Origin: Mesostigma viride
Taxonomy: Eukaryota > Streptophyta > Mesostigmatophyceae > Mesostigmatales > Mesostigmataceae
Length of the DNA: 64,000 nt
Direction of reading: 5' to 3'
NCBI GenBank assembly: GCA_009746045.1
Contig: RPFO01000079.1
Location: 5,800,233-5,864,232 of the forward strand
The position numbers and the translations under genes were made by a program. Numbering within the stretch: position 1 is the stretch's first letter; every line of letters begins with the position of its first letter. Positions 1 to 64,000 of the stretch are shown here, piece after piece. A model generated the notes under the pieces. The model worked only from the letters and a program-made list of their open reading frames with translations, ran no database searches and was not told where the DNA came from.

Positions 1-109
1 ATGCAGCACTCCGCTGACCACATCAGCACCCAGTTACTTTCGCCTCACTTGTCCACAAACACGACACGTGCATCACTCACTTGTCCAGCAGCGCATGCCC
101 CTCACTCAC
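1..109 (-). repeat. Intron 17 start: repeated copies of exon 17 end plus donor
   Basis: Read on the minus strand, the exon end GTGTGGACAAGTGAGTGAGG is followed by two decayed copies, CTGCTGGACAAGTGAGTGAT and GTTTGTGGACAAGTGAGGCG. Each carries the donor GTGAG. The intron continues left of the window. Confidence 0.8.
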
Positions 110-1500
110 TTGTCCACACACGGCATGTTGAGGTCGTCCACAAAGTACACCAGCCGCTTGGACGCGGGTGGAGCGTACACCCGCCCGGCCTTCTTCTCCA
201 GGGGCTTCTCCAACAGCACCTGGAGAGCCGCCGAGTCACTATAATAGTGCATGTTCACTGTAAGCGCGTCAAACCGATCCAAAGGCAGGTCCGCCAGCAT
301 ACACCGCGCGTGCGTGGTCTTGCCGCACCCAGCACCGCCCACCAGCAGCAATGCATGGCCCGACCGGAGCAGCGCGCCGCCCAGATGCCCCATGCGCAAG
401 CTGTCCACCGTGGTGACCACCAGGGACTGGAACGAGGCCCCTGGCTCAGGTGTTCCCCCCCGGAGCTGCCCTAGCCCGAGCGCCGCTCCCGACCCAATCA
501 ACCCGCGGCCCCTGTTTGCGGCCAAGTCCTCCCAGGGCACGAACAACCTCTCCTCCTGTGAAGGATCCACGAAATAGTCAAACACTGTCCCACTATCGGG
601 AAACCGTGCAGCCGGGGACGCCTCGCTGCGCCACTGCGCCCGGAACCATGATGAGAACGCCTCTCGGGGGCGGGGGTCGTCCGCGGCGAGTGCCCCCCCC
701 ACCCCCCACACGAGCGCGACCATGAAATAGGCCTCCAGCACGTCCTTGTCCGCCTCGCGAGGCACCCCCCCGTGTGCGAGCAGGCCATCCAGCAGCCTGA
801 CCACGGTCTGGAGCTTGCTGGCGTCGGAGACGTGGGTGATGTAGGACAGATGGCCGGCGGCGCCCTCGACTCCTAGTGCCCCTCCGCCAGCGCTCGTGTG
901 CCGGCCGGCGGTGGCCGACGACCCTGGCGGCGTGCACGCACAGAACTCGAGTGTGGGCGCGACGTACTGGTCGAACAGTCCCTGGAGGATCGCGCGTTCC
1001 TTCTTGTCAGGGCGCGTCTCGAGCCAGGACAACACGACCGCGGACGCGCTGATGTCGCCCTCGTTGAGGTAGAGCACGCCGCCCCGGGAGACGGTGGCCG
1101 GCGTCGCGGAGCGCAGGTGGGCGACCTCGAACAGCAGCCGCATGCAGGGCTTGAGGGGGATGCGTTCGCCCGAGGCAAGGGTGAGGACCTTGTTGTCGTC
1201 CATGACAGTGTTGAGGGACTCGATCCACTCTGGGTCGACATCGCCGTCCAACACAAGCCATTTGGGGTCGTCGGTCGTGCCGGATGCCAGGTCGCGGAAG
1301 AGCGCGCTGAGCAGCCCGTCCTTCCATTCGCGCGTGGTCGGGGACACGTGGCCGTAGAGCTCGTCGGAGCTCACGGCTTTCGGGTTGAGGTCGGGCGTGA
1401 GGCAGCGGCGGCCGCGCGCGGTGTTGACGTCGGCGAGTGTCCGCCACACAGCGCTCTTCCCGGTCCCGCACGCGCCCACGATGAACACGCAGTGGCGCAC
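110..1500 (-). CDS. DHC: Dynein heavy chain exon 17 (AAA2 and start of AAA3)
   Basis: 463 codons. AAA2 has Walker [43 protein letters not shown] and [13 protein letters not shown]3 has [28 protein letters not shown] and YFVDDLNMP. It ends CVD plus AA of a split Lys codon at donor AA|GTGAGT, phase 2. The acceptor is TGCGCAG|GTG. The remainder of AAA3 is outside the window. Confidence 0.93.
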
Positions 1501-4500
1501 CTGCGCATGATAAGTAATTAATATTAATATTATTATTATTATTATTGTTATTATTATCATTATCATTTTTGTTAGTGGCGTGTGCATGGAGCATGAGCAT
1601 GAGCTTGGTGCGGGGTAGGGAAGGTTTTAAACATAGAAAACATAATGTCTAAATGATCCGATTAGTGGGCCAAGGGGGACGCCTTTGCAAGTTGCATAAG
1701 CGCAGAGGAGTTTGTGGTGACTCCACGTACAGCTCGATTCGATACCATCGAACCTGCGCAAAGGTGTGTGTGCGTGGCCAGGCGCAACCAATCCGAACAT
1801 GGAGAGGTAGCAGCACATACATGCCCGCTCCTGCACGCTTGTGACTAGAGAGCCCTGTAGAGGTGGGGGCATTGCATCGCAATTTTGTGCTTTTTTGACA
1901 GAGAGTTGGACATCTTGTGTCTCGATCTCTCTTCAAAGTCAGAAATAGACACAGCCAACCTCCATGCTGCACCCGTGTCACAACTCCATACAGTAGTACT
2001 ACACCAGAGAAAGAAGGAATTTTTATGATTAATACTGCAGCGGTATTACATTAAAAAATCATGTTACAGCAGGATAAGAACGTGTGTTATAGTACAGTAC
2101 GAGTCTATGAGAAAGTACGAGTCTATGTGCCGTCCCCAGCTGCACTTTCCACCCACGATCGCACTCCGGGCTCCTACCCATGTTGACACCCCCCCCCCTT
2201 TGGCTGAACCACCCACCCACTCGCATGCCGTCCTCCTGCAGAGCCCACCGATGTGCGACGGCCCACCACGTGCACTCGCCCACCTTCCCGAGCAATGTCC
2301 ATTCACCAGCAGCGCTACACCAGGCATGATGGTCGACCACCCACACATGGGGGACGGCCCACCTACCCCCACGGTGCGATGGCCCACCCACCTGCACTGG
2401 CCCATCTACCCATATGTGACGGCGCATCTACCCCGCATATGTGATGGTCCTCCCACCTGCAGCAGCTCGTCCAGCTGCTCCACTTTGAGGATAAAGCTGT
2501 CCTCCGGCTGCAGGCCGCGCGCCACTGCCACCTCTCGCACTGACTTGTCGAGTGCCACATCCACGCTGCGAGAGGCTTCAACGCCGGGGAAGAGGTCGCC
2601 TGGTCAATTTTGGTTGATGAGGAACGGAGACATCCCAGGTGTGCATAGTAGGCAAGGATCGGATAAAAGGAAGAGGTTGCCTGGTCATTAATGGCCAAAA
2701 AATCGGACTTTGGTAAAGAAAACCGGATTTTGGTAAAAAAAATGGATCTTGGTCCAAAAATGGATTTCTGTCCGAAAACTTTGGCTCGAAAAATGGATAA
2801 GCCCCATTGGTGCACTGTAGGTACCAGAGACTGCGTATGGGTATAGAGGAACAGGTCGCCTGGGCGGATGGATTAATGCTGCGCCGTGGTGCATAGCAGA
2901 CAAGACAAGTCAGAGGGAGAGTTTAGGGGTACAGGTCTGCTTGGGTGAAGGTCAAGCGGTGCATACCAGAAGACGAGGACGTTGAGTAGGTTAAAGGGGC
3001 TAGTTGACTGTTATATAGGTTAAAGGGGCTAGTGCATACCAGAGGACGAGGACGTTGAGTAGGTTAAAGGGGCTAGGCCGCCTGGGGTCCATCGGTTAGA
3101 CATGGCAACGCATACCAGACCAGACAAAGTAGAGCTAGGGGCAAGATGGGCCAGGGGTTATCACAAACCTGTGGTGTCCTAAGTATTCTATTTCATTTTA
3201 ACGAGGAAAAAAAATCCAATTGAATGAATAGAGAACCCCGCCCATCGGCAACATACCGCCCAATATCGTGTGCCCACAAAAACATGCATATTGTACTAGC
3301 GGTGCATGCGTCGATTACTGCACATGATGATTCATTCTACAAAGCCCCGTGTGCCAGCATCGCCACGCACCAACTAGCCCTAGGAACACCGCAACGTCCT
3401 CCGTCACGATCTGGGGGAGGTTGAAGTCGCGCAGCGCGCGCATGAGCAGCGCCGCTTCATCTTTGGGAGAAAACCCGCCCACCGCTTTGGCCATTTTGAG
3501 CGACCGCGGCCCGGGAGGAAGGGCGCCCCCGCTCAGCCTCGTTCCCCCAGAACGCGAGGTCGCGGAGGATGGCGGTGCGACGGGCTCTGCCTCCGCAAAC
3601 AGGGCTGCCTTGTCCGCACCCCCGGCGGCAGCAGCGGTGGCGCCCTTTGCGGGCGGGGCCACGGCCGGTGGCGCAATGCTGGCAGACGCAATCGCGCGCT
3701 GCTTCAGCGAGGCAGCGACGACCAGGACGGACTTGATCGGCCGGAGGCCCCACTCGTAGTGGTCCTGCCGCGACAGCAGGTCCTTGCTCAGGCGGTACAG
3801 GGTGATGAACTTGTTGGACAGCGGGCGCGCGGTCAGGAACCCGGCCGCCAGCAGCATGTTCTCGCATATGAGGCCCAGATCCGGCACCACCATGGACACG
3901 GGGCGGAAGAGGGTCTTGAGCGACTCGGGCAGCTCGGTTCGGCCCGCATACCCGGGGTTCATCGTGATGAACGCGCCGCAGGTGGGGACGAGGGACAGCA
4001 TCTCCCCCTAGCGTGGGGGCAGGGGGAAGGGTGGGAAACGCATCAATGTGAACAGGATATGGTGGCCACCGGTGGCCATACTGTCAGGAACCGCTGCAAA
4101 GACAGCGGCTGCTAAAGATTGTGGGCCACAAGGGCGGACTGTCGATGGTGCTGCGGCTAGCACGTGGTCAAGATTTGGGACGCCCCCCCCCTGGGCTAAA
4201 ACGCCTCGAGCCTTCTCAAGCCTTGGGTTATAATGCTTTCATCCGTAGTCATCCATGAGAGCATACAAGGCATCCATGATCCTTAAACACCCTAGCCACC
4301 GCAACCTTCCTGGGCAACCAGCGAGGGAAGTGATAGCCACAGGGACAAGGTAATGACCGCAGTCCCTCACCTGGAACACAAACTTGGCACGCCCCTGCCG
4401 GATGGCATCCAGTATCGACTTGAACTGCGTAGACACGACGGATAGCACCTCCACGCTGATGCGGTTGAACTCGTCAAAGCACCCCCACGTTCCGGACTGC

Positions 4501-7500
4501 GCCAGCCCCTTGAATATCTGGCCCAGCGACCGGTAGTCCATCTGGTCGCTGCAGTTGAACACGTACACCATGACGCCGAGTGCACGGCCCAAGTCCTTGG
4601 TCGTCTCCGTCTTGCCCGTCCCTGCGGGGCCCATGGGCGCCCCCCCCATGATCAGCCGCAGCGCCTGCGTGAGCGTGATGTAGCAGCGATCGGTCAGCGC
4701 GGTCACCACCAGCCGCGGCGCGTTGCCCAGGTACTCGTACTGATAACGGAATTCCGCATCGCAGCACAGGACGTAACAGTCCTTGCCATCCTCGCTAGCC
4801 CCTGCCGGCTGCACCGATGCTGCCCCTGGCTTGGAGCCAGCCCCCCCCGTCAGCGTGGCGGGAGACAGCTGTCCCTCACGCCACTGCGCCCTCAGCTGGC
4901 TCTGCCATGCGAAGCTCTCTGGGTCCTCCACCTTGTCCCGCAGCAGGCGCTCGACCACGTCGCGCGCGTGCACGTCCATGGTGACCAGCGTCATCACTTT
5001 CTGGCGCTGGCCGGCCTCCAGGGACATGCCCTGACAGGGAGCGGGGCCAGGCGCAGGCAGCCAACATGGAGCAAGGCCGGGGGATGAGCCAGGGGGACAC
5101 AGGGCATGCAAACAAGTCCGCAGAACATGAAACATGCAAGGGAGTCAGGAAGGGACATCGAAGTTGAGGTCAGACTCGCGGGTTCAGGGAGCTGATTTGT
5201 AAACTCTTGATCGATCTCCTCGCTAACATGGCTATCTCAGGCGCGACCCCACGTGCGAGTATTGTTGGTGGCTGCATGGGCATTAGCATCTATCCAACCG
5301 GGCCACTAATGTACACGCAGATAGCGGCACGTGAGCACAAATCCTCGATTTAAGGGCCATAAGGTCTGCACCCTTGCCTCAGCACAAATCCTCAATTAAA
5401 GGGCCATAAGGTCTGCACCCTTGCCTCAGCACAAATCCTCAACTAAAGGGCCATAAGCTCTGCACCCTTGCCTCAGGGTGAGATTAGGGTGGCTGCGACC
5501 CAGGCACATCTCCATCGGGCTCATCCACGCCACTGTGCTCGCAACGCATCGTCGCAATCCTTGCGCGTGCGGCATGTCAGCCCCCAATCACATTCCAAGG
5601 ACGAGCATGACAAGCTTGTACACAAACCTTCATGGGCACGATAGCCACAGACCACTCCACCCAGTCCAAGCACAGAGTACGCAGAGCATGAGACGTCGGC
5701 ACCGACGCCCCCTGCGTGTGCGCGCGCGCGGGAACACATGACCCACCTGTAGGAGACCTATACGTAGGGTACCTATGTATGTCCTATATGTATGTCCTAT
5801 ATGTATGTCCTATATGTATGTCCTATATGTATGAGCTGGATGAGGCATGTACGATGACCCCCCTGCATGCATGAGCTGGATGAGGTCATGGCCCACCTGT
5901 ATGAGCCGAATGAGCTCCGCCAGCTGCTCCTCCTGCTTGCGGTGGTAATCCTTGAGCGCGGCGTCCTGCCCATCCAGCAGCCGCTCAAACGCGCCGTCCA
6001 CCTCCAGCGCCCACCACAGCTGGCACACCACCAGCACCACCTGCGCCGTGTGCGCCAGCAGCCACTTGTGCCGCAGCTCCTCGGCGTAGCCGTTGAGCGC
6101 GCTGGCCAGGTAGCCCTTGAGGTTTGCCCGCATGCAGGCGATGAGCCGCGAGAGCCACTGCTCCGCGTTGCCCGAGCACTCGCACGTGCCGTACGCCAGC
6201 GGGACCACCTCGCCCTCGCGGCTCACCAGCGCCACCGCCTCCGCGCCCGCCCCTTTCTTGGCGCCCGCGGGGCCGGTGGACGCCTTCTGGGCCACGTTGC
6301 TGCGGCGGACGGGCCTGGCGTCCGCCACCGCGGCCGCTGCGAACGCGGCCGCTGCCTTATTGGGTGCCACCGAGGACATCCGGGCCTTGCCGCGGGGGGT
6401 GCCCGGCCCACCAGCTGTGCTGCTGACCGAGAGGGTGGAGGAGGACCGCCAGTTGCCGATGGCTTCGGGCGCTTTGCCTGTGGGTTCCACCGTGGTTGGT
6501 GCCGCGTTATCGCCTGCAAACTGCAGTGAATGGATGCCCTCGAAGATCTTTGGGAAGTGCGGGGCCACACTGCGCGGGTCGTGGCCCTTGGAGAGGATGT
6601 CGAGCAGGTCGGCGGGCGCGACAAAGTAGAAGCGGGGGAAGAGTGCGCGCTTGCTCTCCAGGTATTGGTCCAGCGCCTGGTGGGGTGGGCCCAGCAGCGG
6701 GGGGACGTTTCCAGAGGTCAGCTGGAAGAATAGGAACAAAGAAACAGGACATGTGGCGGCGGCGGGTGTGTCCCCTGCGACAAGCGCAGCAAGTGGGTGG
6801 GAGTGTGAGCTCGGCGGTCCGTACGTGGGCACCAACACGAAGCAGATCTGGATCCTTGAGGACCTATAGACAAAGGCGGAATAAGTTCATTTTCTATTGG
6901 TATAGTCATCATTATAAGACTGTACGTAATATAATATAAGTTCACTTTCTATTCGTATAGTCATCATTATAAGACTATACGTAATATAATATAAGTTCAC
7001 TTTCTATACGTATAGTAATCATTATAAGACTATACGTAATATAATATAAGTTCACTTTCTATACGTATAGTCATCATTATAAGACTATACGTAATATAAT
7101 ACAAGTTCACTTTCTATGCGTATAGTTATCATTATAAGACTATACGTAATATAATATAAGTTCACTTTCTACACGTATAGTCATCATTGTAAGACTACAT
7201 GTAATATAATACAAGTTCACTTTCTATGTGTATAGTTATCATTATAAGACTATACGTAATATAATATAAGTTCACTTTCTACTATAAGTAGCTTACTACT
7301 ACAGCAAGTAGTTGTACCTACCTGCTACATCACTTGTGTGCTGGCCTACATCCCTCCCATGCTCTAACATGCATGCCTGAACGCTGGCTTTACCACACGC
7401 CAACTGCATGCGTCTTGCAGTTGGGTCGCCCCTGGTTCAGCCCTCGCCCCCGCGGGCCGGTACGATGCGCCAGCGGTCGCAGCACTGCCCACGGAACGGC

Positions 7501-10500
7501 ACTAAACGACTCAGCGTACCGGCACGTATGGCGTATCTACCCCCACATGGCTGGCCCAAGCTATCCTCCCTCAAGTGCAGCCATGGACGGCACATATTCT
7601 TTTGGGCTCTGTGCGCGTTGATGCAGGGTGACAGTGCTATATGAAGAAAGGTGCACCCCTTTGTTAAGAAAATGATTCAACAACGTCGTTCAACAACGAG
7701 TCAAGACAACGATTCAACAAATCGTCGGCTACAATCCCGAAGCAGCCTGCTAACGTAGCGTGCAACCGCAAAGCAGAGCCAAGTACCTTGAATTGCATGC
7801 AATCCGCGGGTTGACTACGAGGACAAGGCGAAGTGCCGAGGACGGCAGTTTGGGTGATTGGGTCGTTTGCCTCTACCAGTAGGATTGCACGTTGGCAAGA
7901 AATGCTTTTCAGAGTTCGCATAATGTCATTTGTAATTAAGTCCTGCATGGCAAGTACGCATCTGCCACCGATGCACTAAAAGCCGGCCCACACGGTGCCA
8001 CAAGGTGGCAGAAGAGGAAGGGAAGGCAGAAGATGCCGTAAGGCGCCACACAATGGCACACAATGGCACACAATGGCACACAATGGCACACAATGGCACA
8101 CAATGGCACACAATGGCACACAATGGCACACAATGGCACACAATGGCACACAATGGCACACAATGGCACACAATGGCACACAATGGCACACAATGGCACA
8201 CAATGGCACACAATGGCACACAATGGCACACAATGGCACACAATGGCACACAATGGCACACAATGGCACACAATGGCACACAATTGCACACAATGGCACA
8301 ATATGGCACAATATGGCACAATATGGCACAATATGGCACAATGGTAGCCACTGCCCATCAATCGAGCCATAACCATATCCCACTGGAGGTCCTACGCGCC
8401 CTAAATAGCCCTGAGTACAGCCCTAAATAGTATATGCTATACACAGGAGGCCCTAAGCACGCCCAGACTGAGCACACACCGAAGAACTCCTCAAGCATGC
8501 AGGGACTGTCGTACGTCACCTTCTCGCACACGTGCAGCGACGCCATGAGGCCATCCAACGTGTCCAGCATGCCCGGCCGCCCGCAGCACTCGACCACGTT
8601 GGGCGTCACCTCCACGTCCTTCATCAGCTCTTTCAGGTCTGCGTCCAAGCTGTCAAAGCGCTTGCACTCCTCGGGCAGCGCGCGCCGGATGTCCTTGGAA
8701 CCGATGAATATGGCCTCTAAGTAGCTCCACATCTTTTGCACGTCGAACCAGAGGGTGAGAACCGCGTCCACCAGAGACAGCCGCTGCTGCCACGCCGTGA
8801 CCTGCACGAGGGGGCACGAGGGGGCACGAGGGGGCAGAAGGGGGCATGAGGGGGCATAAGGGGGCATAAGGGGGCATAAGGGGGCATAAGGGGGCATAAG
8901 GGGCATAAGGGGCATAAGGGGGCATAAGGGGGCATAAGGGGGCATAAGGGGGCATAAGGGGGCATAAGGGGGCATAAGGGCGCATAAGGGGGCGTAAGGG
9001 GGCATGAGGGGGCAGAAGGGGGCATAAGGGGGCAGAAGGGGCATAAGGGGCATAAGGGGGCATAAGGGGGCGTAAGGGGCATAAGGGGCAGAAGGGGGCA
9101 TAAGGGGGCATAAGGGGGCATGAGGGGGCATAAGGGGCCAGAAGGGGGCAGAAGGGGACATAAGGGGGCATAAGGGGGCATAAGGGGCCAGAAGGGGGCA
9201 TAAGGGGGCATAAGGGGGCATAAGGGGGCAGAAGGGGCAGAAGGGGGCATAAGGGGCATAAGGGGGCATAAGGGGCCAGAAGGGGGCAGAAGGGGCATAA
9301 GGGGGCATAAGGGGGCGTAAGGGGGCAGAAGGGGGCATAAGGGGGCATAAGGGGGCAGAAGGGGGCATAAGGGGGCATAAGGGGGCATAAGCGGGCATGA
9401 GGGGGCATAAGGGGGCATAAGGGCGCATAAGGGGGCTAAAGGGGGCATAAGGGGGCATAAGGGGCATAAGGGGCATAAGGGGCATAAGGGGGCGTAAGGG
9501 GGCATAAGGGGGCATAAGGGGGCATAAGGGGGCATAAGGGGGCATAAGGGGGCATAAGGGGGCATAAGGGGGCATAAGGGGGCATAAGGGGGCATGAGGG
9601 GGCATGAGGGGGCATAAGGGGGCATAAGGGGGCAGAAGGGGGCATAAGGGGGCATGAGGGGGCATAAGGGGGCAGAAGGGGGCATAAGGGGGCATAAGGG
9701 GGCATAAGGGGGCATAAGGGGGCATAAGGGGCCAGAAGGGGGCATAAGGGGCCAGAAGGGGGCATAAGGGGGCATAAGGGGGCATAAGGGGGCATAAGGG
9801 GGCATAAGGGGGCATAAGGGGGCATAAGGGGGCATAAGGGGGCATAAGGGGGCATAAGGGGGCATAAGGGGGCATAAGGGGGCATAAGGGGGCATAAGGG
9901 GGCATAAGGGGGCATGAGGGGGCATGAGGGGGCATAAGGGGCATAAGGGGGCAGAAGGGGGCATAAGGGGCATGAGGGGGCATAAGGGGGCAGAAGGGGC
10001 ATAAGGGGCATAAGGGGGCATAAGGGGGCATAAGGGGGCATAAGGGGCCAGAAGGGGCATAAGGGGCCAGAAGGGGGCATAAGGGGGCATAAGGGGGCAT
10101 AAGGGGGCATAAGGGGGCATAAGGGGGCATAAGGGGGCATAAGGGGGCATAAGGGGGCATAAGGGGGCATAAGGGGGGTGAACGGGGCAGAAGGGGGCAG
10201 AAGGGGGCAGAAGGGGGGTGCCAGGGGACCGGCAGGACCACACGGGGCACCTGCGGAACGTGTGCCAGAGATGCTCCTGGCGACGGGCGAAGAGAAGGCT
10301 GGGATGTGTGGTCAGGAATAGAGGGCACTCAGGGCAGGTTGACAGGGCACCCATGACGACGACCGTGACCCTTAGGAAGTAACGCGAGGGGGATTACCCT
10401 AGCCACATGCAATTTTCCTCGCTGCATGTGGTGCAGCATGCCTCCCGTCCCCCCCCACGCCCTCTTCCTGGAAATGCGCCACAAAGCGCCCCCACCCACC

Positions 10501-13500
10501 TCCTCCTGGACATGCGCCACAAAGCGTGCCAACCCACCTCCTGGACATGCGCCACAAAGCGTGCCAACCCACCTCCTCCTGGAAATGCGCCACAAAGCGC
10601 GACCCGGCGATTGACTGCAGCTGCACCATCGAGTCGTCCAGCGCCTCGCGCACCGCGTCCGCCGGCATGAGCACGGGGATGTCCCGCTCCTGGTGCCGCC
10701 CGAACGTGAACTGCATGCCGGCCCACGTGGACGCTAGCGACCGCAGCGTGCGCTCCATCTGCAGCTCCTTGGACGCCCGGTCCACGCAGCGCTGAACCTC
10801 GTCCACGAACGCGTGCAGGCCCAGCCGCATGTAGTCCCCGAGCACCGTGGCCGGGCCGCCCAGATCGTCCACAGGGACCCTGAGCTGCGGGGCACTTCCA
10901 GCCACGCCCCGGGCGCTCCCTGGCCGGGCACTGCCGCTGGCATTCGCAACGCTCGCGGAGCCCCCCCCGCCGACTGTCTCTTGGATGAGGAGCGCCCAGT
11001 GCCGCGGGCGCATGTCCTTGGAGCCCAGCGCCTGCAGCAACGGGAGCGACGCCTGCAGGGTGTCCAGCTTGGCCTCGGCGGCGTCGAACACAGGCCAGGG
11101 GCGCACCTGCTTGTCCAGGGAGCGCAGCTCCTTGCGCAGGGAGGTGACCCCGCCCTCGATGGCAAACGTGTCCACGGAGGGCCAGGGCGTGCTCTCCCAC
11201 GCGTCCACCTGGCTGGTGATCTGTGCGTGGTGATCCGGGCGCGGTGGGTTGATTGGTTGGTGGGTGGGTGGGTGGGTGGGTGGGCGGTGGGCGGGCGGGC
11301 GGGCGGGCGGCGGCGGGCGGCGGGCGGGCGGGCGGGTGGGCGGGCCGGCGGGCGGGCGGCGGGCGGGCGGCGGGCGGGCGGGCGGGCGGGCGGGCGGGCG
11401 GGGCGGGCGGCGGGCGGGCGGGCGGGCGGGCGGGCGGGCGGCGGGCGGGCGGGGCGCGGCGGGCGGGCGCGGGCGGGCGGGTGGGTGGGTAGGGTGGTGG
11501 CGGGCGGGTGGGTGGTGGGTGGGTGGGTGGGTGGGTGGGTGGGTGGGTGGGTGGGTGGGTGGGTGGGTGGGTGGGTGGGTGGGTGGGTGGGTGGGTGGGT
11601 GGGTGGGTGGTTGGTTGGTTGGTTGGTTGGTTGGTTGATTGGTTGGTTGGTTGGTTGGTTGGTTGGTTGGTTGGTTGGTTGGTTGGTTGGTTGGTTGGTT
11701 GGTTGGTTGGTTGGTTGGTTGATTGCTTGGTTGGTTGGTTGGTTGGTTGGTTGATTGCTTGGTTGGTTGGTTGGTTGGTTGGTTGGTTGGTTGGTTGGTT
11801 GGTTGGTTGGTTGGTTGGTTGGTTGGTTGGTTGGTTGGTTGGTTGGTTGGTTGGTTGGTTGGTTGGTTGGTTGGTTGGTTGGTTGGTTGGTTGGTTGGTT
11901 GGTTGGTTGGTTGGTTGGTTGGTTGGTTGGGTGAGTCAGGCAGAAGATGTCATTGATGGCGTGCCACCATCAGCATCGGTAGCACACATCGGTGACGTCT
12001 CATCGCTGGAACATGTCAACGTTATTCTACGGTTAGCCATGCACTAACTGACTGTGAAGGCCATTTTTATCCTTGCGTGCGTGCGTGTGTGCGTGCAAGT
12101 GTGTATGTGTGTGCCCGCGTGCCTTATGGTCACACGTGCCATGGTAGGCAAGAGGCTATGCCGGTGGCCAGTGTGTGTCCGTAACCTGCATGGTGAACCC
12201 ACGCACGTGCAGAGACTGGCGTTAACTAAACAGCCACCCCATTGGCATAACCATGGACACCACATACCGCAGTAGAACATGACCACCACAAACACACCAT
12301 GGAGACCACACATATGAACACCGCCCTCACCGTGGCCACCACAAACACACCATGGACATCACACATACGAACATAGTCCTCACCATAGACACCACATCCC
12401 ACAGGGACTTGAGCGCCTCCAGCGTCTGCCGCGCCTGCGAGAGTGGCCGGAAGTCGTTCACCCCCAGCTCGAATATCCGCTGCGCGTCCGCCAGAAGCCC
12501 CGCGCGGACCTCCAGCGCCGCGAGCTCCCTGTGCATGTCGTCCATGATACTGTACGCCCACGCGTGCTGCGAGCTGCTGCCACCCGCACCCTTGACTCCA
12601 TCCGTGCCCTTGTCCTCTCCCTCGGCCCCGTCGGAGCTAGCCAGCTCACTCCCTCCCTCGTCGTCACTATGCTCCCTTGCGCTGCTGCCCGCGTCATCCC
12701 CCTCCGCCCGCTTGTCGCCAATTGTCTCACTAACGTCCAATGAGAACACGGCACCCTGCCGCCGTTTCCTGCTTGCATCGGCACCACTCCCCGCGGCCAA
12801 CGACCCGCCTGCCTTCGCGGCCATCCGCGCCCACTCGTAGCGCGCTGCATCGATCACAAGGGGAGCCACCGAGGGGAACCGAGCGACCAGCTCTGCCGCC
12901 TCCTCCATGAGTTCCTCGTCCTCGACCCTTATTCTCGCGCACGCCTCGTTCTGCGGGTGGTGCAGCTCCTCACCCACGGCCACGCAGGTCTTCTGCAACC
13001 GCGCCCACGCGTGCGGCAGCAACTCCATTTGCTGCGCGATGCTCTCCTTGACCGACACGCCAAAACGCGCCAGCACGGCCACGGTGAGGGAAGCGCTGCG
13101 CAGCGTGTGCGCGGTGCTAGCCTCGCGGCTGCGCACCTGGGAGCGCCCGACGACCGAGCGAGGAATGACAGAGACGAAAGGACGGAGGAAGGCAGGGAAG
13201 GGAGAGAAGGGGGCATAGAAGGAGGCCAACATCTCAAAACAACATCTCATAACATCTTTCACCATTAAAAAAAACAAGCATCGGTGCGAGGGAGCAGGGG
13301 GTCGCATTTGGGGGGCTGTGCTTGTATACCGCGGCAAACATGGAAAGTTAATAATATAGTATTCGATCGACTGGGTATTTTCGTGGGCAAGTAATCTGTT
13401 TTGTGAGTAAGTCGTCCTTGAGTACTACACGGGTAAGCACATGCAGCCAGATGCTGCCATTGCAGACGCGCACATTTCTGCAGGCCTACAAAAACCCGTG

Positions 13501-16500
13501 AATGTGGGGTTTTACCCCATCTACTGGTTCCACATACCTGATACAACTCGGTCCATCGTTGGTGCTTCTTGCACTATGTGCACTGCCTTGTACTCTACCT
13601 GACCACAGCTGGCCCATCGTGCGGCACAGCTGTTTGCCCTCACACCTGATGTAGCGGGCTCATCGCTCCGGCTCCCCTGTGCGCTGCTGCGCTCTACCTG
13701 GTACAACTTGTCCGCAAAATAACCGATACAACCGGATCACTCCCGCGGATCACTCCAGCTCTCGTGTACTACCTTGAGCTCTATTTTACTCTACCAACCT
13801 GGCCCATGACTTACGCCGTCTTGCACGAAATGTAGCATGTTGTACCAAAGGTAGTATCTTGTATCTTGTATCTTGTACTGTACCTGATACAGCTGGTCCA
13901 TCGCGCGGCACAGCTGCTTGTAATTGCCAGGCTCCACCTTAGGCTCCAGCGCCGCATTCGCTGACCGGATGAACTCATCGATGCCCGCGAGACCCTGCGT
14001 GACCTGGTCCAGAAGATATCGCAGGAACAGGTATTTCCATGCCGATATCTCCCCGGCCACCGCGCCGTTCACAGGTGCTGCGTTCAGCCGCACAAAGCCC
14101 AGCGTGAACGCGGGGGGCAGCTGCTCCGCGCTCGCGTATAGTCCAGCAAACTCCTCAATCGCTGCCTGGCAGTGCTGCAGCCACGCGGGGAGGGAGGGCG
14201 CCACAGTCCCCCTTGGACTCGCCGACTCGCCACCTGGCGCTTGACCCTTCTGGGCCTCGGCCTCACCAGCCGCTGGCCGAGCCTGGCTCACCTCGTCCCC
14301 TTCTGCCCCCATGAGCTGACCCCCTAGCTCCCCCTCCTCCCCGTCCTCTCCCGTCCCATCCACCGATGACCGCCGTAGATCCTGACCAACCCCCGCCTTG
14401 CCTTTATCACCACCACCCAATCCCTTGCCCCCGTGCATGCTCTCCTCCCCCTCCTCATCGCCCCCGTCGCCATCAGAGAGGCCTGCCACAGCCTCGCTGT
14501 CTGTCACCGCCTCTTGGCCCCCCCGCCGCTTCCCCGACGCGAGCGCCCTCGCGGCAGCGTCCGCCGCCGCGGTCCACTCAACCCGCTTCATCTCCTCCAC
14601 CTCGGTGAGGAAGGCTGCGAAGAACTCGTCCCGGCTCCGCGTCCACAGATGTGCGTAGCAGCCGTATGCGTTGCCCACACAGCGCTCCAGCTCACCCTGC
14701 TGGGCCGCGGCGAGCTCCGTAACGTCCGTCAGGAGCTGCAGCACCTCCAGGTCCTCCTCCGCCTCGGTTAAGTAGTCCCCCGCCGTGGTTGCCACCGGTG
14801 CCGGCATGCGGGCATCATCATTGGGCGCGTCCGCGTTGGCATCCGGCACGACTGCCACCCGACCCGTCGGCTTGGGCACAAGGGACGCCGCTTGAAAGCA
14901 CTCGCGCACCCACATCTGGATCGTGTCCTGCAGCGAAAGACAGGGGAGGGGGGGCGACGCGGGCGGTGGCGGGGGCACCCCCGGGGCAGGCCCTGTGGCA
15001 TCCCCGTTGGTCCCTGAACCGGTAGAAGCCTGTTGTCCCAGGGAGGACCGGCAGACCACGAGTGGCGGCTGCAGCAGCAGGTGCAGCTCGATGAGGGGTA
15101 TACCATCCGCTAGTGTGGGGTCAGCAGAAGGGGATGCGGCAGTGAACTCGTTGCTAGCAGGGGTGGCCGTGGCCGCGTCAGGGGACACGGCACCCGTGCC
15201 GGCGGGCTGTAGAAGCGCCGATGACAGCCCCAAGGTGGTGCGCGGCAAGGGGGAGGAAGAAATGCCCTCGGGTCCCCCTGAGTTGACCATGTCTGCGTTG
15301 GCCGCGACCTGGGACATCTGCTGGCGTAGGTACCACAGGCTACCCCGCACCATGCCGACCACGCCGCGCCGCAGCACCGTGCTGATGTAGTAGACAAACG
15401 AGCGCCAGTGGGGGTCCGAGTCCTCGACCTGCGCGCCCCGTGGCCAAGAGAGTGCCCAAGAGAGTGTGGCATTAAAATTTGACACGAGTGCGCGACCACG
15501 AGAAAGTGCGCATGCGGATTTTACTAGAACACTTCATGAATCATGCTTCTCATAGTGCTTTCAGAGAACAAGGAGCATTGGCTGTCACCCCATCGCCAAC
15601 AACGAATGCCCTTATCACCAGCTCTACTATGCTGTGGGTATGGCGCTTCTGCTGCGCCCCATACAGCGAGAATGTGACAAAGGAGTCCGGCAAACGAGTG
15701 CCGCAAGATAGTACAACAAAAGGAATAACGGGAAAGGGGTTGCCTTGCGAACAAGTGGAACTTAGCTTATTGTTGTAACATCCTCTACTGCCCCCTAGGG
15801 GGAAAAAATCACAAGACAACCGCATGCCCTGCTTCCCCCCGTCACCTTGAGCAGCGCGTTGCACTCGGCCAGCAGCTCATGCGCCCGATCGCCCGTGGCC
15901 CGAATATGCTGAAACTGTCCCGCCATCGTCACATTCACGCCGCCCGTGCCTGCCCCCACCGGCTTGCCCCCCGCCTTGGTCACCAGCTGGAGCCCCGCCC
16001 ACCCGGCCGCGATGGCCTCGATGGCTTCCCGCTTGGCCTTGAGGGCCATGACTGTGTCGTGCACGGTCGTGGTCAGGGACAGCGCGTGTGCGAGAAGTTC
16101 CCCCAGTCCGGGCGTGTCGAGCGTCCAGCTGCGCAGCCCGTTGTCCAGCAAGGCGTCAAGTGCGGCGATCGAGGTCTCGTGGAGGGGCCACTCGACGGGG
16201 ATGAGCGATTCGATGATCTGCGCGTGAGGGAGCGTAGGGTGAGGGGTGAGTTTTGTGGGTTGAGAGATTTTGAATTGGGAGGATGGGCTGAATCAGGTGA
16301 ATGGTTTGATGGACAAATATACTGAAACATGCAGTATTTTAATTGTGAATTGTGCCTTGTTGTTACACATGCAACTCCCTCAACGTGCCTTGTTGTACAT
16401 GCGGGCGATGTGCCCCCTCTTACTACCTTGTGCAACCCCTTTGTGCGGTGTTACAGATACGGGAAACAAGCCCCCCCTTCACATGACTCGTAGCCCATGC

Positions 16501-17748
16501 CTGCAACAACCCCCTTCCACAAACCTTGTAGCCCATGTGTGCAATATCCCTCTTTCTCATACCTTGTTGTACATACGGGCGATGAGGCCCAGGTTGTACT
16601 CATGCCCGTTGAACTCGTCGCGACGGTCGTACACAGCGAGCGCCGCTTGAGGTATTGCGACGGCCTCTCCCACGAGGAAGCGCACCTCCTTGAGCAGCGT
16701 GACCAGCGCCGGGTCGATGCTCACGTGTAGCGTTCGGTGCTGCCGGCCGTCACGGCACGCGTACGGCCGCTGTACCAGCACCAGCATCTGCAGCTTGTCG
16801 CGCGAGTGGCGCGATATCTGGGGGTGAGTAGGGGCAGAGGGCAAAGGGCAGAGGGCAGAGGGCAGAGGGCAGAGGGCAGAGGGCAGAGGGCAGAGGGCAG
16901 AGGGCAGAGGGCAGAGGGCAGAGGGCAGAGGGCAGAGGGCAGAGGGCAGAGGGCAGAGGGCAGAGGGCAGAGGGCAGAGGGCAGAGGGCAGAGGGCAGAG
17001 GGCAGAGGGCAGAGGGCAGAGGGCAGAGGGCAGAGGGCAGAGGGCAGAGGGCAGAGGGCAGAGGGCAGAGGGCAGAGGGCAGAGGGCAGAGGGCAGAGGG
17101 CAGAGGGCAGAGGGCAGAGGGCAGAGGGCAGAGGGCAGAGGGCAGAGGGCAACGATGAAAAGGTTGAACCATGTGCGCTTGAAGAACGGGGCACTGACAA
17201 GGTGTACTTCATGGCACGAATGCTCTGCCATGGTTTTACACCCAAGCAGCGCCACCCTGAGTATCGCTTCCCTCTCGACGCCGTACATCCGCCCAAATGG
17301 AAGAGGAGGCGGTAAATAGGTTGCTGTGGTTCAACAAGTTTGCTCTAATGCTCTTACAATCATGTTGCACTGACAGGGGCTGAGGTCAACGGTCTGGCTA
17401 CAGCACGATAAGAATGCCACAGGGAGCATTACGTGAACGTAACTAATAGCAAAGTTGCCTTTTGATTACAAGCGCGTCCGCACAATAGGCAGTAGGGCGC
17501 CTGAACCAGGCAAAGCCCAACACACGCAAAACTCTTAAAATCGAGAGGAAGGCTTATAGACTGGACGCCACCGGACCAGAGCATGGCTGGTTGCAGCTGC
17601 CACTAGGGGGCATGCCTGCCCTGCTTCCAGCCAGGAAGTGTTTCTTGCCACCAACATCTCCCATCACCACACCAGTGTGTCGTCGACCTGCATCTCCTCC
17701 GCCCCCCCCAACGCCCCAACCATCACACACACACACACACACACACAC

Positions 17749-17801
<53 letters not shown>

Positions 17802-20800
17802 CCTATCACCTATCACCCATGACGCGCTTCACCAGCATCTTCCACCACTGAACCCCATCTCCTATCACCTATCACCCATGACGCGCTTCACCAGCATCTT
17901 CCACCACTCAACCCCATCTCCTATCACCTATCACACATGACGCGATTCACCAGCATCTTCCATCACTCAACCCCATCTCCTACCACACTGTGCCACGATC
18001 CACCCATGTCTCCCACCACTGCTCATTTCCCCAATCGTGCTGCAAGTAACCAGCACCCCCATCCCCCATTAATTAATTAATCACACACGTGCTCCCGTTG
18101 TGGAGTCACAGAGCACCAGAGTGCTTTTAATCCCTGAGTGCGCACAGCGGGCAGGGGGCACAGACCCCCCCCCCCCCCCTTCCCTCATGCCACAGGCATG
18201 CCACAGGGTGCACAAGCGGACCCGTCTCAACGATCCGGCATCCCCTGTGGGTGCAATAAAGCTTCGACATAGCAAAAGCATAGCGGGTGCAGTAGGGCTG
18301 CCTCATGGTCCAGTGGCCACAGATAGGCTTGGAACTCATTCAGAGGCGCCGGTTTGGGAGAATATAAAGGCCTCTCCCGCAGCCTGAGGGTTTTTAGGGG
18401 CGTTCCCAGGGTGCACCCACAACCCCATGTGCTCACCCACCCGCATCTCCCATCCCCCACGCAACAACCAACCCACGTCTCCAATTGCTAACTATCACAT
18501 CTCCCACCCTCCCTCCTTCTGATTGTGAATAGGGGTTGGAGGTTCCTTTATTGGTTCCCACGTGACGCAGTCACATGCTTATTATCATGCTATATTATCA
18601 TGCTATATTATCATGCTTATTAATTAATCAATCCCTCATGCCGTCACCCACCAGCGTCTCCCAACGTTGCAGCAGTGACTGCTCCAGCTCCCTCAACGCG
18701 CGCATGACGCCCGTGTGCTTGGACATCACCTCCACCGCCTCCTCACCGTCGATCACCTCCTGGCCGCCCTGCAGGGACCGCAGCCGGTCCAGCGGGATGG
18801 ACACCCGCTCCCTGAGCCCACGCGCCCAGCGCAGCACGTTGGCTACGGGGGAGAGGCTGATGTGGGAGGGCGGGGCCCGCTCCCGCCCGGCCTTGAGCAT
18901 CGAGGCGACGTCGTCAAGTTCCGTGCTCAGACCCTGGAGCAGCGCCAGCAGCCGCGTATGGCGCTCGTCGGGAAAGCACTTGGGCGGCAGCAGGCCCTCG
19001 AACGCCGCCAGGATGTTGTAGCGGGACTGGGAACAGGCATTGTACAGCACGATTATTATAGAACATGGGTGGTGGCAGGGATGTCGTAGCGAGACAGGGG
19101 GAGTTGTGGAGCATGGGTGAAGGCAGGGAGTTATAGAGCATGGGTGGTGGCGGGGAGCTATCGAGCATGGGTGGTGGCGGGGAGCTATAGAGCATGGGTG
19201 GTGGCGGGGAGCTATCGAGCATGGGTGGTGGCGGGGAGCTATCGAGCATGGGTGGTGGCGGGGAGCTATCGAGCATGGGTGGTGGCGGGGAGCTATCGAG
19301 CATGGGTGGTGGCGGGGAGTTGTAGAGGATGGGTGGTGGCGGGGAGCTATCGAGCATGGGTGGTGGCGGGGAGCTATCGAGCATGGGTGGTGGCGGGGAG
19401 CTATCGAGCATGGGTGGTGGCGGGGAGCTATCGAGCATGGGTGGTGGCGGGGAGCTATCGAGCATGGGTGGTGGCGGGGAGCTATCGAGCATGGGTGGTG
19501 GCGGGGAGCTATCGAGCATGGGTGGTGGCGGGGAGCTATAGAGGATGGGTGGTGGCGGGGAGCTATCGAGCATGGGTGGTGGCGGGGAGCTATCGAGCAT
19601 GGGTGGTGGCGGGGAGCTATCGAGCATGGGTGGTGGCGGGGAGCTATCGAGCATGGGTGGTGGCGGGGAGCTATAGAGGATGGGTGGTGGCGGGGAGCTA
19701 TCGAGCATGGGTGGTGGCGGGGAGCTATCGAGCATGGGTGGTGGCGGGGAGCTATCGAGCATGGGTGGTGGCGGGGAGCTATCGAGCATGGGTGGTGGCG
19801 GGGAGCTATCGAGCATGGGTGGTGGCGGGGAGCTATCGAGCATGGGTGGTGGCGGGGAGCTATCGAGCATGGGTGGTGGCGGGGAGCTATAGAGGATGGG
19901 TGGTGGCGGGGAGCTATCGAGCATGGGTGGTGGCGGGGAGCTATCGAGCATGGGTGGTGGCGGGGAGCTATCGAGCATGGGTGGTGGCGGGGAGCTATCG
20001 AGCATGGGTGGTGGCGGGGAGCTATCGAGCATGGGTGGTGGCGGGGAGCTATCGAGCATGGGTGGTGGCGGGGAGCTATCGAGCATGGGTGGTGGCGGGG
20101 AGCTATCGAGCATGGGTGGTGGCGGGGAGCTATAGAGGATGGGTGGTGGCGGGGAGCTATCGAGCATGGGTGGTGGCGGGGAGCTATAGAGCATGGGTGG
20201 TGGCGGGGAGCTATCGAGCATGGGTGGTGGCGGGGAGCTATAGAGGATGGGTGGTGGCGGGGAGCTATCGAGCATGGGTGGTGGCGGGGAGCTATCGAGC
20301 ATGGGTGGTGGCGGGGAGCTATCGAGCATGGGTGGTGGCGGGGAGCTATCGAGCATGGGTGGTGGCGGGGAGCTATAGAGGATGGGTGGTGGCGGGCGAA
20401 CACGCAGAGTGGAGACGAAGAGGGGACCAGTGGATGATGCCGCAAGGGTGAGGCAAGGAGGGTCATGGGCCCGTGAGGAGGGAGAGTCAAGTGAGAATAG
20501 CAAGTGAGCGCAGAGTCAAGTAATGAAAGGTTGGCTCCCAGGCAGGGGGGGGGGGGGGGGCAGGATGCTTGGCAGCAAGAGAAGAGGCTGGAAAGCTGCT
20601 GCGGTAGGCCTAGTGTGTCACAGCTCCTTGGTTTGGTTCCCAGCCTCTTGATCATGGCCGGTTCGCCACGACTCACCCGCCCACTCCCCGTGTCTGTTCC
20701 CCGCCAAGTCTTCACATGGGCTGCAGTGTCACAACCCGTGGCCCCAAAGCAAAAGTCATCAGAACCACTTATATAGTATGGCTGTAATCGCACATATACC

Positions 20801-23800
20801 CAGGCTTCGTAAAAACGACCCCTCATCAGGGCATAGCATTCCCTGGTTGTGCCTCTGGAAAAAAAAAAAATTGGACCTCACCATGATCTATATTTGAACA
20901 TCCTTCCCGCTATTCATTTGAAAGCCCCCTATCCCCCCCACACACCATTCATTTGGGAGCCCCCCCACTATTCATATGGAGCCCCCCCACTATTCATATG
21001 GAGCCCCCCCACTATTCATATGGAGCCCCCCCACTATTCATATGGAGCCCCCCACTATTCATATGGAGCCCCCCCCCAACCTGCAAGGTGGGCATCTCCG
21101 CAAACGCGTGGGTCAGCACGTTGGCCAGCTGCCCCTCCAGCCGCTCCATGTTGGTTCGGAACGCCAGCAGCGCCGCATCCGCCTTGGCCTCCCGATCCGC
21201 CATGCCGCGGCCGGCCCCGTCCGGGAGCTCCGCCAGCTGCCCCCCTAGCTGCTGCTGTGCGGCACCAAACTCCTCGGCCACGGCGGCGATGATAGTGCCG
21301 TACCGCGCGCTCACCGTGCCCCCCATTGTGAGGTTGTCGACGGGGGAAAAGCGCTGAATGCTGGCGACCGCGTCCGCCACCCGCTCCACCCGCTCCACCA
21401 TGCCGTCCACGTCCGAGAGCACCACGGAATCATCATGGACCGCCAAAGTGGCGCCAGGGGGAGGTGGGCCCACCACGACATCATTCCCCGCACCTCCTCC
21501 GGATGGGTTCTCAGCCAAGGGGGACTTGGGCTTCTTCCCCTCGTGCGGTTTAAGAGGGGACTTGGCGCCCGTCCCGACGAGTGCGTCCCACAGGCCGGCC
21601 TTCTTGGCCGATACCCCACCCGTGGGGGCAACCGCCAGCTTGGGCGGTGCCCCCCAGGGACCGATCCCCCCCCGTGCCTTCATGTCAAGGTAGGCCCGGC
21701 GGAACCCGTGGAGGATGCCGCGTGCGGCATCGCATCGGGCCACCGCCTCGTCGTGCTCGACCACGAGGAGCGTGCCGGCGTCCAGCGCGGCCCAGGCGTT
21801 GCGGACGACATCATTTGCCACCGTGCGCAGCAGCGTGGCCACGCGCAAGGGGCTGGCGCCGTACCCGCGCGCGTGGCGGGACAGCAGGCCGATCCCGTAG
21901 ATGATGCGCACGCTCAGAGAGTGGAGGAGGGAGCCGTTGGGGTCCTGGTGATTACATAATACGTCAACAGTTAAGAAGAAAGGGGGGGGGGGGGGGGGAG
22001 AGGATGTGCGTGAGTACGGGGTGCAAAGCGAAGTATATGTGTGCATATGGGGGGGTAGGAAAGTGGGGGGGGAGGGGGAGGGTGATGTTGTACGCACCCA
22101 GGGATGTTGTAAAGGAGGAACGAGCTGTCAAGGCAGCTTTGGGCCTGAAACAAGGTCATGGACTCAAACGACCTGAAAAAACAGGAGGCGATGGGAAGCG
22201 GACCGGCAGCACCGCCCGACTGTAAGCATGCTTTTGTTTGATAAATTGCGGCACATGCGAGGGATATGGCACCACGTGACGCCATAGCGATGTGGGAGGG
22301 TAAGCAACGCCCCGCTGGTTCATTCTGTAAGCGCTATAGGTATCAGGGATATGATAACAGAGGCTTCCTAGGGATTGCAGGTAACAAAGGACATCGCCCC
22401 CCTGAAAACTTCGCTATCCAATTCTTGTTGAGCTTTGCTCATTTTATACGTGACTTGCGGACGGGCTCAAAGGGGACCGACCTGCCGTAGGTAGCGTAGT
22501 ACTAGCGCTGTCACGAGGGTACTGCACCGGCCGGCCTTTTTGTGCTGGCGCTGAGTGTGATCCCGAAGAGCAGGCCTAGGTAGCTTCTAACGTACGTCAC
22601 TAGACCTTGTACCTGCGCCAGGCGTGGCGCGGCTGTGATGGGCAGTCAGTACTTAGAGTGGTGTAGGGGCCGTAGAGAGGCCTCTATATAGCTTCGCAAC
22701 TTGATCCCAGCATTTGCTGGCAGGGTCACCTGGCCGCCATGGCGGTTGCGCTGAATGTAACATGATGCTATCGGCCTCTCCAACCGTGGAGAGGCCTATA
22801 ACAGAATTCTTATGTTCGCCACCAACCAATACTGGCCATGGTATGGTTGGTGGCTGGGGGGCTCTACGATTTGAGAAAAAGGGTGCGATTTCCAGCCCTG
22901 GGCCCACCGCCAATTCCTCTCGGCCCCTGCGGCAAGCAGCTCCATGACACTGGGGGGGCTGCGTTTTAAGTCGGACAATGTCGGGGAAGGAGCCATACAG
23001 GCCGGGGCCAGCGGCTACGGTGGAAAGAATCACAGGCGGCCGCGAATCTGCCCTTAAGCGTGGAGCTGGCCAGCGCGGGGTGCCGGGTAGCCCATAACTG
23101 CCAGGAGTGTGACAGCGGGCCCGATCTTTCAGCCTGTGGCCAGACGGGAGATTCAGGGAGGATGCGAGGCCAGAGCAAACCTTGGCGGGAGGAGCGTGCA
23201 CTTCATAATTGCCCAGTTTTTCAGCAAAGAATGGTCGCCTGGTGGGGCTGGGATTTTAGCTGCTTCATCGCCTTTGTTTTTACCCTAGGATTCGTTACAG
23301 GAAAGACGAGGGTCCGGTTCTGCAAGGCGGGCATATTCACGCCACTATATATTTCCTACCAACTCACCAGCCCTGGTCAGGGCGCTGGCTAAGCAGTTTT
23401 CCAGCCAACGCTTCGGTAGGGTAGAGGGCCTATCGCCACGATGGCTTACCGGGGAAGCCCCGCCTCAGGGGTGGGGCTGGCGATGGGTCCTGGGCTTGTG
23501 AGAGACGGTCCGGGGGCGTAAGACCTAATGAGCAGCCGCTGGAAACCGCCCCCCTAGCGGGGGGGACGACATGGGTGCTGCCCTGCGTCCGACGGGAAAC
23601 CGTAGCGGCCACACGGGGGCGGCAGTAAAGCCGCGGCAGCGTGCAGGAGGGGGGCCATGGGCGGAGAGAAACTCGGCATCAAGGCTGGCGACAACCTTGG
23701 TGGCCAGGTAGGAGGTGTGGGGGCAACACCTTGTGTTCAAGTATGCTGGGCCCCCAGCATGGTGCTACAATAACCAACTTGATAATGATGTGCACTGATT

Positions 23801-26800
23801 TTGAAGGTGTGGTATAGGCTGTACGTATAAAGCCTAGCACGCAAAAATGCAAAATAAATGTTTCTCTTGGTGGGCAGGAACTGCAATGGACCAAAAGCTA
23901 GAAATGTATCACAAATATTTGTTATCAACAAAGATATGCTATCCAATAGAAATGTATCACAAATATTTGTTATCAACAAAGATATGCTATCCAACACAAC
24001 TGATATGCTATCCAACACAAACAACAAACTGCCTCCCATCTACGTGATCCACATCGTGAGCGCGCAGGTACCTTGGGCCCAAGCTTGCAGGAAGCCAGCT
24101 CGTGGAAGTACGGGCGCAGCGGCTGCATGTACCGGAGGATCTCCCTGGCCTCCGTTAATGTGTGCAGGGTCCCTTGCATCACCTGCTCACGAGGGCGGGT
24201 GGCAAACGTGGGGGATCATCAAGCGCGGGAGAAACAGACACCAGGTGTCACTCTAGAAAATGGGAGGCCTATCACTCTCTGAAAGGGTTAACCTTGCAAA
24301 TAGAAAATGGGAAGCCTATCACTCTCTGAAAGGCGTAACCTTGCGAATAGAAAATGGGAAGCCTATCACTCTCTGAAAGGGGTAACCTTGCGATTAGAAA
24401 ATGGGAAGCCTATCACTCTCTGAAAGGGGTAACCTTGCGAATAGAAAATGGGAAGCCTATCACTCTCTTCTGAAAGGGGTCACCTTGCAAAGCGGTAGCT
24501 AAAACATCTGCACTTCTTCATGCAGCCGGTGGCATCCTGTCAACCTACCTTGCCCTGCCATTCATCATCCAATGTGTCGTCACAAGAAACATTGTCCTTC
24601 ATCCAACGTGTCGTCACAAGCAACACTGTCCTTTGTGCGTCACTGCCTCCCTAGCCATTCGCATTCTGGACGCACCTAGTCGATACCAGCGCGATGAAAT
24701 TTCACAGTTGAACGGCCAGCCAGATAGAAAGAGCGGAGATAGAAAAACAGGGGTGGCACGGTGCCCAAATGCACACCGGTGTCTCGCCCATATATATTTA
24801 TAGTAGTAGGATAATCACACCCGGTGTCTCGCCCATATATATTTATAGTAGTAGGATAATCACACCCGGTGTCTCGCCCATATATATTTATAGTAGTAGG
24901 ATAATCACACCCGGTGTCTCGCCCATATATATTTATAGTAGTAGGATAATCACACCCGGTGTCTCGCCCATATATATTTATAGTAGTAGGATAATCACAC
25001 CCGGTGTCTCGCCCATATATATTTATAGTAGTAGGATAATCACACCCGGTGTCTCGCCCATATATATTTATAGTAGTAGGATAATCACACCCGGTGTCTC
25101 GCCCATATATATTTATAGTAGTAGGATAATCACACCCGACAAACGCCCCCAGCCTCCCGAAGTCCCGGCCCGCCGGACGCAAGTTTCACGGGGGCCACCA
25201 TGCGTTCTTGCACACCATCGTGCCTGATGTAGGACAAGTGCGCTGGGACAAGGGCGCCCACCCGATGGCCCCTGGACGCTGGTTGGATTAGCCAGGCACA
25301 AACACGCGCACCCATAGAAAATAACTACTCATAACTTGGGGTCTCTTGGGGTTTATATACATTATGCCTCCTGATGCAACATATACATATCACCCCAGCC
25401 ACGCAGGGCCATCTGGTGGGATTAAAAAGAACATACATATCATAAGATGGCTAGTTATAGCCTGGTAGTAGTACATAGACAATGACAACTTCCAGGCATT
25501 GAAATATTACACATCACTCGAACGTGCCCGGAGTGCCCCTCCCACCTGCTCCAGCACGCCCGTGAAGTGGCTGCCACACTTGCGAAGAATGTCCTCGATG
25601 TGACGCGCGGCAGCATTCTGCAGCACAGCCTCCAGGTCCACCGAATCCGCCACCTTGCGCTCCCAGAACGCCACCTCGTCCATCGGCCCACGGCCGTCCC
25701 CACCCACAAAGTGGCACCGGGGGGGCGTGTCCAGGATAATGCCCTGCACCTGCCGTGCCCAGTCGCCCAGGGCGGTCTCCAGGGAATGCAGCGCTGCTTT
25801 GTCGTGTTGCGTCGACAGAAGCGTGGACTCCACGGGGGGAAGCGGCATTAGCGCGGCGCATCCGCTCGCCTGCATGGCCAACCAGAGGATACCCAGTAAT
25901 AGAGGCAAGGTATATCAACAAGGCAAACAGCTCAGGCCTGAATTAAAAAAGATTTCGACCATGGAAGCATGTAAGTAATACGGGCTACAATGTAGGGTTG
26001 GGTCCCCTATTTCGGGGGGGTTCCGGGACTGGGACGGGTACCAACCCAGGTCCGCGAATACTGGGAGCGGGAGTGCCGTACAGACGGTACAGTATGCCAA
26101 CATGACCAGTATGAGGACGGGGACTGCCGGAAGGCTTTAACCTCGCGACTACCGGGACGTACTCGTATCTGTACTTGTGCTCGGTATCATGGCTGAGTAC
26201 AACCCTATCACTCAGTACAACCCTGTCCCTCAGTACAACCCTATCCCTCAGTACAACCCTATCACTCAGTACGACCCTGTCCCTCAGTACGACCCTGTCC
26301 CTCAGTACAACCCTGTCCCTCAGTACGACCCTGTCCCTCAGTACGACCCTATCACTCAGACGACCCGATCACTCAGTACGACCCTGTCCCTCAGTACGAC
26401 CCTGTCCCTCAGTACAACCCTGTCCCTCAGTACGACCCTGTCCCTCAGTACGACCCTGTCCCTCAGTACGACCCTGTCCCTCAGTACAACCCTATCACTC
26501 AGTACAACCCTGTCCCTCAGTACGACCCTGTCCCTCAGTACGACCCTGTCCCTCAGTACGACCCTATCACTCAGTACGACCCTGTCCCTCAGTACGACCC
26601 TGTCCCTCAGTACAACCCTGTCCCTCAGTACGACCCTGTCCCTCAGTACGACCCTGTCCCTCAGTACGACCCTGTCCCTCAGTACAACCCTATCACTCAG
26701 TACAACCCTGTCCCTCAGTACGACCCTGTCCCTCAGTACGACCCTATCACTCAGTACGACCCTGTCCCTCAGTACGACCCTGTCCCTCAGTACGACCCTG

Positions 26801-28558
26801 TCCCTCAGTACGACTCTATCACTCACTACGACCCTGTCCCTCAGTACGACCCTGTCCCTCAGTACGACCCTACCACTCAGTACGACCCTGTCCCTCAGTA
26901 CGACCCTATCACTCAGTACGACCCTATCGCTCAGTACAACCCTACCACTCAGTACAACCCTTCGACTACTATGGCGCTAAAGTACCCCACTATGCCGGTT
27001 AAGTATTATATGCAAGGTGGCATACGAAGTGTACGCTACTATGTTAAATAGAGAAGACAGCGATAGGGTAACACCGTGTGCTGTTGCGTGGCATGCACTG
27101 CCAGGGGCCCACACAGGGGGGCATACCAAGGGGGATAGAAGGAGGCGTGCACAAGCAGCTCCATTGGCTGCACATGCCACTGGAAGGAGGCCACAAGCAA
27201 GGCCTACCGTTGCTACACCGCCGGAGAATGCGCCCACTTGGGTGGATGTGCTTCAGAGTTCACCGCCGTGAAAACCAACTCTAAATCAAAAGGGAAAAAA
27301 AGAACAGGAGCTGGGACGGGACCAGAGGGCACCTGTTCAAGGAAGATAATAACCTCTTATAAAGCATAATACACATATAATTTAATCAAAATGTTTAGTA
27401 TAATAGAATGTTGAATATAACCAAATCAGAATGCTTAACCAGAATGAAACGAAATTAATCGTAATTTAAAAAATTAATCGTAATAAACTACTTTTGTGGA
27501 CCAGGCTAGTAGGAAACGACGCATGGCACTAAAGGACTCATCGCTGTGCTCACCTGCGCCACCGCCGCCGTCACCGCGCCCCTGTAGCGCGTCAGGCTGC
27601 GGGCCACATCCGCGACCACCACGTGCGGCCAGTTGACCTGCACCTGCGGGCGGCGCAGGAGAGGCGCGTACACCTGGGGGCACCAGACAGGGACGACAGG
27701 GCCGATAGGGCAGACAGAGCATCCCCGCAAACACAAGCAGTAAGAGTGGTTTAGACAAGTGCAACCAGATAGAGAACCGTCGACATTAGCAATCAGTAAA
27801 GGAGGTTCCAGGGGTGGCACCCAGGTTGCCGTCAATGCATAAGCACTTGGTCAGAACTGGTAAACTTGCCCCATATCTTCTGCTGGTGCTTGATCCCCTG
27901 TCCATTTTGTTTCATGCTGGGCAGAAGGGAGCCAGTCCTGTTCAAAATTTGGTTGATTCCAACGTCTTGGAGCAGTCAAGGGAATTCGCATTCATTTGCA
28001 GAGAGCACGCCAGGCGAGATGCTCATAATGGGGTGTATGGCTACGTTCGTCACAGCCATGCGGCGTTGCGTGATGGTGACTACCATCAAGTTGGCCGTCC
28101 TGGCTTTACGGACAGGTCCAATTAAGCTTGCTCCTTGGCTGTCATAGATATCACACCATATCGATTCGCAATGATGACATGATATTGCTTACCTCGTCAA
28201 TTATAATGGCCAGCTGGGCAATGGTCTGCCGACCGCCGCCAGCAATTTCCAGAAATGTGACATTTGCGGCAATGTTCTGTAGGGTTAACGCGACCCCCGG
28301 TTTCCATCGTATGCACTGGACAGCTTTCTTGCTACTTAAAACCTGGTCAAGTTGCAAGGATGCAACGAGCTCGTCCTTGGACTCGACCATGTAAAAGATA
28401 ATCATCTCCCTGTCCGGCGCCTCTAGAAATGCCTTCACGGCTGCCGCGGAATCGGGATCGTCCATCATGCGTTTCCACTTGTCCCTTTTCACCCGCATTC
28501 GAATTTCGATTTTCGACGCCAGCCATGACGCGCAGTCAGGATTCTGCTTTTCTGTCAT
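110..28558 (-). CDS. DHC: Axonemal outer-arm dynein heavy chain, beta type, 5' part (17 exons)
   Basis: ATP-driven motor subunit of the ciliary outer dynein arm. Proposed join (minus strand, 5' to 3'): 28558-28193, 27673-27554, 25869-25546, 24182-24072, 21944-21081, 19026-18652, 16817-16563, 16217-15846, 15428-13884, 13136-12384, 11220-10573, 8801-8520, 6676-5897, 5030-4371, 4007-3371, 2599-2457, 1500-110, about 3,208 codons. Domain order is tail (DHC_N1), linker (DHC_N2), AAA1 (Walker A GPAGTGKT near residue 2400, Walker B WGCFDEFN), AAA2 (GACGTGKS) and AAA3 (GGAGCGKT). Motifs such as EKPLEKK and FVDDLNMP in AAA3 fit the DNAH9/11/17 beta group better than the gamma group. Low-complexity insertions make the tail several hundred residues longer than usual. 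The rest (AAA3 end to AAA6, stalk) must lie left of the window. Inner-arm identity is less likely. Confidence 0.93.
1501..2456 (-). repeat. Intron 16: ATT microsatellite and decayed exon-16-end copies
   Basis: A short (ATT)n tract lies at about 1524-1560, next to the exon 17 acceptor. Between about 2240 and 2456 the sequence has several copies of a G-A-T-G-G-x-C-x-x-x-C-C-A-C-C-T-G-C-A pattern (plus-strand reading) that resembles the exon 16 end and donor. No coding sequence was seen in the rest. Confidence 0.6.
2457..2599 (-). CDS. DHC: Dynein heavy chain exon 16 (AAA1-AAA2 connector)
   Basis: A 143-nt exon that completes the split Gly codon of exon 15 and reads [16 protein letters not shown], then [19 protein letters not shown], the conserved connector before AAA2. 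The acceptor is GACCAG|GCG and the donor CAG|GTGGGA. No long reading frame marks it; its position follows from splice sites and homology. Confidence 0.9.
2600..3370 (-). repeat. Intron 15: short imperfect tandem repeats
   Basis: Contains imperfect repeats of AGGTTAAAGGGGCTAG (about 2988-3075) and several diverged copies of a GGTCGCCTGG / GGTAAAGAAAACCGG motif (2600-2900). No gene or conserved motif seen. Confidence 0.5.
3371..4007 (-). CDS. DHC: Dynein heavy chain exon 15 (AAA1 end)
   Basis: Begins [20 protein letters not shown] (AAA1 sensor-I region) and continues with [15 protein letters not shown] and [18 protein letters not shown] poly-Ala/Gly/Ser insertion of about 85 residues (3510-3700) precedes [14 protein letters not shown]. 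It ends in phase 1 at GTTG|GTGCGT. The acceptor is GCTAG|GGG. Confidence 0.92.
4008..4370 (-). other. Intron 14: no recognisable element
   Basis: 363 bases between exons 14 and 15 with no tandem array, mobile-element end or reading frame of note. Confidence 0.6.
4371..5030 (-). CDS. DHC: Dynein heavy chain exon 14 (linker end and AAA1 catalytic site)
   Basis: 220 codons. [15 protein letters not shown] ends the linker. AAA1 follows with [12 protein letters not shown], Walker [29 protein letters not shown] and Walker B CFDEFNRI. All catalytic residues of the main ATPase site are present. There is a short Gly/Pro/Ala insertion (about 4800-4870). The acceptor is CTGTCAG|GGC and the donor CAG|GTGAGG. 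Confidence 0.95.
5031..5896 (-). repeat. Intron 13: 47-bp and 13-bp tandem repeats, exon-end copies
   Basis: Three copies of a 47-bp unit with TAAAGGGCCATAAG lie at about 5330-5475. A 13-bp unit (TATGTCCTATATG) repeats at about 5774-5830. Next to the exon 13 donor, blocks with GAGCTGGATGAGG followed by C-rich donor-like sequence (5830-5896) resemble the exon end. Confidence 0.65.
5897..6676 (-). CDS. DHC: Dynein heavy chain exon 13 (linker)
   Basis: 260 codons. [18 protein letters not shown] and DLLDILSKG are the most conserved linker elements. A stretch of about 110 residues rich in Ala, Ser, Pro and Lys (about 6220-6500) interrupts the linker between QFAGDN and AYGTCECSG. The end, [12 protein letters not shown] and LAELIRLIQ, is again family-like. 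The donor is CAG|GTGGGC. Confidence 0.92.
6881..7290. repeat. 55-bp tandem repeat, about 7 copies (intron 12)
   Basis: AT-rich unit beginning AAGTTCACTTTCTATACG and ending with a TAATATAATAT run. Copies differ by a few bases. The array lies in the intron between exons 12 and 13. The bases from 7291 to about 8040 hold no gene I can support. Confidence 0.9.
8050..8345. repeat. 10-bp minisatellite ACAATGGCAC, about 24 copies plus 5 variants (intron 12)
   Basis: Almost perfect 10-bp units. At the right end the unit changes to ACAATATGGC. All frames are open on both strands for most of the array, which produces spurious reading frames. Confidence 0.95.
8520..8801 (-). CDS. DHC: Dynein heavy chain exon 12 (linker)
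   Basis: 94 codons starting [15 protein letters not shown] and containing [14 protein letters not shown] and CKRFDSLD, highly conserved linker sequence. The acceptor (TCGTGCAG|GTC) directly abuts a long minisatellite. The donor is AAG|GTGACG and the exon ends SLHVCEK, which continues as [10 protein letters not shown] in exon 13. Confidence 0.92.
8808..10170. repeat. 10-bp minisatellite GGGGGCATAA, about 130 units (intron 11)
   Basis: The array directly abuts the exon 12 acceptor, so on the coding strand the pyrimidine-rich unit TTATGCCCCC forms the polypyrimidine tract. Variants include CAGAA, CATGA and CGTAA cores and 9-bp units. No stop codon occurs in any coding-strand frame over long distances. 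Confidence 0.95.
10456..10572 (-). repeat. Three extra copies of the exon 11 end and donor
   Basis: Minus-strand unit GCGCATTTCCAGGAGGAGGT (exon end plus GTGGGT donor) recurs three times downstream with few changes, spaced about 35-45 bp. This gives several possible 5' splice sites. The outermost good one (exon end at 10573) keeps the conserved [13 protein letters not shown] junction. Confidence 0.88.
10573..11220 (-). CDS. DHC: Dynein heavy chain exon 11 (linker)
   Basis: 216 codons. [36 protein letters not shown] and FVAHFQEE are all conserved linker elements (RHW is near invariant). The acceptor is CGCACAG|ATC and the donor GAG|GTGGGT. A Gly/Ser/Ala insertion follows the RHW motif. The donor region is repeated several times downstream. 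Confidence 0.9.
11245..11935. repeat. GGGT / GGGC / GGTT tetranucleotide arrays (intron 10)
   Basis: A block of GGGT and GGGC units (11250-11610) runs into a pure GGTT array (11610-11930), interrupted twice by GATTGCTT. On the coding strand it is C-rich and lies close upstream of the exon 11 acceptor. It is not telomeric: the unit lacks the TTTAGGG or TTAGGG pattern. Confidence 0.95.
12225..12383 (-). repeat. Decayed copies of exon 10 end and donor
   Basis: The exon 10 end GTGGTGTCTATG|GTGAGG is followed on the minus strand by GTGATGTCCATGGTGTG, GTGGTCTCCATGGTGTG and GTGGTGTCCATGGTTATG, interleaved with a TTTGTGGTGG spacer. Confidence 0.8.
12384..13136 (-). CDS. DHC: Dynein heavy chain exon 10 (linker start)
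   Basis: 251 codons. The start [14 protein letters not shown] leads into [12 protein letters not shown], equivalent to LPEHW in the family. The end [19 protein letters not shown] matches the invariant LKxLWD element at the beginning of the linker. An acidic Ser/Gly/Asp insertion lies near 12590-12740. The donor is ATG|GTGAGG, phase 0. Confidence 0.88.
13535..13716 (-). repeat. Copies of exon 9 end and donor inside intron 9
   Basis: The plus-strand text of the exon 9 end (13881-13920, TACCTGATACAGCTGGTCCA then TCGCGCGGCACAGCTG) recurs at 13535-13562 and 13595-13636. The second is about 85% identical over 41 bases. A shorter copy starts near 13693. Each has the AG|GT donor. Confidence 0.85.
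13884..15428 (-). CDS. DHC: Dynein heavy chain exon 9 (tail/linker transition, long insertions)
   Basis: The longest exon, 515 codons. Recognisable blocks are [15 protein letters not shown] and [16 protein letters not shown], then a [16 protein letters not shown] segment and [16 protein letters not shown] near the end. Between them lie acidic and Gly/Ser-rich stretches (about 14270-14530) and a Pro/Ser/Gly-rich stretch (about 14940-15280) that most family members lack. The acceptor is GCGCAG|GTC and the donor CAG|GTACAG. Confidence 0.86.
15846..16217 (-). CDS. DHC: Dynein heavy chain exon 8 (tail)
   Basis: 124 codons starting [17 protein letters not shown], followed by a helical tail segment with [13 protein letters not shown], equivalent to the family's L-x-W-x-x-x-x-I element. 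The acceptor is CGCGCAG|ATC and the donor AAG|GTGACG, phase 0. Confidence 0.85.
16350..16562 (-). repeat. Copies of exon 7 end and donor inside intron 7
   Basis: The exon 7 end (plus-strand CCTTGTTGTACATACGGGCG at 16562) recurs at 16388-16410 with a single mismatch over 23 bases. Shorter decayed copies lie near 16353, 16424 and 16522. Confidence 0.88.
16563..16817 (-). CDS. DHC: Dynein heavy chain exon 7 (tail)
   Basis: 85 codons including [18 protein letters not shown], the signature NFDPxLxxLxREvxxL of dynein tails. The acceptor is CACCCCCAG|ATA and the donor AAG|GTATGA, phase 0. Confidence 0.9.
16847..17150. repeat. 7-bp minisatellite GGGCAGA, about 43 copies (intron 6)
   Basis: Nearly perfect 7-bp units ending about 30 bases from the exon 7 acceptor. 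The coding strand reads CCCTCTG, again a polypyrimidine-type sequence without stops. Confidence 0.95.
17720..17985. repeat. CA microsatellite and 58-bp tandem repeat, 3 copies (intron 6)
   Basis: (CA)n at about 17725-17798 is followed by three copies of a unit with CTCCTATCACCTATCACCCA and TTCACCAGCATCTTCC. The rest of intron 6 (17151-17720 and 17986-18550) shows no supported gene. Confidence 0.9.
18525..18630 (+). mobile_element. Short 3' end of a LINE-type element in dynein intron 6
   Basis: Contains CACGTGACGCAGTCAC (18559-18574), identical to the 3' end of the LINE at 57.3 kb, followed by an AT-rich TTATTAATTAATC tail like that element's tail. It is probably a severely 5'-truncated insertion. 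Target duplications were not resolved. Confidence 0.5.
18652..19026 (-). CDS. DHC: Dynein heavy chain exon 6 (tail)
   Basis: 125 codons beginning [16 protein letters not shown] and containing [17 protein letters not shown], equivalent to the family's P-P-V-x-x-x-L-x-W-x-x-x-L-R-x-R-I element. The acceptor is TTCCCAG|TCC. The donor CTG|GTGGGT is weaker than the others, and an alternative GTGACG lies 6 bases further on. Confidence 0.85.
19105..20395. repeat. 27-bp minisatellite, about 47 copies (intron 5)
   Basis: Unit GGTGGTGGCGGGGAGCTATC followed by GAGCATG. Variants with TATAGAG for TATCGAG recur at intervals of four to nine units, suggesting a higher-order pattern. The period is a multiple of three, so frames stay open across the array on both strands. 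No protein is inferred from them. Confidence 0.95.
20940..21078. repeat. 23-bp tandem repeat at the exon 5 donor, about 6 copies
   Basis: Unit TATTCATATGGAGCCCCCCC on the plus strand. It starts immediately after the exon 5 donor on the coding strand. Confidence 0.85.
21081..21944 (-). CDS. DHC: Dynein heavy chain exon 5 (tail, DHC_N1)
   Basis: 288 codons. The first part ([19 protein letters not shown]) is the conserved HxxRxIxxxSxxY block of the DHC_N1 tail. A Pro/Gly/Lys-rich insertion of about 80 residues follows (near 21440-21680), then a helical segment ending AEMPTLQ. The acceptor is ATCACCAG|GAC and the donor CAG|GTTGGG. Confidence 0.87.
22500..23770. other. GC-rich block of unknown origin in intron 4
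   Basis: About 1.27 kb differing in composition from the flanking AT-richer intron. It has several strong short inverted repeats, for example GCTGGGCCCCCAGC (about 23748-23761) and GCCTCTCCA...TGGAGAGGC (about 22772-22795). Reading frames of 60-180 codons exist, but none resembles a known family. It is possibly an inserted non-autonomous element. The adjacent 21945-22499 and 23771-24071 hold only simple repeats. Confidence 0.35.
24072..24182 (-). CDS. DHC: Dynein heavy chain exon 4 (tail)
   Basis: 37 codons reading [16 protein letters not shown] then YMQPLRPYF, matching the tail block that precedes the LLHSL..I segment of exon 5. The acceptor is GAGCAG|GTG and the donor AAG|GTACCT, phase 0. 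Confidence 0.85.
24245..24480. repeat. 47-bp tandem repeat, 5 copies (intron 3)
   Basis: Unit with TAGAAAATGGGAAGCCTATC and CTCTCTGAAAGG. Copies differ by one or two bases; one has an extra TTC. Confidence 0.92.
24775..25137. repeat. 45-bp tandem repeat, 8 copies (intron 3)
   Basis: Perfect head-to-tail units with GGTGTCTCGCCCATATATAT and TAGTAGTAGGATAATCAC. There are no spacers, so it is not a CRISPR-type array. Confidence 0.95.
25546..25869 (-). CDS. DHC: Dynein heavy chain exon 3 (tail)
   Basis: 108 codons containing the conserved pattern H-x-x-E-x-A-x-x-D-W and, further on, [15 protein letters not shown]. The acceptor is ATGCAG|GCG and the donor CAG|GTGGGA. The junction with exon 2 reproduces the LLPxPP region of the family. 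Confidence 0.88.
26190..26965. repeat. 18-bp minisatellite CCTCAGTACGACCCTGTC, about 42 copies (intron 2)
   Basis: Two main unit types (CCCTGTC and CCCTATCA endings) alternate irregularly, and GACC and AACC variants mix. Open frames on both strands are a product of the period. The flanks 25870-26189 and 26966-27553 show no supported gene. Confidence 0.95.
27554..27673 (-). CDS. DHC: Dynein heavy chain exon 2 (tail)
   Basis: Forty codons, beginning VYAPLLRRP and containing [10 protein letters not shown], the conserved NWP element found near the N-terminus of outer-arm heavy chains. The acceptor is CCCCCAG|GTG and the donor CAG|GTGAGC, both phase 0. Confidence 0.88.
27674..28192 (-). other. 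Intron 1: no recognisable element
   Basis: 519 bases between exons 1 and 2 without tandem repeats or mobile-element ends. A plus-strand open frame here (27814-28125) has no recognisable content. Confidence 0.55.
28193..28558 (-). CDS. DHC: Dynein heavy chain exon 1 (start codon, N-terminal tail)
   Basis: The exon opens with ATG at 28558 (MTEKQNPDC) and encodes 122 residues typical of the extreme N-terminus of axonemal heavy chains: a DKWKRMMDD segment and an [14 protein letters not shown] strand. It ends AIIIDE with donor GAG|GTAAGC, phase 0. An in-frame GTG at 28582 is less likely as the start. Joining to exon 2 restores a conserved E-V-x-x-P-L-L-x-x-P stretch. No upstream TATA box or other promoter motif was recognised. 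Confidence 0.85.
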
Positions 28559-29064
28559 TCTCGCCAAGGGTCGTGATTGCACTTGCCCGTCTCTTGAGGT
28601 AGCATAAAACCCTCCATCGAATTGGGACTAGATTGGCCTTCCGAGTGTACTGTTAGCACGCAATTTAACATTTCCCCTTCACAAACAGCTCATTAGCCCT
28701 AGAGTGCGCCATCTACTGCTGTTAGTTCGCCTACCCCGGCTCCGTCATTATCATGGGTGAAGTCCCCAACTGCGACTGCGAGCGCGCCTTCCCAACTGCC
28801 TTTAGCGTCCATTACATTGTGTCGTAGAAAAAAAAAAAGGAGCGTCCGTCACTTTGGCAAAGATAAGTTTGCCGTTGTTCTTGGAATTAATATTCAATTG
28901 TTGCACAAGCTAGCTCTGGGAACCAAACATTAAAGTAGATGGAGGACATAGCTCGTAATATCGTAATTTTTTTTGTGACCAGAACAAATATAATCGCAAG
29001 TCTCAGCATGCGGCGTAGCTGCTGGCTTCCGCGTATCCTTTTTTGCCTACAGGACTGGTGTCTA
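28559..29064. other. Region upstream of the dynein start codon
   Basis: Contains the presumed 5' leader and promoter of the dynein gene on the minus strand. I see no TATA box or other recognisable promoter motif, and no second gene. Confidence 0.4.
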
Positions 29065-29078
29065 CTGCGCGAAACTAT

Positions 29079-29108
29079 GTGCGGCGTGGGACACAACAAC
29101 AACAACAA
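29079..29108 (+). mobile_element. 30-bp retroposed 3' end with (AAC)n tail and 14-bp target duplication
   Basis: GTGCGGCGTGGGACACAACA plus AAC units is flanked by perfect direct repeats CTGCGCGAAACTAT at 29065-29078 and 29109-29122. This is the expected signature of an extremely 5'-truncated non-LTR retroposon insertion. Confidence 0.8.
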
Positions 29109-29231
29109 CTGCGCGAAACTATACTACGAAGTTAATCATGACGTAGTAAGCAAAACTTCCCGAGTGACGGAAGTTGCCAGCAGAAAAGGAACCATGTAAA
29201 CGGGGTTCGGTTGGTCGCTACATTACTTGAT

Positions 29232-29296
29232 GGCCACTACAGATTCTCTGCTGCCCATGTGCGACGTGGGACACAACTGAACAACAACAACAACAG
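29232..29296 (+). mobile_element. Second (AAC)n-tailed insert with possible 8-bp target duplication
   Basis: 65 bp beginning GGCCACTACAGATTCTCTGC and containing GCGACGTGGGACACAACTG before AAC repeats. TACTTGAT flanks it at 29224-29231 and 29297-29304. A related sequence at 37.55 kb also has AACAGTACTTG after its tail, so part of the right flank may belong to the element. Confidence 0.6.
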
Positions 29297-31811
29297 TACT
29301 TGATATATCAACATATACAAGCTTAAGGGGGGGGGGATGCTTCGCATCCCCCCCAAAAGAAGGCGCAAAGCCGACCGTAACTCTAGTAGTCGAGTTTCGA
29401 TCCGTCCGCCGACACATGGCAACTCGATTCAAGTCAACTGAAGCGGCTTATGAAGGGGGCTGAAAAAAGGAAAAAGTCGGGAGACAAATAAGCGACACGC
29501 TGTGTGGGCCTGTAACACCGCAGTCCGTCCGCCCTTCCCAGTTCACCACCCACACGTAGGCTCTTGCCGCGCTCAGTGAGACGCCCGCCGCCAGGCGAGG
29601 TTCGCACCCCCCCTCAGCAAACTGAAGCCGATGGTCTTTACATGTATTGAGGTCGCAATGAAGGCCCCCCCACCTCTCCTGAGCGAGTCGACGCCAGAGT
29701 CTGCGGGACCCCCCACTCACCCACCCGGAGGTTCCACCCCCCTCCCCCCTCCGTCAGCCATGATACGCCCGCCGGGCCCGAGCGCGGCGCCGGCCCAGGA
29801 AAAGTACGAAGATCCGCCACAGGATGCCTCCCCGCTTGAGTGAGACGGCGAGGTCGCAAGGCCCCCGCCCTTCTCAGCGAGACGCCAGAGTCTGCGGGAT
29901 CCCCCGCCCACCCCGCCCACCCACCCACCCGGAGGTCGGTACCCCCCCCCCCCCCCCCGCCCTCCCCTCAGCCCGGCCGGCCGGCATGATGCGCCCCCCC
30001 GCCCCCCGCGAAAAGGCGTGGCGCGAAGGACAGGCGTCGACCACGAGGACCCCTGAAAAAGACCGGAAAAGTATGAAGATCCGCCACAGGATGCCTCCCC
30101 GCCTGAGTGAGACGGCGAGGTCGCAAGGCCCCCGCGCCCCCCCCACACGCCACCCGGAGGTTCCCCGCCTCCCCCCCCCAGGACACTAAGACGGTCCGCC
30201 CCGGCCGGGCAAGGTCGCAGGGCCCCCGCCCTCCTCAGCGAGCAAGACGCCAGAGTCTGCGGGATCCACCCGCCCCACCGCCCCCCCCACCCGGAGTTCC
30301 TCCCCCCCCCCCCCCCCCCGCCCCCCCCCCCCCCCCCCCCCCCCCCTCCCCCCCCCCGCCCCCCTCCCCCCCCCCGCCCCCCCTCCCCCCGCCCCCCCCG
30401 CCCCCCCCACCCGGAGTTCTCCCCCCCCCGCCCGCCCCCCCATCCGGAGTTCCTCCCCCCGCCCCCCCGCGAAAAGGCGAAAACCGTCGCAAGCTCGCTC
30501 GAGTCGCTAACCGACGTCAACAATAATGTCGCGAGACGACTTGAAAGCCATAAAGATGCGAGCGAGTGAACGCGGCGCGAACTGAGGACAGGGGTCGACG
30601 ACGGACGAGGAGCGAAAACTACGGAGATCCGCCACATATATCAAAGAGACAACATATATAGCCTCTTTGATATATAGTTGTCTCTTTGATATATAGCCTT
30701 GCCGAATGCTATTGGAGATACGCGCGTCTTCGGTCCAACCACGCACGGTAGCCTGTACGATCTCCAAATTCCGTCGACTTGCGCCCAACGGAAAAGGCGA
30801 AAAGGACACCCGTCGATCACGAGGACCCCTGAAAATATGTACGGAAAGTTACGGCATACGGGCCACAGGATGCCCGATGGTCTTTACATGCAGGGCTTGA
30901 CGGCTTTCGTCCGATGGTTTTTAATATAGTTGGATACAGTCGGTTGCAAAATCCCAATTAGCAACTTTCGACGACTTAGAAACTTTGGTCAGTTTCAAAC
31001 CTAACGTCTATTGGTCCCTTTTACTGAAGCACCTGCATGCCTGGATTTCCGGGTAAATGGGTATTTTTATTAACCAATAGGAATATCATTAGGTTAAGAG
31101 GTACCACGTATCGACCAGCTGAGGGTAGTAGTGTGATAGGTGAAAGGCACCTCAGTGCATGGATTCAAGACGGAGAATTTTAACAGCAACAAAAAGTTTA
31201 AGTATCTTCGCCCGTCAGTCTTTGGACCGTCACTTCAGTAGACGACGCAGTTTGGATGTACCAACCTACGACGATCGTCGTAGGTTGGTATATGGGCAGC
31301 CGCCACGTGCAGGGGAATAACTTCTGGCGAACCTGTCCGGCCGCTAACGCAGTTTCGTCATTCCGACAGGTAGAAAGTCGAAACGGGTGGAAAGTCGAAC
31401 CCGGCGATAGCAACGGCGAAAAGACGAAAGCCGTCAAGCCGACCGTCACTCTAGTAGGCGACCCAGTTTCGATGAGTCGACAGGTGGCAAGTCGCAAAAG
31501 TTCGACCAACTACGCGCCAGTCAAGCTCGATCGACTCGCTAACGTCAAAATGTCGCGAGACGACTTTAAAGCCATTAAAGATGCCCGCGAGTGAACGCCA
31601 ATAGCGTCTCACTGAACAAACGCCTTTCGTCCTCCGCTCAAGATACGCCGTCTTCGATCCAGCCACGCACGGAAGCCTGTACGATCTCCAAATTCCGACG
31701 ACTTGTGCCCAACGGTAAAAGGCGAAAAGGACACCCGTCGATCACGAGTTATCCACTGAAATGTACGGAAAGTTACGGCGTACGGACCACAGGATGCCCG
31801 ATGGTTTTTAA

Positions 31812-32700
31812 TATAGTTGATACTAAAACTTGTAAAACGCAGCCCTGGCACAATTTTAGCTAACACTCTTTCGAACGGCTTTCGGCTCCAGCCACTCAGC
31901 GGCGCGACTTACAGTCCGCTTGACGAATGAGCTGCGCGAAATTTCGTTGCGACCAATCACGAAAAGGTCAAACCACGGCGCGCCCATTTTTGAGGTTTCT
32001 GAAGCGTTACATCCAGATGAGCCATTTGGCAGAGGTCCGTATGCCCAGATGGCTCCTACTAGAAAACTCTGCGATTTCCTGTGTTCGCGAGCTCCAGATA
32101 TAACCGTCGCAAACTTTTGGGCTGTTGGACCAAACTTTATCCTGAGGAACCAGTTACAAACGCGCAGGAAGCTCACACGTGGATTTTCCTCTGCTCCACC
32201 GCCTGTAAGCGATTTTCCCCTGCTGTCTGCGGGGTTGGCGAGGTCACTCATCCCCGCGCGCATCGCGCTCCCGTGCAGGGGTAGCAGTCAATCTGGAGCT
32301 TGAACTCCGCAAGTAGTTCGCGAGCTCCGTCCACTGCGCGGTTGCGCAGTTTGTCCCTTTGTAGCAATGTACATATTGTTAAACTTCCGCTAAAGCTGCC
32401 TACGTAGTCTTCAGGCGCAAAGGCATACATCGTTTATTTACTCGTGACGACCCGGGTTCGAGCCTTCATGAAAGTCTGTCCAATACATTTTGGATTTTTT
32501 CCCTTCACCCTTTTGCCAAACTGCATGAATCTTGTGGTCGAAACTCTAAAGCTAGCGCGCGCTCCTTGGCGGGACTAGCGCCACTTGGCACTCGACGGAG
32601 GTACGTGGTGACTCACATTTCCCTAGCCGGGGCTCCCTGGCCGGGGACCGGCCACAAAAAGTACAAGCTCTAATGTCGCGGGCGAAGCCCGCAAAACTTG
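31812..32700. other. Central unpaired segment of the inverted repeat
   Basis: About 0.9 kb that is not mirrored. Open frames exist on both strands (minus 31856-32263, plus 31920-32303), but neither resembles a known protein. Confidence 0.4.
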
Positions 32701-34530
32701 TCTAACTATCTAACTATATTAAAAACCATCGGGCATCCTGTGGCCCGTACGCCGTAGTTTTTTACGGAATTCAGTGATCAACTCGTGATCGACGGGTGTC
32801 CTTTTCGCCTTTTCCCGTTGGGCGCAAGTCGACGGAATTTGGAGATCGTTCAGGCTTCCGTGCGTGGTTGGACCGAAGAAGCCCTGTCGTTGGCGGCGGA
32901 CGGAGATGATTTGTTCAGTGGGATACGATTGGCGTTCACACGCTGGAATCTTTAGTGGCTTTAAAGTCGTCTCGCGACATTTTGACGTTGGCGACTCGAT
33001 CGAGCTTGACTGGCGGGTAGTCGGTCAACGACTTGCCACCTGTCGGAACGACGAACTGGGTCGCCTACTAGAGTGACGGTCAGCTTGACGGCTTTCGTAT
33101 TTTCACCGTCCTTCTTCATTTGTCTGTGGTTCCATTGAGTTGAATCTTCGCGTTCGGCTTTAGTTGGTCTCCAATAGCATTCGGCAAGTCCTGTCCTTCG
33201 CGCTGCGTTCACTCGCTCGCATCTTTAATGGCGGGGGGGGGAACTCCGGGTGGGTGGGGGGCGCGGGGCCGGGGAGCGGGGGGATCCCGCATCATTTGGC
33301 GTCTCGCTGAGGCCGGAGGGCCGCCGGGGGCCTTGCGACCTCGCCTGCGGCAGGGCGTCTCACTGTGCGGGCCGGCCGGCCGGGGGGGGGCGGGGGCGGG
33401 GGGGGGAACCTCCGGGTGGCGGGTGGGGGGCCGGGCGCGGGCGCCTTGCGACCTCGCCGTCTCACTGACTCAGGCGGCGAGGCATCCTGTGGCGGATCTT
33501 CGTACTTTTCCGGTCTTTTTCAAGGGTCCTCATGGTCGACGCCTGTCCTTCGCGCCACGCCTTTTCGCGGGGGGGGGGGGGGGGAAGGCGGGGGGGGGGG
33601 GGCGGGGGGGGGGGGAACTCCGGGTGGGTGGGCAGGCGGGGTGGGCGGGGGATCCCGCAGACTCTGGCGTCAGTCTCGCTGACGAGGGCGGGGGCCTTGC
33701 GACCTCGCCTGGGGCGGGGCGTCTCACTGTGCGGGGGGGGGGGGGACCTCCGGGTGGTGGCTGGGTGGGCGCGGGCGCCTTGCAACCTCGCCGTCTCACT
33801 CAGGCGGGGAGGCACCCTGTGGCGGATCTTCGTACTTTTCCGGTCTTTTTCAGGGGTCCTCATGGTCGACGCCTGTCCTTCGCGCCACGCCTTTTCGCGG
33901 GGGGCGGGGGGCGCATCATGGCCGGCTGGGGGGGGGGGGGGGGGGGAACCTCCGGGTGGGTGGGCGGGCGCGGGGGCCGGGGGATCCCGCAGACTCTGGC
34001 GTCTCGCTGAGGAGGGCGGGGAGCCTTGCGCGCGACCTCCCTGTCTCACTCAGGCGGTGAGGCATCCTGTGGCGGATCTTCTTACTTTTCCGGCCGGCGG
34101 GGGGGCGCATCATGGCTGAGGGGGGGGGGGGGGGAACCTCCGGGGGGGGGGATGGGCATGGGGGACGGGGGATCGTGCACACTTTGGCGTCTCACTGAGG
34201 AGGGCGGGGGCCTCATTGCGACCTCAATACATGTAAAGACCATCGGCTCGCTGAGGGGGAGGGGGGTTGCGACCTCGCCTCGGGCGGGGCGTCTCACTGA
34301 GGCGGCCAATCATGGCCTCCGGGTGGACTGGGAAGGGCGGACGGACTGCGGTGTTTCAGGCCCACACAGCGTGTCGTTATTTGTCTCCCGACTTTTTCCT
34401 TTTTTCAGCCCCCTTCGTAAGCTTCAGTTGACTTGAACCGTTCATAAGCTTCGGTTGACTTGAATCGAGTTGCCATCTGTCGGCGGACGGATCGAATCTC
34501 GGCTACTAGAGTTACGGTCGGCTTTGCGCC

Positions 34531-34667
<137 letters not shown>

Positions 34668-34730
34668 GGTCGGCTTTGCGCCTTCTTTTGGGGGGGGTGC
34701 GAAGCATCCCCCCCCCCTTAAGGGGACGGG

Positions 34731-36099
34731 ACATGCCCGAATTTTTTGGCGCCAAAAAATTCGCGCCGGAACCGAAGGTCATAAATTTCACGTGCACGGT
34801 GCGCGCACCCCTTGCGGAAGTGGCCATGGCGACTGCGTTCAGGCGAAACTACCACACTAGGGCAGGCGAAATGCAAAAATTTTACTCGAATCTAAAAGAC
34901 GATGAGTTTATGATGTTAGTTTGTGGCGGACATCAGCTGATTTACAATATCGCTGTTGTTTTTTTATGCCATCGGCATGGGGGTAATCTGAATTTTTTAG
35001 TCGCGCGGAATAAAATAGAATTCATGATAGCGGCGGTAAAATCGCGGTTTTTAGGGTTGTTTTGACCGTGAAGCAGGCGTTAATACCCTTTGCATCGAAT
35101 TCTAAACCGAGCTGGTGCTTTTTGCCAGATTTTCGGCCATTATCGGTAAGTAATTGTTCAGACCTACGCAGTGCGTGTCTGACCTGTCCATGGAAGAACG
35201 GCGGTTGTTGCGCGCCTGGGCGAGGGATTTACGAGGGCGAGGTACAGATTTGTCGCGAATGTTATCTGCGATCAGTGCTTTCTTCTATGAGCTCATCGTT
35301 CGAGGTTTTTTGCGTTCTTTTTGGGCAGTTTCCGCCAGCTATCTCGCCGTCGCTTGCCGTTGTGCTGTCGAATACCTGGCAGCTTTAGATTGTTTTCGTT
35401 GATGTCGTGATCAGGGCCGCTTCAGTCGCAGCCTATAGCTCTTCGGGAAGGTATAAGGCATTTCATAAAACGTGTTCCGGCAAGGATGTTGTGCGTATGG
35501 ACGCTTCTTGTTGTGTGAGAGTGACGCACCCTCTCTTCGCAGCGGCATCACAGCGCTCATGCGCTGAAGGGCCGCCAATGGTTTCTTTGCATTTTATCGT
35601 GCAGGGATGGAAGTGATTTAGTGATGATGATGTTGGAGATATTGCATTTGTGTGACTGCATGTAGATAGCTTGTACCAATGGTTGTTTGAGCTTTCCTAT
35701 GTTATGATGATGTGACAAGACTACAATGTGCTGAGCCAACCATGGTTGACATGCATGACTGCATGCAAGCTATATATACCATGTTCCTACTTGGTTCCTT
35801 GCCCTCCATAGTCCCAGTTTGTCATCCATGCCGGGGAGGACAGTTTAGGAGGTGTTGTTGAGTTGATTAGCTTGGTTGTCATCAACCTTACACTCTAACC
35901 TAGGAGAAACATAGGAAATGCTGCTTAGGCATATTAGGGCTACCATCGTCAAGGCTATGAACATATTTACAAGGCTGGCCATGCTGGAGGGATGATGAAG
36001 ACATATGAGGTGCGTGGCCACCCCTTCGTACATTGTAAACATACTCAGCATGGTTTTGGTGCATGTTGGATGGCATATGAAGTGGCACTGTGGGGTTAC
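34731..36099. other. Unassigned sequence, no recognised gene
   Basis: Small open frames (for example plus 34733-35065 and 35062-35388) have no recognisable domain. The part after 35.6 kb is AT-richer and non-coding in character. Confidence 0.4.
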
Positions 36100-36780
36100 T
36101 GACTTACTGAGTGGTCCTTGGCGCCTTGTCAGGTGGTCATATAGGAAACCCATCAACTTGAGTAGTTCTTGTCACAATGACCCCCCACGTTGAGCATGCG
36201 TTGCCGTCAGCGTGCAAGAGTTAATTATGTGTGCTTGGGTCAGTTTGCAGATGTCCTTGATGAAGAAGGAGGTGCTAGTGTGGCTGAATGGTTACTCTAA
36301 TTTCCTTGTAGAGTCTACATGGGTGGCCGTCTTGGAATGGTTGTAACTTGGGCAGTTCTTGTCAGAATGGCGTCAAGCCTTGAACATAGGAGGTACCGTA
36401 TGTGCAGAGGTTGGCAGCATGTGGTTTGGCCAGTTTTTGCATGGTTTGGATGGATAAAGGGGTGTTTATGGTGTAAGATACACTAAAAAACCTCCCTTAG
36501 CTTCGTCACAGGTGGCTACCTAGGAAATCCATCAACTAGAGCTGCGCTCGTCAGAATGACCTGAAAATTTGGGGCTGCATGTCCCCCCACCTGTAATATT
36601 TGGGAATATATGGTGGAGCATGATATGATGTGTTAATGATTTGATTTTTTTTTTTTGGATTAAAAAAGTACCTGTTTTGCGGGAAATCCATCAACGTGAG
36701 TAAACATTCTTATTTCTTGGTCCCAATTAGGTAGAATTTCTCAAAAGTGGGGGAACTATGCGGGAATATATGATTTGGTC
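36100..36780 (+). repeat. Diverged tandem block with ATCAACTTGAGTAGTTCTTGTCAGAATGACC-type motif
   Basis: A motif resembling AGGAAACCCATCAACTTGAG followed by CTTGTCAGAATG recurs near 36145, 36345, 36510 and 36690 with increasing divergence, spaced about 165-200 bp. The remainder up to 37,160 has no recognised feature. Confidence 0.5.
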
Positions 36781-37199
36781 CCAATATGTTTGCCCATTGT
36801 CCTAGGGAAAATGTGACTAAAATAGCGTCTTTTTCTATTTTTAGCGCGTTACCGGTGTATGGTGGGGGCTAGTACCCCCCCCAAGTGGCTGGAAATTTTT
36901 TTTTTAATCATATTTATGGTCCCCAATCATCATTGGATTTTTTGCACATGCATAGGTATGGTTTCCAGAAAAGTGCCCTTTAGGCATGTCCCCTCCCGCT
37001 TCTGCTTGTATTCATTGAGAATGATAGATTACGGAGGTGAGATAGGCATGCAACATAAGGAAAAACCCGAGAACTGGGAGAATAACCCTGAAGAAATTAA
37101 TAGTAATCTGACACAGACATCCAAGGATCACGCCAGCGGCACAAGGTACAACTAACTATACATCACAAAACTACACGCATCAACAGCGCTGCCGGCCCA

Positions 37200-37290
37200 T
37201 CATGCATGCCTGGAAGGAATCTAGACCGCATGGGTCGCGACAAAGTCGGCCCGGGTGCGGCGGAATAACACATCAGCCACGCTTGATATT
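37200..37290 (-). pseudogene. 3'-terminal fragment of a second RLE-type LINE
   Basis: Minus-strand reading gives VADVLFRRTRADF then a stop shortly after. This corresponds to MADIMLRRTRADF at the C-terminus of the element at 38 kb. Only the last 20 or so codons are recognisable. Confidence 0.6.
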
Positions 37291-37304
37291 TATCCGGCCC
37301 TCGG

Positions 37305-37575
37305 CCACTATAGATTCTCTGCTGCCCCTGGGCGGCGTGGGCAACAACAACAACACCTGACTCAGGTCCACTGGCTTCCCTGGTCACATAACGCCCCCTA
37401 TTAGCCCTTCCGGCACCTGTCACCTTCACACCAGGGTGTGACCACCTTCATTAAGGATTCGCTGATACTCATTTCCCATTTCACCTCTCTGGTCCATAAT
37501 TGGATAATTAAAATACCCGGCATTTCCCCGAAAAACAACAACAACAACCTGAACAACAACAACAACAGTACTTGG
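37305..37575 (+). repeat. Two further (AAC)n-tailed fragments
   Basis: 37309-37353 carries GGCCACTATAGATTCTCTGC and GGGCGGCGTGGGCAACAAC, matching the insert at 29.23 kb. 37531-37574 carries AAC runs ending AACAGTACTTG, matching 29.28-29.30 kb. 37576-38037 is AT-rich and has no gene apart from the presumed 3' end of the next element. Confidence 0.55.
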
Positions 37576-38037
37576 TACCCCTTCAACTACAGTAGTTACC
37601 TAAGGATATTCCCATTGGTTAATAAAAATACCCATTTACCCTTGATTTATCCGGCGGGAAAAAAAACCTGCCAACGGGGTCACGTAGTCCAGTTGGAAAA
37701 AAGCCAGGGTCCGCGGAGTCTTATCAAAGAGACCGACAACCTGCGCATCATGGTCATCAGAATGATGATCAGAATGACGGGACCTCATGTAGTATACCCG
37801 GGTCAGTAGTTATCTAATCTAGTAGTATATTCTGATCTAGTCTAGTAGTATATGTGTAGGGGTATATTAATTCAGTAATATATTCTGATCAGTAATATAT
37901 ATTTAAAAAATATAATTACTTACAACAGAGTGAAATCACTCAAACCAAAGCAAACGCCCAGCTATAAACCTATATACAGAGCCATGTCAAAGCTCTATAC
38001 TACGATAAGACCAATGGAAACGCCTAACGGGAGGAAC

Positions 38038-41000
38038 CTAATAGCCCTGCTGCACCGCAAAATCAGCCCGCGTACGGCGGAGCATGATGTCAGCCATGGC
38101 CCGAGTCAGCGCCACCGACAAGCGCTGACGCCAATATGACGTCCAGGTCCGCGCCGACCATGGGGCCCGCTGGCCCTCCAGGTCCAGCCGGTCCTCCCGG
38201 AGCCGGCAACACTCCTTGAAGAAGGCGGAGGTCAGGGGCCCCATGGCCCCAAACTCCTCCAGGACAAAGGGCACCACACGATGGTGCCCGACGTCGCCGT
38301 AGGCCAGGAGCTTGGCCCGCTCCGCCCGGTCCGCCGTGTAACCTGCCGTGAGGGAGGCCCCAGCCACGTGGCTAAGAGCCAAGGGCCGCGCCACCGAAAC
38401 GTCAATAAGCAGATGCCGGCCACCCCCCTCAAAGTCCAGCACCACGATGTCAGGCCGGTGGTTGGGGGAATAGAAGGCAGCGCCATCCGCATCCTCGGAC
38501 CGGATGTTCGCGTGGGGGAAACCGACCGAATCATGGCGAGCACCACCGTCAGGAGGACAGTGTGCAAATACAAATACCAATTCTGATTCTGTTGGCCCCC
38601 CATGCAGGCAAGGTAGTGAGTCCCCGTGGGATCCAGCGGCTGCCCACAGCTACCACAAGGCCGCCCGGCCGGAACAAGAGGCTGCGGGGCAAATAGCTGG
38701 TGCCGGAGCGCCACCGAGTAGTGGCTGGGAGCCAAGGCGAATGGGGGGGCCATGGGAAGAGCACGAAGGTACGCCGAGCCCACACTCCGCAAGGAAAGCG
38801 AGAACAGCCACGCACGTCCCTGGGCGTTGAGGTCCGCGAAAAGAGCAATCCAATCAGCCGTGTGCAGAATACCCGCGTAGGTTTTCTGGTGTTTATCGAT
38901 GACGCGAGCAGGGAATGCGGCGGGAGATTGAACGGAGGCGACCGAGGGAGTGCCGCGAGGGAGGTGGCGCTGTACCGCCTGAGCGGCACGGACGGGAGAA
39001 CAGGCCTGCTGGATCTCAGCATAGGCCTCCTGGATGGCGGTGACGAAGGGCAAAGGGCTGCTGGGGTCCAGGAGGTCAGGCGCTGCTGTTGCCAAAAGGG
39101 GCAGGAGCCGGCAGCTTTCCGCCCACGACTGAGCGACGGAGCCCAAAAATGCTGCTGGGGCCAGCCGGGCGGCACGAGTCAGACCGCAGCCACCCATCCG
39201 TGCAGGCAGGGAGGCAATGCGAATAGCATGTGGCGGGAGGTCGGGGCCCGGGACCAGCTGCGCCAAGGCCGACTGGATGCGTTCGTCGTGGCCCTCGGCG
39301 GCCAGCCGGACCTGAGCCGGAAGAGCGCCCCGGAGCCAGTGAACGACGCGAGGGTGAGCGCAAAACCACAGAAGCAGACCCTTGGTCTGCGAATCATGAA
39401 GGCGCGCAATCAAGGGCAGTACCTCAGTGCGTGCCTCGAGGGCGGCCCGCAGAGCATCGATGACAAACGCGGGGTCGCCAACCGGAACGCCGAGGACATC
39501 CAACCCATGGAGGCGCTCGTCCCGGCCCAAGAGCTGGGGCGGAAAGCCGGAGCAATCACCTTGGGGCGAGTACACCGCGCACTTGGCCAGGGTCAACTGG
39601 AGGTTGATGTCGGCCACCGCGGTCTGCAGTGCCAGCAGAGCCGCGGTGGTGTCCGGCACAGGGCCCAGAAGGTAGATATCATCCAAGTAGGCCTGAATAG
39701 CGACCGCCGGGTGGGCAGCATGGACCGCTTGGAGGCAACCCTGGAGGGGGGCGGCAAAGTACAGGGGTCCCAGGGGGTCCCCTTGCTGGGTGCCCGACCG
39801 CGACAGCAGGCCGCCGCGAGTGCCGTCCTCCATGATGTGAACCAGTTGGCCGGGCTGGCCGTAGCACACGGCTGTCCAAGCGTACAAGTCCTCGAAGGAC
39901 TCCATGACGGCCGCAAACATGCTGGCGCGGGACAGACTGTTGAACGCGTTGTGGCAGTCGACCTTGACGACAGCGTGGGTGGGGTGGGCCTCGAGGTAGG
40001 CCTGCACCGAATGGATGAGGATATCCGCCCCGCCTGGAGTCGTCACCCCCAGCTGGGCCGCCACCGAGGTCTCACCCGCTGCGAGGGGCGGGCAGAAAAA
40101 GGCACGGAGCTCGGGCGCCTTTTGGCGGCAGATCACTTTGCCCACGAGCTTGCGGAGCACCTCACCGCAGGCGATCGGGCGCACCTTGCCCTCGGGGGGG
40201 GCAAGACACCCTTGAGCAGAGCGAGGAGGCGAGCGCCCGCTAACCACTCGCGCGCAGCGGGAGGAACGCGACCAGCCGCCAGGTCAATGAGGGTGTCAAA
40301 GAGAATGTCCTCGCCCCCATGCCCCACCAGGACCTCCAAGTGCTCGTAGCGCCAGCCCGACGGCCCGGTAGAGGAAGCCCGCGGGACCGCACGCATCACC
40401 TCCAGGAAGCAGTCGCGGTCCAGCCGGAGGGGGGCCGGCAGGGGGTCCGGCACGGGCAGCTGGAATCCGGGCTCCGCAGGGTGAAGAGCCTCCAAGGCCG
40501 CCAGGGTAGCCGCATTGGCGGGGGCCAGCTTGGCCATTTCCAAGCGGGTCATGGCCCGGCTGAGCTGCCCCTCGCGGACGAGGCGGATGACGTCGGCGGC
40601 CACCCGCTCGAAGTTGACCTCCCCCGACAGCCGGGCCGTGCGCGGGGGCGGCACGCCAAACAGCCCCTCCCAGTCCCCCTGCAGAAAGCGTCGGCAACGG
40701 GCAATAACCGCACCCTGGAGGCCGCGCACACCACGCCCGAGAGGGGTGAGGAGCAGGCGGGGGGTCACCATGTGCAGTTTAAAGCCCAGCGGGTCGTCCG
40801 GAGCGGCGTGCATGCGCCGGAGAGAAACGATTGCACATTGCGCGAAAAGGCTACGCGCGCGGTGGGGGAGGTCGGTCAGGGTAGACGTCGGGTTGATGGC
40901 GCATGCATCCCAGGGAACCGTGTCAAGCCAACGCCAACTGGCCGAGTAGTCGGGCGGCGGGGGCTGGGAGCCGGTGGGAGCCGAGGCGGGAGGGGGGAGG

Positions 41001-41850
41001 GGGCCGGGACTGCTGGCCGGTTGAGGGGCCGTTGAGCAACACAGGCGCGCGCGTGCTGAGCGCGCCCGTGAATGGAGTACACCCGCTGGCAGTGAGCTTC
41101 CGGGCACCGGTAACAGCTCATGGCCTGCAGATCCGCCGCGCCGAGATCGGGGTGCACAGCGCGAAGGTGCTGGCAGAGGAGGTTACGGTTGTGGAACACA
41201 CCAGCACACGGGGACCCCGTGGGAAGCAGCACGGCACACCGGTGAAGGCCGTCGGCGGGCGCTGAGTGGCGGGGAGCGGCGCCAGCAAAGGCAGGACGTG
41301 GGGCCTGCGGCGTCTCCCCAGCCGGGCCGGCAGGCGCGCGCACCACGACCCGACCAGCGCCCGGCATGCCCGCCGGGGCCACGGAGGAGGCAGTGCCCAC
41401 CGGGGAGACCCCCAGCGGAGGGGGATCGAGAACGCCGGCGCCCCTCCCAGGGGGACTCGCCAGCGCGCCCGCGACCACCCCAGGCCCCGGCAACGAGGCC
41501 GGGGGCGGCGGCCGAGGGGTCGGGGAGGCAGCTGGCCCCGGGGCCCGGTGGGGACCCGGCAGGGGACCCAGCGAGACCGGGGGCGGGCCGAGAGGAAGCG
41601 CAGTCCCAGGGGGCGGCACAACAGCCCGGCACAACGGGCAGCGCGGCACGGAGTGGAGCAAGCTGCGCGCGATGCACGCTTGATGGAATGTGTGGCCGCA
41701 CGCGGGCAGGCGACACAAGCCATCCCCCGGCCGGAAGGGCTCAAGGCAGATGGCACAGGAGCCCGACTCTGGGTCGTCCCCCTCCAGAAGGGACCGGACA
41801 TGAGGGGGGGGCGGGTCCCAGCCGGCCAGTAATATATATGTGTACGCCAT
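38038..41850 (-). CDS. Non-LTR retrotransposon polyprotein: RING-H2, zinc fingers, reverse transcriptase, RLE (frameshifted)
   Basis: Reads 5' to 3' on the minus strand from MAYTYILLAG at 41850. Domains in order: RING-H2 finger (CAICLEPF ... CGHTFHQACIA ... CPLC, about 41760-41620); Pro-rich linker; two C2H2-like fingers (CAGVFHNRNLLCQHLRAVH and CPEAHCQRVYSIHGRAQH); and a thumb-to-palm reverse transcriptase with STGPSGWRYEHL, KVDCHNAFNSLSR, GTQQGDPLGPLYFA and catalytic AYLDDIYLLG. Then a CCHC knuckle (CGSCGQPLDPTGTHYLAC) and a restriction-like endonuclease core RPDIVVLDFE...LLIDVSVARP, as in R2-like early-branching LINEs. The frame changes near 41.0, 40.2 and 38.53 kb, at G or C runs. This means either recent decay or base-calling error. 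It would replicate by target-primed reverse transcription. The true 5' end is unclear because the frame begins at a junction with another element. Confidence 0.85.
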
Positions 41851-41853
41851 GCG

Positions 41854-43470
41854 AGGTAGCCATGGCTGACGGCGGAGCTCATAACTTTCACGTTTGGGCA
41901 CCAAATTCGGCCGTGAATATCACAATCGCTTCGTCTTTCTAAGACGCACACGCTGATATAATTTCCCAAAGCTATTACGCAATATACGATGAGCAAACGC
42001 CTCTCGACGCAACGCAGCCTGGCGGCTGCGCTCGGCAATGAAAATACGCCTGCAGCTTCGGCTGCAGCTTCGCATACCGGCCGGCCCAGATGGCAACGGT
42101 GACACTAGTAGTGCACTGGTGCTCGCCCAGCCTCCCGGGCTCGCCTCGCCATCAGCATCGCCTGAACCTAAGCGCACTAGTCGCTCTGCTGAGCCGCCCT
42201 GGGAAGAGCGCTCCTTTGACGTCAACAGCCCCGGCTTCTGGCAGCGCAGCCCCGGTTGGTTCATGGAAGACATGTTTTACGGCAATCACGCCTCGCTTCT
42301 AGCCCTGTGCGTGTACCTCACGTCCCACAACCGTGGCCGCTGGCCTGGTGACGGCAAGCTTGTCGACCCCGCCGAGGCTCTCCCAATCATTCACCGCATG
42401 CCTCGCCCCCGGCTTCAACGCTTCGCCCTCTGCTCCCTTGTTGGACGCTCCGAATCCGAGATCTGGGCTTCCCCACCGCCCCCCCCCACCTTCCCCACCG
42501 AAGCCACCATCCGCACCCTCCTCAAGGAAGCTTTCGAGCAGCACGTGACCCCTCTTGCCGCAGATGTGGCGGCACTTGGCGGCACGCTGGCTGCTGAGCT
42601 CCCCACCATCCCCACCGCTACCGCCACCCTCCTCGCCTCCACCTCCCCCCCCCCTCCGTCTCCACCGACTCCATCACCGCCCAGCTCCGCGACATCGACC
42701 AGCGCCTCAAGGATAATGCAATCGCTATCGAGGTCTTGCAGAACACAGCAGGCCTCACCGCCCAGGCAGTGAAGGACATTGCCGCCAAGCCAGCCCCGGC
42801 TGGCCTGGCCGGCGATGCTCCTCCCATCACGACCTGGGCGGACATGCTTAAGCAACATACCACCTCCACCACCTCCGCCGTCGCAGCCCAGCTCCAGCGG
42901 CAGACGCTTGACCTCCGCGAGGAGGCCGAGCTCGCCAAGCGCAGCCTCAACGCCATACTCAAGAACTTCGACATGGAATCAGGTGAGAATTCCGAGAAGC
43001 TTGCACGTGCGTTTGAGAGCAAAATCCTTGCACGCATGGGCCTTCTTGGTGAGATCAAGCTGACCGCCCACCGCCTCCCCCGCGCGCGGGGTAAGGCAGG
43101 GGCGCCCCCGCTTCTTTTCATCTTTGATAGCCCAGCGGACAAGATTTCGTTCCTCCGACGCCGCAAGCGGCTCGAGAATACTCACTTCACCGTGGACGAC
43201 GACTTGACCCTGGCACAGCAACAACGGCGACGGGAGCTATGGCCGACCTACCTCCAGCTCCGGCAGACCAAGGCGGGCCAGCCGGTGTACTGGAAGGGGG
43301 CGGCCATCTAGTACGTCGGCCACAAGCCCTGGCAAGCGACCCCCTCGACCACTGCGGCCCCAGCAACTCCAGCCCCAGCCTAGGGGAATACAGCAGTAGT
43401 GTAGAATAGTTAGACAGTGGCCTTGTACATGCCCGCCTACTACAGGCACTATACCAGCTTAGGCCTAGCC
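41854..43470 (+). mobile_element. LINE ORF1-type element, copy 1
   Basis: Begins GAGGTAGCCATGGCTGACGG and ends near CCAGCTTAGGCCTAGCC. The same sequence, more decayed, is found at 45585-46191 continued at 53774-54950. It sits head-to-head with the retrotransposon at 38.0-41.85 kb, their 5' ends being within a few bases. Confidence 0.7.
41989..43311 (+). CDS. ORF1-like RNA-binding protein of a LINE (two frame changes)
   Basis: A candidate start MSKRLSTQRSLAAALGNEN at 41989 changes frame near 42075 into the long stretch SPGFWQRSPGWFMEDMFYGN. A second change near 42650, in a run of C, leads to the C-terminal part. That part has a predicted coiled coil (LREEAELAKRSLNAILKNFD) and a C-terminal domain with FIFDSPADKISFLRRRKRLE, VDDDLTLAQQQRRRELWPTY and QPVYWKGAAI. 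This pattern (basic helix, D-L-T-x-x-Q-x-x-R, final hydrophobic strand) resembles the L1 ORF1p C-terminal domain. It would act as nucleic-acid chaperone in a retrotransposition particle. No reverse transcriptase follows on this strand. Confidence 0.6.
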
Positions 43471-44095
43471 TTTTTAGTCATGTCGTGTACAAACAGGTCG
43501 TGGACCGGCTGGATCGCATAGTATCTCCGCACATCTGAACCCTGTGATGCCAGATCTCCTTTGCGGCCGTTCCGAGCTTGGCACTGGATTCGTTGTCCAC
43601 ATCGTCGCGTCGCTGCCGCAACACGATGTTTTCTGGCATCCGCGGGCTTTTGGTTCCCGCCGCACATTTGAAAGTGCTGTCCTCCGGCTTTTTGCCTTTG
43701 CACCGTGTGCAGTTCTTGGACGTTTGGAATCATGGCATGGCTAACGTGATGACTGACTAGCTAGACCTTTTCAGTGGTTTTCCATTTGCGGGTATTTCCT
43801 CGTAAATGGTGGGAGAGCGATCGCAGCAATGGTGCTCACCACTAGACACTCCCGGCCAGTTAGGCTAGAAACACACGCCCTGATCAAGCATGCTGTTTCC
43901 GGCCCCACCGTCTAGGTCATCTAGTCGCTCCACACGTAAGCCAGCCATAATTTCAATTCACAAGGATACACATTTCCATCACCATTCATCTTCATCATCC
44001 TGAACGACTCGAAAACGCGGAAAAGATGACGGCAGGCTCGAGCTACCATGGTCCGGATTCTCCCGATTTCTGGCCTGCGCTGGTTGTCTCTTTGA
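43470..44095 (-). repeat. Dispersed repeat rep-A, copy A (uninterrupted)
   Basis: Reverse complement of 55,535-56,011 plus 57,344-57,390. Shared landmarks are AACCAGCGCAGGCCAGAAAT, ACCATGGTAGCTCGAGCCTG and ATTTACGAGGAAATACCCGC. One frame on the minus strand reads NCTRCKGKKPEDSTFKCAAG and continues for about 80 codons. The cysteine spacing suggests a zinc ribbon, but I do not recognise the protein. It contains the empty version of the LINE insertion site (about 43615-43629). Confidence 0.75.
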
Positions 44096-44470
44096 TGTAC
44101 ATGTGTGCCTATGATGAGCCACCCTCCAGATGCCTAGCTTTATTTAATTATGCAGTGCCCGGCCATGCAGGGAGTAACTCTCTGCTGAGACGCCATGCCC
44201 TAGCTTTTTGTATAGCTATGCTGATCTTCCCCCCCATGACAGGCTCCCCCTTCGCTGGGCATAGCTTGAAGATCATGGGGATGCAAGTGCCCTGGTGCAC
44301 CTAGAGCAAGGGTCCTTTACATCCCCACCCTTGCAGGAAGTAGCTTAGGATGTATGATAGGCCATATGCTCCCCTCTCAGGGGCTATGTGCTACATATAC
44401 TCCCAACGGAGTTATGTTACAATTCAATTCAATTCAATTCAATATATGTGTAGAATTATCTAATTTTAAA
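44096..44470 (+). repeat. LINE 3'-end-like sequence with AATTC tail
   Basis: Contains CATATGCTCCCCTCTCAGGG, then CTACATATACTCCCAACGGA and a (CAATT)n run. Two related copies at 57.40-57.54 kb end in ATTA and AAGT runs. Confidence 0.5.
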
Positions 44471-45584
44471 CTAGCTAGTAATCTTGCGAATTCACCCCGC
44501 CGGCCGGGCGCCGGCTACTGACGGACAGACACGGCTAGTCGCTGGTACGCCGTCATCATATCCGATCATGCTCAAGGCGGCTGGCCCCGCCGCGGCTCAC
44601 TCAAGGCAGTGCGGGGCGCCAGCCCAGCCCGGCCGGCCGGGCGCCCTCATGCCGGCTCCGTCATGGTGAGCGGCCGTTAGTCCGCCGGTCAGCCGTCATC
44701 ATTGGGGCCCGCCGCCCGGGCATCGGGTTGCAGTGCGGCCTCAGTGATGCCATGTGATTGATGCGTGCGGCCTCAGTCGGTCAGTTAATTCCCGGCCCGC
44801 CGTACGGCCATGACGGACCGCGGTGCCATCAAGATCCAGCGCATAATAAGTAAGTAGTAAGCCGCACCGCGGCCGGCTTGCGTCGGTGTCATGCGCATGG
44901 GCGGGCACTTGCCACGGAGCCGTACCACTACTATGCTAATAATCTCATTAGAAAAAAATTAATACACGAAAGTTACAAAGATGATCGTCTGCGTCATGCC
45001 CCAACCATATTACTGACTTAAGTGAGACGATATAGTCACTAGAGGGGGATATAATTGTCCTCATCTGAGCTGTCCTCTACTGTAATGGCAGACGAGGCGG
45101 TAGTGTAGCGGCTATTATCCTCAAGGGCAATAACCTCCACCTCTGGACTTCTACCCTGCATCATCCAGGTCACGAGTAGCCTCATAGTAGCTCACTCATC
45201 TAACTAACTACACTCCGTCCGTCATGCCTGAGCTGCCGGCCGGGTCCATGTCTAGTCTGCAGGCCCGCATAGCCGGTGAGGCCGGTGAGGAGAAGAACCT
45301 TGACAAGATCCCGTTTCTCAGTTGAGTCGGCACGTGAGCCCAACTGAAGGGCTGGCCCTCGGGGTAGCAACGCCGGGTGGACCAGGCGTGGCCGCCTCTC
45401 CGGGGGCCGATATGTCGTCCTCATGTGATGAGGAGAGAGCGCGCTCTGTGGCCTGCCCACTTAGGGCTGAGTGAGAGAAGCTAGTAGGGCGCCAGGGCTC
45501 CCTTCTTCTCATTGTGTATAATAGGGTTGAAGGCTCCTTTGGTACATATAAACCATCACGGGGCCTGGTACGAGCCACAACTTG
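44471..45584. other. GC-rich unassigned sequence
   Basis: No recognised coding region. 44.88-45.00 kb shares GGTGTCATGCGCA, GCCACGGAG and ATCTCATTAGAAAAAA motifs with 57.56-57.63 kb, indicating another dispersed repeat. Confidence 0.4.
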
Positions 45585-46191
45585 AGCCACGAGGTAGCCA
45601 TGGCTGACGGCGGAGCTCATAACTTTAACGTTTGGGCACCAAATTCGGCCGTGAATATCACAACCGCTTCGTCTTTCTAAGACGCACACACTGATATAAT
45701 TTTCCGAATCGCTATTACGCAATGTATGACGAGCAAGTTTACGCTCCTCTACGCAACGCAGCCTGGCGGCTGCGCTAAGCCCTGAAAATACGTCTGCAGC
45801 TCCGCGGCTGCAGCTTCGCCCTTAGCTAGGCCCGGAAGGCAGCGGTGATCTGTCCACTAGTCGCGCACTGGTGGTTGCCCAGCAAGCCCCCCACCAAGCT
45901 TGCCTCGCCATCTGCATGATTCGCGCGCGAGCCTAAACGCATGCAGCCGCCCTGAGGAATCGCCCCCTGCCGACCGAACCGAGCTGGAAGGAAGTCGACT
46001 TTGACGTCACCTCAGCCACATGGTGGACACCGGCTCTGTCAAGCCGACCCTAGCCGCCCTTTCATGCACGCCCTGTTCTACGGGTCGCGCACCTCGCTTC
46101 TTGCCCTGCATATCAGTGTGCCAGCACCTTTTCGTCCTCGGTCGCCTCATTCCACCTGGCCGCGTGGTCGGTGCTTCACATGCGCAGCCTC
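45585..46191 (+). pseudogene. LINE ORF1-type element, copy 2, left part
   Basis: Matches copy 1 from GAGGTAGCCATGGCTGACGG through the FDV and ALFYGSRTSLLALH region. It is broken by stops and frame changes and then interrupted at 46191 by the 7.6-kb DNA transposon. The right part resumes at 53774. Confidence 0.75.
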
Positions 46192-46216
46192 CCTAGCCTA
46201 ATATGGATTTGTACTA
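46192..46216 (+). repeat. Left terminal inverted repeat
   Basis: 25 bp, starting CCTAGCCTAATATGG; perfect partner at 53749-53773. Confidence 0.88.
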
Positions 46217-46299
46217 CAGCACTAGTACAAATTGGTTTTTTTTCAACATTGTTATTTAATGCCTCTCATAGGTCCAAAGCATGGAGGTCAGTGTCCCAA

Positions 46300-46690
46300 C
46301 ATGTGGTGACACCGTGACACCGTGACACCGTGACACCGTGACACCATGACATCACAACACTAGCATTTCACAGTTTGTATGATGTCACATGGTAATGTGA
46401 CGTTCAGCACTGGTATCATGATGTCCACATGTAAGCTAAAGCGCTGCCCAACATGACGTGACACCGTGACATCATGACACCGTGACATCGTGACACCGTG
46501 ACACCGTGACATCACAACACTAGCTAGCATTTCACAGTTTGTATGATGTCACAAGGTAATGTGATGTACAGCACTGATATCATGATGTCCACATGTAAGC
46601 TGAAGCGCTGCCCAACATGACGTGACACCGCACGACATCATGACACCGTGACATCGTGACACCGTGACATCGTGACACCGTGACATTGAA
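46300..46690. repeat. Left subterminal arrays of the 8-bp motif GTGACACC
   Basis: Three clusters (about 46306-46352, 46457-46513, 46620-46686) are separated by two copies of a spacer of about 120 bp with ACACTAGCATTTCACAGTTT. In the inward direction the motif reads GTGACACC, the same as from the right end. Confidence 0.9.
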
Positions 46691-47405
46691 TCTTGCTATG
46701 TATGGAGATATCGTTTTTCACTTCTCTAACTTGAGTAATGCAAGCACAAGGCAACATAATTAGTTTTGAACCCCTGAAAAGAAAGAACCTTACATGCCCT
46801 ACGTCTCAGAACACTGTTGCATCATGCATGACACCAGGACACGGTGACAAAGTGGCATGGCACAAGATACAACTGCATTTGACACCAAATATTGATAAGG
46901 CTAAACAACTAGCCTTCATTCCTAAATAGCCATGCATGCATCACATTCTTTACTGAAATATGACATGGATCTACTAAGTCAACCATGCAGTCACATGTGA
47001 GTCTCAAACCATTAAAACAGGTATGCGCATATGTGTATTCCATCTGGGTTTGATGCCCAGGCGCATACCATTAATTAGACAACTAGTCCAAAACAATGCA
47101 TGTCTCACTTAATAGTCATCATAATACACATCTTGTTCCAGATTGTTATTTGGTATTTCACCAGACGCCTCCGAGGCACTGCGTCCGATGATGCCTGGTG
47201 CAAAACAATAGCATTTATAGCACGCAAAACAAGAAAGCAAAACAAGAAAGTTACGTATTTTCTCCGACACCAAACGTCATCGTACCCTCCATGCAGCAGC
47301 CTCGTGCAAGCTGAATTGCATAGAAGCTGCAACTACGATTCTATTCATGAAAGCATACAGGCAGGCAGTCGACATCCCAAGCAGGATAACCCCCCTAAAC
47401 AACAA

Positions 47406-47508
47406 CCCCTCGCGGGGGGCGCGTGAAAACGGCAAAGGCAAAGCGGAGCCCGCCGCCTTTGGGCGGGCGGAGCGGAGCCTTCAGTTTTCACGCGCCCCCC
47501 GCGAGGGG
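47406..47508. repeat. Perfect 25-bp inverted repeat forming a 103-bp hairpin
   Basis: Arms at 47406-47430 and 47484-47508 (starting CCCCTCGCGGGGGGCGCG). The 53-bp loop is itself GC-rich with repeated AGCGGAGCC. It looks like a small MITE or a structured element inside the larger transposon. Confidence 0.8.
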
Positions 47509-47561
47509 AAATTTTTTTTGGAAAATGGGGCAAACCATGGGGGTTTTCTTACGGAATTTAC

Positions 47562-47819
47562 CTGCGATCTTCCTTGCGATGCAGTTTTGCCTGGTCGCTC
47601 GCGCTCCCCGTCCGAACCGCCATCAGAGGCTGCATTAATTCTATTAAGCTCATTCAGCGCGCCCCGGACGTACACGGTTGATTTCTTATCTTTTGGTTGT
47701 TCATCTGCCTTCCCGTCTACAGCAGCGCCATCATCGGCTGTCTCGGCATGCTCTGCACGTTCATCCGAGCCATACTGTTCATGGATTTCTGCCGGCGGCT
47801 GCTGTTCGCCGCTAGCCAT
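47562..47819 (-). CDS. Possible first exon of an unknown acidic protein in the transposon
   Basis: ATG at 47819 (MASGEQQPPAEIHEQYGSDE), then a Glu/Asp/Lys-rich, probably disordered stretch, and a good donor CAG|GTAAAT at 47562-47556. Without the splice, the frame runs into the hairpin. No downstream exon was identified, so both function and reality are uncertain. Confidence 0.3.
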
Positions 47820-47939
47820 CGCAGCTATATCCTATCAAACTCCGCTGTCCTAAAAACACGAACAAACACGAGGGCACGCAAATTATCTACGTCGTGCGTC
47901 CAGAAGTACTTGTCGTGTATATTATTTTGCGTTCAAGTT

Positions 47940-48120
47940 CTCCGGACCTCGTGACATCGGGTGCATGCCTTCGTTCCCGAGGTCGATGTCCCGAGGTCCC
48001 GAGAACTTGCGGCCCAAATTTAGGTGGTGTCCCGAGGTCCCGACACCTGATTGGCCCGTTGAGATTCGCTCAGAATCAAGAGCAATCAATGCGGACCACG
48101 AGTAGCTCGGACCTCGTGAC
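47940..48120. promoter_or_regulatory. Cluster of five CGAGGTC motifs between divergent reading frames
   Basis: CGAGGTC at 47978, 47992 and 48033, and its complement GACCTCG at 47945 and 48110, within 172 bp. The cluster lies between a minus-strand candidate exon starting at 47819 and a plus-strand frame starting at 48341. Regulatory role is inference from position and repetition. Confidence 0.4.
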
Positions 48121-48340
48121 ACCACCTCGGGCCAGGCGGGTGCACTTGCACGCCGATATATCGACAACGATGGAAGATTGCATCGGTAAAATGTATTCTA
48201 AAGACTTTGACCGAACGACTTTCTTCATTACCGCTGCAACTTTTTTTTCCTGAGCTACCGCATATTTCCGACCAATTTCAAGGCTGCGTCAGGCTTGGCA
48301 GACCCATACTTCGTATATATATGCGTTTGCCCCGAACGTC

Positions 48341-48964
48341 ATGTTTAATGCAGGCTTTGTGGACTCTAAAGACGCCCACGATGTTGGGGCTTTTATCAGC
48401 CTCTGGACATGTAGAAACTGCGGTCAGCAGGTGAATGCCGGAACGAGTTCTGTGGCGGGGTGTGCGAAACAGACATCAAGCGCACGGCAGACATGGATAC
48501 CTCCGAGCGGTATGTTCCCTTATTCAAATCTACGGGCCAATTCACTCCTTGTTGAATCCCTGACCTTGTCACGGATGAATATGTTACCAGTTCCCCATCT
48601 CCGGAGTTTCTCTTTTGGTCATCTTCTTATCTTACGGGAGGTGCGTCATGAATCGTATAGCGAGCTACGGTTTCATGGCGAGCCTTTTCTTCACATCAGC
48701 GACGTACAGGTTACCTTAGAGGCTAGGGATGTCAAGGAACTCATCACACGGATATTAGGGAGGGTGCATGACGGATTGCGGGCAAGATATTACGGGCTGG
48801 CTGGCAGCCTTGCAGCGCTATTGCCTCCGATCGATGGCAATGATTTGCAGGCAGGGCTATGGATCACAAAGCTGTTGCTTTGCTCTAGTTGTACATGCTG
48901 CAATTTATTGGCATTGTGCTCACGGCAAGTAATGTTGCATGACATGGTTGACCACGAAGATTGA
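48341..48964 (+). CDS. Hypothetical protein inside the transposon
   Basis: 207 codons, MFNAGFVDSKDAHDVGAFIS, with a CRNCGQQ motif near residue 25 and a middle section (LEARDVKELITRILGRVHDG) that looks like folded protein. I do not recognise the family. It may be an exon of the same transcription unit as the DUF7869-like gene or a decayed passenger. Confidence 0.35.
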   Translation: MFNAGFVDSKDAHDVGAFISLWTCRNCGQQVNAGTSSVAGCAKQTSSARQTWIPPSGMFPYSNLRANSLLVESLTLSRMNMLPVPHLRSFSFGHLLILREVRHESYSELRFHGEPFLHISDVQVTLEARDVKELITRILGRVHDGLRARYYGLAGSLAALLPPIDGNDLQAGLWITKLLLCSSCTCCNLLALCSRQVMLHDMVDHED

Positions 48965-50639
48965 TGGAAAACCTTGAAGCAATTGGTGGCTTTCTTGGAT
49001 GCTCGATGGCTTCACATGCTTGTGAGTCCATAAAACCCACTGTATACGTGCCCACCATCTCTAAGCTGAAAGCATCTGCCTTCAACAAGCATCTTAAGAC
49101 ATGCATGCACATGAGAACTGTCATGGTTTGTGGAGAGGGTGGCATATTGCGTGAGAGTGGAGAGAGGACAGTGGCCGGGCTAGGCCAGCTACCTGTGCTG
49201 CCACACGGCCGGGCGGCAAACACTGATGCACAAGCTGCCTTACACGCCAGCACCCAAGCTGCCTTCACACCCCTGAATGATGAGCAGAGGGCATCCTGGA
49301 CGGCCGCATCCATGCAGTTCATGCAGTTCAGGCTGTGCGTGCTGGCCAAGGGCACGGGTAAATGAGCCAATGGCGGGCTATTATTACGCACGTTGCAACC
49401 AGCGCCAATGAAGCAACCCAAGCCTGCCCTCCTGACAGGTATGTGTGTTTTGTTTTCTCATGTGGTGTGCACAACCAGCAATCCTTTATTTCCCTATGAT
49501 GCATGTTTGCGGAATTCTGGCAACCTGGCACATGGCCAAACTCCTCAATGTCAGGGGTGGGAGGGGTTGTTTGTCAAGTGGATAGACACACGCACATGCT
49601 CAACACCTCTTGCTCCAATGCCACTGCCACTCACCCAGAAACTCAGGCACAACCACGCACGATCGCTAAGCTGCTAGCCAGAATCGCAGTCCTCACCAAA
49701 GTGAGGGATGGGGCACCAGCTAGTTTGACAGTCTGGCTGAGGACGTGCAGGAGTTGAATGACATATCTGAAGCAAGTAGTCACGGATGGCTTGGAGAAAC
49801 ATGGTGAAGCATGCATGGGCATGCATCTCATGTTGACAAGGGCCAGAGCAAGAGCATGAGCACGATGCATGTGCCTATGTAGAGGCCATTGGGCTTGCAC
49901 TATCTGTTGAAGACAGCTGCGGTATTGTGGCCAAGCGGCTCACCGGGGATGTGCAGTGGCTTCTTCATGCTAGGTATGATGGCGGCCAAGTGCAGTCCTT
50001 TGGTGGCATATTTCAAGCCGGCAACCTCGAGGTAGCAACTGAGCAGTGTATGAGCTGTCTGGCTATGCACCACAGCGCTGGCTGAGGAGATCTAGTCCAA
50101 CTTGGAAGCTGCGTTGCCAGCAACGTGGGCCCCTATAACAGAGACAGGGACATGGGGGCATCCATGGTGATGCAGAGGACCATGTGTGGCAACCTTGGTC
50201 AGGCGGGCCGGTTGCCAAGGGATGTGCTGCTACCAAATCAAGGCGCACAAAACACATCGCAACCATGCCGACGGCCGAGATGCCTGGCATCAGATTAGAT
50301 TATTACATTGCCAAGCTGAGTTTGCGGCTACCGTGCGTGCTGTGGGTTTGAACTGATCATGCTAGCCAACGTGACAGTTGGCAGTTCTTATGTCTAACAA
50401 GCCCCTACTTGAAAATTGCCTTAGCATGGCCGTATGCACATATATACAACCATGTCTAGCCACTGTTCATGTTCATATATCTTTGTCTGTGTGTCACAAA
50501 AGTTGTGTTATATTATCTGTGCAAGGTCTGAACAGTTAGCAACACAGTTGGTGGGAGTTGGCCATACCGTTACTAAAGAACTTTGCATCCAAGGTTGAGT
50601 GATTAGCTGGAAACTCGCAGGTGTTGCATGGACCAGTGA
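48965..50639. other. Transposon interior without a recognised gene
   Basis: Only short, interrupted frames. Composition is intermediate and there are no tandem arrays. Confidence 0.4.
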
Positions 50640-51170
50640 ACCCAATGACACTTGATGGACCTGAAGTTTTGTGCAATGTCTGAAATGACATGATGATTAA
50701 CATGGGCGCTTGTTTTCAGCCTCACCTGAGCACATCTTGCATGGGAACTGCAAGAAATGTGGCGGAAATGCAAAAAACGCACATTTTTTCTCACATTTGC
50801 TAGCAAGCTGTCAATGAATGAAGTACAACAGACCTGGATTTTTGTGCAATGTCTACTATGATGATATTTAATATGCTTGCAAGTTTCCAGCCCCAACTGA
50901 GCACATCTTGTATGAAAACTGTCATGAAATGTGTGAAAAAAACGCGAAAAACGTGCATTTTTGCTAGCATTTGGTGGCATTTTGTTACCAAATACAGTAC
51001 GATGGACCTGATTTTTTGTGCCATGTCTACATTTATGATGTGTAACGTGATTGCAAATTTCCAGCCTCGACTGAACACATCTTCCATGGAAACTGCTATG
51101 AGATGTGGTGAAACGGTGCGTTTTTGCTAGCATTTGGTGGCAGTTTGTCACCAAATGAGGTCAGATGACC
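50640..51170. repeat. Three diverged tandem copies of a 180-bp unit
   Basis: Each copy has a GATGGACCTG...TTTTGTGC(A/C)ATGTCTA segment, an AGCC(C/T)...TGA(G/A)CACATCTT segment and TTTGCTAGCATTTGGTGGCA. Identity between copies is moderate. They lie just upstream of the DUF7869-like gene. Confidence 0.65.
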
Positions 51171-51457
51171 ATGGGACATGGTGCACAGATGGTAGACATG
51201 AGCATAAGCCTACATGCAAACAGCCAGGTCAGGAGCTCTTTATTTGCATATCAAATGGTATTTGTTTGTATTAAAATCTGGAAAGTTGCTAAAAATAGAC
51301 ATGCCAAAAATAGACCAACCGATGTCGAAAAATTCTGGAAAGTCAAATTCCTTTTACTGGTGTCATGGACATGCTGCCTACCAATATCTAGCATGTTTGG
51401 ACTCAATTTGCTCCTTGTAGGGCTTATAAGGGCATTTTTTGGCACTTTCATACCGTT

Positions 51458-52585
51458 GTGGGCTTGGGTAGCACTGCTGGACGGCGTGTTCGAGGATCCC
51501 GTTCAATATCTGCCAGGATTGGGGAGGCCAAAGCGCTTTGTGAGCTATGGATTCGGCGTTGGTTACGCCCAGCAGTTGAGAAAGATCCTCGAGATGGCCG
51601 CAGCATTCTTGAGCAACCCTGCAAGAAGACTTTGTACTCGGAGTATGTTAGGGAGAGACAAGATTACAATGCACCTGTGGTTAGTATTTCGCTTTTCAGG
51701 ACAATCTTCAAAGCAGTGGCGACAATCATGGAAGTCCATGTTGAGCGTTTTCGCACAAAGGTTATGGGTGAATGTTCCCGCTGTCGAAAGCTGAAGGATG
51801 CCATTTTGTTTTACCGGACCACTGACCGGGCCAGGTGGGAGGCCAGTAAGGAGAAGTTAGCTGATCACACTGATTTCTTTAATGGGGAGCGGATGGCTTA
51901 TCTGCAGCGAAGGTTCGAAGGCGCCAAGCATTTTTTTGTTTCCATAGTCATGGATGGTTTGGCAAAGATGAAGACAGCGGTTCCAACGAGGGGGAGCGCC
52001 TCGAAAGAGTGGCTTAGCAGCCGCCAGCTTCATATACCGTACCAGTTAGTCTGCTCTATTTTGCACGGGGTGAGGACGTATTTTTGGGTCATCATGCCAT
52101 GGGTAGCTAATTCTGAGGTTTCTGGTAATTCAGGGCGCGTCACGGCAACAGTGCTCACGCATCAGTTGTTGGAAGTGGTTGTTGAGCGTCCATGGGAGAA
52201 GTCCACTGATCCTGAGATTCGTGAGTTTGGCCTTGCCCCTAACCTCGTCCTTCAAGTGGATGGGGGTGGGGACAACATGAACAACGAGTTGTTGGGGTTC
52301 CTAGCTGTTCTCATTGTCCGCCGCCTCTTTGCTCGCATCAGGGTGTGCCGGCTTCCACCGGGACACACACACAATGATGCTGACCAAAGGTTTGGTTGGT
52401 TCATCCGGTGGTACAACGGCATCAAGAACCGTGTGTCAGATCTTCCACCGGTGCTGATGCTGACGTTTCAAGACGTGCTGCAGGGGCTGAAGCGTGCCTT
52501 TGCACAGCAGTGTGCAAGGGTGCATAACAATCAGTGCATGGCTGGTTATCGCGAGGTCATGTTTTGCCTGGCATGGTCCCTCTAA
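51458..52585 (+). CDS. DUF7869-like protein, candidate transposase
   Basis: About 375 codons. N-terminal: KKTLYSEYVRERQDYNAPVV and FRTIFK, a helical DNA-binding-like segment. A zinc-knuckle-like CSRCRKLKDAIL follows. The core reads LVLQVDGGGDNMNNELLGFL and then LPPGHTHNDADQRFGWFIRW. The paired D...N and GHTH..D motifs are those of the DUF7869 family, common in algal, plant and animal genomes, often in repeated loci. An RNase H-like nuclease fold is plausible but is inference. Its position between matching terminal inverted repeats supports a transposase role. The start is uncertain: the first 60 codons match nothing I know, and an upstream exon joined at about 51520 (TGCCAG|GATT) is possible. 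Confidence 0.65.
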   Translation: MGLGSTAGRRVRGSRSISARIGEAKALCELWIRRWLRPAVEKDPRDGRSILEQPCKKTLYSEYVRERQDYNAPVVSISLFRTIFKAVATIMEVHVERFRTKVMGECSRCRKLKDAILFYRTTDRARWEASKEKLADHTDFFNGERMAYLQRRFEGAKHFFVSIVMDGLAKMKTAVPTRGSASKEWLSSRQLHIPYQLVCSILHGVRTYFWVIMPWVANSEVSGNSGRVTATVLTHQLLEVVVERPWEKSTDPEIREFGLAPNLVLQVDGGGDNMNNELLGFLAVLIVRRLFARIRVCRLPPGHTHNDADQRFGWFIRWYNGIKNRVSDLPPVLMLTFQDVLQGLKRAFAQQCARVHNNQCMAGYREVMFCLAWSL

Positions 52586-52904
52586 TGATGACTCTATGTC
52601 ATAAATGTCCCTCACTATAACGACTCAATGAGAATGTGTTATAATTTTTCATTTTAAGTTAGACATGTATGATGTCAATGAGGCACCCATGAATATACTT
52701 AGTTGTCTCTTTTATACAGTCACATGATGTGTTCCCACGTACCATGCTGAAATAAATTATGTGCATGCTTAAATATTGTCAAGGCAAGCAGCAATTAATA
52801 AACGCTTAGCTGCAATTTGTGAATGCTTACATGTGTATAGTTAGACAACTACAATGTCAATACAATTCTGCAAAGATGTGTCTTTACATGCAATATGAGG
52901 CGCC

Positions 52905-53660
52905 ATGGTGGTGTCACGGTGTCACGGTGTCACGGTGTCACGGTGTCACGGTGTCACGGTGTCACGGTGTCACGGTGTCACGTGCGGAGTCACGGTGTCC
53001 AGGTCATCTAGGGCAACCTTGTCATTATCAAATAGACATATAATCCCCATTACTTAATCACTAAATGTGCAAAGATGTGTGTTTACATGCAATATGAGGC
53101 GCCATGGTGGTGTCACGGTGTCACGGTGTCACGGTGTCACGGTGTCACGGTGTCACGGTGTCACGGTGTCACGTTGTCCAGGTCATCTAGGGCAACCTTG
53201 TCATCATCAAATAGACATATAATCCCCATTACTTAATCACTAAATGTGCAAAGATGTGTGTTTACATGCAATATGAGGCGCCATGGTGGTGTCACGGTGT
53301 CACGGTGTCACGGTGTCACGGTGTCACGGAGTCACGGTGTCCAGGTCATCTAGGGCAACCTTGTCATTATCAAATAGACATATAATCCCCATTACTTAAT
53401 CACTAAATGTGCAAAGATGTGTGTTTACATGCAATATGAGGCGCCATGGTGGTGTCACCGAGTCACGGTGTCACGGTGTCACGGTGTCACGGTGTCACGT
53501 TGTCCAGGTCATCTAGGGCAACCTTGTCATCATCAAATAGACATATAATCCCCATTACTTAATCACTAAATGTGCAAAGATGTGTGTTTACATGCAATAT
53601 GAGGCGCCATGGTGGTGTCACGGTGTCACGGTGTCACGGTGTCACGGTGTCACAGGTCCT
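52905..53660. repeat. Right subterminal arrays of GGTGTCAC, five clusters
   Basis: Clusters start near 52911, 53110, 53289, 53452 and 53616. They are separated by four copies of a spacer of about 120 bp with GGTCATCTAGGGCAACCTTG and GATGTGTGTTTACATGCAAT. They are the reverse complement of the left arrays, so orientation relative to the nearest end is conserved. Confidence 0.92.
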
Positions 53661-53748
53661 ATGAACTTCCCCTTCCTCAAAGACTTTAGTTGAGATGTTA
53701 GATGCATAGAAATGCAACTTTGAAAAATGAAGTACAAATGGCGTGCTC

Positions 53749-53773
53749 TAGTACAAATCCATATTAGGCTAGG
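53749..53773 (-). repeat. Right terminal inverted repeat
   Basis: 25 bp, reverse complement of the left end. Followed by the GCCTC target duplication. Confidence 0.88.
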
Positions 53774-54950
53774 GCCTCCCTTATCTGCGCAGCCTCCCTC
53801 GCCCCCGCCTTCAGCTCATCGATCGCCCTCTGCTCCCTCCTCGGGCGCTCTGCCGCCGAGATCTAGGCCCCCACTTCCTCTTCCACGTCCGAAATATCAG
53901 CTCCATCCTCAAGGAGGCCTTCGAGCAGCACGTGACATGCACGGTCCCTCGCCGGCCGCAGATGTGGCGGCCATGGGCGGCACGCTCGCCGGCTGCCAAG
54001 CTTCCCCTACTAGCTCCTCTACTCCACCACCAACGCCACCTCCAAGCTCCTCGCCTCCACCGACCGCCACCCGGGCCACCGACGCCCTCACTGCCCAGCT
54101 CCTCGCCATCGACAAGCCGCCTCCAGGACAATGCCATCGCCATCGAATGCCTGCAAAACACCGCAGGCATCACTGCCCATGCAGGCGGTGAAGGACATCA
54201 CGGCGCCCGGCCAGCCGCCCCTGCTGGCCCTTCCGGCAATGCACCTCCCACTCAGACCTGGGCAGCCATGCTGATGAACCACACCACCACGTATATACCA
54301 CCACCTCTGCCATCATCGCCGCCCAGCTCAAGCAGCAGACGCTCGACCTCCGCGAGGAGGCCGAGCTCGACATGCAAGCGCAGGCTGCGCAGCCTTAACG
54401 TCGATCATCGTCAAGCACTTCGACCAGTTGCAGGACAAGACCTCCGAGGCCCTTGCCACGGCGTTTGAGAACAAAATCCTTGTCCCCATGGCTCTCAAGT
54501 ACTGGTAAGGGCAAGCCGCGGGGGGTGACCCGCCTTCCCCGCTCGTGGGGTAAGGCTGGCCCCTCCCCATTTCTCCTCACCTTCAGTTTGACACCATGGC
54601 GGATAAGATGGAGTTCCGGCCTCGATCAAGCGTCGCGAGCGGCTTGGGGGGACCTCCTACACGCTGGACGACGACTTGACATTGGCGCCGCAACAACGGC
54701 GACGGGAGCTACAGTGGCCGACCTACCTCCAGCGCAGACGGCAGGGCAGAAGCCGGTCTACTGGAGGGCCCGCCGGGGGCGGACATCTACGTCGCCCACA
54801 AGCCCTGGCAGGCGACCCCTGCCGCCCCAGCCACCCCTGCAGCCAACCCATGCAGCCTAGTAGGGGATTATTATACAGCAGTCGTGTAGACTAGAAAAGC
54901 TTAGTGATCAACGTGGCCATGTATGCCTACGTGATGGGCCCACACCCGCC
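53774..54950 (+). pseudogene. LINE ORF1-type element, copy 2, right part
   Basis: Continues copy 1 equivalents: ILKEAFEQHVT region, LQDNAIAIECLQNTAGITA, the RQTLDLREEAELD helix, then a frame-broken C-terminal domain with the QQQRRREL motif and KPVYWR. Several frame changes make it non-functional. Ends near 54950. Confidence 0.75.
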
Positions 54951-55530
54951 CTTGCAATAGATAGCTGTAGCGATTTGGAGTCATGCTTTGCCCATGCAGA
55001 TAGTTACTCTCTGCGCTGAGATGCCATGCACTGGTCAGCTATAGCCGGCCATATATATATCTTCCACTGCCTAGATAGATGTTGTAGTTAGAATGCTGTT
55101 AGATACATGTAGTATGTAGCCAATGTAGATAGATTAGACCGGTAGGAATGTTTGCACCCATCCATCCATCCATCGGGGTTAATTAATTAATCAATTAACC
55201 GAAGTGCTTTTAATCCGGGGTGCTTTTAATCGGGGTTAATGCTCCGTGACTCCCCAACGGGAGCACGAGTCTAATTAATTCATTAATATATCTTCCACCC
55301 CATATGTCATGCAGGCCTCCTGGGCCATCTCCCAAAGCCGCCCCGTGCGAGCATGATCGGGATGCATGATCCATCATGGTGGTGCAGGCCGTGCACACTG
55401 TGCACCCAGAGCAGGTGACAGTTTACATCCTCCACCTGCATGTTCTGAGCCCAGACTGTATTAAAAACCCATAGATGCCCCTTTAAACCCTTTAAAAACC
55501 CATAGATGCCCCAGAATGTATTAAAGGCCA
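54951..55530. other. Unassigned spacer with LINE 3'-tail remnants
   Basis: Contains GTGCTTTTAATC repeats and TTAATTAATTAATCAATTAA (about 55180), then CTCCGTGACTCCCCAACGGGAGCACGAG-type hairpin sequence (55232-55261). A similar hairpin motif occurs at 61.65 kb. No gene. Confidence 0.4.
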
Positions 55531-56011
55531 TATCAAAGAGACAACCAGCGCAGGCCAGAAATCGGGAGAATCTGGACCATGGTAGCTCGAGCCTGCCGTT
55601 ATCTTGTCCGCGTTTTCGAGTCGTTCAGGATCATGAATGGAGATGGAAATTTGTAGCCTTGTGCATTGAAATTATGGCTGGCTTACGTGTAGAGCGACTA
55701 GATGCCCTAGACGGTGGGGCCGGAAACAGCTTGCTTGATCAAGGCGTCTGTTTCGAGCCTAACATAAGCTGGCCGGGAGTGTCTAGTGGTGAGCACCATT
55801 GCTGCGATCGCTCTCCCACCATTTACGAGGAAATACCCGCAAATGGAAAACCACTGAAAAGGTCTAGCGAGTCAGTCATTACGTTAGCCATGCCATGATT
55901 CCAAACGTCCAAGAACTGCACACGGTGCAAAGGCAAAAATCCGGAGGACGGCACTTTCAAATGTGCGGCGGGAACCAAAAGCCCGCGTATGCCAGAAAGC
56001 ATCGTGTTGCT
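55531..56011 (+). repeat. Dispersed repeat rep-A, copy B, left part
   Basis: Starts ATATCAAAGAGACAACCAGC and matches copy A in reverse orientation through CCAGAAAGCATCGTGTTGCT, where the LINE is inserted. It resumes at 57333. Confidence 0.85.
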
Positions 56012-57236
56012 CCTCTGGGACGCTCTATGGGCTGTACTTGCTCGCGCTCGCGTCCCCACTCCCCTGATTACCGTCATCCGCACGCTGTATGAGGGGTCGA
56101 CCACTTCGGTGCGCACTCAACACGGCATTACCCCGCCATGCCCACTGCAGACCGGCGTCTGGCAGGGTTGCGTCCTGTCCCCGTACCTGTTTATTATTGT
56201 AGTGGATTATGTCATGCGCCAGGCACGTGCTCGCTTTGCTAGCATTGCAGGCCGTGCCCCTGGCCTAGCGATCACGAACGAGCTTGGGGAAGGGGGGCCG
56301 ACTAACAAGCAGAACTTACTAGCTGACCTCATTTATGCCGACGACATCACGCTCATCGAGAAGCCGGAGTCTGCCCAACTTTGGCTGGACTGCCTGGCGC
56401 TCGAGGCTCGGGCGGTTGGTCTAGAAATCAGCCCCAAAACGGAGGCCCTGGCCCTCGGCATGGCAGGGCCCCCACCCACACTCCGCCTCTTAGACGATGC
56501 CGAGGTCAACTACCCTCCTTCAGGCCGCTTCAAGCTGCTCGGCAGTTGGCTTCCCGACTGCGAGGACGACATGACGACACGGATCGGCATGGCGTGGGCG
56601 CACCTCCATGACCACCGCCGCTGGTGGAGCAACCCCGCCCTACCCCGGATCGTCAAGCGTGACCTCTTCAAGGTCGTCATTCTGACGATCCTGACCTACG
56701 GCGCCGAGACGTGGACACTGATGCAGGAGCTGGAGCAACGACTCGACGGCGCCGTCACCAAGATGCTGCGCAAGGCCCTTAACATCCCCTTTGGTTTGCA
56801 CATTAGTAATGAGGATTTGTACGCTGATTTGCCCTATGTTTCCCACATTATTAGGCACAGGCGCCTGGGCCTAGCCGGGCACCTGGCCCGCCCAGATCAG
56901 GTAGATACATCAGATAGACTAGCTGGCACCAAGCCCGCCCAGCCTGGGCGATATGTCCTCACCTGGCGTGCCCCCGGCCGCGCGCGGCAGGGCCGCCACC
57001 CGTGGACTTTTCGTGATAGACTCGGCATGGACATGTGCTACGCTAGACGTGACGGGCTCACCCCCGGGCAGCCTCCTGGTTTGTCTGTAATATGGAGGCA
57101 GATGGTGCGCAAGGATAGATGGCAAGTAGTGATGAAGGAGACCACCCCCAAGCCTGTGGGGGCTCCGCGTGTGACCAAGTATGGCATTCATAGCGATTCG
57201 GGCCGCGGTGCCCACACCCCTGTAACTAGGACCTAG
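56012..57236 (+). CDS. Non-LTR reverse transcriptase, C-terminal part
   Basis: An open frame of about 408 codons, entered from the flanking repeat. It begins within the palm domain (GVWQGCVLSPYLFIIVVDYV, then ADLIYADDITLIEK with the YADD catalytic motif), followed by thumb and C-terminal regions (LTYGAETWTLMQELEQRLDG, TKMLRKALNIP, RRLGLAGHLARPDQ). The fingers and any endonuclease are missing, so it is a dead-on-arrival copy. Sequence style resembles the RTE/L1-like elements of algae and animals, not the R2-like element at 38-42 kb. The frame has no internal stop, suggesting recent insertion. Confidence 0.9.
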
Positions 57237-57332
57237 ATGATAGCATATACCATCCATTCCATCCCATGTTCCCCTCCCACTGAGGACTTATGCTCACGTG
57301 ACGCAGTCACGTGTCTATTAATTAATTAATTA
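56012..57332 (+). mobile_element. 5'-truncated LINE with 11-bp target duplication
   Basis: Flanked by perfect ATCGTGTTGCT at 56001-56011 and 57333-57343. The 3' end contains CACGTGACGCAGTCACGTG and a TTAATTAATTAATTAA tail. The sequence is oriented with its reverse transcriptase on the plus strand and lacks the 5' part. The empty site exists in rep-A copy A. Confidence 0.9.
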
Positions 57333-57343
57333 ATCGTGTTGCT

Positions 57344-57395
57344 GCAGCGACGCGACGATGTGGACAACGAATCCAGTGCCAAGCTCGGAGCCAGT
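57344..57395 (+). repeat. Dispersed repeat rep-A, copy B, right part
   Basis: GCAGCGACGCGACGATGTGG and following match copy A beyond the insertion point. Similarity stops near 57395. Confidence 0.8.
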
Positions 57396-58200
57396 GCCAT
57401 ATGCCCCTTCTCAGGGCTATGTGCCACATGTACTCCCAACGGAGTCATGTTCCTAATCAATTAATTAATCAATTAATAGATGCCCCTTCTCAGGGCTATG
57501 TGTTACATATGCTCCCTGTACGGAGTGATGTTATAAGTAAGTAAGTAAGTAAGTACTTGCGTGTCATGCGCAAAGGCATGCCACGGAGTACTATGCTAAT
57601 CTCATTAGAAAAAATAATTACACAAAAGTTTAAAGTGATACTACTATGTTATAATTTAATTTGGTTTTAATGGCGCCCTCGACTCTAGGGGTCTTGTCTA
57701 GCATGAGTAGCATCCTGACCCATACGCCAACATCGCCTGTGCCTCACCATATCCCTCCAATGACCTCAATTCTTTAGATTCCATTTTTGTTAGAAATTAG
57801 TATCCATTTTTGTTAGAAATTAGTATCCTGATTGCATCTTACTACTTACTTTTTATTTGTTTATTAATGTTATTATAATTTAACATTTCTATTCTTTCTT
57901 TCTTTTCCTTTTTCTTTTTATCTACTATTATTTTCTAATTTCTTTGTTCATTTTTCATTTACACTTTCTTACCTTTTCGTTTCAGGTTCCCCTTTGTGTG
58001 TGTGTGTTCTCTTTTTCCTTCTTAGTTTTGTTTTTTTTTCTATAAACCTTTTTGGTTTATTTGTTACCATCTGTCTCCCTCCATGCAGGTCATCCTACGG
58101 ATAGCCACGCGGCTCCCGCAGTCTTCGCGTCTTTCCTCTCAGACAACTACCCTAGTCCTTCGATCCACGACGTTGGATCGCCATGCGTCCAGGAATAGTT
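57396..58200. other. LINE 3'-tail remnants and AT-rich spacer
   Basis: Two copies of GCCCCTTCTCAGGGCTATGT followed by ATTA and AAGT runs (57400-57555), then an AT-rich, pyrimidine-rich stretch (57.8-58.1 kb). No gene seen. Confidence 0.45.
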
Positions 58201-58352
58201 GTCTCACTTAATCATTTCAACGTACACGGCTACACATTTTCATCTCCATTCATCTCCATCGTCCTGAACGAGTCGACAACGCGGATGAGATAACGGCAGG
58301 CTCGAGCTACCATGGTCCGGATTCTCCACATTACTGGCCTGCGCTGGTTGTC
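58201..58352 (-). repeat. Dispersed repeat rep-A, copy C
   Basis: Same orientation as copy A; contains CAGGCTCGAGCTACCATGGT and GCCTGCGCTGGTTGTC. It lies about 115 bp beyond the ceramidase stop codon and may form part of its 3' end. Confidence 0.8.
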
Positions 58353-58467
58353 CAATTGATGCTCTTACCCTGTCATCATAGCTCCGGCAGCCATTTCAGG
58401 CTGCGGGCAAGGCACTTTCCCCAGAACAATTGTCAAGGACCTCACTGAACTCCAAAGAGCCAGCGGA

Positions 58468-58935
58468 TCAAGCACCCGCGACACGAAACATTCTCGACAC
58501 CCCTTGAAAGGCGTGGACGGCGCCCCACAAGTCCTTGGCGGCGCCAAAGTGCCGGATCCGGTACGTCCCTGGCTGCACCCCCTGGGGTATCTCCCAGCTG
58601 ATCTGCGCGATACTCTCTGGTGACAGCAGCCCCTTGGGCCGGCTCCAGTGGAACTTGGTCGTCCAATGGCCATCATCATACACCACCTGCCACTCTTCTT
58701 CTTCTTCTTGCTCCACCCCACCAGCTAGTGCTGGGCCCTCACCATCACCAAACAAGGGCGTTGTCTTCCCCTCCGGAGCGTTCTCTCCACCTTCTTCCCC
58801 GCTTACTGCGTGCACCTCGGTGGCCTGTGCCCTCCTGGCCGCTCCTGTCGGCGCCACCCAGCGCTCCACCGCTAGGAACGTGGGGATGCTTCCTCGCCCG
58901 TTGCGAGGGCAGCCGGTCCAGAACGTGGCTTGCAC
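58468..58935 (-). CDS. ASAH2: Neutral ceramidase last exon (C-terminal domain and stop)
   Basis: 155 codons plus stop TGA at 58470-58468. Starts VQATFWTGCPRN and ends VSRMFRVAGA. An insertion of about 45 residues rich in Glu, Gly and Ala (about 58690-58835) lies between VERW and WQVVYDD and is not usual in the family. Acceptor TTGCAG|GTG. Confidence 0.94.
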   Translation of the reverse strand: MQATFWTGCPRNGRGSIPTFLAVERWVAPTGAARRAQATEVHAVSGEEGGENAPEGKTTPLFGDGEGPALAGGVEQEEEEEWQVVYDDGHWTTKFHWSRPKGLLSPESIAQISWEIPQGVQPGTYRIRHFGAAKDLWGAVHAFQGVSRMFRVAGA

Positions 58936-61900
58936 CTGCAAACCGACAGCATTAGGCATATTGACATCGTTACAACGCCGATCAAAGCAGATAAGATAAA
59001 GGCAGGCTCTAGTTTCCATGCTCCGGATTCTCCAGGTTTCAGGCCTGCACCAAATTCCTCATGGATATACCAACTGCCTCATGGATATATCAGTGCTGGT
59101 TGACTCACTGCGTCACAGTGGATGCACAGTTGGGCGAACCGGGAGAACAATGCAAGCCCATCCCTCAAATGGGCAACCACCCATTATGGAAGGCACGGTT
59201 CTAGACAAGGCCGCGAGCAGGTGGAACTGCAGCCCACACCATGCCATGGCCATGCCCAGGTCCCCACAGGCTCCTATATCTATACCCACACCTGTAACAG
59301 TACCCAATGGTGCCCAGCCCACATCCAATCGGCAGTACTCGAGGCGCGGGCATTACAGGGTGCAGCCAACATGGCCTCCTCATGCGATCAACGTTATTCA
59401 CTTGCAACTGTCACCGTCGCCATGCAGGACTGTCCTAACATAGGTGCCATCTGCAACTCTCACGCATGCCCACTAGAAGTAGTTTCCATACAATGCCCAA
59501 GATCCATGCAATGTGATGCATGTGTTAGATATAGCTTGGTTGTCGACAGGAAGTACGATGCATCGTGAGACGAAAAGCTTCCTCGACACCCCAACGGACA
59601 CAAGGACCTTACAGGAATTTCCTCGCCATGCCAACAGAGATTGAGGACCGCATGGGTCCTTCTAAAAAGCAATACAGGGGCGCAAAGCAAGCAGTAGCAA
59701 GCAGGACTAAATGCAACACAGGGATCGCCTTACAAAGCAAGCAGTAGCAAGCCATAGTTACCGGGTCGCCTGCAGACAAGCGGACTGTGTAGTGGGTTGT
59801 CCCCGGCAAGGCAATAGTGACCACGTACCGTGTCCCCTGGCGCGAAGCTGTCGCGCGACACATCGACCACCACATCGCCAAAGCGCGCCCCAAACGGCGT
59901 CGCGTCCACGATCACCGGCGGGAAGAAGCTGAGCTGCTCATCCAGCAGGTCGGGGGGTGACGGCTCCGGCTCATCCGGCGGTGCGCCCTTGGAGCCTGAA
60001 GCCAGCGAGGTGGCCAGTTTGTGGAACTCTTGCTGGTAGGCGGCCAGGGTGAGCGGGCCAAAGAGCGTGGACGCGCCCTGGTGGTGGGGGAGGAAACGAT
60101 GGGAGTGTGTGGCACTACTGCATTATACTACTTTACATAATGCATCATTATACTACTTTGTAGTATATGATATATCAAAAAGAAAACCAGCGCAGGCCAG
60201 AAATCTGGAGAATCCGGACCATGGTAGCTCGAGCCTGCCGTTATCTTGTCCGCGTTTTCGAGTCGTTCAGGATGATGGAAATGAACGGAGGTGGAAACAT
60301 ACATTTACTATATACCATACATTTATTTATTGCATGCCCACATTGTGAGCCTGAGTTGAGGACTTGCACATGATATAGCGCGACGAGCTGCGGGGGAATG
60401 CCCGTTACGTGTAGAGTAAATAGGGCCTTGCAATCCATGCAAAAGATGCAAGAAGGAATGGGCCAAGTACACATGCGCATGGCCAGGGGGAAGGAAACGC
60501 GGTGGATGGTTTCAGGGGTCCAAGAAGTTGCAGCAGTTCGATTCAAATCTAGAGGCCATGTCTCTGTCCGCATTCCAGGCAATGACAGAACCATGGAATA
60601 TTTCCGGATACACCTTCAAAGAAATCTATCCACAGGCCGCACGCATCATCCGCTGAATTCGGCAGTGCTACCAATCGACCAAAGCAGGCGCTAGGCTGGT
60701 TCGTGCGATTCACTTTAAGTGCACATAAATCTCCTCGACACGTCAGCAGCAGCTCCACGCCCAGGCCAGGACATCATGCTACTAGGCTTCGTGAGGACCA
60801 CCCCCAAGGGTAGAATAGAATTCCTAGTCCTACTAGGAGACCTCATGAGAATTCCTAGTCATACTAGGAGACCTCATGAGAATTCCTAGTCATACTAGGA
60901 GACCTCATGAGAATTCCTAGTCATACTAGGAGACCTCATGAGAATTCCTAGTCATACTACAAGGCCAACCGGCAACACCACACGGAACAACAGAAGGACA
61001 ACCTGCGCGGCTGTTGTGCAAGGGCGGGCGGGCCTCACCTCGTAGCGTTGGACCTGGTACTCCTCCCATGTCGTGACGTACGAAGCATAAGCGTTGGAGA
61101 GTCCTGATATCACCACCACCGTGTCATCCCCAAAGGGGCTGTCAGGCGCGTCGAGCAGCGCACGCCGTATAGTGTCCCTCAGCCGCCGCCCCGCCATCGT
61201 GGTAAACTCTGGTGCACGCCACCAGGGAGCAGCCACGAGGAAAGCAGGGCACATTCCATGACGAGCCGAAAAATATCCCCCTCTGCTTTATATCTTCCTC
61301 TTCTATTATAGAGTGCAACTTCACCATGTCTTAACAGTTAACAGTTCTCCAAAGGTGACAGGCCCAGGGCGCCCTCGCTGATACCATTAAAAGCCTTTCA
61401 TCCATAAATAAAAGGCACTCACAAGGGGCAACCCACACACGCAAAGCCAGCACAGCTGCAATTGGTTAGGGTATTTTGACAACATTAGGCCTGGCAACAC
61501 GAAAAGTACAGGGTGCTGCAGCCATGCAAACATGCTGAGGCCCATGAATAGAACTTAAACCTAGTCCAGGGTATGTAGATAGACAAATATTCTGATTAGA
61601 CAAATATGTGCACCGGTAGGATATATTTGCTTCCACCACCATCATGAGGGTGAAGGCTCCGTGGCTCCCCCATGGGACCAGGTGTATAATTCCTAATCTA
61701 GATTTACTAATGAATGGCATGTGCAGGAGGGACAAATCAGCGACTCGACAGCCAGCTTAAGTCACCACCGCATGTCACCCACACATGACAAGGACTGGGA
61801 CGCGGGAACGGGCCGATTGCTGGTGTGGAGATCCCAACGCCATACCCCAGTACAAAAACTGCCACCACCAGGGTCCCTTATCCGCAAGGGCGAATTGAAC

Positions 61901-63852
61901 CATGGCAAACTGAGCACGCTAACCCACGGAATGCGGCCCGCGTAATGGCGCCAAAGCATCCGCATGCCATCCATGTCCCACCATGTGACTCTCCCCATGG
62001 AGGCGCGTGAATGCATGAGCGTCCCGCCCATCCCTGGCCAAGCTTTGGCTACAACCACTCACCATGCCGCGTCTGCGTGGCTACAACAACTCACCATGCC
62101 GCGTGTGTCGGCGCCATGCTACTGCACCCGGGGACAACCCTTATCACATAGGCGTTGGAATCCTCTGGTCTAGTGCATGCTCGCTTGCAGGGTAGGCGCA
62201 TCCCCACGAAGGGGAACCAGGCGGCCCCAGTGTTACACGGATCGCAAGCATACAATACTGGTTCAGGCCAGCACGAAGCAGACCCTCTACTTAGGGCTTA
62301 ACAGGGGCGGACCCCCCCCCCCAAAAAAAGGCAAGTTTTTATTTGTCCACATCAATATCCAAAATGGCCGTGAAGGCATGGCCAGGAGAGTACCTGCAGG
62401 GACCCCCACGATGACGAGCTGGCCGACCTTGAGCAGCTGCAGGGGGAGGATGGACGGCTGGACCGACAGCAAGGACAGGGAGCAGTGTTGCACCAGCTCG
62501 CCTCCCACCCCCACCCCCCAACAAATTGATGCAGTGGCCAGCCCGCCCCCACCCCACACAGATCACCCAGCAAGCACCAGAATGCCCAGGCGGCGCGAGA
62601 GAACGGAGGATAAGGTACAAGAAGCCGGGCAGCAGGGACATACGAGCAAACACGACCACAAGACACGCATGACAAAAGCACCTGCGCTCTGTTGCTCCGC
62701 AGAATGCCCTGTTGGCCTAGTAGAAATGTGTTATGTAGTAAACATATTTTCTCCCAGGGATGACAGGAAGTGTACTGTAGCTGCAATTAAGAGACAGTGG
62801 CATTGATGTCCACCATGCCCACCATCCACTACACAGCTCTGCCTACGTGATTGACGGTGCATGGTGTGGCGTGATTCCCTTCGAATGTGATGAGGGTGTC
62901 TACTGGCGACGCATGAGCCAGAGACCAATGCCACAAGGAAGGTAGGCAGTGGGGAAGCAGGTAGTGAAACTAGGCAGACCGAGATGAGGTGAAGCTGGGA
63001 ATGACAAGGGAGCGCCAAATGCAAGAAAGGCAACGCCCAAGAAAGGCGCGGCATGCCATGCATGGATTGCGAGTCATACACAGGACCGCATGCGAACGCC
63101 ATACGAAAGGACGCCACCAGGCAGGTTTCTTCGGCGCAACAGGCCAGAGCGTGGCCAACGAGGCAAGTGGCAGGTGCCCCGCTCTGCGGGGTGACAGCTG
63201 TGCGGGGAGAGCCATCGTGGTCTCCCAAAGCCAGGGGCTAGCTTAAACTCCCCATGCACCTGTGGGGGTGGAAGAGTGAAAATGTTGCGCCAACGCGGGA
63301 CCTCCGGGTGTCGTCACCGATCCCTGACGGTAGTCAGCTAGACAGCAACGCCATCTTTGGGAGACTGCCCCAAACATCTCCAAACATCCTCTCCGGTGAT
63401 GCTTCCACGCAATATCAGGCTTTGTAAGGCTTTCACGGAAGCCTCGAAGGCTTTGAAGGAAGTGACTAGGGCGTACTAGGGCACGTTGGCCAACCTGCCG
63501 TCATGGAAGCAGGTGGGCACTTGTCCGCTCCCAGCATGGACAAGATTAGACAAGAGAACTGGCGGGTGGTTTGTCGTGCCAGATAACAAATACAACCACG
63601 AACATTGTGCCGCAAGCATACATAATAGTGAGCACACTACCGCTCTACAAGGCAGACCCTAAGGGCCGCATATTTGTAGCACCTCTCCAGCCAGCTACCT
63701 GCTGTCCGACCGACCCCCTGGCCCACCTGCCACGCGTACGGCGTGTTGATGTTCCCGGTGTCCAGCAGGATGGGTTTGGGCGCGTGGCACGCGCGCTGGT
63801 CCGGTGACGGCGGATGGAGCAAGCTGGACACGAGCGACCAGAAAGGGTTGCC
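58468..63852 (-). CDS. ASAH2: Neutral ceramidase, C-terminal five exons
   Basis: Hydrolyses the amide bond of ceramide to sphingosine and a fatty acid, usually in the secretory pathway or at the cell surface. Proposed join (minus): 63852-63727, 62457-62394, 61208-61039, 60077-59829, 58935-58468, about 359 codons. Signature sequences: CHAPKPILLDTGNINTPYAW, then VGQLVIVGVPA joined to EFTTMAGRRLRD (catalytic-domain end), SYVTTWEEYQVQRYEGASTL, VIVDATPFGARFGDVV, and the C-terminal beta-sandwich with VYDDGHWTTKFHWSRP and GTYRIRHFGAAKDL. It matches plant and animal neutral ceramidases closely. The zinc-site and nucleophile region lies in upstream exons outside the window. Confidence 0.95.
58936..59828 (-). 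other. Ceramidase intron with a decayed rep-A fragment
   Basis: 58,980-59,055 resembles rep-A (AGGCAGGCTCTAGTTTCCAT, CTCCGGATTCTCC, GGCCTGC). 59,685-59,760 holds a duplicated GCAAAGCAAGCAGTAGCAAG. Nothing else recognised. Confidence 0.55.
59829..60077 (-). CDS. ASAH2: Neutral ceramidase exon (GASTLFGPLTL block)
   Basis: 83 codons from GASTLFGPLTLAAYQQEF to DSFAPGDT, covering the linker to the C-terminal domain. Acceptor CACCAG|GGC, donor ACG|GTACGT, phase 0. Confidence 0.93.
60161..60300 (+). repeat. Dispersed repeat rep-A, copy D (ceramidase intron)
   Basis: ATATATCAAAAAGAAAACCA, then AGCGCAGGCCAGAAATCTGG and ACCATGGTAGCTCGAGCCTG, as in copy B. Weak similarity may continue to about 60.55 kb. 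Confidence 0.82.
60815..60956. repeat. 31-bp tandem repeat, about 4.5 copies (ceramidase intron)
   Basis: Unit GAGAATTCCTAGTCATACTA then GGAGACCTCAT. Each unit contains the imperfect palindrome TCCTAGTCATACTAGGA. It ends about 80 bases from the next exon's donor. Confidence 0.92.
61039..61208 (-). CDS. ASAH2: Neutral ceramidase exon (EFTTMAGRRLR block)
   Basis: 170 nt. Completes the split Glu codon, then FTTMAGRRLRDTIRRAL and VVVISGLSNAYASYVTTWEE. Acceptor CACCAG|AGT, donor GAG|GTGAGG. Confidence 0.93.
61209..62393 (-). other. Ceramidase intron, no recognised gene
   Basis: Contains a GAAGGCTCCGTGGCTCCCCC hairpin-like motif near 61650, also seen at 55.23 kb, and a short duplication with CAACTCACCATGCCGCGT (62,055-62,110). 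Nothing else noted. Confidence 0.45.
62394..62457 (-). CDS. ASAH2: Neutral ceramidase exon (PSILPLQLLKVGQL block)
   Basis: A 64-nt exon, PSILPLQLLKVGQLVIVGVP plus a split Glu codon. Acceptor GTCCAG|CCG, donor GCAG|GTACTC, phase 1. The next exon completes EFTTM. Confidence 0.9.
62458..63726 (-). other. Ceramidase intron, no recognised element
   Basis: 1.27 kb without tandem arrays or mobile-element ends; open frames are short and carry no family motif. Confidence 0.45.
63727..63852 (-). CDS. ASAH2: Neutral ceramidase exon (CHAPKPILLDTG block)
   Basis: 42 codons from GNPFWSLVSSLL to NTPYAWQ. Acceptor CCGCAG|GGC, donor CAG|GTGGGC, phase 0. The bases 63853-64000 to the window edge appear intronic. 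Confidence 0.9.
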
Positions 63853-64000
63853 CTGCGGAGGTATGAGCATGGACGCAAGCATAAGGCGACGCGGTGCCAC
63901 ATGCAGGGTACCACATGTGAGGACTGCCTTCCATGACTGCTTCGTGTCACCTTCCCGCCCCTTGACATTGCCGAGCCTTTACCATACCCTGTTGAACAGC

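Follow-up and report, generated by a model that had tools for sequence, protein, structure and literature searches.

CACTA/EnSpm elements are defined by CACTA termini and an EnSpm transposase domain; they typically make a 3-bp target duplication and carry subterminal arrays of repeats. The Zator and ISAzo13 groups both make 3-bp duplications, as given in a passage of PMC10045372, and a passage of PMC5718144 pairs Zator with the ISAzo13-like group. The Pfam family PF25273 (DUF7869) bears a name that states no function, and a literature search by that name found no paper mentioning DUF7869. Here we analyze an element carrying part of a DUF7869 gene in the green alga Mesostigma viride, located in a 64,000-nucleotide stretch of DNA (the window). 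We consider it highly probable that this element moved recently, has a truncated gene and belongs to a lineage of DNA transposons that has a DUF7869 protein as its transposase.

Comparing copies, we set the bounds of the element at 46191-53774 (7584 bp). An earlier note, made from the window sequence alone, had described perfect 25-bp terminal inverted repeats. These inner ends (46192-46216 and 53749-53773) are indeed perfect and, with up to 3 mismatches allowed, have no further match in the window (chance expectation 0), but the copies show a true length of 26 bp, one base more at each end (CCCTAG...CTAGGG). The same comparison corrects the 5-bp GCCTC target duplication of the note to a 3-bp CCT. 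We rejected the 5-bp reading as a misreading, which arose because one element base and one chance flank match were taken in per side. Terminal inverted repeats and target duplications of fixed length, as found here, characterize class II cut-and-paste elements.

Table 1. Features of the element, in window positions.
Feature	Position	Strand	Basis
Left target site duplication CCT, 3 bp	46188..46190	.	Copy comparison; same-flank count across genome
Left terminal inverted repeat, 26 bp, CCCTAGCCTAATATGGATTTGTACTA	46191..46216	+	Copy comparison; genome-wide end search
Left subterminal array of 8-bp unit GTGACACC, within 164-bp repeat	46306..46685	+	Repeat and motif search
3.26-kb block without counterpart in long form L096 (element 2008-5270)	48198..51460	+	Copy comparison
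Truncated DUF7869 gene, 375-aa ORF; 51461-52506 in common with long L096 gene	51458..52585	+	Pfam match; copy comparison
Asp166 codon, proposed first catalytic acid	51953..51955	+	Alignment invariance; catalytic role inferred
Asp268 codon, proposed second catalytic acid, DGGGDN block	52259..52261	+	Invariant; in register with ISAzo13 DGGGSN block
Asp307 codon, possible alternative third acid	52376..52378	+	Invariant in alignments
Asp309 codon in GHTHxDxDQ, proposed third catalytic acid	52382..52384	+	Invariant; role inferred
Right subterminal arrays of 8-bp unit GTGACACC, inward-reading, within 163-bp repeat	52910..53653	-	Repeat and motif search
Right terminal inverted repeat, 26 bp	53749..53774	-	Copy comparison
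Right target site duplication CCT, 3 bp	53775..53777	.	Copy comparison

The earlier note had proposed looking for other genomic copies with the same ends and for an empty site. Searching the host assembly with the 26-bp ends at up to 2 mismatches, we found 40 forward and 37 reverse matches, compared to 0 in the control. There were 34 end-pairs, and 30 of them had identical flanks of 3 bp rather than 5 bp (28/32 when counted by independent site); the four pairs without matching flanks were L097, L108, C887, and C480. An empty site was found for the insertion L093 in other copies of the host repeat into which it had inserted. The joined flanks matched across the junction at 87-90% in all 40 places scored (1059 candidates), and the two empty sites read, L163 and L164, each exhibited a single GTA. 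The window element belongs to a large group of DNA transposons that have recently been active in this genome.

The DUF7869 elements measured in this genome have satellite-rich ends, which lie about 6.8 to 13 kb apart. In the window, the 14-mer GTGACACCGTGACA had 45 matches at up to 2 mismatches, while 0.46 were expected by chance. All of them fell in the end arrays with none elsewhere in the window, 16 on the left, all on the plus strand, and 29 on the right, all on the minus strand, confirming the same inward-reading motif at both ends. The mirror-image 8-bp arrays were present in 16/16 complete copies fetched. We infer that these arrays are candidate binding sites for the transposase.

The window ORF matches PF25273 with an E value of 4.6e-12 (46.3 bits; cut-off 26). 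The single DUF7869 coding sequence claimed earlier has this Pfam match, but it is a truncated middle piece and not a full gene. Only the catalytic middle of the gene is kept, beside 3.26 kb of another repeat; this block was also present in repeats elsewhere, 11 of the 40 places scored (459 candidates) lying away from family ends. The window copy, whose gene lacks N-terminal and C-terminal parts, was rejected as an autonomous element. The gene-truncated form is common (26 near-identical genes) and presumably non-autonomous. Three window-family copies, which share these ends and are flanked by matching duplications, exhibited an unbroken 606-aa frame, in sequence that leaves out their 3′ parts. 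In another copy, L103, most of the DUF7869 gene is deleted.

DUF7869 is highly multicopy in the host. Among 275 candidates, 150 were scored; all 150 exceeded the Pfam cut-off, with no stops within the match. DUF7869 was found in 0/14 control genomes, and no relatives appeared in the viral contigs, genome contigs, phages, and plasmids searched. In genome contigs, 82 stretches fitted the GHTHxDxDQ pattern, and examining all 82 loci yielded no convincing relative (best tblastn E 0.42). In the host, two further DUF7869 families have ends unrelated to those of the window family and also make 3-bp duplications. The family with GAGGGGATTC ends gave 142 and 137 end matches (control 0) and showed 3-bp duplications in 10 of the 11 pairs read, 6 of the 10 elements with matching duplications having been picked for holding a DUF7869 gene. 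The exception, counted as the one in 11, is a nested element (L112; TCA/CAA) whose partner end is uncertain. The family with GGGTGGTTTT ends gave 260 and 269 end matches (control 0), and one element of 11,210 bp was read at both ends, showing a TCT/TCT duplication (1/1) and a 1729-aa DUF7869 frame. The duplication counts leave out the closest relative family (L113 and L114), whose ends lie beyond the fetched DNA.

The inverted ends of the three families are 26 to 30 bp long and unrelated, starting with CCCTAG, GAGGGG, and GGGTGG. A CACTA/EnSpm-like element would share the 3-bp duplications and the subterminal arrays at both ends. None of these termini starts with CACTA, however, and the EnSpm transposase domain was absent from the DUF7869 proteins scanned with Pfam. 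The likeness covers duplication length and arrays, while termini and Pfam domains differ, and we find an assignment to CACTA/EnSpm very improbable.

The earlier note had staked its reading on DUF7869 being flanked by inverted repeats and on the same ends not being accompanied by a different transposase. All three families have DUF7869 between inverted repeats. No different transposase was seen in the copies read, though their frames are only partly identified and L103 has lost most of the gene. We also weighed whether DUF7869 is a passenger gene while another transposase of the genome moves the elements in trans. Among the forms found, the commonest carries just a fragment of the gene, and L103 lacks most of it; for these reasons many copies likely do move in trans. 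Nevertheless, three families with unrelated ends have both DUF7869 and the 3-bp duplication in common, the other listed frames of the 11.2-kb element overlap DUF7869-frame repeats or look low-complexity, and the window family still includes three copies with a long frame, so that we regard a passenger role as improbable. With three families of unrelated ends, inverted repeats, and 3-bp duplications, the proposal of DUF7869 as a DNA transposon's transposase is well supported, and these elements are very probably mobilized by the DUF7869 protein.

Seven aligned DUF7869 proteins have D...D...GHTHxDxD in common, and D166, D268, D307, and D309 are invariant in both alignments made. All five proteins of the first alignment matched PF25273, and every DUF7869 match listed with a bit score exceeded the cut-off. 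The full-length proteins carry an N-terminal Cys cluster and an acidic C-terminal tail. With regard to the RNase H fold of DDD/E transposases, for which the earlier note had suggested structure prediction, we observed the invariant D-D-D and an ISAzo13-like block. A single-sequence AlphaFold model (mean pLDDT 37.7) was unusable for the fold, and a PDB profile search gave three matches at E 0.72-0.73, taken as chance. We propose that the full-length protein, with its D-D-D core, would bind the element ends, perhaps via the subterminal arrays in the window family. It would then excise the element and join it to the two target strands at points 3 bp apart. Lacking the N-terminal and C-terminal parts of its gene, the window copy would be moved in trans.

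If DUF7869 is a transposase, a domain of unknown function gains a testable role, and proteins annotated only as DUF7869 would become recognizable as mobile elements. With copies that are nearly identical and long frames that are free of breaks, this lineage is a candidate for experiment. Support for mobility comes from sequence comparison; no excision or transposition event was observed.

Performing profile comparisons, we found that ISAzo13 transposases were the best of 13 against DUF7869 (P 0.0027; 12 control profiles, 0.073-0.67), a score reached by 0/299 column shuffles. The alignment behind this comparison used 7 of 23 DUF7869 rows (5 from the first alignment and 18 later); of the 18 later rows, 3 were used, and the rest were near-identical either to the GGGTGGTTTT family (13 rows) or to family D (2 rows). 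On the ISAzo13 side, the alignment excluded L188 and the partial L117. Earlier thin profiles gave only P 0.099, and single ISAzo13 sequences gave P 0.011 and 0.19. The NCBIfam ISAzo13 model gave E 0.043 and 0.039 in 2/5 DUF7869 proteins, far below its cut-off (NF033519; 12.9 bits reached, 200 required). The similarity of the catalytic block to the bacterial transposases is weak but specific.

These results raise the question of whether the DUF7869 elements are a divergent part of the Zator superfamily, the eukaryotic cousin of ISAzo13. Besides the profile result, the 3-bp duplications agree with those of Zator and ISAzo13 (PMC10045372, in the passage cited above), the pairing of these two in PMC5718144 fits, and the spacing between the proposed acids is similar (101 and 40 residues in DUF7869; 92 and 42 in L119, on the ISAzo13 side). 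However, the aligned similarity spans just 54 columns, which surround the second acid and do not reach the third. The third acid is D in GHTHxDxDQ and E in SKWNKIEH of ISAzo13. Judged by comparison with ISAzo13 sequences, membership in Zator is less likely than not. We lean somewhat toward a separate eukaryotic DDD superfamily with 3-bp duplications, linked to ISAzo13 only at the catalytic core, with very large transposases, great abundance in this genome and recent activity there. Most likely, this is an undescribed superfamily-level cut-and-paste lineage, possibly a deep relative of Zator. It would add to the eukaryotic DDD/E transposase tree a lineage with a possible bacterial root. The DUF7869 elements resemble ISAzo13 in a DGG[GS].N block followed by a PPG-like block, in register, and differ from ISAzo13 and Zator in their large size and satellite-rich ends. 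Their proteins are longer than those of ISAzo13 and have a Cys cluster and an acidic tail, neither of which could be seen on visual inspection of the ISAzo13 rows.

The window element is a real transposon. Searching the host assembly (440 Mb, 2243 contigs), which its size and dynein genes mark as probably eukaryotic, we fetched 20 further copies, and both ends were available at 16 sites, the window among them. The inverted ends of the window element are perfect, as the earlier note had reported, and occur nowhere else in the window. Their length was read there as 25 bp, beside a 5-bp GCCTC duplication; however, the C preceding and the G following the 25 bp are constant at all 16 sites. These two bases are thus part of the element, making the ends 26 bp and the target duplication 3 bp. 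Genome-wide at up to 2 mismatches, the 26-mer gave 40 forward and 37 reverse matches; the reversed 26-mer gave none. Pairing 68 of the 77 end matches yielded 34 elements and left 9 ends without a partner. Reading the flanks of all 34, we find identical 3-bp flanks in 30 (15/16, 9/11 and 6/7 by batch), where chance would give about 1 in 64 per site. The four non-matching pairs are L097, L108, C887 and C480, the last two with mutated ends as well. Two sites are each present twice (L102 with L107; L103 with C777), which leaves 32 independent sites, 28 of them matching. No common target sequence was apparent by eye.

An empty site was found for the copy L093, which is inserted in a repeat of the host that by eye resembles a reverse-transcriptase sequence. 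The flanks of L093, joined with one GTA, were matched across the junction at 87-90% in all 40 places scored out of 1059 candidates. Two of these that we fetched (L163 and L164) exhibit uninterrupted sequence with a single GTA. Such empty sites belong to other repeat copies, related to the L093 site, and are not the same locus of another strain.

The subterminal 8-bp arrays point inward at both ends, as first described. Counting GTGACA[CT]C, all 16 complete copies fetched hold 15-17 plus-strand units in the left 700 bases and 17-33 minus-strand units in the right 1000 bases; the exceptions are two reversed units in the left part and two plus-strand units in mid-element. Kat1 is a precedent for the importance of subterminal repeats (excerpts of PMC4763223).

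A Pfam match bears out DUF7869 in the window element. Its coding sequence is a truncated form by comparison with L096. This 7130-bp copy (GCT duplication) has the same ends and a longer gene, in which a CxCxxxC N-terminal region precedes the DUF7869 core, itself followed by more 3' coding sequence with an acidic tail. Its reading frame is broken, as in its near-twin L108. The window form lacks stretches 2021-2777 and 3824-6055 of the L096 element and holds 3.26 kb of other DNA. That block lies away from these ends, judged by position against the 26-mer matches, in 11 of 40 places scored (459 candidates), at 98-99% identity. Of 568 candidates in a genome protein search, 116 were scored; among these we found 26 window-type genes with a 397- or 398-aa frame between stops, two broken long-type genes, three with an unbroken 606-aa frame, and two more copies (at least 98%) that are partial or split. 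All three 606-aa elements have matching duplications (C224, GAA; C1413, CAA; C1579, TCT). Given these intact long frames and its own truncated gene, the window copy was presumably mobilised in trans. Few bases separate the window-type copies across 7.5 kb; L094, for example, shows 1 mismatch and 3 gaps over 7.1 kb. Because of this near-identity their movement is, judging from the sequences, recent.

Other features of the window are collected in the table. Judged by eye, the dynein gene continues further, with long minisatellites between exons, and the minus-strand reverse-transcriptase gene has a near-identical counterpart nested in two transposon copies (L092, L109). A piece similar by eye to the hairpin occurs in L111, an element of family D (see below), so the hairpin may be an independent, small mobile palindrome.

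Features of the window outside the transposon gene
Feature	Position	Strand	Description
Dynein heavy chain motor domains	109-5135	-	two frames; AAA_7, AAA_6 (Pfam)
Large inverted repeat	29322-34703		arms roughly 2 kb, G-rich sequence
Reverse-transcriptase gene	38235-40247	-	RVT_1
Hairpin	47406-47508		CCCCTCGCGGGGGGCGCGTG with inverted copy
Reverse-transcriptase gene	55989-57233	+	RVT_1

DUF7869 genes are mobile in general in this genome. All 150 candidates scored for PF25273 (of 275) exceeded the cut-off, the match being free of stops in each, and 59 have one score and span in common; 14 control genomes gave no PF25273 match. Comparing copies, we identified two further families. Family D ends, GAGGGGATTCATARGTGTTTGCTCAATTTC, gave 142 forward and 137 reverse genomic matches at up to 3 mismatches and none in the control. 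Ten of the 11 pairs read have 3-bp duplications, six of these ten having been chosen for holding a DUF7869 gene (753-aa frame). The remaining pair is the nested element L112 (TCA/CAA), whose partner end is uncertain; here one family D element is apparently inserted inside another in reverse orientation, with differing outer flanks. Family A ends, GGGTGGTTTTACCGGATTAGGATACATTT, gave 260 and 269 matches at the same threshold and none in the control; both ends were read for one element, 11,210 bp long, which is flanked by TCT on each side and contains a 1729-aa DUF7869 frame. By eye, no relation is visible among the ends of the three families. In the compared ends of D and A we did not find the GTGACACC array; a modest inverted repeat is shared by D, and none of note by A. 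L114, with 49% identity to the window protein where the two align, represents a further DUF7869 family. The C-terminal part of the L111 protein (4773-5453) shows a weak, below-cut-off Tudor-like match (PF21743, E 0.00048), which if true would suggest chromatin binding. Directly adjoining a family A insertion, L162 holds an integrase-like retroelement frame by eye (4530-5534).

The earlier proposal of DUF7869 as the transposase of a mobile element has good support, since families with inverted ends and 3-bp duplications carry it. The residues invariant in the DUF7869 alignments include four acids: D166, following a strand-like hydrophobic stretch; D268, within Q(V/L/M/A)DGG(G/S)(D/E)N; and D307 and D309, within GHTHxDxDQ. 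From these sequences, the protein would be a DDD transposase making 3-bp staggered joins, and movement would be by cut-and-paste rather than replicative.

Against NCBIfam, the window ORF matched the ISAzo13 transposase at E 0.043, far below the cut-off. Comparing DUF7869 with an ISAzo13 profile of 8 proteins (from viral_contigs and plasmids), we obtained P 0.0027 (score 30.3). Twelve controls (IS30, IS5, IS3, IS2, IS1, YagA and six non-transposase proteins, one partial) gave P 0.073-0.67, a comparison not fully even because all were single sequences; for ISAzo13 proteins taken singly, P was 0.011 and 0.19. The ISAzo13 score was above that of every one of 299 column shuffles (maximum 24.55; reversed 19.4).

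In the open-licence papers searched we found no mention of DUF7869, nor, among those listed, a description of inverted ends and arrays combined with it. Excerpts of PMC10045372 count 23 Repbase superfamilies, 21 with DDD/E transposases, and state that both Zator and ISAzo13 make 3-bp duplications. Zator is paired with ISAzo13-like in excerpts of PMC5718144 and placed in the IS630-Tc1-mariner group in those of PMC7386202. The DUF7869 elements probably form either a superfamily of their own or a deep-branching lineage of Zator. Their likeness to ISAzo13 transposases lies in the core, where the DGG(G/S).N and then P(P/x)G blocks align over 54 columns that end before the third acid.
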